A DNA stretch of 28,675 bases from a virus: the IMG/VR virus record IMGVR_UViG_3300031758_000427, positions 1-28,675 of that record. One strand, written 5' to 3'. Within the stretch, counting starts at the first letter, position 1; each line of letters opens with the position of its first letter. Position numbers and translations under genes: made by a program. Positions 1 to 28,675 of the stretch are shown piece by piece. Under the pieces are notes generated by a model that ran no database searches, had not been told where the DNA came from, and was given only the letters and a program-made list of their open reading frames with translations.

Positions 1-216
1 CCCAACCTCTCTGTCGGTCGCGGCGAGAAGTTGCCTGTGTCGAAGGGCGCTGGCCTGACGGCGAAGGGCCGCGCGAAGTACAACCGCGCGACGGGGTCGA
101 ACCTCAAGGCTCCGACGAAGGACAAGGACAACCCGCGCCACAAGTCGTTCTGCGCTCGGTCGAGTTCGTGGAAGGGCGAGCGCGGCAAGGCTGCCCGGAA
201 GCGGTGGGGGTGCTGA
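1..216 (+). CDS. Small conserved phage protein, DUF6321-like (5' end outside window)
   Basis: The reading frame is open from the first base and ends with TGA at 214-216, so the N-terminus lies outside the window. The visible part gives 71 residues. Key segments are GLTAKGR, KYNRATGSNLKAP, KSFCARSSSWKG and a C-terminal ARKRWGC. This pattern (GLT-KGR, KYN-ATGS-LK-P, SFCARS, ARKRW-C) is familiar to me from small phage proteins annotated as DUF6321. The function is unknown. The protein is strongly basic and keeps two cysteines. A TTG at 31 could start a 61-residue version, but the codons before it (PNLSVGRGEK) already fit the family, so I treat the gene as truncated by the window edge. The next gene starts directly after its stop codon, which indicates operon membership. 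The family assignment is from memory and was not searched. Confidence 0.7.
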   Translation, partial: PNLSVGRGEKLPVSKGAGLTAKGRAKYNRATGSNLKAPTKDKDNPRHKSFCARSSSWKGERGKAARKRWGC

Positions 217-591
217 ATGGCCGAGATCCCACCGATGCTTTCCCGTCTCGATCCGAACGAGACCCGTCCCGATGGATCCAAGAAGGGGATGGGATGGCTC
301 GGACCGTACAAGAACTCCAATGGAGACGATGTCACGGAGTACTCCATCGGCATCGACATCGATGGCAAGGATATGGACATACCCGTCCTCGTCCCCGGAC
401 TCTCCAAGAACGAGATCATGTCCGTGCTGAAGGCGTCGGAGTACGGGGAGTTCCCCACGGGGGACATCATCGACAAGGCCGTCGCGCACGCCCGCAAGAT
501 GCTCGCGCAGGGCAAGTCGCCTTTCAAGGACCAGCCGATGAACCTCGTGCAGAAGCCGAAGGAGTTCGGCGTCATGGAGATGGGACGATGA
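217..591 (+). CDS. Conserved phage protein of unknown function (GWLGP / LVPGLS family)
   Basis: This is a 124-residue acidic protein whose ATG abuts the previous stop. Visible landmarks are RPDGSKKGMGWLGPYKN (about residues 17-33), EYSIGIDIDGKDMDIPVLVPGLS and DKAVAHARKMLAQGKSPF. The same order (GTGWLGP, then TEYS-G, then D-P-LVP-L, then A-DHA) occurs in many short-tailed phages, both as a stand-alone protein and as a segment inside larger virion proteins. No catalytic motif, signal peptide or membrane segment is visible. The function is unknown. Its place among small genes to the left of the portal suggests a packaging-associated or minor structural role, but that is only inference. It overlaps the next gene by four bases (ATGA). 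Confidence 0.75.
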   Translation: MAEIPPMLSRLDPNETRPDGSKKGMGWLGPYKNSNGDDVTEYSIGIDIDGKDMDIPVLVPGLSKNEIMSVLKASEYGEFPTGDIIDKAVAHARKMLAQGKSPFKDQPMNLVQKPKEFGVMEMGR

Positions 592-917
592 CCGATGACA
601 TCGTGACCCGGCTGCGAAAGCAGTATGTTGGAAACTACAACGCCTTGCTGTGGGACGAAGCCGCCGACGAGATCGAGCGGCTGCGCGCCGAACTTGCGAG
701 AAACGCTGACGAGTGCCGCGAAACGCTTACGGAACTTCGGCAGCGCGTGGAAACGCTTAGATCCGAGCGCGACGAGGCGAACGCAAACGCGAAGTTGTAC
801 AGGGACGATCGCGATGCGGCGCGGCGGGAGGTGTGCGCCATGTCGTTTGACGATCAGCGGAGGACGGCGGAGGAGCGCGGCTGGGACTGCTTCAAGGAGC
901 CTGCCCATGCCCCGTGA
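588..917 (+). CDS. Small coiled-coil phage protein
   Basis: This is a 109-residue protein whose ATG (588) overlaps the previous stop in an ATGA junction. The frame is open further left to 168, but that stretch is a shadow of the upstream gene. Residues 1-35 (DDIVTRLRK, then EAADEIERLRAEL) match a short module common in small phage proteins. It is followed by a long heptad-like stretch rich in R, E, L and A to about residue 80, which should form a coiled coil. The C-terminus contains EERGWDCF. There is no catalytic motif. The function is unknown; proteins with this N-terminal pattern are usually accessory. The first few residues (MTDD) recur in the gene at 8697, which I regard as chance. Confidence 0.7.
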   Translation: MTDDIVTRLRKQYVGNYNALLWDEAADEIERLRAELARNADECRETLTELRQRVETLRSERDEANANAKLYRDDRDAARREVCAMSFDDQRRTAEERGWDCFKEPAHAP

Positions 918-1128
918 CTACAAGGCCGAGTACGCGAAGTTCCACTCATCGACCGCGTCGAAGAGGGACCGCGCGTCCCGCAACAAGGTCCGCCGCGCTG
1001 CGGAGCGCGAAGGCCGCGTCAGCAAGGGCGATGGCAAGGACATTGACCACAGAAATGGAAACCCACGCGACAACCGCAGGTCAAACCTGCGCGTGACCTC
1101 GCGATCGAGCAACAGGAGCAAGCGATGA
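907..1128 (+). CDS. Mini HNH endonuclease-like protein
   Basis: This is a 73-residue, very basic protein. It starts at an ATG overlapping the preceding gene by 11 bases, with AAGGAG seven bases upstream (896-901). The C-terminal half carries DHRNGNPRDNRRSNLRV (about residues 47-63), the HNH signature of homing-type nucleases: DH, then NGN, DN and NLR. Full HNH homing enzymes are usually more than 100 residues and often carry a DNA-binding tail. This one is only the core, which is a recognised small form among phages. It probably nicks or cuts DNA. A role in packaging or as a free-standing selfish nuclease is possible, and the sequence does not decide. Its stop overlaps the next start (ATGA). 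Confidence 0.75.
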   Translation: MPRDYKAEYAKFHSSTASKRDRASRNKVRRAAEREGRVSKGDGKDIDHRNGNPRDNRRSNLRVTSRSSNRSKR

Positions 1129-1862
1129 CGATGTTCACGGCATTCACGGAACAGTTCCGCAAGCAGGACATCTGCTTGTTCAGCGACTTCGTCTCGGAGT
1201 CCGCGCCGTTCGGCGTGGTCACGGCGGCGACTACTGGTCTCGGGACCGTTTCCTTCTCCAACGGAAACACCGACACCACGCAGGCGAACCAGCCTCTCGG
1301 GATTATGACGCTCACAAGCACGGGTACGCTCAATGTCGTTGCGGCGATCTACCCGTTCATCGGCGTGTATCCGTCCGTCGCCGCGACTGGCGGAGGCACC
1401 GTGACCCGAGACTTCCGCGTCGGCCGTGGAGAGATCGACTTCGAAGCGCGTCTTCGAACCGTCTCATCGGGCGCGAACATCCTCGTGACCGCTGGAATCG
1501 GACTTCCGAACGATGTGGCTCCTCCGTCGATCGCAGCCGACTTCGTCGGGTTCTACGCCTTCGGCGACCAAGCGACATGGAAGGCCGCGCTGGTGATCGG
1601 CGGAGTCACGCAGCGTTCCGTCGAGACCAATCTTTCGAAGAGTGGCTTCCACGACTTCCGCGTGTTCCTCGACGCCGACGCAAACAGGGCGACGGTGTGG
1701 GCGAACGGTCAGAGGATCGCGATCTTCGACGGGCAGTTGCCCACAACGACTGGCCTGCTACCGCACATCGAGGTCCGCGACAAACTTCAGACTGGATCCG
1801 TCCTCGCGGCCCAGTCTGCCGAGATCGACTACATGCTGGTCAAGTTGAAGGCACCACGATGA
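1125..1862 (+). CDS. Lectin-like (jelly-roll) virion protein, paralogue A
   Basis: This is a 245-residue protein with an AGGAG site six bases before its ATG. It is rich in G, T, V and aromatic residues and has alternating beta-strand-like segments. It has no charged coil, membrane segment or signal peptide. It is a clear paralogue of the next gene. Shared features are the FSDFV / FTDFV start followed by PFG, the block RxGExxxExRLxT near the middle, an FY...QxTWxAA block, ANGxR, and the ending IEVRD...xDYM. This layout is typical of phage proteins with a concanavalin-like jelly-roll that bind sugars or sit on the capsid or tail surface. The fold is inferred from the strand pattern and from memory of similar phage proteins, not demonstrated. 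Confidence 0.65.
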   Translation: MTMFTAFTEQFRKQDICLFSDFVSESAPFGVVTAATTGLGTVSFSNGNTDTTQANQPLGIMTLTSTGTLNVVAAIYPFIGVYPSVAATGGGTVTRDFRVGRGEIDFEARLRTVSSGANILVTAGIGLPNDVAPPSIAADFVGFYAFGDQATWKAALVIGGVTQRSVETNLSKSGFHDFRVFLDADANRATVWANGQRIAIFDGQLPTTTGLLPHIEVRDKLQTGSVLAAQSAEIDYMLVKLKAPR

Positions 1863-2575
1863 CCCTGCTACAGACATTCACCGACAGGATCCCCAAGGGA
1901 AACCTGACCTTCTTCACGGACTTCGTCACGGACGCGAAGCCGTTCGGCATCTCTAAGACGAACAACGCCATCGGAACTCCGACCGAGGTCTATTCAAACT
2001 CCAACAACGAAGAACTCGGGACCGTGACATGCACGCTCGCGACTGGAACGAGCGCGGGTCTGTTTCAGCGCATCGGCATCTATCAGACGGCCGATCAGGC
2101 TGGCGCAGCCATCACGCGAGCATGGGACATCCGCAATGGAGAGTACGAGATGGAGTCTCGATTGAAGACGAGCGTCCATCCTTCCGCAGCGTGCATTGTG
2201 ACATGCGGGTACAACCTGAATCAAAACACGGCGGTTCAGGTTGGAGCGTACTTCTACCACCTCAACACGCAGACCACTTGGCGTGCGGCTGTTTCCGTGG
2301 GCAATGCGATCATCCGTGAGATCGACACGGGACTTCCAGTCTCGTCGTATCAGACGCTCCGCGTACTCTCGACGAAGGCCGCCACGCAGTTTGAGTTCTT
2401 CGCGAATGGACGCCGCGTTTGGAAGTGGGTCGGAGGAGATATTGCGGCAGAAGCGGCAGCAGGAACCTACTCGATGCCGAACATCGAGATTCGCGACCGT
2501 GTGTCAGGAGGCGGTGGACGCAACAACTCGTTCACCGCCGACTACATGATGACCGAGGAAAGGTTCCAACGCTGA
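1859..2575 (+). CDS. Lectin-like (jelly-roll) virion protein, paralogue B
   Basis: This is a 238-residue protein starting at an ATG that overlaps the stop of paralogue A (ATGA). The frame is open well upstream, but that part is a shadow of paralogue A. The alignment with A is readable by eye along the whole length: FFTDFVTD then PFG; the block RNGEYEMESRLKT; FYHLNTQTTWRAAVSVG; FFANGRR; MPNIEIRDRV; and ADYMMTEE. Identity is modest, so the duplication is old or fast-evolving. The two copies probably form a hetero-oligomer or recognise different glycans. Neither copy has the N-terminal tail-attachment domain expected of a fibre, so a head-surface location is also possible. Confidence 0.65.
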   Translation: MTLLQTFTDRIPKGNLTFFTDFVTDAKPFGISKTNNAIGTPTEVYSNSNNEELGTVTCTLATGTSAGLFQRIGIYQTADQAGAAITRAWDIRNGEYEMESRLKTSVHPSAACIVTCGYNLNQNTAVQVGAYFYHLNTQTTWRAAVSVGNAIIREIDTGLPVSSYQTLRVLSTKAATQFEFFANGRRVWKWVGGDIAAEAAAGTYSMPNIEIRDRVSGGGGRNNSFTADYMMTEERFQR

Positions 2576-2706
2576 TGCCGTTCAAGTCGAAGGCCCAGCA
2601 GAAGTACATGTTCGCCACCATGCCGAAGACGGCGAAGAGGTGGGCGAAGGAGACTCCCAGCATCAAGTCGCTGCCGAAGAAGGCCGCGAAGAAGAGGAGC
2701 AAGTGA
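2575..2706 (+). CDS. Tiny basic SKAQQ protein
   Basis: This is a 43-residue protein whose ATG shares one base with the previous stop (TGATG). It opens with MPFKSKAQQKYMFAT and continues with KRWAKETPSIKSLPKKA. The motif SKAQQ-(F/Y)M-AT, an AxExTP-like segment and LPKK is widespread in tiny phage and bacterial proteins of unknown function. The net charge is strongly positive, with lysine and arginine spread through the chain, which suggests nucleic acid binding or packing inside the head. It is the first of three consecutive tiny basic proteins lying directly before the portal gene. Confidence 0.75.
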   Translation: MPFKSKAQQKYMFATMPKTAKRWAKETPSIKSLPKKAAKKRSK

Positions 2707-2849
2707 TGGGTGTCGTGAGTTCACAACGGGACCGCATGGCCCACGAATCCATGCATCGCAAGAACAAGCCGAAGACCAGTCTCGCCAAGTCGGCGCGATC
2801 GCAGTCCTCGTGCTGTTCCAAGAAGCGCAACAAGCGCGGAGGCAAGTGA
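2706..2849 (+). CDS. Tiny basic protein, second of three
   Basis: This is a 47-residue protein. Its ATG shares one base with the previous stop and has AGGAG six bases upstream. It is rich in K, R and S, with a paired cysteine near the C-terminus (SSCCSKKRNK). I recognise no family. The good ribosome binding site, exact one-base coupling on both sides and high basic charge argue that it is real. The role is unknown; nucleic acid binding is a guess from charge. Confidence 0.6.
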   Translation: MGVVSSQRDRMAHESMHRKNKPKTSLAKSARSQSSCCSKKRNKRGGK

Positions 2850-3043
2850 TGGCAAAGGCAAAGTCGCGCTACGGCACAGGCGGTGCGAAGAACGGTGGCA
2901 AGAACGGTGGAGACGGCGGTGCTGCTCGCAACAATCCGACTGCAAAGCGTTCCCGAGCGTCTGCGGCTGCGAAGTCCGCGTACATCGCGTCGCAGGCGGC
3001 AAGACTCAGCACGGCTTCCCTCCCGAGTGGCGGAAAGAAGTGA
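2849..3043 (+). CDS. Tiny Gly/Ala/Lys-rich protein, third of three
   Basis: This is a 64-residue protein with GGAGG six bases before the ATG, coupled to the previous stop by one base. The first half is a low-complexity stretch of Gly, Asn and Lys (GGAKNGGKNGGDGG). The second half is Ala, Ser and Arg-rich (AKRSRASAAAKSAY). The charge is positive and disorder is likely. No family was recognised. It is the last gene before the portal, with eight bases between them. It could be a DNA-condensing or scaffold-associated peptide, which is inference from composition only. Confidence 0.55.
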   Translation: MAKAKSRYGTGGAKNGGKNGGDGGAARNNPTAKRSRASAAAKSAYIASQAARLSTASLPSGGKK

Positions 3044-3051
3044 GATGACAC

Positions 3052-4830
3052 ATGCTTGACCTTTCGTTCGATTCGATCCGCCGCGAGGTGGAGAGCGCGG
3101 AGCGATTCCGCGACACGCATCTGTCGTCGCTTCGGACGATGGTCGAGAAGTACCACGGTCCCGCGTTCAGAGATGACCGCTCGGACCCTTACATCGACGA
3201 TCCTGAGAACTTCGGACACGAGTATGTGTCGTTGGTGCTTCCCCGCATCATCCACGACACCCCGAAGTTCCGAGTGAAACTCGGTAACCCGATGCTCGAC
3301 CTCATGGTCGGCAAGCGGCTTCAGATCGCGATCAACAGGTGGTCCCGCATCACCAAGTTGCGTCGCACCCTTGAGCGTGTCGCGACCGACATGCTCTTCA
3401 CCTACGGCGTCGCGCTCACCGTGAGTGAGCCTCGACCCGAGGTCAGGAAGACGGACGGGAAGGAGCCGTATCTTCCCCGCGTCTACCGCATCTCTCCCGA
3501 GCGGTTCTTCATGGATCCCGCCGCGACCAACATCGAGGACGCGCGGTTCATGGGGCATTGCTACGCCATCGACAAGAACGACCTGATCTCCCGCGCCGAG
3601 CAGGACAAGAGTTACGACCTCGATGCGATCCTTTCGATCCCGTCGGGTACCGATCTCGACGAGGTGCGCGATGACAACGGGCGCGACATCGAGGACCGCA
3701 AGGAACTCGCCGTCTACGAGGTGTGGGTACCCGAGGCAGACCAGTCGCTCGCCGAGGAGATCGACGAGATCGCTGGCCCGGGCATGGTGAACGGCACCAT
3801 CTACACCTTCGTCAAGGGCCGTTCGAAGGCGAGCAAGTACGACGGATACATCCGCCGACCGATCCCGTACTTCGGCCCACGGCAGGGTCCGTACACCGTG
3901 TTCGGCGTCTACACCGTCCCCGATGATCCGTACCCGCTGTCGCCGCTCATGGCGATCCAGTCGCAGGTCGAGGATCTCAACGCCCACCTGACGAGCGTTC
4001 GATCGAGCGCCGCCGCCTACAAGCGGCTCGTCATGGTCGATGCGCGCAACGCCAAACTCGCGCAGGACATCAAGGACCGTCCGCACGACTACATCATCCT
4101 GTCCGAGTCGCTCGACAAGGACAAGGTGGTCAACCTTGAGGTCGGCGGCATCACCCAGCAGCAGGTGCAGTATTCGCAGATCGCTCAGGACCGCCTCGAC
4201 CGCGTGTCGGGCATCCACGACGCCATGCGAGGCAACATCTCGGGTTCGGCAACCGCCACCGAGGTCGCCGTCGCCGAGTCGAGCGCGACCATGCGCATGG
4301 CGCACCTCAAGCGCCAGTTCCAAGAGTCTGTCGATGACCTCGCTCGGTCAGTTCTGTGGTACATGTGGCACGACGATCGTGTCGCATTCCCACTCGGCCG
4401 CGAAGGTGCCGAGGCGTTGCTTGAGGCTGATCCCAAGTTCACGGGTGGCGTCAGAATGCCCGGTTGGGAGGATCTTGAGATCGCCGTCGATGCGTACAGC
4501 ATGGAGCGCGTCTCCGAGGCGCTCGTGCAGAAGCGCGCGATGGAACTTCTTCAGATCACCACAAGTGTGGCACAGGGCATGATGGCGATGCCGTTCATCA
4601 AGTGGCGCGAGATCCTGTCCGTGGTGGGCGACGCTCTCAACATGCCGCACCTCGCCGACATGATCGATCAGAACGCGATGATGCAGCAGGCACAGATGGC
4701 GCAGGCCGCACAGGCTGGGTCGATGCCCAGTTCGCAAGGCGGTCCTCCGATGAACGCGATGGGCGAGCCAAGCCCGATCCCCGCAAGCAGCATGGCTGGC
4801 CTACAGGCCGCCGCAAACAGGGCGATGTGA
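3052..4830 (+). CDS. Portal protein (head-tail connector)
   Basis: This is a 592-residue protein. In the virion it would form the dodecameric ring at one head vertex, through which terminase packages DNA and to which the tail attaches. The size fits portals of short-tailed phages (about 500-700 residues). Visible portal-type features include the N-terminal YxxxVLPRIIHD region, a wing region with PERFFMDP (about 145), SPLMAIQSQVEDLNAHL (about 295-315), and a GSATATEVAVAES segment (about 398-410) followed by a long helix with SVLWYMWHDD. That Ala/Thr-Glu segment and the following helix are common in phage portals. The C-terminal 50 residues are rich in M, Q and A (the barrel or tail). It is followed by a small gene, then scaffold and capsid, the classic head order. 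The family match is by pattern and context. Confidence 0.85.
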   Translation: MLDLSFDSIRREVESAERFRDTHLSSLRTMVEKYHGPAFRDDRSDPYIDDPENFGHEYVSLVLPRIIHDTPKFRVKLGNPMLDLMVGKRLQIAINRWSRITKLRRTLERVATDMLFTYGVALTVSEPRPEVRKTDGKEPYLPRVYRISPERFFMDPAATNIEDARFMGHCYAIDKNDLISRAEQDKSYDLDAILSIPSGTDLDEVRDDNGRDIEDRKELAVYEVWVPEADQSLAEEIDEIAGPGMVNGTIYTFVKGRSKASKYDGYIRRPIPYFGPRQGPYTVFGVYTVPDDPYPLSPLMAIQSQVEDLNAHLTSVRSSAAAYKRLVMVDARNAKLAQDIKDRPHDYIILSESLDKDKVVNLEVGGITQQQVQYSQIAQDRLDRVSGIHDAMRGNISGSATATEVAVAESSATMRMAHLKRQFQESVDDLARSVLWYMWHDDRVAFPLGREGAEALLEADPKFTGGVRMPGWEDLEIAVDAYSMERVSEALVQKRAMELLQITTSVAQGMMAMPFIKWREILSVVGDALNMPHLADMIDQNAMMQQAQMAQAAQAGSMPSSQGGPPMNAMGEPSPIPASSMAGLQAAANRAM

Positions 4831-4831
4831 C

Positions 4832-5122
4832 ATGAAGTACGAGTTTCTCGACTCCGATGGAAATGTGGTCGAAATCACGATGTTGATGCGTGACGCGCCT
4901 TCCATCGGCAGTATTATCACGCACGAGGGGCGGACTCTGACCCGTATCGCCAGCACTCCGCAGGTGGATCCGGGTACCAATCGTCATCAGTATCCCTATG
5001 TCAGCACGGCGCTTCCGCGCAGGCTGGAGGGATGCAAGACGAACAAGCAGGGAAAGCCCGTCATCATGTCGAAGCGCCATGAACGCGAAATCATGGCGCG
5101 GCACGGATTTGAGAAGGACTGA
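4832..5122 (+). CDS. Small conserved phage protein between portal and scaffold
   Basis: This is a 96-residue protein starting one base after the portal stop. It opens with KYEFLDSDGNVVEI, continues with a short beta-rich part, and ends in PVIMSKRHEREIMARHGFEKD. The ending (P-I-SK-HE-E-I-G-) recurs in small phage proteins located next to portal genes. The N-terminal half resembles the fold of FmdB-like putative zinc ribbon proteins but lacks the CxxC pairs; only one cysteine (CKTNK) is present, so zinc binding is unlikely. The function is unknown. Confidence 0.7.
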   Translation: MKYEFLDSDGNVVEITMLMRDAPSIGSIITHEGRTLTRIASTPQVDPGTNRHQYPYVSTALPRRLEGCKTNKQGKPVIMSKRHEREIMARHGFEKD

Positions 5123-5125
5123 TCG

Positions 5126-5992
5126 ATGTCAGAACCCGAAGCACAGATCAAGCCAGCCGATGAGGCCATCAATCCCATGCAGCAACTCGCTGCGGAAGCC
5201 GCCATTGAGGCGGACAACTCCGTCAGCGAAGACGCTGTGCTGGACCGCCTCCTCGGGATCGACGAGCCTGCTCCACGGCAGGCTGTTCGCACGCCTGAAC
5301 CGACTGCTCCAGCGAATGACCCCGACTTCGATCGGGCGCTGAAGGCTTTGCAGCGCGATGGCGTTCCCGCCGAGATCATCGACTCCATCAAGTCGGATCC
5401 TTCCAAGGTGAAGGACTGGGGCTTGAAGGCGGCGAAGAGGCAGGCGGATGTGGATGCGTTCGGAGCCAAGGTGGCCGAGTCCAAGAAGACCCCAGCGGAC
5501 AAGTCGGAGACCCCGAAGGCGTCCGCCGCTACCGATGACGGAGAGGCTGATGCCGATCCGCTGTCGGTGTTCGGGGACATCTTCGGCGACGAGGCCGCCA
5601 AGCCGCTCCGCACGATCACCGACCGACTTCGCGCCGAGTTCGACGAGAAGGCGCGCGCGATGGAGGTCAAGTACGAGACTCGCAGCGCCTACGAGCGTCT
5701 CGCGCCGATGTACGGGAAAGACGCCCCGTCCATCGACGAGATCACAAAGGTGGCAGCGCAGATCGGGCGCGAGAATCCCGGTCAGTTCGAATCCATCTCG
5801 GACATCGTCCAAGAAGCATTCCGCATGAGGTCAGGCGAGCCGAAGCGTTCCGATCCGAGGAACTTCGCGCGTCCCACCGTCGGCAAGCAGCCGACGCGGG
5901 CGACTCGTGAAATCGATCGGGAGGACGCCGTTCTCGACATCCTGCTCTCGGGCGGATCGCGCGCGGACGCGCTCCGAGTCATCTCACGCTAA
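5126..5992 (+). CDS. Scaffolding protein
   Basis: This 288-residue acidic, helix-rich protein has low hydrophobicity and sits between portal and major capsid genes, the standard place for a scaffold. AAGGA lies seven bases before the ATG. The N-terminal 120 residues are Asp, Glu and Ala-rich with spaced short helices. About residues 110-150 are a Lys/Ala/Glu/Asp linker. Residues 150-240 are predicted helical. The C-terminal 40 residues are basic (SDPRNFARPTVGKQ, then TRATREIDRED). A basic C-terminal hook contacting the capsid protein is common in scaffolds. It would guide procapsid assembly from inside and then leave. No protease motif was seen. The assignment rests on position and composition, not on a sequence signature. 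Confidence 0.75.
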   Translation: MSEPEAQIKPADEAINPMQQLAAEAAIEADNSVSEDAVLDRLLGIDEPAPRQAVRTPEPTAPANDPDFDRALKALQRDGVPAEIIDSIKSDPSKVKDWGLKAAKRQADVDAFGAKVAESKKTPADKSETPKASAATDDGEADADPLSVFGDIFGDEAAKPLRTITDRLRAEFDEKARAMEVKYETRSAYERLAPMYGKDAPSIDEITKVAAQIGRENPGQFESISDIVQEAFRMRSGEPKRSDPRNFARPTVGKQPTRATREIDREDAVLDILLSGGSRADALRVISR

Positions 5993-5995
5993 CCC

Positions 5996-6003
5996 AAGGA
6001 GGG
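5996..6003 (+). promoter_or_regulatory. Strong ribosome binding site of major capsid gene
   Basis: AAGGAGGG lies four bases before the ATG at 6008, in the short 15-base gap after the scaffold stop. It is the longest Shine-Dalgarno match among the starts in this window and fits the high expression needed for the capsid subunit. Confidence 0.85.
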
Positions 6004-6007
6004 CATC

Positions 6008-7348
6008 ATGCCTTCGATTCAGACCTTCAACGACTTTATGACCTCGACTGGCCCGTCGTATCTGACGAGCGCCGACGCGGTCATCAACGAGGCCGTCAAG
6101 AACACCTACGCCTTCAGCCGCCTCCTGAAGGGCAAGACCCGCGAGCAGACCATTCAGGGTGGTACCGAGATCCGCGATGTCATCATGTTCGATGACTCGC
6201 GCACCTACGACCACTACCAGCCGAACGACACCTTCGTGTGGCGCAACCCGCAGGTCACCGACTATGTGCGCGCGCCGTGGCGCTTCCACATCGACCACAT
6301 GTCGTGGACCGACGCTGAGGTCGAACTCAACACGGGCGAGACCGCTGCCAGCACCAAGGTCGCCTACAAGCGGCTGAAGCGCATCAAGGAGCAGCGGATG
6401 TGGACCTCGATGCTCAACGGATTCGAAGAGGATCTGTGGGCTGTCCCGTCCGTCACGGGCATGGAGGACGAGAGCGGCAAGTTGCCGTACTCGCTTCCGT
6501 ACTTCATCAGCGAGGTCTCCACGCAGTTCGGCGGCGCTCTCGGCCGTCGTGGTACTGCTCCGTACACGGCCAGCACCAACACGGCCCACACGGTCATGCG
6601 CATCTCTCCGTTCACGGAGAACCGCTGGTCCAATGTCGTGGAACTGTACAACTGCAAGACCGATGCGCTGACGCCTCTCGGTCCTGACTGGGGCAAGGTC
6701 ACGGCCCAGTCGCTGACCAACAACACCGTCTACTCGCAGCAGGGTCCGTCGGGTGCGGTCGCCACCACCCATCAGGTCGGCAATCTCTTCAACGCGATGG
6801 ATGTCATGTTCATGCGTCTGAAGTACGAGGCTCCGGCGACTCGCCAGCAGTACTTTGAGAACGACAACCTCAATCGGCAGATGATCCTCACCAGCCGACA
6901 GGGCGTTCAGAACTACCGCAACGCGCTCCGCCTCAGCAACGACACCCTCGTCTCGTATCAGGACGCTTCCTACAACAGCCCTGCATACGCTGGCGTCGAT
7001 GTCACCTACTGCTCGGACCTCGACAACGCGGCGATCTTCCCTGCTCACAGCGCCGCCGTGACTCAGAGCGCAACTGGCTACAACGGCGTGACGGCTGCCG
7101 CTGGAGCGTTCACGGGTTTCGGTACCGAGGACGGTACGAACACCATCGTCAAGGCTCCGCGCTACTTCTTCGTGAACGGCAACTACCTCACGCCGATCTT
7201 CCACGCGCGCCGCTACTTCAAGCAGCACGAGGTTCTCCGTCACCCGAACCAGCCGTTCACCTATGTCCAGCCCGTGGACTGCTGGTCGAACCTGTTCTGC
7301 AACAGCCGCCAGCGTCACGGCGTTGTCGCTCCGATCAATCTCACCTGA
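6008..7348 (+). CDS. Major capsid protein
   Basis: This 446-residue protein directly follows the scaffold gene and is preceded by a very strong ribosome binding site. The composition is that of a shell subunit: mixed alpha and beta, even charge, few cysteines and high GC3. The N-terminus (SIQTFNDFM, then LTSADAVINEAVK) is followed by a beta-rich E-loop-like region (EIRDVIMFDDSRTYDHYQPND) and by ETAASTKVAYKRLKRIKEQRM, which would be the start of the spine helix. The C-terminal part contains HARRYFKQHEVLRHPNQP. HK97-fold coat proteins of podoviruses have this length. No delta-domain or protease site is obvious. I rely on context, length and expression signals; I do not recall a named close family. 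Confidence 0.85.
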   Translation: MPSIQTFNDFMTSTGPSYLTSADAVINEAVKNTYAFSRLLKGKTREQTIQGGTEIRDVIMFDDSRTYDHYQPNDTFVWRNPQVTDYVRAPWRFHIDHMSWTDAEVELNTGETAASTKVAYKRLKRIKEQRMWTSMLNGFEEDLWAVPSVTGMEDESGKLPYSLPYFISEVSTQFGGALGRRGTAPYTASTNTAHTVMRISPFTENRWSNVVELYNCKTDALTPLGPDWGKVTAQSLTNNTVYSQQGPSGAVATTHQVGNLFNAMDVMFMRLKYEAPATRQQYFENDNLNRQMILTSRQGVQNYRNALRLSNDTLVSYQDASYNSPAYAGVDVTYCSDLDNAAIFPAHSAAVTQSATGYNGVTAAAGAFTGFGTEDGTNTIVKAPRYFFVNGNYLTPIFHARRYFKQHEVLRHPNQPFTYVQPVDCWSNLFCNSRQRHGVVAPINLT

Positions 7349-7353
7349 TCCCG

Positions 7354-7360
7354 AAGGAGG
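7354..7360 (+). promoter_or_regulatory. Strong ribosome binding site of decoration-like gene
   Basis: AAGGAGG lies nine bases before the ATG at 7370, separated by a GACACACAC spacer. Like the capsid gene, this gene has its own intergenic ribosome binding site rather than a stop-start overlap, which suggests a high-copy virion protein. Confidence 0.8.
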
Positions 7361-7369
7361 GACACACAC

Positions 7370-7879
7370 ATGATTCCCGGCATTCTCGTTCCAACAGGAA
7401 ACCTCGGCGCTCTCACCGCCGATCAGATCGTTGTCCAGCCCATCGCTGCTGTCGATGTCGCTGTCGGCGACCTCGTCAAGTTCGATCTCGCCGACACCAG
7501 CACCTACACCAACCTCACGGCGCTCAACGATCCCGACAACAAGACCAACCCGTTCAATGTCGTGATCAAGGCGGTCGCAGGTTCCTCCTCGACCACCGAG
7601 AAGGGCGGCATTTGGGCCGTGGTCACGCAGGCTGCGACCGCTGGTCAGCGTTGCAAGGTCTGTGTTTCGGGCCTTGTTGATGCCAAGATCAGCGGAACCA
7701 CCACCGCTGGCGTCACCACCATGATCGCTGGAGCGGCGATCCTTGAACCCGCTCCGAGTACCGCATCCGTCAACAGCAGCGCGCCCATCGCACTCGCGAT
7801 GGGTACGAATGCATCGGGTGCGGCGACGATCAAGGTTCTGATCTGCGGCTTCTCTCTGTTCGGAAGCGGCGTGGCCTGA
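7370..7879 (+). CDS. Probable capsid decoration (cement) protein
   Basis: This is a 169-residue protein rich in A, T, V and G with alternating beta strands and no helices of note. It is placed right after the major capsid gene with a similarly strong ribosome binding site. Small beta-rich proteins encoded here in many phages sit on the outer capsid surface and stabilise it. Visible features are an N-terminal strand pair (IPGILVPTGN), DVAVGDLVKFDL (a motif like beta-barrel decoration proteins), VVIKAVAG, and a C-terminal IKVLICGFSLFG. Two cysteines are spaced in KVCVSG and LICG. The assignment is inferred from position, composition and expression; a minor tail role is the alternative. Confidence 0.55.
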   Translation: MIPGILVPTGNLGALTADQIVVQPIAAVDVAVGDLVKFDLADTSTYTNLTALNDPDNKTNPFNVVIKAVAGSSSTTEKGGIWAVVTQAATAGQRCKVCVSGLVDAKISGTTTAGVTTMIAGAAILEPAPSTASVNSSAPIALAMGTNASGAATIKVLICGFSLFGSGVA

Positions 7880-7894
7880 TCTGACAACTCTTCT

Positions 7895-7924
7895 CGGGGT
7901 GCCGTGGGAAACCACGGCACCCCG
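7895..7924 (+). terminator. Perfect 13-bp hairpin with GAAA tetraloop after the capsid genes
   Basis: The arms CGGGGTGCCGTGG (7895-7907) and CCACGGCACCCCG (7912-7924) are exact inverted complements around a GAAA loop. A GNRA tetraloop gives exceptional stability. No T run follows (the next bases are CTTCC), so a classical intrinsic terminator is doubtful. An mRNA-stabilising or attenuating element behind the highly expressed capsid genes is as likely. It ends five bases before the next start codon. Confidence 0.7.
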
Positions 7925-7929
7925 CTTCC

Positions 7930-8700
7930 ATGCTTACCTACGGTGGCCTCAAGCAGCACATTCTCCTCGCGCTCGGCGGCCAGCCGTCGATCGTCAGCGG
8001 TGTCACGCAGAATCAGCGCATCGCCGAGATCGTCAATCAGGCTGGGAACTACCTGTTCTCCAAGCAATGGCGGTTCCGCGAGCGCACGGGCCGCCCTGTC
8101 TCGCTGATCGCCAATCAGAACTGGGCCGCGATGCCCGGTGACGCCGAGGAGATCGTTTCTCTCGTGACCAAGGCTGGACTTGGTTGGCGCGTCGAGTTGA
8201 CCAGCCCCGAGCAGATCGAACTGTTCCGCAACAGCATGGCTCCCGCGCTGCTCGACAGCGTGTACTACGCGGCCCTCTCCCGACCGTGGGCGCAGTCGGA
8301 CGATGTGACCCCACTCGTGGCTGGAACGGCGTTCCCTGCCCCACGGCTCGATATCTACCCCACCCCGCAGGCGACATCGACCGACGCGATCATCATGCGC
8401 TACCGCGCAGGTTGGACGGCCGTCTCGGGCGAGACGAATGCGGTAACCCCCGACACCTACAACATCCCCGTTCCTCCGTATGTCGAGGCTCTTCTGATCG
8501 CCTACTGCCGCGCGTTCGCGGTCGCCTACGAAGACGAGGGTCTCGCGGCACGGCTGATCGAGATCGACAACGGCCCGATTTGGAACGCGGCCGCCATCAA
8601 GGATGGCATTGCACAGAGAGACTACGGTCGCCTGAACCCCGTCCGTTCAGGGGCGTTTGTCTCCGACCCAGTTCGATACCGCAGGGGATTCGTGCAATGA
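7930..8700 (+). CDS. Head-tail adaptor / tail tubular protein A-like
   Basis: This 256-residue protein lies between the decoration-like gene and the lysis genes, upstream of the tubular-B-like hub. The N-terminus (QRIAEIVNQAGNYLFSKQWRFRER) has the helix ending in W-x-F/R found in tubular A and gp4/gp10-type adaptors. The middle has LDIYPTPQA and IIMRYRAGW strands, and then a helix PPYVEALLIAYCRAFAVAYEDEG. Such proteins ring the portal and receive the nozzle. No Shine-Dalgarno sequence is visible before the ATG, and no other ATG, GTG or TTG exists between the upstream in-frame stop (7882) and this start, so the start is well defined despite the weak signal. Four bases overlap the next gene. 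Confidence 0.7.
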   Translation: MLTYGGLKQHILLALGGQPSIVSGVTQNQRIAEIVNQAGNYLFSKQWRFRERTGRPVSLIANQNWAAMPGDAEEIVSLVTKAGLGWRVELTSPEQIELFRNSMAPALLDSVYYAALSRPWAQSDDVTPLVAGTAFPAPRLDIYPTPQATSTDAIIMRYRAGWTAVSGETNAVTPDTYNIPVPPYVEALLIAYCRAFAVAYEDEGLAARLIEIDNGPIWNAAAIKDGIAQRDYGRLNPVRSGAFVSDPVRYRRGFVQ

Positions 8701-8963
8701 CCGATGATGGGAAGAAAAACTCGCAGTTGATCGCCTCATGGGCGCAGTTCGTCGCGATCTGCATTGGCATCGGAACGGTGCTGATGTACATGGGCCGCAA
8801 GGATCAGCAGTTGGCTACGACCAGCGAGCAGGTCAAGGAACTCAGCAGCATCGTCTCCGACCTCGCGAAGGCGCAGGTCGGCTTCAACCTCACGGATCAG
8901 CAGACCGCAGAGCGTCTGCGCGAACTGGCCGCACGGCTGGATCGACTTGAAAGGAGCAAGTAA
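8697..8963 (+). CDS. Small membrane protein with coiled coil (lysis region; i-spanin-like topology)
   Basis: This is an 88-residue protein coupled to the previous stop by ATGA. Residues about 11-32 (from LIASWAQFVAICIGIG to VLMYMG) form one transmembrane helix followed by RKD. Residues 38-88 are a hydrophilic coiled coil with heptad spacing, ending in RELAARLDRLERSK. One N-terminal anchor plus a coiled coil is the topology of inner-membrane spanin subunits, and also of small membrane accessory proteins in phage lysis regions. The gene comes directly before a holin-like gene and close to an o-spanin-like lipoprotein, so a lysis role is likely. Which of this or the 9177 gene is the true i-spanin partner is unclear. 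Confidence 0.65.
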   Translation: MTDDGKKNSQLIASWAQFVAICIGIGTVLMYMGRKDQQLATTSEQVKELSSIVSDLAKAQVGFNLTDQQTAERLRELAARLDRLERSK

Positions 8964-9172
8964 TGACCGAGTTCATCCCGTCTTGGCGCACCACGGTTGC
9001 AGGTATCGGTGCCATTCTCGTCGCCATTGGTGGCGCGCTGTCTGCGACCTTCGACAACGACCCAGCGACCGTCGCCGACTGGACTGCCGTGGTTGCCGCG
9101 TGCATCGCTGGATTCGGCCTGATCTTCGCGCGCGACAACAAGGTCAGCAGCGAGCAGGCTGGGGCGAAGTGA
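8963..9172 (+). CDS. Holin-like membrane protein
   Basis: This is a 69-residue protein whose start shares one base with the previous stop (TAATG), with AAGGAG six bases upstream. There are two hydrophobic helices: about residues 10-28 (TVAGIGAILVAIGGALSA) and 41-56 (WTAVVAACIAGFGLIFA). A short acidic loop (TFDNDPATVADW) separates them, and the tail is basic/hydrophilic (RDNKVSSEQAGAK). Small two-helix proteins with W-TT-AG at the start and G-GLI-ARDN at the end are commonly annotated as phage holins. It would form lesions in the inner membrane at lysis time. No endolysin gene is adjacent, so the muralytic partner must lie elsewhere in the genome or inside a larger protein. Confidence 0.7.
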   Translation: MTEFIPSWRTTVAGIGAILVAIGGALSATFDNDPATVADWTAVVAACIAGFGLIFARDNKVSSEQAGAK

Positions 9173-9176
9173 TGCC

Positions 9177-9404
9177 ATGTTCGACCGAGTCATCGCGCAG
9201 ATCGTCCTCGGCCTCCTGTCGTACCTTGAGCGTCGCATGGAGCGTGGCTCCGTGGCGGTCGATGCTGATGTGGATCGTGATCGTCTTCGTCGTGGCGGCG
9301 CTCGCATTCGCAAGTGGCTGCGGAAGCAGGGCGGTGTTCATCCCCGATCAAAGCCCGATTCGACTGGGTCCGGGGATCAAGGGACGGGTGTGGATGCTGG
9401 TTGA
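9177..9404 (+). CDS. Small amphipathic protein overlapping the lipoprotein gene
   Basis: This is a 75-residue frame starting five bases after the holin-like stop. The first 50 residues look like a genuine protein: a hydrophobic/amphipathic N-terminal helix (VIAQIVLGLLSYLERRM), then GSVAVDADVDRDRLRRGG and ARIRKWLRKQ. A similar A-DAD-D-LRRAG-RIR-W pattern is familiar from small phage lysis-region proteins. The final 24 residues are Gly, Ser and Asp-rich and are probably a by-product of the overlapping o-spanin frame. The N-terminal helix is short for a transmembrane span. Overlap of two lysis genes in different frames (9262-9404) mirrors the Rz/Rz1 arrangement, so this may be a degenerate i-spanin. 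Confidence 0.6.
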   Translation: MFDRVIAQIVLGLLSYLERRMERGSVAVDADVDRDRLRRGGARIRKWLRKQGGVHPRSKPDSTGSGDQGTGVDAG

Positions 9405-9495
9405 CGGTCAATGGACCCTGTCCGCCAACAGCATCGAGTTGCCTGAAGGCATGTACATCGTGCCTCCGAGGTTCGTCGAGGAAGGTGAACAATGA
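9262..9495 (+). CDS. Outer-membrane lipoprotein, o-spanin-like
   Basis: This is a 77-residue protein in a frame different from the overlapping upstream gene. It has a lipoprotein signal: a hydrophobic stretch (WIVIVFVVAALAF) followed by the lipobox-like ASGC with the acceptor Cys at residue 20. A second Met at residue 3 (9268) would serve equally well. The mature part is about 58 residues: AVFIPDQSPIRLGPGIKGRVW, then a DGQWTLS strand and ELPEGMYIVPP. The pattern (VFIPDQSP-R-GP, W-L, PEG-YIVPP) is characteristic of small phage lysis lipoproteins. It would be anchored in the outer membrane and complete disruption of a Gram-negative envelope. No Shine-Dalgarno sequence is evident, so translation probably couples to the overlapped gene. 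Confidence 0.7.
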   Translation: MLMWIVIVFVVAALAFASGCGSRAVFIPDQSPIRLGPGIKGRVWMLVDGQWTLSANSIELPEGMYIVPPRFVEEGEQ

Positions 9496-10655
9496 CCGCG
9501 AAGATCCAAGTCCGACGCGACACGACCACGAACTGGAATGCTGGCACCCCTCCGACCCTTGATGTCGGCGAGATCGGCCTCGACACCACGCTGAAGCAGA
9601 TCAAGATCGGCGATGGGTCGAGCAACTGGACGGCGCTTCCGTGGCTCGGAGGCACGCTGCCCTACTTCTCATCCCCGAACGCAAACATCGATGACTCGTC
9701 CCTTCGCGTTCCCGGCGTGTACCGATGGGCTGGCATCGCGTCAATCACATCGGGAACAGTTCCCGCCGCTCCGATCGACATCAAGGCGGCGGACGGCGGC
9801 ATCAACATGCTTGTCCTCGCGTTCGGTGCCGTCGTGCTTCAGCATCTGTGGACCGACGGAGATGGAACACAGCCGCAGAAGTCGTTCACACGCATCTACG
9901 ACACCGCATACAGGGCTTGGACTCCGCAGAACATTTGGGGTGTCAGCGCGACCGAGGGCGTCGATGTCGTTGCCAAGAGCATCACGCTCAAGGACACGGC
10001 TACCGGACTGACCGTTGATGGGAACTCGACGCTGACGGGCAATGTCACGGTCAATGGCACGACCACGCTCGGAAACGCCAACGCCGACATCGTCACGGTG
10101 CAGGCTGGAACGGTTTCGGCTCCGATCATCACTACTACTGGCGATACCAACACGGGTATCTATTTCCCGGCAGCCGACAAGGTTGCGCTTGCCGCCGGAG
10201 GTGCCGATCAGTTGGTTGTTGACAACGGTGCGGCTGATGTTCTTGCTGCAATCTTCAGGAAGGGCGCGACCCTGAATGAGCGGTTGGACATGAACAACTT
10301 CCGCATCATCGATGTGGCAAACCCAACTCAACTCACCGACGCGCTCAACTGGCAGACGCTGCTTTCCCATCTCGCGTTCATCGAGGCGACCAATCTCGAC
10401 AACGGCACGACATTGACCGCACCCGGTGGATCGACATGGGCGATCTCGGGAATCAATGGCGGAGGTGGAACTGCAACCGCGACTCCCAATGGCGCTTACG
10501 CTGGATCTAGATGGGACGGAGTCATCATCGGATACAATGTAGGAACGGGAAATGTCGGCAACTCGTGGTGCAGGACATTCAGCAACTCCACAGCACCATC
10601 TGTAGGAGCGGTTGACTGCACGGCCATCATCATGGTCGCTGTCCGTAGATCGTGA
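9492..10655 (+). CDS. Tail fibre / receptor-binding protein with Mtd-type N-terminus
   Basis: This is a 387-residue protein coupled to the lipoprotein gene by ATGA, with GGAAGG upstream. Residues 1-55 (KIQVRRDTTTNW, then GEIGLDTTLKQIKIGDGSSNW) are the short beta module seen at the N-terminus of many phage fibres, including major tropism determinants and hyaluronidase-type tails. It is followed by WAGIASIT and repeated beta stretches (TGLTVDGNSTLTGNVTVNGTTTLGNANA) of the trimeric-fibre type, a GDTNTGIYFPA segment, and a receptor-tip-like C-terminus (SRWDGVIIGYN, then SWCRTF). The last 60 codons are less GC-rich than the neighbours, consistent with rapid exchange of the receptor-binding tip. 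No intramolecular chaperone peptidase was recognised. Confidence 0.75.
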   Translation: MTAKIQVRRDTTTNWNAGTPPTLDVGEIGLDTTLKQIKIGDGSSNWTALPWLGGTLPYFSSPNANIDDSSLRVPGVYRWAGIASITSGTVPAAPIDIKAADGGINMLVLAFGAVVLQHLWTDGDGTQPQKSFTRIYDTAYRAWTPQNIWGVSATEGVDVVAKSITLKDTATGLTVDGNSTLTGNVTVNGTTTLGNANADIVTVQAGTVSAPIITTTGDTNTGIYFPAADKVALAAGGADQLVVDNGAADVLAAIFRKGATLNERLDMNNFRIIDVANPTQLTDALNWQTLLSHLAFIEATNLDNGTTLTAPGGSTWAISGINGGGGTATATPNGAYAGSRWDGVIIGYNVGTGNVGNSWCRTFSNSTAPSVGAVDCTAIIMVAVRRS

Positions 10656-12916
10656 TGACCCACATCCCCGTCCAACTTCCTTTCAAGGGCTTCACGGAGC
10701 AGGCGCAGTTCAGCGCGGTTCCGCAGGGCATGACGCCGTCGTGCCTGAACATGATGCCGTCGGATGTTTGGAACGGTCGCACGCGGATCAGCACGCGCAA
10801 CGGCACGCAGTTGTACAACCTCGGCGGCGTGCAGTTCATGGGGACATTTCGCGCCTACATCGGCGGATCCCTTGTCGAGAAGATCATCTTCGTGCGCGCG
10901 GGAAAAATCTACTACGCCGATCCACGGTCGAACCTGACCGCTACGGCGACGGTGTTTCCCGGCCAAACGACGGAGAAACTCAACACGACTGGACTCGTCG
11001 AGGGAGTCCAGTTCAACGAGTACTTCTATTTCGTCGATGGCACGAACTACACGAAGGTGCTGCTCACCGACACCACGACTGGCGTGTCCGTTTGGGGAGA
11101 TTTGGTTGGAACGCACAAGGGTCCGTACCACACGGATCCCACGGTCAGCCCTGCTGGAAATCGGGCAACCCTGATCTGTCGATGGGGCGCACGGGTCGTT
11201 CTGTCGGGCTACAAGAAGACCCCGAATGTGTGGTTTGCCTGCGCGCCTGACAAGGTGGCTGCTACTGGCGCATCCGATGACGGGTGGAGTGGGACCGATT
11301 TTATCGGAGCGATGAGCGGCATCGGCGGCACGGTCAGCACGGCATATGGAACGCTCGGCGATCCGATCGTCGCGATCTTCCCATTCGCGCAGAGTGGACT
11401 GATGTTCGCCTGCACCAACTCATTCTCGTTCCTCACTACGGATCCGATCTTCGAAGAACAGGTCGCGCTGGTCAGCCTGACAAAGTCGATTGGTATCGCA
11501 GGGCAGCGCGCCTACTGCCAGTCGCAGGAGAAGGGCGCGTTCATCCTTGCGAACGACGGCCTGTACTTCATCAACGCGAACGACTTCAACTTCAATCGCG
11601 GAAACCGCGTGAGCGCGGGACGGCTCGATTCGTTCTTTATGCGCTTGGATTTCGGGACTCCAGCCATCGGCGGAACCAGTTCCCTTGCGGGTGGAACCCT
11701 TCGCTCGCTTACGACGGAACAGGGAAGCGCAAGCGGAGCGACTTCGAAGACGCAGACACCCGAAGGTGGACTGACTGATGAATCCACCGCCGAGAAGGTT
11801 GAACTCGGCACCGCAGCGTCATCGCTTACAGGAAGCGTAAACGCCGGAGATGTGTTTCCGTGTCTCTGCTACGACCCTGACCGAGAAGGCGTGTGGATCT
11901 TCCTGTCGGTCAGCGGTGTCGAGAATGCCAGCCTGCACCTGTACTACGACCTCAAGACGGACTCGTTTTGGCCGCAGCGGTTTTCTGATCCGAACATCTA
12001 TGCACCAACATCAGCCTCTTATGTAGGAACTTCACGCACCAAGTCAGGCCGTTTGTTCCTTGGTGGATCGCAGTCGATCTCGATCATCGACCGATCATTT
12101 CCCATTGGAGTGGACGGTTGGGATGCGGAGATGACCGACGAGGACCAGCGCAGGCAGTTCGTCCGCAGCAGCCTCACGGTCGGACCCGTCATCGGTCAGT
12201 TGCCGTACAGGGTGATGCTGAACGAGGTCAGGATCGATCTCGGCGATGACCAGTACGAGGTTCCGAACGACTTCAACGACCTGAGCCAGTCTCCGATCGT
12301 CAGCGTGACCAAGGGAGATACGGCTCAGACCGCGCTGGGCTTGCAGACGGACAGCCTGTTCGTGATCAACCTCAATCCGCTCGTCATCGACGGAGGAGAC
12401 GCCAGCGGCGCTGGTCCTACTCCGCTGTATGACGGAGGAACGATCGCAACTCCATCACCAAACAACATCGACGGCCGTTTCGCTGTCCGCCCGTTCGGGC
12501 AGTACACGCAGGACGATCCGTTTGCTTCGGGAACGACCCGCGTCTACAACGGTCCCGGCAACTGGGTCATCAACTGGGACGGAACGCAATGGATCATCGA
12601 GGACTCTGTGACGCTCGTGAACGAGTACGAGCAGATCACGGACGATCCGGGCAGCCCCGATGGTGCGATGATCACCATGACGCAGAACCCCGTCTCTCCC
12701 GATGATAAGGACAACGCCGATGTCTCGGGCGCGTCTTTCCCCGAGGCCGAGGTTCAGGAAATCGGCACGCTTGTTGCAGGCCGAAACACAGCAAAGAAGT
12801 GCCGCATCCGTGGCGAGGCGATGTACATCACGATCGCGTCCGACGGAAAGCCTTGGTCCATCGAAAGAATGTCCGTGATCGTGTCTCAAGTCGGCAAGAG
12901 CCGAGGTGATCCGTAA
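10655..12916 (+). CDS. Tail hub / tubular protein B-like
   Basis: This is a 753-residue beta-rich protein located after the fibre and before the ejection proteins. An in-frame GTG directly before the ATG could add one residue, but the ATG at 10655, sharing one base with the fibre stop, is preferred. The N-terminus (VQLPFKGF, then VPQGMTPSCLNMMPSD) recalls the PQG-SP-N opening of tubular B proteins, followed by WNGRTRISTRNGT. Blade-like repeats resemble a propeller: RVVLSG, NVWFACAPD, GLMFACTNSFSFL, GAFILANDGLYFIN and GVWIFLSV. The C-terminal third has long loops and a GTxxAGRNTAKKCRIRGEAM segment. It should form the hexameric nozzle through which DNA leaves. It has the expected size (T7 gp12 has about 790 residues). 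Assignment is from context plus pattern. Confidence 0.7.
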   Translation: MTHIPVQLPFKGFTEQAQFSAVPQGMTPSCLNMMPSDVWNGRTRISTRNGTQLYNLGGVQFMGTFRAYIGGSLVEKIIFVRAGKIYYADPRSNLTATATVFPGQTTEKLNTTGLVEGVQFNEYFYFVDGTNYTKVLLTDTTTGVSVWGDLVGTHKGPYHTDPTVSPAGNRATLICRWGARVVLSGYKKTPNVWFACAPDKVAATGASDDGWSGTDFIGAMSGIGGTVSTAYGTLGDPIVAIFPFAQSGLMFACTNSFSFLTTDPIFEEQVALVSLTKSIGIAGQRAYCQSQEKGAFILANDGLYFINANDFNFNRGNRVSAGRLDSFFMRLDFGTPAIGGTSSLAGGTLRSLTTEQGSASGATSKTQTPEGGLTDESTAEKVELGTAASSLTGSVNAGDVFPCLCYDPDREGVWIFLSVSGVENASLHLYYDLKTDSFWPQRFSDPNIYAPTSASYVGTSRTKSGRLFLGGSQSISIIDRSFPIGVDGWDAEMTDEDQRRQFVRSSLTVGPVIGQLPYRVMLNEVRIDLGDDQYEVPNDFNDLSQSPIVSVTKGDTAQTALGLQTDSLFVINLNPLVIDGGDASGAGPTPLYDGGTIATPSPNNIDGRFAVRPFGQYTQDDPFASGTTRVYNGPGNWVINWDGTQWIIEDSVTLVNEYEQITDDPGSPDGAMITMTQNPVSPDDKDNADVSGASFPEAEVQEIGTLVAGRNTAKKCRIRGEAMYITIASDGKPWSIERMSVIVSQVGKSRGDP

Positions 12917-13887
12917 TGGCAATACCCCTGATTATTGGCGGAGCCATGCTGCTTGGCGGTGCAGCAATGGGCGCGATCGGCCAGCGACAGCGTCGCAAGG
13001 CATTGCTTGGTATGCAGGCAATGGCGATCGAAGACTTTCGCGAACTTGGAGACGAGTATCGCGACCTGTTCGGCCCGATCATGCAGCAGTACTCGCAAGA
13101 GCGTGAGCAGAACATGTCGCTCTACCGCACGGAGATGCAGCGTGCCGAGCAGTCGTTCACCCGCTACTTTGATCAGGCTCGTACCGAATACGGTCAGGGC
13201 ATGGATCGCGCTCTTGGTGAAATGCGCATCGGTCGCGAATCGACGATCGAGGCCACCCGTCAGGAGACCCGGAGGCAGGAGGCAGCGCAGACAGCGAGCA
13301 ACGCCTTCACGGGCCTTGGACAGACCACATTCGGGCAACAGCGCGTTCAGAACATCGGATCTCAGGGCGCTCTCCGCGAGGGCGTGATCCGCGAGCAGTA
13401 CGCGGGCCAGTTGTCCGCGCTTGAGGCGCAGCGCGCTCAAGGCATGTCTACTCTGTCCGCTCAGATGGGTCAGGGTCTGTCGGGTATCCAGCAGAGCATG
13501 GCGACAAACCTGTCGAACATGTATCAAACCTACAGCGGAAACATCGCGAACATGCAGACGCAGGGTCTTGGACAGCAGTTCAACCTGTACCAGCAGGGTC
13601 TCAATGTCGGATACCAGTTCGGCGGTCAGGCTGCGAATCTTGCTGGCGCTGGTGTGAGCGCATTTGGATCCGCTCTAGGTTCCATTGGTGGTGCTGTGTT
13701 TGGTGCTGGACTCAGCGGCATGGCTGCACCAGCGGCAGGCGCTGCTGCTGGCGCTGGCGGAAACTGGGCCAGCCAAAGTATGCAGTCAGGCGGAATGTCG
13801 CCGTCGCAGTACTACAGCCATTATCAGCAGTACGGAACGGGTGGATGGAATGCGCAAGGGTTCCCTGTTTCGGGACCGAGGTTCTGA
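12916..13887 (+). CDS. Internal virion (ejection) protein A
   Basis: This is a 323-residue protein with GAGGTGA upstream and a one-base overlap with the previous stop (TAATG). There are three parts. Residues 1-22 are a hydrophobic Gly/Ala/Met segment (IPLIIGGAMLLGGAAMGAIG). Residues about 30-225 are a Gln, Glu and Arg-rich coiled coil. Residues about 236-283 are a Gly/Ala-rich hydrophobic region (SALGSIGGAVFGAG, then MAAPAAGAAAGAGG), followed by a Tyr/Ser/Gln tail. This arrangement is like the T7 gp14 type, which forms a pore in the outer membrane for genome entry. The protein would be packaged in the head core and released on infection. There is no catalytic motif. The function is inferred from position and composition. 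Confidence 0.65.
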   Translation: MAIPLIIGGAMLLGGAAMGAIGQRQRRKALLGMQAMAIEDFRELGDEYRDLFGPIMQQYSQEREQNMSLYRTEMQRAEQSFTRYFDQARTEYGQGMDRALGEMRIGRESTIEATRQETRRQEAAQTASNAFTGLGQTTFGQQRVQNIGSQGALREGVIREQYAGQLSALEAQRAQGMSTLSAQMGQGLSGIQQSMATNLSNMYQTYSGNIANMQTQGLGQQFNLYQQGLNVGYQFGGQAANLAGAGVSAFGSALGSIGGAVFGAGLSGMAAPAAGAAAGAGGNWASQSMQSGGMSPSQYYSHYQQYGTGGWNAQGFPVSGPRF

Positions 13888-13888
13888 C

Positions 13889-14593
13889 ATGCCTACTGAG
13901 AACGAGAACTTCTTCACACGCGAGCGTCTTCAGGCCATCGGCATGGGCATCGGCCGGGGCTTCCAAGCCTACGACCCGAACAACCCGTTCGCGGGCGCAG
14001 GCGCGGCGATGGAAGCGACCATCGGCACCGAGATGGCGTTTGATGCGCAGCGGCGTCAGCGTTCGGAACGGCTTGAGGATCTCGCCGAGATCGAGCGCAA
14101 GCAGTTGCGCGCCGAAGAACGCGCGGAGAAGAGCCAACTGGAATCGGAACGGCGTGCAGAAGAAGGACGCGAGCGCGCAGCCGACCGACAGATGAAGCGC
14201 ACCCTTGAGTTGCAGCAGAAGCAGCGCGAGGCGGAGCGCGATTGGTACGCGAGTATGGATGTGGTCGGAATCGACCGTGGTCTCAACACGCGCGACCGAA
14301 ACAAGAAGGCTGCTACGAACAAGGCATTCTCCGAGTGGTTCGCGGGAGCGATGGGTGGTGGCGCTCCGCGATTCTCCGGCAAGGCACCGATCAATCCGTA
14401 TGAGGAGACGGTTCCCGAGTTCGAATCCCGTGGCATCCGTCGTGGATCGGGATACTCGATGCCGCAGGACAAGCCGCAATCTCGTGCGCGCGGCATGATG
14501 CGCACTCAGGATGGGCGCATGGTCAAGGCCATCGAGGACAAGGATCAGGACACTCCGCTCTTCGGGGAAGGTGGACGCGACTATGCCTATTGA
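13889..14593 (+). CDS. Internal virion protein B (charged coiled coil)
   Basis: This is a 234-residue protein starting two bases after the previous stop. Residues 1-50 contain a Gly-rich amphipathic part (IGMGIGRGFQAYDPNNPFAGAGAA). Residues 51-118 are an almost uninterrupted charged helix of R, E, Q and K with a heptad pattern. Residues 120-234 are loop-rich and end with GRDYAY. An N-terminal GxGIGRGxxAYDPxNPFAGAGAA-type opening is typical of phage proteins next to gp14-like ejection proteins. It probably stacks with the other ejection proteins around the portal. Its last 11 bases overlap the next gene. No enzyme motif was seen. Confidence 0.6.
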   Translation: MPTENENFFTRERLQAIGMGIGRGFQAYDPNNPFAGAGAAMEATIGTEMAFDAQRRQRSERLEDLAEIERKQLRAEERAEKSQLESERRAEEGRERAADRQMKRTLELQQKQREAERDWYASMDVVGIDRGLNTRDRNKKAATNKAFSEWFAGAMGGGAPRFSGKAPINPYEETVPEFESRGIRRGSGYSMPQDKPQSRARGMMRTQDGRMVKAIEDKDQDTPLFGEGGRDYAY

Positions 14594-15890
14594 TCCCAAC
14601 GGCGTCATGGAACCAACCGCACCCGAGAAAGTTGCTGGCGGATCGTATTTGCCACGATCCACATCTACCGAAGGTGTGGAAGAAATGATTCCGAGAATCA
14701 GTTCTTCTGCTCAAGGCTTTGCCGAAGCCGCAGAGGAAATGGTGCCAAATGTCAGTCCTTCTGCTTCAGCAATGGCACCGTCACAGCCGCCCGCTCAGGG
14801 CATTGCAAACGAGCGCGACATGCGCGGACGAGCCAGCGATGTCAATGACTTCACATTGACGATGCGCGGCATTGCCGATGGCGATCCAGTCGGCATGGAG
14901 ACCTTCGACCTCGGCTTCTTTGAGGACGGAACGCCTGCGATCACCATCAACGGCGCGAATGTCCCGATCAGGCATGAGCAATGGATGACCTTGCTCACCC
15001 AGCGCAACAAGACCCGCGCCGAGGTCAGGATGCGCATGGAGTTCGAACACGACAAGCGCAAGGCTAAGGACGGGATCTCCCGCATCCTTGCCTCTGCTCC
15101 TAGCGTCCCTCCGCAACTCGGTCAGTTGCTGATGACGATCGCCGATCTCGACCCAGCCGCTGCGATGCAGGAGACAAAGCAACTGCTTGTCAGCATGTCG
15201 AAGGACAACGGCCGCGAGCAGATCGGTCGGCTGTCCACGCTCGTGCAGGACAACGCCGTCGGAGTCGAGATGTCTCGACTCAACCGCGAGTTCGAAATGC
15301 AGATTGGTACGGACGAGATGGGCGATCCGATCATGGGCAAGTCATCCGCTGCTCGGCAGCGTTCCGAAGCGTTGGCGAAGGACAAGGATCCTCGCAAGCG
15401 GAAGACGGCATACGCGATCAGCAACATCGATGCGATGTTCCCTCCGAAGGGCATGAAGTCTGATCCGTCGGTCAACGGAAAGCCGATCGGGTTGTTCGAC
15501 ATGATGCTTGGCATGGATGGCGGAGACACGAGCGACTTGTCGCGGTTCGATCTGCTTCGTCATCTCGCCGCGTACAGCGACCTGTGGCCGACCAAGGTTG
15601 ACTGGGTTGACACGCCCGTCTACTCGGACTTCGTCCCCGGCCGACCCGTCAATCCCAACGATGTCGCGAAGTTCCGAACCTACCTGCTTGAACTCGATCA
15701 ATGGGCGAGCGTCGCACTCAAGTGGGACAGGTCGGATCCGCGCGCCATCGACATGATGCTCAATCAGGCTGTACTCGCGAACAAGTTGGTGTACAACCCG
15801 AACATGCTTGAGCAGGGAGCGCAGGGATCGAATGGTTCCAGCGGCAATCAGTCTGCCACGAACGACGAAGACATCGACTTTGGATCGTAA
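14583..15890 (+). CDS. Internal virion protein C (hypothetical)
   Basis: This is a 435-residue protein. I place the start at ATG 14583 (11-base overlap). The frame is open upstream to 14511, but that part is a shadow of the previous gene. The N-terminal 75 residues are disordered and contain an 18-residue-spaced duplication (EEMIPRISSSA at 33-43 and EEMVPNVSPSA at 51-61). The middle is mixed, with a segment ETFDLGFFEDGTPAITINGANVP that reads like a small beta domain seen in other phage internal proteins. Then come helices rich in Met, Arg and Gln, and a C-terminal Asn/Ser/Asp-rich tail. No transglycosylase or peptidase signature was recognised. Its position between ejection proteins and the giant protein suggests a virion-core component. 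Confidence 0.6.
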   Translation: MPIDPNGVMEPTAPEKVAGGSYLPRSTSTEGVEEMIPRISSSAQGFAEAAEEMVPNVSPSASAMAPSQPPAQGIANERDMRGRASDVNDFTLTMRGIADGDPVGMETFDLGFFEDGTPAITINGANVPIRHEQWMTLLTQRNKTRAEVRMRMEFEHDKRKAKDGISRILASAPSVPPQLGQLLMTIADLDPAAAMQETKQLLVSMSKDNGREQIGRLSTLVQDNAVGVEMSRLNREFEMQIGTDEMGDPIMGKSSAARQRSEALAKDKDPRKRKTAYAISNIDAMFPPKGMKSDPSVNGKPIGLFDMMLGMDGGDTSDLSRFDLLRHLAAYSDLWPTKVDWVDTPVYSDFVPGRPVNPNDVAKFRTYLLELDQWASVALKWDRSDPRAIDMMLNQAVLANKLVYNPNMLEQGAQGSNGSSGNQSATNDEDIDFGS

Positions 15891-15893
15891 CCA

Positions 15894-18800
15894 ATGACGC
15901 AGATGAACACGCAGACGCAGACGCAGATCGATCGCATTCGCGCTCGCGAGGCCGCAAAGGCCCGTGAACGCATGGCTGCGCAGGGAATCAAGATGTCATC
16001 TCCCGAAGCGACGGAGATGATGCAGTCTGCGCTGAGTCGAGCCGAAGACAGCGCGTGGAACGCTGCGTACAACAAGGCGATGAAGAACCTGTCCGAGATG
16101 GGAGTCCCGGGCATCGAGGTGATCACCAACGAAGATGACATCAAGTTGATCGGGTCTCCGTATGTCACGGCTGACGATGACATCGAGACCTACGCTCGGC
16201 TCGCTGCCGATCAGTTCACCAAGGGTATGACGCCTACCACTTGGGCCGATTACAACAAGAACAAGCGCGGAGTTGTCCCTGCGTCTTTCCAAGAGATGCT
16301 GGGAAGCGCGCTTGTCTCGTTCGAAGGCTCCGTCGGCATGGCTACGGCTGGCGCTTGGTCGGCGTGGGACATGTACGGCTATGGCGGAAAGATGTGGCAG
16401 GAAGGACCGATCACAGACGAACAGAAGATGCAGCACTTCGCTGGCATGATGGAGGCGCAGCAGACTGGATCAGAGTTCGCGCGGTATTTGTCCACGCCGT
16501 TTGAGTTGGGAAATGTCGCAGAGGAACTCGCTGGTCCTCCGGGCGAGCCTGTGCTTCCAAGCGAGCGGTTTGGAACTCCGGGTGGCGCAGTCGGCGAAAT
16601 GATTGTCAGCGAAGCGGGCAACATCGGTTCGGCGATTGGGTCGATGCCAATGTCAGGTCCGTCGATGCTTGCGCCGAATCCAGCGTTGCGTGCGGTAGCA
16701 ATGGTGCCATTCGCATTCTCGGGATACGGAGATGCGAAGATGGCTCGCTACGACATTTGGCGAGAGCAGGCTCAGATGGCGGAGTATCTCAAAATCGCTC
16801 CGCCTCCGATGCCATCGACTGGGGAGTTCGAAACATGGGGCGGCATCGGCGCAGCCTTTGAGGTCGGATCAGAGTTTGTCGGTGACACCGTTCAGGCTGG
16901 AGCGATCAAACTCGCTGGAGGAGGAAGGCTTGGACGCTGGGGTGGGTCTAGGTTCGTGACATTCATCGACACCTTGCAGGACAGCCTTGCAAGAACCCGT
17001 GGGCCTCTTGGAACAGCCAAGAGACTCGGCGTTGGAGTCGTGGTCCCGGGCGTGACAGAGGGCGCGGAAGAGTTCGTTCCTCACATCGGAGAGCAGGCTC
17101 AGGATCTTGCATCTGAACTGTTCACCCCCGACGATTCGTACTGGGAAGGATCCATCGACCGCGCGCTGTTCAGCGAGAACAGCCTGCACTCCGCCAAGGT
17201 TGGCGCGTACTCGGGCATGATCATGGGCGGCGGCGCGTATGTCGCCAGCCCGACTGCATTCAAGCGACGCAGGGAGGCGCGCGAGGTTGCGGCAGAGGCC
17301 CGCAAGGGAACCGCGTTCGTCACCGAAAGCATCATTGAGGGTCAGAAGACGGATGCGGCAGAACAGATCGCTCCATCTCCGAAGGCAAAGGCGACGCAGA
17401 GACAGCGCGCTCTTGAGAACTTCCGACGCAGCGTCGTTCCTACGCGCAGCAGCGCGATGGCGATGCACCATGTCGAGCAGTTGAGCGCGGGCAATCGAGG
17501 CGTGATGGTCATCGACCCCGCCGACATCGACACGACGCTGACGCCCGAGGTTCGTGAGCGGATGCGCGCACTCGGTATCTCGGAAAAGCCAATCGGGACG
17601 ATCGATGGCAAGAAGGTGTTCGCGGCCAATGGAGATGTCGCTCAGGTCATGGACATGATCAATGCTGGCGATTTCCAAGCCCTTGGCGGAAACCCGCTGC
17701 GCAACGACGGCCAGTTGATGATGGGAGCAGTTGTCCTGAAGGACGCTGGCGGCCGTGTTGTCGAGATCATGCCGTATTCCGATCCGACGCAGATGCACGC
17801 AGCCGCGCCATCGATCGCTGCATACGCGGCTCAGAACGGTCTTACTGTGTCGGCTGTCAATCACGAGACATCCGAGACCTATTCCGACATCAACGACTCC
17901 GTGCGTCGCGTTCAGGATGCCGACGCCGTGCAACTCGGTCTTCCGCAGCGCGAGCGTCAGGCTCCCACGAAGAGGGACACGAACCGAGGTGTTCGCGCTC
18001 TTCGTATGGACATCGAACGAGACGCAAAGGGGAGCAAGTCGAAGCGCAGGGCAAAGGCTTCGGATGCATTCACATCACCCTACCTCACAGCAGAGGAAAT
18101 CGGCGACGCTACAAATGGAGATGTGACCGTCACGGTCACGATGTCTCGTGTTGCCGACCAAGACCTGTCTGACGGAGAACGCAACCTCTCCAAGATGACG
18201 GACGCAAATGCGACCGTCCTCGACGGCAAGATCGTGTTCTCAATCAAGCAGAAGGATGGATCGGTCAAGACGGTCGAGAAGCCCGTGCGCATGGATGGCG
18301 TCTATCTCCCGCAGGTTTCACCTGACGGGATCTTCCTGATGCGCGAGAACGGCACAGCAATGACATCGCGCAGCGCGTTTGCCATTGCGCTTCACGAGAT
18401 GCGGCACCGCACGCTGTCTCGTTCGAAGAACGGCGCTCTGTACTTCGCGAAACTGCTCCAGTTGGATCCTGCCTACGCCATGCGTGGCGGAGCGCAGTAC
18501 ATGCGGCGATTGTTTGAGAACAAGTTCGCTGGGCAGAGCGATGCAAAGATCATCGCCTACTACCGTGGTCTCTACGAGGCAGCGCAGGCAGTTAGGCAGG
18601 GCGTCGCGACTCCCGAGCAGCAGCAGATGGTTGCTGGATCTCGTGTCGATGCGCAGGGACAGCCCATTGGCACGGTTGGATCCGCTCTGTCCGAGGTCCG
18701 CACCTTCTCGGAAGAAAGCGTCACGACAACCTCCAACCGAGCCTTCGGTCAGACGATGACCAAGGCCGCCGAGTGGGAAGGGATCTATCGAGACTCGCAG

Positions 18801-21800
18801 GAGAAGTCGTTCCGTCGGTTCTCGGCGTGGATGGCGAACGCGCTCGTCAAGAACGGCTTCGTCGGACCCGAGGCGCAGCAGGCGCTCTACGAGTTGCGCC
18901 AGCGTCTCGACAATGTCCGCGAAGAGGAGACCAAGATCCACCGCAAGTTCAGCGACACCGTCTCCGAATCGGTGCGAAAGGACTTGGAGACGGCAGCCCG
19001 CAGAGATCAGGCTCGTCAGGCTCTTCGCGGTGGTCAGCCCGCAGGCGCTGCGCCTGCTTCCACGCCGTCCGCAGCACCATCGACGGCTGTTTCTCCTTCT
19101 CTGCGCGAACCGAAGGCTCCGATTGGCATCAACACCATCGGAGGCGACGAAGACAAGCGCCAGCAGATCGAACAGGCGATCTCCGCCGTTCAGGAAGCGC
19201 AGAACGCGCCTCCCGAGCAGCGCGACAGCATGTTGGCGAACGCCATCGGGATGCTGACGCAGATTGCACCGCTTCTCACGCAGACTTCCGCCCAGTTGGC
19301 TCCGAGCAGCGGGGTCACTCGCCCGCAGATGCAGTCGCCGACAGCGCGCCGCATTCCCGAGGCCATGCGTGATGTCGCTCCTGCCGAGCCTGCTCCGCAG
19401 TTGGCTGGCGGCGTCGAACGGGCTGCGCCTGACCTTGAGGCTTCGGCCCGTCGGCAGCGCAACGCGCAGAACGCGATGGCGATCATGCGCGGCGAGACGC
19501 CGTCCGAGCCTGTCGATCTCGGAACGGTCTCCCGCATCGAGCGCGCACGCACATTCATGCAGGATCCCGAGGAGGAGATCCGCATGTCCGTCCGCGAGCG
19601 CCCCGGACGCCGCGAGGCGAACGACGATGTCCGCAGCATCCGCAATGCGTTCATGGAAGAGCGCGGCATCGAGCCTGAGCAGCGCATCGAGGACACCTAC
19701 GCCGAAGTGGATCCCGATTTCGCCAAGCGGCTTGCCGACTGGTTTGAGTCAACCGAAGTCGATTACAACGACCCGAAGATGCTCGCCGCGTACCGCCAGT
19801 TCGGCCGCGAGACGCTCGACCAGTACAACTACCTTCGCGAGAAGGGTTACGAGATGATCCCGTGGGCTGGCGAAGGCCAGCCGTATGCCGACAGCGCGGA
19901 CATGATCGAGGATCTCCGCACGAACAAGCGGCTGTTCTACTACAAGACGATCAACCCGCAGGAGCAGAACTCGTTCGGATCGAACCCGCAGGCGTTCCAA
20001 GAGGCGCTTCGCAAGAACCCGCTGCTGGAGGACGCTGGCGTCGAGGTTCTCGACAGCGAGGGCAACTCGTACCGTCAGACCTACAACGACCTGTTCCGTG
20101 GCGTGCATGACATCCTCGGCCACGGTGCAGAGGGCTTCCAGTTCGGCCCGCGCGGCGAGGAGAACGCCTACCGATCGCACGCGGTGATGTTCTCGCCGCT
20201 TGCCCGTCAGGCTATGGCGACGGAGACCCGTGCGCAGAACTCGTGGGTGAACTACGGGCCGAACCGCCGCAACCCTGACGGGTCGGTGTGGGGTCAGGAA
20301 GACCCCCGATACGGACCGTGGCTTGATCGGCTGAAGAATGGCGAAGGCTACGCCGATCAGAAGCCGATTCTCACGCCGCCCGAGTTCCTCGGCCTGTACT
20401 CGATCCGCGATCAGGCGTCGGGCAGCGATGCGATTTCTGAGCCGTTCTACCACGCTGTGATTTCCGATGGACTCGGTTCCGAATCGCGCATTGTCGGCAA
20501 CACAAGGAAGTTCAAGACATTCGACGAGGCGCGTGAGGCGGCAAAACTGTACGAGCAGCAGTCACGCGAGCCGTTTGTCGATGTGTTCCGCGTGGATGGT
20601 GGTCGCGGTGCTGTTGTTGATGGACAGCGGGACACGCAGCCTGCCAATGACGAGCGCCCTGTGGCATGGATGACGAGTCCGACATCCGCTCGATACTCCA
20701 AGCGCGACGAGAAAGCAAAGCCAGCCAAGGCAACGCGCAAGCCAGCCAAGACAGCCGAGGAGAAGCGCGCTGCGGCAGCGGCGGCCGCGCAGAAGCGCGC
20801 GCAGGCAGCGATCGCCCGTCGCAATGCCAAGGACCGCGCCGCCATCGACAAGGCTCCGAAGATCAGCATCAGCGCGGAGCCGACGGCGCAACCGTTTGTG
20901 TCGAAGCACATCATCGTGCCTGCGATGAAGAAGGACAAGACCTTCTCCAAGGCCAAGGCATACGCCCGCGCTCACGCGCGTGCGCTGGTGCTTCTCGACA
21001 ACAGCAAGTTCATCGGTCAGGTGAACGCGCTCGTCAGTCGCATCGCTCCCGATGTGCCATTCAACTTCGGGAAGAAGGCCATCGACGAGGTCAAGGGCAA
21101 CTTCGCGGGCAGGAACGAACGCGCCATGCGCATCTCGATCGATGGGCTGACCCACGATCAGAATGTCTCGGTCGCGCACCTACTCGGTTCGCTCATGCTT
21201 CAGGAGGCCGTGATTGTTACTGGCCCTGCGACGGCGGAGACTCCTGCCGCAGAGCAGAGTTTGTCCGTGATGTTGTTCACGGATTCCACCGAACCACTTG
21301 CTGCTCGCCAACTGGATCGCATACTCTCCGATCTCGGCAATGCTGTGAACGGAGCCACCACGCACGAAAGTGGTCGTGGCGTTTGGGCGGTTTGGTCTCC
21401 ATACGAGGGCAACCCACTCACCGAAGCGGATTTCGTCGCGAAAGCCAAGCAGGTTGCGGCCCAGCACGGGCTGTCGTTCGAAACGACTAGGGTCCGCAGC
21501 ACCTACAAGCAGATTGGAGATTCCGATGTCTTGGGCCGTATTTCAGAAGGTCTGCGAGGAGCAGGGCGTGAAGATCGTGGAGAATCCGTGGTGGGCGGCT
21601 GGGATCTATGGGTCCAGCCTGCTGCCACAGTCGCCGAAGGGCTTCAAGACGAAGGATTCCAACTCGACATCGCAGGATGGGCTGAACGAGTCGCTGGCCC
21701 CCAAGAAGGCCCAGCGGTCGCGAACGCGATCATCGAAGAACTCGCCAAGCGCGCCACCGAGCGAAAGCATGGACTCGACCCAAGGTTCCTGACGCGGTAC

Positions 21801-24800
21801 GAAGGCAACATGCAGAAGATCGAGGCTGGGTCGAAGATCCCAGCCACGACTACCGCAGAGAATGCCGAGGACTCGTTCAGGGAGGTCGATGCGCTGCTCG
21901 CGCGGCATCCGAATCCGTTTGAGTCGGAGCAGTCGTACCAGCGTTTCCTCGCCGACATGTACGGCGAGCGGACGATTCCGATTTCTCCTTCGCATCTGAT
22001 CGAGCGGATGCGCGACAACTTCGCGGGCATGAAGGCCGACATGCAACTGCGCGAGGACGGCGGACGCCTCACGCACAAGATGATCGACGATGCCATCCAC
22101 GGGCTTGAGATGGCGCAGCGCCTGCGTGCGCTCTACGCGGCTGGCAAGGTGCAGCCCAAGCACACCGTCGCGCTCGCGATGTGGGGCTTCCTGTCGCGCG
22201 GAGTTTCTCCGTACATTCAGGAGAGCCTGTTCCTCGACATCGTGAACTTCCGAGCGAAGAACGGCCGCACATACGGCGACTTCGTGGACATCGCGGTCAA
22301 CTCTGCTTGGGAGCCGAAGAAGCACAACGCGGAGTGGAAGCAGTTCATCGAGGAGTTGTTCGATGTGATGAAGTACCCGCGCATCAAGAGCGACGGGACC
22401 ATCGCGACGGACAAGAATGGCAAGACCATCTACGAGAGCGAAAGCCCCGGCTCGGGCGCGAAGCACAACGCGAACGCATTCGGACGCAACTTCCTCGCGA
22501 ACATCGGCAAGACGGTCACCATCGGCGGGAAGACGCAGACTGGCCTGCTGCACTTCCACAATGCGATCGGCGACCCGAATGTCTCGGGCAAGCAGGTGCG
22601 ACGCATCTTCGCGAGCATCGGCGAGTCTCTCGGCATCGACAACAAGGTCGTTTCGTTCGCGTGCCTCGTCGCTGGCAAGACGGACATCTCCGTCAACGAC
22701 CGCGTGCGCATCGGAGATCACTACAACCGCGACGGCAGGTATCCGAACGCCTACGACGGATTCACGATCGGCTACGAGGTGATCGTCGAGAACACCGTGA
22801 CTGGCTATGTCGAGATGCCGATCGAGTGGAACCCTGATGATGGAACATCCGAGGAGTTCGCCGAGGCATACAAGGCTGCGATCGAGGACGAGAAGGCAAA
22901 GACGGAGCCGATGAAGGGAGAGGGCCGCAACTTGGTTGCCGAGCGTCGCGCCGCCGCGATCAAGCGTTATGGCTCGATGGAGAACGCTCCCGAGTTCCGC
23001 AAGGACTTCCTGTCTCGGCTGATCGACAAGGGATACCTCGACTCATCGAAGTACAAGGTCACGATCGCACCCGTGAAGGCTGGTGGTCTTGCCAGCATGT
23101 TCGATGGCGCTCGCGGCATCGCCTACTACGAGGCGACCGAGCGCGCGATCGATCCGAATGTGGTGTTCTCCGAGATCATCAAGAAGCGTCCCGACCTCAT
23201 CCCCTACGCGCATCATGGCGCGGAGCATTGGCTGAACTGGACGGGCGCTTCGGGTCAGGAGGCCAGCCACAAGACGCTCGACGGCCTCATCGAGATGATC
23301 TCTCGCGGAGAGGATCGCATTGAGGGCGTGTGGGCGAAGGAAGGACGGTACGACACCTACGCCTTCAACGCCGAGTACGGGTTCGTCTCGGAGAACGGTG
23401 ATCTCGTTCGCAAGTACAAGTACGAGATCAACGGCAACACCTACATGATGACGCCGAAGAACTTCGACAAGTTCATCACGGCGGTAACAGACTTCGACTG
23501 GGCTGGACTCAACTGGAAGAAGGCTCCGAAGACGAAGAAGCCGCAGTTCCGAGTCACGACCGACTCGGTGAGTGGTTCCGACCGTCAGACCCCGTGGTAC
23601 GACGATGCGCTCGTCGGTCAGAAGGGCAAGGACAAGATCGAGGAGTTCGCCAAGGAGTTCGGCACGCGGATGTCGCTCCGAGACATGCCGAACGAGGATG
23701 CTCTCGATGCGTTCGCGACTGCGTTCGTGGATTCGTTGAGAAAGAACCCGATTCCACAGGTTGTCTCGTCGGTTCCCGAGAACAACGAGGTCATGCGCGA
23801 GTTCGCGCGGCAGAACATCGCCGCACAGACGCACGAGCAGGCGTATGAACTCTACAAGCGCATGGTCGAGCAGAAGTTCCCGAAGCCGACCATCGCACGC
23901 TACACGATGTACTTCGACAGGAACAACGCCCTGAACGGGATCGTTCCGAACGATGTGTGGTGGCACGGCGGCGGCAGGCAATGGACAACGCCGAACTACG
24001 ACATCAGCCCGAACCAGTTCGGACTGCACATCGGCAACTTCAATCAGGCGTCGTTCTTCTTCCGACGCGCGATTCAGAACACGAGGTGGCAGGAGAACCC
24101 AGTCACCACTCCCGTGATGTTCCCGCTGTATGCCCGTGCTTTCAAGACGATCGAGATCCCTGATCAGGGTTCGTGGGAGCCTGAGCGAATACTGAAGGGT
24201 ATGCGCGAGGTCGGCCTGATCGACATCGGCGAGCAGCGACAGGTTCTGACTGACATGTACGCTTCTGTGTCCGCGAAGTCACCTTCAAACTCGGATGAGA
24301 ATGGTTGGCAGGTGTTACTGAACGGATCGACGGTGCTGAACATTTTCGACGAGTCAGACGCTGCCAAGATGCGTGACTGCAACATTTGGCTGCGCGAGTG
24401 GCTTGCCGAGCGCGACATCGACGCCATTCGGTATCAGAACTACATCGAGGGTCAGACTCGATCCGACTTCATGGAAGAGCCGAGCATGTTCGGCATCGAG
24501 ACCGAGGCGAAGGAGAAGTACAGGAAGGACTGGGAGCGCAAGGAATACGATTTCGCCGACTGGATGATCAGCGCGCCGAGGACGGACGGGACCGTTGACA
24601 AGCGGCTTGTGATGGAGAAGAAGAAGGAAATCTTCGGCGACCTGAGCAGCATCATCGTGTGGAACACGGGTCAGGTGAAGAGCGCGTCTGCCGACGATGT
24701 CGGCTTCAGAACCTCGATGTCCGACATCAGGGCTTCGATGCGCCATCAGCCTCCTGCCGTGGTCAACATGTACCCCGAGGTCTTCAGCAGCGACGAAGCG

Positions 24801-27437
24801 CGTTACTCGCAGCGCGATGGACTGGCTGGAAGAGCGGATGCGGCCACCGTGGCGTTCATCGATCAGTACGACCCGCTCCGTCGGTACGGGGAGATCGCCG
24901 AGCAGACTCTTGGAGGCAGCCTTCCCGACATCGCGAACCCGTACCTTGGTCTGCGCGTGCTGTCGGGCCGTCTCGGATCGATGCAGCAGCAGGCGACTCG
25001 CGAGTACGCGACGATCCTGCGCGACATGCACGACCACAACATCGAACTGAACGAGATGGACGAGTTCCTGACCGCGCAGCACGCGCTGAACGGAGGAAAC
25101 GCCTACATCGCAGCGCACAACCCACGGTTCCCTGACGGCGGCACGGGCATGACCAACGCCGACGCGCAGGCTGTGATCATGCGCGCACAGGCTTCGGGTC
25201 GGTACGGAGACATGAACCGCATCGCCGAGGACTGGAGGCAGATGCTGCGCGAGGGTCTGCGCCTTCGTCGCGACGCTGGCCTCATCACCAACGAGACCTA
25301 CAACATCCTGACCACCCGCTACACGCACTATGTGCCGCTGCGCGGAGCGCCAGCGCGTCCGTTCGACGAGAACTTCGAAGACTTCGACTCGGGCGAGGTG
25401 TTCGGGCGCGGCATGTCCACGCAGGGCCGTGGTATGCCGAGGCGGTACGGCCGCGAGAGCCGCGCCGAGGGCGTCACCTCGCAGGTCGGCTTCCTCCACG
25501 AGGACACGATGCGCCGAGTCGCGCGCAACGAGATCGGGCAGCGTTTCCTCCGTCTCGTGATGCTCGTGAACGACCCGGGCATGGCTACGGTGGTCACGCC
25601 GAACCCGACGCGCATGGCCGATGTCAACGGCGTCTTCCGCCCCGTGTACGACGCGAACTGGATGAACAACCCACGCCACTTCGGCGTGTATGTGAACCAG
25701 CGCACGACGATCAACGGCGTGGACTTCGAACCCGGCGACCTCGTGGTCATCCACATCAACAACGCGCACCTCGCGGATGCGATCAACACGCCGAACGCGC
25801 AGTTGAGCCAGTTTGCGCAGGGTCTGCGCCATGTGAACAACACTTGGCGCTTCGTCACGACGGGCATGGGCAACCCGACCTTCGCCCCCGTGAACATGGT
25901 GCGCGATGTGAGTGCTGGAGCCATCAACAACATCGCCACGCACGGCCTGCGCGACACGGCGCAGATGCTGCGCAGGTACCCGCGCTCGTTCATCAATGTG
26001 TTCCGCGATGCGTGGCGCGACCCAAACAACCCGACGGGCATGTACCGTCGGTTCGTCGAGGCGGGCGGCGACCAGTTGTACTGGCGTCCGAACGACCTTG
26101 AGACGAAGAACACGGACTTCGATGCCCTCGCCGAGCGCGTGGCGCGTCGTGATCCGAACGACACTTCGCTCGCCCGCACGCTGTTCGGCTGGTACCCCGC
26201 GTTCTTCACGGCGGCCGAGACGGCGACTCGCCTCGCGCAGTTCGAACAGCGGCTCGCCACGGGCGCGTCAGCCGAGCAGTCGGCGCTCGCGGCCCGCGAC
26301 ATCACGGTGGACTTCGCGAAGGGCGGCAAGCGCAAGGCTGGCCTCAACACCTACTACATGTTCCTGAACGCGAGCATCCAAGGCTCGGTGAATGTCGCGC
26401 GCGCCATGACCCGTGGCCGTGGCATCGCTCCCGCGCTCGTGACCTTCGGCGCTGTCAGCGCGCTGATGGGACGCGCGCTCGGTGGCGAGGACGAAGAGAC
26501 CGAAGGCGATGTGTGGGACAACATCCCCGACTACGAGAAGGCATCGAACATCATCCTGATGGATCCGTTCGGAAGCGGCAAGTACATCAAGATCCCGCTG
26601 CCTTACGGGTACTCGACCTTCTACTCGGCAGGCGTGCGCATGGCCGACGCGGCGCTCGGAAAGGCTACCGCAGGCGACGCCGTCGCTGGCATGATCGCTG
26701 ACTCGCTGAACTCGTTCAACCCATTCGGCGGCAGCGGCATCAAGCAGGGAATCGGGTCCGTCGTGGCCGCGTTCGTACCGACGATGGCCCGCCCCGCGAT
26801 GGAGTTGGCGCTGAATCAGAACTGGATGGGCCGCCCCATCTACCCGAAGTCCTTCGGCAAGCAGGAGAAGGCGGACGCATACAGTTACTTCACGGGAACC
26901 CCCGAGTTCTACACGGAGCCAGCCCGAATCCTGAACGACGCGACGGGCGGCGACATGTTCGAAAGCGGCATGATCGACATGTCGCCGAACACCATGCAGT
27001 ACCTCGTGGGCTACTACCTCTCGGGTGCTGGCCGCACGGTCGATCGTCTCGCGAAGATGGCCGTCAGCGCCGAGCCGACGGAACTGTCGGACATACCGAT
27101 GCTGCGCTCGTTCGCTGGTGATGCCCGCAGCGACACGCGCTCCCTCTCGGAGCGTTACAACGCGATCGCGGCCCGCACCATGCCCGACATCAACAGGGCG
27201 GAGGCGCTGACGGATCCCGATGTCCCGCTCGATGTCAAGCAGGGCATCCGCGAGCGCGGGATCGATCGCACCAACATCGCCATCGGCAAGGTGGTAACCG
27301 CTGCCGATAAGAAGTTGCGCGAAGTCAATCAGCGGATGAAGGAGGCGACGCCTGAGCAGCGTGAACGGCTGCGCGAGGTGCGCGAGCGCGCGATGAAACG
27401 AGTGATTCGCGCGAGCAATCGCTTGACTCCTGACTGA
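15894..27437 (+). CDS. Giant polyvalent ejection-type protein, 3847 residues
   Basis: This is a single uninterrupted frame, four bases after the previous stop. Modules seen are as follows. About 1-455: helical, Gly-rich membrane-active segments (GVVVPGVTEGAEEF about 380; GAYSGMIMGGGAYVASP about 438-454). Residues 834-838: HEMRH, a zincin-type metal site. About 1046-1073: Pro/Ala linker. About 1269-1500: conserved phage module with HDILGH (1405-1410). 1606-1660: Lys/Ala linker. About 2000-2550: further conserved phage domains (SFACLVAGKTDISVNDRVR about 2252). About 2682-2937: ADP-ribosyltransferase-like module (WWHGG, AIRYQNYIEG, SIIVWNTGQVKS). About 2976-3847: LPD38-like C-terminal region (NMVRDVS about 3330; FLNASIQGSVNVAR about 3488). 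This mix matches the polyvalent proteins of phages, thought to be injected with the genome. R-x-S-x-R-D-like hexapeptides mark several boundaries. Domain limits are approximate. Confidence 0.85.
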   Translation: MTQMNTQTQTQIDRIRAREAAKARERMAAQGIKMSSPEATEMMQSALSRAEDSAWNAAYNKAMKNLSEMGVPGIEVITNEDDIKLIGSPYVTADDDIETYARLAADQFTKGMTPTTWADYNKNKRGVVPASFQEMLGSALVSFEGSVGMATAGAWSAWDMYGYGGKMWQEGPITDEQKMQHFAGMMEAQQTGSEFARYLSTPFELGNVAEELAGPPGEPVLPSERFGTPGGAVGEMIVSEAGNIGSAIGSMPMSGPSMLAPNPALRAVAMVPFAFSGYGDAKMARYDIWREQAQMAEYLKIAPPPMPSTGEFETWGGIGAAFEVGSEFVGDTVQAGAIKLAGGGRLGRWGGSRFVTFIDTLQDSLARTRGPLGTAKRLGVGVVVPGVTEGAEEFVPHIGEQAQDLASELFTPDDSYWEGSIDRALFSENSLHSAKVGAYSGMIMGGGAYVASPTAFKRRREAREVAAEARKGTAFVTESIIEGQKTDAAEQIAPSPKAKATQRQRALENFRRSVVPTRSSAMAMHHVEQLSAGNRGVMVIDPADIDTTLTPEVRERMRALGISEKPIGTIDGKKVFAANGDVAQVMDMINAGDFQALGGNPLRNDGQLMMGAVVLKDAGGRVVEIMPYSDPTQMHAAAPSIAAYAAQNGLTVSAVNHETSETYSDINDSVRRVQDADAVQLGLPQRERQAPTKRDTNRGVRALRMDIERDAKGSKSKRRAKASDAFTSPYLTAEEIGDATNGDVTVTVTMSRVADQDLSDGERNLSKMTDANATVLDGKIVFSIKQKDGSVKTVEKPVRMDGVYLPQVSPDGIFLMRENGTAMTSRSAFAIALHEMRHRTLSRSKNGALYFAKLLQLDPAYAMRGGAQYMRRLFENKFAGQSDAKIIAYYRGLYEAAQAVRQGVATPEQQQMVAGSRVDAQGQPIGTVGSALSEVRTFSEESVTTTSNRAFGQTMTKAAEWEGIYRDSQEKSFRRFSAWMANALVKNGFVGPEAQQALYELRQRLDNVREEETKIHRKFSDTVSESVRKDLETAARRDQARQALRGGQPAGAAPASTPSAAPSTAVSPSLREPKAPIGINTIGGDEDKRQQIEQAISAVQEAQNAPPEQRDSMLANAIGMLTQIAPLLTQTSAQLAPSSGVTRPQMQSPTARRIPEAMRDVAPAEPAPQLAGGVERAAPDLEASARRQRNAQNAMAIMRGETPSEPVDLGTVSRIERARTFMQDPEEEIRMSVRERPGRREANDDVRSIRNAFMEERGIEPEQRIEDTYAEVDPDFAKRLADWFESTEVDYNDPKMLAAYRQFGRETLDQYNYLREKGYEMIPWAGEGQPYADSADMIEDLRTNKRLFYYKTINPQEQNSFGSNPQAFQEALRKNPLLEDAGVEVLDSEGNSYRQTYNDLFRGVHDILGHGAEGFQFGPRGEENAYRSHAVMFSPLARQAMATETRAQNSWVNYGPNRRNPDGSVWGQEDPRYGPWLDRLKNGEGYADQKPILTPPEFLGLYSIRDQASGSDAISEPFYHAVISDGLGSESRIVGNTRKFKTFDEAREAAKLYEQQSREPFVDVFRVDGGRGAVVDGQRDTQPANDERPVAWMTSPTSARYSKRDEKAKPAKATRKPAKTAEEKRAAAAAAAQKRAQAAIARRNAKDRAAIDKAPKISISAEPTAQPFVSKHIIVPAMKKDKTFSKAKAYARAHARALVLLDNSKFIGQVNALVSRIAPDVPFNFGKKAIDEVKGNFAGRNERAMRISIDGLTHDQNVSVAHLLGSLMLQEAVIVTGPATAETPAAEQSLSVMLFTDSTEPLAARQLDRILSDLGNAVNGATTHESGRGVWAVWSPYEGNPLTEADFVAKAKQVAAQHGLSFETTRVRSTYKQIGDSDVLGRISEGLRGAGREDRGESVVGGWDLWVQPAATVAEGLQDEGFQLDIAGWAERVAGPQEGPAVANAIIEELAKRATERKHGLDPRFLTRYEGNMQKIEAGSKIPATTTAENAEDSFREVDALLARHPNPFESEQSYQRFLADMYGERTIPISPSHLIERMRDNFAGMKADMQLREDGGRLTHKMIDDAIHGLEMAQRLRALYAAGKVQPKHTVALAMWGFLSRGVSPYIQESLFLDIVNFRAKNGRTYGDFVDIAVNSAWEPKKHNAEWKQFIEELFDVMKYPRIKSDGTIATDKNGKTIYESESPGSGAKHNANAFGRNFLANIGKTVTIGGKTQTGLLHFHNAIGDPNVSGKQVRRIFASIGESLGIDNKVVSFACLVAGKTDISVNDRVRIGDHYNRDGRYPNAYDGFTIGYEVIVENTVTGYVEMPIEWNPDDGTSEEFAEAYKAAIEDEKAKTEPMKGEGRNLVAERRAAAIKRYGSMENAPEFRKDFLSRLIDKGYLDSSKYKVTIAPVKAGGLASMFDGARGIAYYEATERAIDPNVVFSEIIKKRPDLIPYAHHGAEHWLNWTGASGQEASHKTLDGLIEMISRGEDRIEGVWAKEGRYDTYAFNAEYGFVSENGDLVRKYKYEINGNTYMMTPKNFDKFITAVTDFDWAGLNWKKAPKTKKPQFRVTTDSVSGSDRQTPWYDDALVGQKGKDKIEEFAKEFGTRMSLRDMPNEDALDAFATAFVDSLRKNPIPQVVSSVPENNEVMREFARQNIAAQTHEQAYELYKRMVEQKFPKPTIARYTMYFDRNNALNGIVPNDVWWHGGGRQWTTPNYDISPNQFGLHIGNFNQASFFFRRAIQNTRWQENPVTTPVMFPLYARAFKTIEIPDQGSWEPERILKGMREVGLIDIGEQRQVLTDMYASVSAKSPSNSDENGWQVLLNGSTVLNIFDESDAAKMRDCNIWLREWLAERDIDAIRYQNYIEGQTRSDFMEEPSMFGIETEAKEKYRKDWERKEYDFADWMISAPRTDGTVDKRLVMEKKKEIFGDLSSIIVWNTGQVKSASADDVGFRTSMSDIRASMRHQPPAVVNMYPEVFSSDEARYSQRDGLAGRADAATVAFIDQYDPLRRYGEIAEQTLGGSLPDIANPYLGLRVLSGRLGSMQQQATREYATILRDMHDHNIELNEMDEFLTAQHALNGGNAYIAAHNPRFPDGGTGMTNADAQAVIMRAQASGRYGDMNRIAEDWRQMLREGLRLRRDAGLITNETYNILTTRYTHYVPLRGAPARPFDENFEDFDSGEVFGRGMSTQGRGMPRRYGRESRAEGVTSQVGFLHEDTMRRVARNEIGQRFLRLVMLVNDPGMATVVTPNPTRMADVNGVFRPVYDANWMNNPRHFGVYVNQRTTINGVDFEPGDLVVIHINNAHLADAINTPNAQLSQFAQGLRHVNNTWRFVTTGMGNPTFAPVNMVRDVSAGAINNIATHGLRDTAQMLRRYPRSFINVFRDAWRDPNNPTGMYRRFVEAGGDQLYWRPNDLETKNTDFDALAERVARRDPNDTSLARTLFGWYPAFFTAAETATRLAQFEQRLATGASAEQSALAARDITVDFAKGGKRKAGLNTYYMFLNASIQGSVNVARAMTRGRGIAPALVTFGAVSALMGRALGGEDEETEGDVWDNIPDYEKASNIILMDPFGSGKYIKIPLPYGYSTFYSAGVRMADAALGKATAGDAVAGMIADSLNSFNPFGGSGIKQGIGSVVAAFVPTMARPAMELALNQNWMGRPIYPKSFGKQEKADAYSYFTGTPEFYTEPARILNDATGGDMFESGMIDMSPNTMQYLVGYYLSGAGRTVDRLAKMAVSAEPTELSDIPMLRSFAGDARSDTRSLSERYNAIAARTMPDINRAEALTDPDVPLDVKQGIRERGIDRTNIAIGKVVTAADKKLREVNQRMKEATPEQRERLREVRERAMKRVIRASNRLTPD
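21526..21792 (+). CDS. Candidate overprinted small gene inside the giant gene
   Basis: This is an 88-residue frame, +1 relative to the giant gene, starting at an ATG with GGAG six bases upstream (21516-21519). The protein begins MSWAVFQKVCEEQGVKIVEN, continues with PWWAAGIYGSSLLPQSP, and ends in a Ser, Lys and Pro-rich tail. By hand count over the first 63 codons, third positions are G or C in 53 of 63 in this frame but only 28 of 63 in the giant frame, the reverse of the usual situation. The signal returns to the giant frame after about 21715. No family was recognised and there is no membrane segment. Either a real nested gene is expressed, or a once separate small gene has been absorbed into the giant frame. 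Confidence 0.5.
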   Translation: MSWAVFQKVCEEQGVKIVENPWWAAGIYGSSLLPQSPKGFKTKDSNSTSQDGLNESLAPKKAQRSRTRSSKNSPSAPPSESMDSTQGS

Positions 27438-27474
27438 CATGGCATAGACTCCGTTCATCTTTTCCCCCAGCGTG

Positions 27475-27504
27475 GACGCCACCTAGCCGATCGGGTGGCG
27501 TTCG
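27475..27504 (+). terminator. Probable terminator of the late (rightward) operon
   Basis: ACGCCACC (27477-27484) pairs exactly with GGTGGCGT (27495-27502) across a 10-base loop and can be extended at the base by G-T and G-C pairs. Downstream is GCGTTT, a weak T run. It lies 40 bases after the stop of the giant gene, where late transcription should end before meeting the convergent early operon. Confidence 0.55.
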
Positions 27505-27556
27505 CGTTTCAAGGGAACCCGTTCCGCAGCACCCAACTCAATGCTCAGGGAACAGA

Positions 27557-27581
27557 ACAGGCCGCCTCATGGGCGGCCTGT
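27557..27581 (-). terminator. Probable terminator of the leftward operon, stop codon in the loop
   Basis: ACAGGCCGCC (27557-27566) and GGCGGCCTGT (27572-27581) form a perfect 10-bp stem around a five-base loop. Read leftward, the TGA stop of the cysteine-cluster gene (27567-27569) sits in the loop and TCTGTT follows the stem. The element therefore both ends the coding sequence and probably terminates transcription. Confidence 0.6.
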
Positions 27582-27860
27582 CTCGTTGATGGTGAGCGTG
27601 ACGAAGTTGGTCATTCCATCGTCGCGCATCCATTGGTTGCACAGTTCGGCCGTGGCGCGGTACCCGTCGATGGGATCGAATCCCATGCGATCGAGCATCA
27701 GGTCAACGCGGCAGATGTCGGGCCTGCTGTCGTAGATCGCGCAGGCATTGTCGGTGGTGAGGTGGACGCATCGGCCGTCAGCGCCTGCAAGATGCTTGGT
27801 CATCGGAGACTGGCCGACGCGGCGGCAGCAAGCGCCACACCTTGTGCAGGGGAAGGTCAT
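27567..27860 (-). CDS. Cysteine-cluster (CxxCxxCC, YkgJ-type) protein
   Basis: This is a 97-residue protein on the minus strand, coupled by ATGA to the RusA gene upstream of it. It opens FPCTRCGACCRRVG, giving the C-x2-C-x2-CC cluster (Cys 5, 8, 11, 12). More cysteines follow at 31 (GRCVHL), 40 (NACAIY) and 50 (RPDICR), with the typical C-x-IYDSRPDIC ending. These are the residues that define the YkgJ / UPF0153-like family, which is thought to bind zinc or iron-sulfur; its biochemical role is not established. A longer frame continues upstream, but that is a shadow of RusA. Its place beside a resolvase suggests an early function in DNA metabolism or redirection of the host. The stop codon lies in a terminator loop. 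Confidence 0.8.
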   Translation of the reverse strand: MTFPCTRCGACCRRVGQSPMTKHLAGADGRCVHLTTDNACAIYDSRPDICRVDLMLDRMGFDPIDGYRATAELCNQWMRDDGMTNFVTLTINETGRP

Positions 27861-28327
27861 AGCGGTATACCTGTGACGCCTGCGACTGCAAGGACATCGG
27901 ATAGACCTGCGTGCGGCGTGCCGTCTCTGACGCACAGCCGCAGGCTCTCGATCAGGCGCTGCATGGTCGGAAGTTCCTCTTCCTCGCAGGCCGTGATCAG
28001 GATCTTGTTCTCGCCCCATAACTTGTGGTAGACCTCGGGAACCATGTGGTACCCGACGATGTCGTGATCGTCCGCCCACCATCCTGCGTCTGTCAGCCCA
28101 TCCAAGGCCGATTTCAGGCTCGCCAAGACATTGTCGAGGTCTCGACGCCTTCGGGTAGCCACGAGCGGGAGAATGGCGCAGACAGGCTTGGCAAGCCGTT
28201 TCTGACCGCGTGCCTGATAACTGGCGAGTGCGCGGTAGTGGTGGACGGCCTTGTGCCTGACCATGTAGTGGACGCGCCCGTTCGGCGAGAGCGCCGCGTC
28301 GGGCCACCGGAGGAGGACGGCGTTCAC
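27857..28327 (-). CDS. rusA: RusA-family Holliday junction resolvase
   Basis: This is a 156-residue protein starting with GTG in a GTGA overlap with the upstream gene. RusA enzymes are dimeric, metal-dependent nucleases that cut four-way DNA junctions. They act on recombination or replication intermediates and on branched DNA before packaging. The N-terminal PDAALSPNGRVHYMVR matches the substrate-side motif P-P-S-N-R. The active-site region RRRRDLDN (Asp 63 and 65) and WADDHDI (Asp 86/87) provide the acidic residues. E. coli RusA has about 120 residues, so this one carries an extended C-terminus of roughly 40 residues. The lysine that follows RDLDN three residues later in E. coli RusA is Ala 69 here, with Lys at 72, so the metal-site geometry may differ. 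Confidence 0.85.
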   Translation of the reverse strand: MNAVLLRWPDAALSPNGRVHYMVRHKAVHHYRALASYQARGQKRLAKPVCAILPLVATRRRRDLDNVLASLKSALDGLTDAGWWADDHDIVGYHMVPEVYHKLWGENKILITACEEEELPTMQRLIESLRLCVRDGTPHAGLSDVLAVAGVTGIPL

Positions 28328-28675
28328 GCGGTGCCTCGTTTGCGGTAGGCGGCGATGAACGCTCGGGTGCGCTCGGCAGACGCCGCGTCCTCATCGGGAG
28401 CGGAGAGCCTCGGTAGAGGCAAGCCAGCCCCCTCGGGCGCTGGCGCTGCCTCGCGCGCGCGGGTCGTGGAACCCACACTTGATGTCTTCTTTTGGTTGTG
28501 GTTGTGGCTTGCCATCGCCGAGCCATTGGCTGTGCCATTGGCTCTGCCATGCCATTTCGCCGCTGCTCCGCGCCGTCCTGACTCGGCTCGCTCCTCCGCA
28601 AACCGTTGTCGCTTGAAGCGTTCCGCCTCAAGCCGAGTCTGCGACAGGCCCGCCGAGCCATCCTCGCGCGTGCAT
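28324..28675 (-). CDS. C-terminal part of a DUF1376-like replication-associated protein (continues beyond window)
   Basis: Read leftward, the frame is open from the window edge (first full codon 28674-28672) to TGA at 28324-28326, giving 116 residues. An internal ATG at 28515 could start a 63-residue protein, but the upstream part reads as protein: SQTRLEAERFKRQRFAEERAE, then SGRRGAAAKWHGRANGTANG. The pattern R-E-G-x2-GAxA+W followed by low-complexity Asn, Gly, Ala and His repeats is typical of the linker after a DUF1376 (YdaU-type) domain in phage replication proteins. The C-terminal tail is Pro, Ala and Glu-rich, ending RTRAFIAAYRKRGTA. It overlaps rusA by four bases (GTGA), placing it first among the visible genes of the leftward operon. 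Confidence 0.6.
   Translation of the reverse strand, partial: CTREDGSAGLSQTRLEAERFKRQRFAEERAESGRRGAAAKWHGRANGTANGSAMASHNHNQKKTSSVGSTTRAREAAPAPEGAGLPLPRLSAPDEDAASAERTRAFIAAYRKRGTA

Follow-up and report, generated by a model that had tools for sequence, protein, structure and literature searches.

A covarying tetraloop hairpin between the decoration-type and adaptor genes of uncultured SU10-like phages, a candidate 3' border element of the head genes

The stretch of DNA analysed in this study (hereafter the window) is a contig of 28,675 bases from an uncultured tailed phage, taken from a virus record. Head genes are found in its first third, and a hairpin lies between the gene for a small head protein and the gene for the adaptor. 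The features of this region are as follows.

3052..4830, plus strand: portal protein gene (SU10_portal, PF23899; phrog_332/156)
4832-5122: ORF of 96 aa, between the portal gene and the ORF at the scaffold position
5126-5992: ORF of 288 aa, at the scaffold position
6008..7348, plus strand: major capsid protein gene (phrog_9953, major head protein), with a strong Shine-Dalgarno sequence (SD)
7354..7361, plus strand: SD of the decoration gene, AAGGAGGG (-12.2 kcal/mol), in contrast to the adaptor
7370..7879, plus strand: gene for a small head (decoration-type) protein of 169 aa
7880..7894, plus strand: spacer of 15 bases from the decoration stop codon to the stem, without SD
7895..7907, plus strand: 5' arm of the hairpin, CGGGGTGCCGTGG (from sequence, folding and covariation)
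7908..7911, plus strand: GAAA tetraloop of the GNRA class (from sequence and comparison of relatives)
7912..7924, plus strand: 3' arm of the hairpin, CCACGGCACCCCG (from sequence, folding and covariation)
7925..7929, plus strand: tail CTTCC, the UU of which (7926-7927) is invariant in relatives of two clades
7930..8700, plus strand: adaptor (head-tail joining) protein gene (SU10_adaptor, PF24175), with an SD-less start

The small head protein of 169 aa had no family match. The name "decoration" is taken from the position of the gene, at which phage SU10 has an Ig-like gene, and not from a match. We relate the window to SU10 because the Pfam matches of the adaptor and the portal (PF24175 and PF23899) and the gene order agree; in SU10 also, the portal, a small ORF, the scaffold, the capsid, a small head protein, a hairpin and the adaptor follow one another. 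Direct comparison of the adaptor with SU10_011 by BLASTP gave a weak match (E 0.013). In annotated phages, no DNA-level match to 5900-9500 was found by blastn and none by tblastn with the capsid or adaptor protein, and the portal gave one weak match. In the genome collection, one relative of the capsid protein was found (L252, 8001-9059; 41%), on an Anaerolineales MAG chromosome (CP070811.1). This locus is possibly a prophage or a binned phage, and the 1700 bases that follow its capsid gene contain no comparable hairpin at a junction. Elsewhere in the window, an open reading frame of 3847 aa (15894-27437) takes up 40% of the contig, and two more hairpins (27469-27508 and 27557-27581) lie 3' of this giant gene, before an ORF on the minus strand. 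A hairpin like these has a TTTTT tail in two relatives (G010 and G016), and the corresponding sequence in the window is TTTCAAGG.

The hairpin before the adaptor gene is exactly as described in the earlier note: a perfect stem of 13 bp, all pairs of which are Watson-Crick, is capped by GAAA, spans 7895-7924 and ends five bases before the ATG at 7930. Folding of 7860-7960 gave -44.8 kcal/mol (z -3.10), and 2 of 200 shuffled sequences folded equally well. It is the only perfect Watson-Crick hairpin of 13 bp with a loop of 3-8 bases in the window, and no perfect 13-bp hairpin was found in 60 windows simulated with a Markov model. A search of 7000-8700 against Rfam 15 gave no family match; the best hit was sX12, with 23.8 bits against a cut-off of 106. 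The hairpin is far above chance, since relatives have this structure too, built from different letters.

For the comparison, homologues of the adaptor down to about 46% protein identity to that of the window were used; four loci, reversed or truncated, were set aside in one locus comparison, and the alignment-based viral scans covered the 80 best-matching relatives out of as many as 340, a sample biased to near ones. The adaptor start was located in 160 of 189 loci, from which 83 distinct contexts of 105 bases were kept. A perfect stem of 12-13 bp with a 4-base loop, ending 3-6 bases before the ATG, is found at 82 of these 83 junctions, and the loop is GNRA at 81. All counts given below for the SD, the stem context, the loop and the upstream SD refer to the 82 contexts outside the L180/L033 lineage. 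Among these, the loop is GAAA in 73, GGAA in 6, and GTAA, GTGA and TAAC in one each. There are 37 distinct 30-base hairpins among the 82, and they differ from that of the window at 0 to 20 positions (mean 11).

Loss of the stem in close relatives, which the earlier note had named as half of what would speak against its proposal, was not observed. Covariation of the stem, suggested there as a check, was examined, and all 13 pairs show compensatory change on both sides. In an ungapped alignment of 49 distinct rows, 97.8% of 637 cells are paired, the unpaired cells being confined to the outermost pair. The alignment has a covariation score of 0.862, and versions with slid partners do not exceed 0.172. 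Parsimony on a FastTree tree of the adaptor (67 distinct rows out of 78 long enough) counted 85 double changes from one Watson-Crick pair to another, with pairs 2-13 never broken. Such a pattern does not arise from relatedness alone. A chance palindrome is ruled out by the covariation, the Markov simulation and the tree parsimony. With a covariance model of the hairpin, 25 of 26 records each gave a single strong site, located at the adaptor junction. The four other matches listed had E values of 0.002 or worse and were thus weak; three were the opposite strand of the same hairpin. The model missed the record of the L033 lineage (G009), the hairpin of which is readable in the sequence. What relatives keep is only the shape, the loop class and the two U's after the stem; across the 100 distinct junctions of all loci (see below), the loops swap among ultra-stable tetraloops.

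The sequence around the stem also has fixed features. Bases +2 and +3 after the 13-position stem are TT at all 82 junctions, and the last stem position before the UU is a purine at 75, giving R-N-U-U at the stem base. The distance from the stem to the start is 5 bases at 63 junctions, 6 at 17, and 3 and 4 at one each, in two clades. On the other side, 13-22 bases separate the decoration stop from the stem at 72 junctions and more than that at 7, and the 3 others have no assigned stop. Position 7930 is the first ATG, GTG or TTG past the upstream in-frame stop in the ORF list, in agreement with the earlier statement that no alternative in-frame start exists, and the N-terminal residues from this start align with the proteins of relatives. 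The reported lack of an SD was also borne out: within the 20 bases that precede the adaptor ATG, anti-SD pairing reaches -1.7 kcal/mol at best, compared with -12.2 and -11.9 kcal/mol for the decoration and capsid starts of the window, and no canonical SD stands shortly before the AUG. In the relatives, the mean best pairing of the adaptor starts (-2.1 kcal/mol, n=82) is weaker than even that of random 20-mers (-3.6 kcal/mol), whereas the capsid (-8.8 kcal/mol, n=43) and decoration starts (-10.7 kcal/mol, n=37) pair strongly.

One possible interpretation of these facts is that the hairpin is a translation-initiation element, which would replace the SD helix or keep the start open and would fix SD-less initiation of the adaptor at a low level. 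The position of the ATG, within 3-6 bases of the stem at every one of the 82 junctions, and the missing SD are in favour of it. The adaptor start is also predicted to be slightly more open (0.58) than the capsid and decoration starts (0.51 and 0.53), but this difference is small. Another arrangement with a hairpin directly before an SD-less ATG is the split ribosome-binding site of T4 genes 38/25, in which, according to the passages of PMC3014915 used here, the hairpin immediately before the AUG brings an upstream SD near to it. An SD upstream of the hairpin was looked for at the 82 junctions and was not found. For the 20 bases on the upstream side of the stem, mean anti-SD pairing is -0.91 against -3.45 for random sequence, with 2 of 82 at or below -6, and only 1 of 82 has an SD-like 4-mer in its 15-base spacer. 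A split site was therefore rejected and is extremely improbable.

Relatives with an altered gene order show which gene the hairpin belongs to. When all loci with at least 90 bases before the start are counted, pieces L253-L272 being set aside, a strong hairpin lies within 90 bases upstream of the adaptor at 98 of 100 distinct junctions. At the two exceptions (L033/L180 and L248-L251), the hairpin lies 3' of the first decoration gene. In L033 the decoration gene is present three times; the hairpin, with a GAAA loop and a CTTTT tail, stands behind the first copy and is followed by AGGAGG and the second copy. The adaptor of this lineage has GAGG and no hairpin. In L248-L251, the hairpin likewise follows the first decoration gene; the adaptor is preceded by no more than a remnant of the 3' arm, and its start is SD-less though the hairpin is gone. 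This remnant (6542-6564 in L248) was perhaps left by the insertion of a second decoration gene. In L248, moreover, an ATG 3' of the hairpin opens a frame of 8 codons (6011-6037), which overlaps the start of the next gene as ATGA.

A third clade accounts for 7 of the 100 junctions. Here the hairpin is still behind the decoration gene, and the adaptor start lies 8-23 bases downstream with an SD-like sequence before it. The loops of this clade are GAAA, UUCG or of six to eight bases, and in its member L246 the hairpin is behind the second of two decoration copies. Two or three decoration copies are present in several lineages (L033, 5980-8000; L246; L248). Since the relatives with altered order keep the hairpin behind the decoration gene, it goes with the 3' side of these genes and is part of their 3' border. 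Of 98 distinct post-capsid sequences, 46 have another perfect hairpin, of at least 9 pairs, within 90 bases past the stop of the capsid gene, and in the examples seen a normal SD and then the decoration gene follow downstream.

These relatives do not agree well with the initiation element. In the third clade, the hairpin is retained but is not adjacent to the start, and SD-like sequences are present; the L248 lineage has an SD-less adaptor without the hairpin; and the L033 lineage uses GAGG with no hairpin. We regard this interpretation as unlikely. The idea in the earlier note of a structure that must be opened for translation was not upheld either, given that the AUG is outside the stem, that the start of the third clade is well removed from it, and that the L248-lineage adaptor has lost the hairpin. 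The suggestion that a phage protein might bind the structure fared no better. An operator at which a phage or host protein represses the adaptor would suit a position adjoining the start codon, and the operators of MS2 and of T4 gp43 are hairpins. In the present case, however, no stem letters are conserved, up to 20 of the 30 bases differing from those of the window, and the loop class changes between clades from GNRA to UUCG or to six to eight bases. A sequence-specific operator was rejected on account of these free stem letters and loop changes, and is very unlikely.

The explanation that we prefer, with a probability of about 0.5, is a 3'-protecting intercistronic hairpin that would raise capsid over adaptor, an effect to which the SD-less adaptor start would add. 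On a polycistronic late mRNA, the hairpin would form the 3' border of the part that encodes capsid and decoration proteins; that a single mRNA spans these genes is part of the proposal. The mRNA would be cut or terminated somewhere downstream of the hairpin, and 3'-to-5' exonucleases would halt at the stem, which is very stable and has a tetraloop cap. The messages for capsid and decoration would then persist and the adaptor and tail part would decay, so that capsid and decoration proteins would be made in many copies and the adaptor in few. In the clade of the window, where the adaptor start codon stands against the stem without an SD, translation of the adaptor would probably be kept low too. 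The structure itself, its compensatory conservation, its attachment to the 3' side of the decoration gene and the missing U tract and SD are observed facts. We infer exonuclease protection because 3'-protective hairpins are likewise stable stems that lack a U tract and separate a gene of high from one of low abundance, and the present stem, with its tetraloop, fits this description. The difference in copy number between capsid and adaptor is one that we take over from related phages. Two properties of that class are found here: a stable hairpin is at the border of co-oriented genes expected at different levels, and no uridine tract follows it (CTTCC; mean T-tail score 2.82).

In E. coli, 26 of the 34 upstream-stabilised operons studied by Dar and Sorek end just behind a stable hairpin without a uridine tract, and menBCE has consecutive protective hairpins, one behind each of two successive genes, according to the passages of PMC5927463 on which we draw. 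Resistance to PNPase correlates with stem stability, as stated in the part of PMC10667835 used here. By analogy, the second hairpin behind the capsid gene of relatives resembles the consecutive hairpins of menBCE. The same passages of PMC5927463 describe malE-malF, puf and menBCE hairpins that, like the present one, are stable, lack a U tract, lie between operon genes of unequal expression and can occur serially behind successive genes. The window differs from what is described there in the phage head genes, the fixed tetraloop stem of 12-13 bp, the extreme covariation, and the SD-less start codon that follows within 3-6 bases; stabilisation, moreover, is in our case a proposal.

The main rival of protection is a weak intrinsic terminator, or attenuator, which would let part of the polymerases pass to the adaptor and tail genes and would be the counterpart of the SU10 and T7 terminators. 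T7 Tphi is such a terminator, after the capsid genes. SU10 has an annotated terminator at the same junction, between the Ig-like gene and the adaptor (KM044272, 8934-8970), with a tetraloop hairpin (UUCG); it differs from the window in that its T tail is long and its SD stands apart, well downstream, whereas the window has UU only and no SD. A Manatee Spring podovirus has a T-tailed hairpin behind its capsid gene. The stems are very stable, and a terminator score after d'Aubenton-Carafa is positive for the adaptor hairpins (mean 25, n=82) and higher than for the two hairpins behind the giant gene of the window (13 and 17). This score and the true terminator of SU10 count against protection, and the invariant UU at +2 and +3 and the CTTTT tail of L033 also favour termination.

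The tails, on the other hand, count somewhat against it. As the earlier note stated, no T tract follows the stem, CTTCC having two T's only; the G+C-rich hairpin of an intrinsic terminator is thus followed by UU alone, and a pattern scan for terminators did not list the hairpin at 7895-7924 with this tail. The T-tail score is 2.40-4.04 at the 82 junctions, compared with 4.58-5.50 for four T-rich hairpins in related phages, a contrast that is not clean, as the two downstream hairpins of the window score 2.95 and 3.53 and two further ones 3.28 and 3.53. None of the post-capsid hairpins listed is followed by four consecutive T's within 8 bases, and in L239 the stem is followed by AGGAC. We consider a weak terminator possible, though rather doubtful. 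Protection and termination may be stages of one history, in which a terminator lost its T tail. The proposal in the earlier note of a partial terminator or 3' stabiliser, setting high capsid and low adaptor, thus stands as the best-supported class of function, because the hairpin stays with the decoration gene even in relatives whose adaptor lies in another place; within this class, stabiliser and terminator look alike in sequence.

A pure 3' border leaves the adjacency of 3-6 bases at 82 of 82 junctions and the invariant UU unexplained. The adjacency suggests either that translation of the adaptor is lowered or that a cut between R-N and UU makes a nearly leaderless message. According to the latter idea, the hairpin and the UU would split the late mRNA in one step: an RNase E-like cut behind the stem would give a protected capsid 3' end and a nearly leaderless adaptor message, read without an SD. 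If this were true, a single cut would set both halves of the capsid to adaptor ratio, and the fixed distance, the invariant UU and the absent SD would all be explained. The RNase E consensus, in the part of PMC5222698 used here, is RN, then the cut, then WUU, with U at +2 dominant. The junctions match it in part, with R-N-U-U at 75 of 82 and UU at all 82 but mostly C and not U as the next base, and this consensus may not be that of the host. We think such a splitter improbable.

Returning to the border hairpin, we note that it is a conserved element of an already known type; the start-codon arrangement is new, and no paper on this hairpin was found among the published titles and abstracts searched. 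Uncultured SU10-like phages of a broad group thus share, at one fixed junction, an RNA element that covaries strongly and has no match in Rfam. This element would mark the place where the phage must lower expression from the capsid to the neck proteins, and at which SU10 has a terminator. The U-tailed terminator, the bare hairpin and the hairpin against a start codon form a natural series, with which head-to-neck stoichiometry could be tested and which bears on how SD-less starts work beside a stable structure. Ultra-stable tetraloop hairpins between phage genes also include those of T4 with CUUCGG and one that precedes the sigma gene in phage 7-11, which are proposed as transcript stabilisers in the passages of PMC8948821 used here. 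The hairpins of the present group differ from these in their mostly GNRA loops and in their one fixed junction behind the head genes.

A minor observation concerns the adaptor gene itself. In L026, L037, L051, L057 and L067, the adaptor frame has 479-611 aa, compared with 256, which suggests a C-terminal fusion.

Follow-up and report, generated by a model that had tools for sequence, protein, structure and literature searches.

The window is a viral contig of 28,675 bases. Its genes at 3052-4830 and 6008-7348 encode a portal or head-tail adaptor type protein and a major-head-type protein, respectively, and the product of 9492-10655 has a tail-fibre-like N-terminus; the gene order appears to resemble that of podovirus genomes. 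The first approximately 50 residues of the 9492-10655 protein matched phage tail-fibre N-terminal families and most of its remainder was unmatched, a pattern common in host-recognition proteins. A giant gene of 11.5 kb (15894-27437, plus strand) encodes a polyvalent-type phage protein of 3847 aa that carries LPD38 towards the C-terminus (Pfam, E=6.8e-41) and matches PHROGs 14770, 616 and 10691. The LPD38 domain in a protein of 3847 aa, together with fold matches to LPD proteins, places the product among the polyvalent (LPD) proteins, which are thought to be injected with the phage DNA at the start of infection (PMC5512222).

The region of the giant protein that hosts a putative nested gene is a domain of residues approximately 1694-1984 (20973-21845, plus strand). 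AlphaFold2 predicted this domain (mean pLDDT 76.7) as an alpha/beta ferredoxin-like region followed by a linker and two long helices, with a pLDDT below 50 in the linker (domain residues 190-205, giant residues 1883-1898). A fold search of the domain in the PDB returned ferredoxin-like designed proteins, none at E <= 0.001, and a search in BFVD matched LPD proteins. A host-domain HMM also weakly matched approximately 17811-17903 (giant residues 640-670, E approximately 0.2 or worse), and weak N-terminal matches of this kind were seen in the giants of the window, L021, L024 and L027; a diverged second copy of the host domain is a possible source.

The putative nested gene (21526-21792, plus strand) lies wholly inside the conserved giant gene in the +1 frame and extends for 88 codons from an ATG to a TGA stop ending at 21792. 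A Shine-Dalgarno-like GGAG (21516-21519, plus strand) precedes the ATG with a 6-nt spacer. The first-pass annotation had reported this start, the GGAG 6 nt upstream and the 88-codon +1 frame, all of which were exact when the sequence was rechecked, and its third-position G or C counts for the first 63 codons (nested frame 53/63, giant frame 28/63) were identical when repeated. Position-3 G/C in the giant gene as a whole was 77.6%, and the nested stretch had the largest (GC1 - GC3) difference among approximately 3785 overlapping 63-codon windows of the giant gene. The reported return of the bias to the giant frame after about 21715 was likewise borne out.

IMG/VR viral contigs were the sole source of related giants containing the region of interest. 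A downstream GIDNKV region was the basis for retaining 80 contigs, of which the host-domain HMM (window 20973-21845) recognised only a small subset. This subset, with the addition of L015 and L111, provided 12 contigs besides the window (L006, L007, L008, L009, L010, L011, L013, L014, L015, L016, L043 and L111), some of which are also present under other locus numbers. Host-domain identity to the window was 19-54% across the 12 contigs, and the number of independent lineages is below 13, L008 and L009 being near-identical. There was no match when the giant region was searched by tblastn against phage and plasmid records or when the distant-type domains were searched by tblastn against phage records, and a related-locus search with the window segment alone returned nothing. 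Genome contigs yielded two relatives of the downstream domain only, L101 and L102, with the host domain in neither; these GIDNKV domain relatives were located in metagenome-assembled Opitutae and Alphaproteobacteria genomes. A pattern match, L104, was discarded as a chance match in unrelated sequence.

A homologous +1 ORF was located at the same place in all 12 of the other contigs (13 of 13 with the window). The host domain was common to all 13 genes having the nested ORF, and the two had the same distribution among the contigs found. Conservation of the giant frame alongside a +1 frame gaining stops was looked for among the homologues and the opposite was seen, with both frames open and conserved. 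The switch of bias out of the giant frame and back could be explained by paired compensating frameshifts, evolutionary or from sequencing errors, with the true giant protein read in +1 over 21526-21715. However, the 12 other contigs were independently assembled and all repeat this arrangement, their giant frames being unbroken and aligned, which makes such frameshifts hardly credible. Giant-frame GC3 was depressed over the overlap in all nine of the GC3-rich genes examined, including the window (0.78 to 0.44), L015 (0.86 to 0.59) and L043 (0.83 to 0.59). The drop in the window was the most extreme of the nine, and the contrast in bias between the nested and giant frames was smaller in the relatives.

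The start signals were also shared. The sequence GATTGGAGAnnnCGATGTCTTGG was exact in the window, L006, L007, L008 and L009, while L010 and L011 had GGAGG with CGATG, L111 had GGAG and an ATG opening the protein MSLEEH..., L013 had GGGAG before MNQ..., and L014, L015 and L043 had RBS-like 4-mers before the ATG. In total, an RBS-like 4-mer preceded the ATG in 11 of the 12 other contigs, the exception being L016. The window and its seven near relatives all had GGAG at the corresponding position, and the giant Gly codon at this site was GGA in 7/7 aligned genes though GGA accounts for 11-31% of their Gly codons. In five of six genes, codon-shuffled versions had more structure in the start region than the real sequence (P 0.012-0.064); the exception was the window, where the nested start region was not unusually open relative to codon shuffles. 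The +1 frame of the window is open further upstream to a GTG at 21370, giving 140 aa. This longer start was ruled out as the upstream +1 sequence is not conserved and contains stops in relatives, with +1 conservation upstream of the ATG below the gene average and with several relatives interrupted by +1 stops at 4-35 codons before the ATG.

A fixed test required an RBS-like 4-mer, an ATG within 8 codons and an open frame of 45 codons or more. It was passed by 12 of the 13 genes and succeeded at 0.4-3.6% of positions along the same giants. Codon shuffles that preserved the giant protein succeeded in 0.6-14% of cases, so that a pass carries little weight for one gene but much weight when many genes agree. 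L111, retrieved through the giant frame alone, was then checked for the nested ORF; its +1 protein passed this prospective test when scored with an HMM built from the seven near nested proteins (47.7 bits, E=7e-14). The near-relative HMM scored the L013 +1 ORF at 36 bits with 0/1000 codon shuffles as good, and shuffles were as good in 0/1000 cases for L014 and 3/1000 for L015. L016 (37/1000 shuffles as good) and L043 (165/1000) were not clearly recognised by this HMM.

Selection was compared across six non-redundant giant genes. Synonymous-site constraint between homologous giants, the check proposed in the first-pass annotation, had its strongest peaks of the whole giant at the nested ORF. 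The two strongest synonymous-conservation windows of 3813 were 21579-21653 and 21483-21557, inside the ORF or at its start, and a further window in the top five was 21702-21776. Sixteen 63-codon windows were open in +1 in all six genes, all of them at the nested ORF, and none was open in +2 in all six along the giants. Similarity in +1 exceeded the giant-frame expectation by 4.6 SD at the ORF, the next best place reaching 2.4. Shuffling of the first 63 nested codons gave z = 10.4, and by part the codon-shuffle z was 6.4 for codons 4-30, 6.7 for codons 31-45, 3.6 for codons 46-63 and 4.2 for codons 64-88. Codon shuffles ignore relatedness, which is accounted for by the rank within the gene, the more trustworthy control. 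Change at giant positions 1-3 was 0.46, 0.47 and 0.47 over nested codons 1-40, compared to 0.38, 0.33 and 0.57 gene-wide, so that the usual position-3 excess of change was gone. A simple OLGenie-like count of dNN/dNS, in which pairs were saturated, was mildly lowered, at 0.68 versus 0.84 gene-wide when every pair was used and 0.40 versus 0.82 for the window and L006; other windows reached similar uncorrected values. Purifying selection probably acts on both frames.

A chance alternate ORF in a GC-rich gene, with the +1 likeness a by-product of conservation of the giant protein, would draw on the giant motif G-D-x-D-V, which makes GGAG with ATG fairly likely (shuffle P 0.006-0.14), and on the many long alternate ORFs in the window. 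Giant-preserving codon shuffles, however, gave a +1 similarity of 0.36 +/- 0.11 with a maximum of 0.85 in 2000, versus 1.55 observed. The synonymous sites were most constrained exactly at the nested ORF and the prospective homologue in L111 passed, and a chance origin of the ORF is thus very unlikely.

Constraint on an RNA or DNA element, such as a structure or binding site, could also produce synonymous conservation without a protein. GGAG...ATGTCTTGG was invariant even at 21531, where a change can be silent in both frames, and the start region was predicted to form a weak consensus pairing with about 21640. The constraint nevertheless covers 88 codons with +1 open in all genes through indels, the consensus fold was weak with an unfavourable covariation term (+1.83), and no Rfam family was matched; an element of this type is a most improbable substitute for a coding sequence. 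In the RNAalifold prediction approximately 21522-21535 paired with approximately 21643-21656, a conserved CAAGACGAAGG-like stretch approximately 120 nt downstream, with little covariation and possibly by chance. The giant Leu codon TTG at 21531-21533 was invariant in 7/7 genes, although CTG is the commoner codon in most of them and a TTG to CTG change at 21531 would alter neither protein; L111 has TTT (Phe). A preference for A/T in the second nested codon, or a further signal, may account for the invariant TTG.

The first-pass annotation had posed two alternatives, a nested gene under selection or a stand-alone small gene that was captured by the giant and is now read in a second frame as giant protein, which would have given giant residues 1878-1941 a novel sequence. 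Capture would fit the codon bias of the window, with 53/63 codons ending in G or C in the nested frame against 28/63, and the poor conservation of giant residues approximately 1881-1900. However, in all relatives the giant frame was conserved to either side of the overlap and along most of its length, including IGDxDVLG, WxxWVxxAA, DEGFDI and GW, and because of this conservation the capture of a foreign gene is quite unlikely. In addition, a tblastn search of phage records with the first 63 residues gave one meaningless match (E=8) and no stand-alone copy. Giant-frame conservation was poor only at residues approximately 1881-1900, including the predicted disordered linker, so the proposed novelty holds for this short stretch while the remainder of residues 1878-1941 is conserved in homologues.

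The nested gene under selection, by comparison, gained strong comparative support from the conserved ORF, its start signals and the synonymous constraint, and the ORF at 21526-21792 is very probably a real overprinted gene. It would belong to the already known kind of gene overprinted out of frame, with a product that is undescribed. The conserved signals suggest that the internal GGAG on the giant mRNA would bind ribosomes and that initiation at the ATG at 21526 in the +1 frame would yield an 88-residue microprotein, while other ribosomes would continue across the overlap in the giant frame. The nested gene would begin over the flexible giant linker, which underlies nested codons approximately 6-21 and where the giant frame appears to tolerate change, and would continue beneath two giant helices, where the sequence would have to satisfy both frames.

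The best-conserved core of the nested gene is its 5' part (codons 1-45, 21526-21660, plus strand), with the pattern MSW...helix...GIxGSxLLPxS...K. The 3' part (codons 46-88, 21661-21789, plus strand), where constraint was weaker yet present, encodes the Ser/Thr/Lys/Pro-rich tail that follows the GxGSxLLPxS-type core. The structure prediction for the nested protein was poor (pLDDT 60); a short N-terminal helix at residues 3-12 was the sole part with fair confidence, and the tail was without confident structure and is probably disordered. Searches of Pfam and PHROGs with the nested protein gave no matches. A transmembrane segment was absent, the highest 19-residue Kyte-Doolittle mean among twelve homologues being 0.98, and no lipobox or lipoprotein signal was seen on reading the nested homologue sequences. 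The product is predicted to be a small soluble protein, and the lack of a transmembrane segment, and of an apparent lipoprotein signal, excludes lysis proteins of the phiX174 E and lambda Rz1 types. Tentatively, the product may be co-produced with the giant protein and act as its partner or regulator; a peptide for host takeover or anti-defence has about the same likelihood. A partner or regulator would fit the finding that the nested gene occurs strictly together with one giant domain, although the overlap by itself would also give co-occurrence.

Out-of-frame nested phage genes with internal initiation include phiX174 E inside D and lambda Rz1 inside Rz. The E and K proteins of phiX174 have been described as de novo overlapping proteins (PMC8227390) and Rz/Rz1 are spanins (PMC6139136). 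The gene described here is similar in that a complete short gene with a start signal of its own lies out of frame within another gene, and selection apparently acts on both frames. It differs in its host, an 11.5-kb polyvalent-type gene rather than a small lysis or capsid gene, and in a product that lacks the transmembrane segment or lipoprotein signal of those proteins. The giant shares LPD38 with the LPD polyvalent proteins of Iyer et al. 2017 (PMC5512222), and the predicted fold of its host domain resembles other Caudovirales LPD proteins. A difference is the nested gene, an addition found only among those giants that carry the domain at 20973-21845; the word "overlap" is absent from the main text of that study (PMC5512222). 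In-frame nesting is known from phage Ms6, in which an endolysin is embedded in lysA (PMC3111421). There, as would be the case here, an internal start gives two products from one phage gene, but the frames differ here and the two products would therefore share no sequence.

Annotation pipelines normally discard ORFs within longer genes, and nested genes of this kind in large phages are missed for this reason. The comparative support obtained here is at the level used for overlapping genes of small viruses, and the gene persists through deep divergence. The codon-bias frame switch that flagged the nested gene was weaker in the GC3-rich relatives and could serve as a screening signal. Its host protein, moreover, is of a giant class for which injection at the onset of infection has been proposed (PMC5512222). 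A more specific reading, which we regard as doubtful but possible, is that the product represents an undescribed microprotein family that occurs only overprinted within one domain of polyvalent giants, is kept down to approximately 19-22% domain identity and forms an obligate functional pair with the giant. If true, the microprotein might, for example, control packaging, processing or activity of the giant protein. The nested ORF provides a concrete protein to test, and giant phage genes may conceal more genes.
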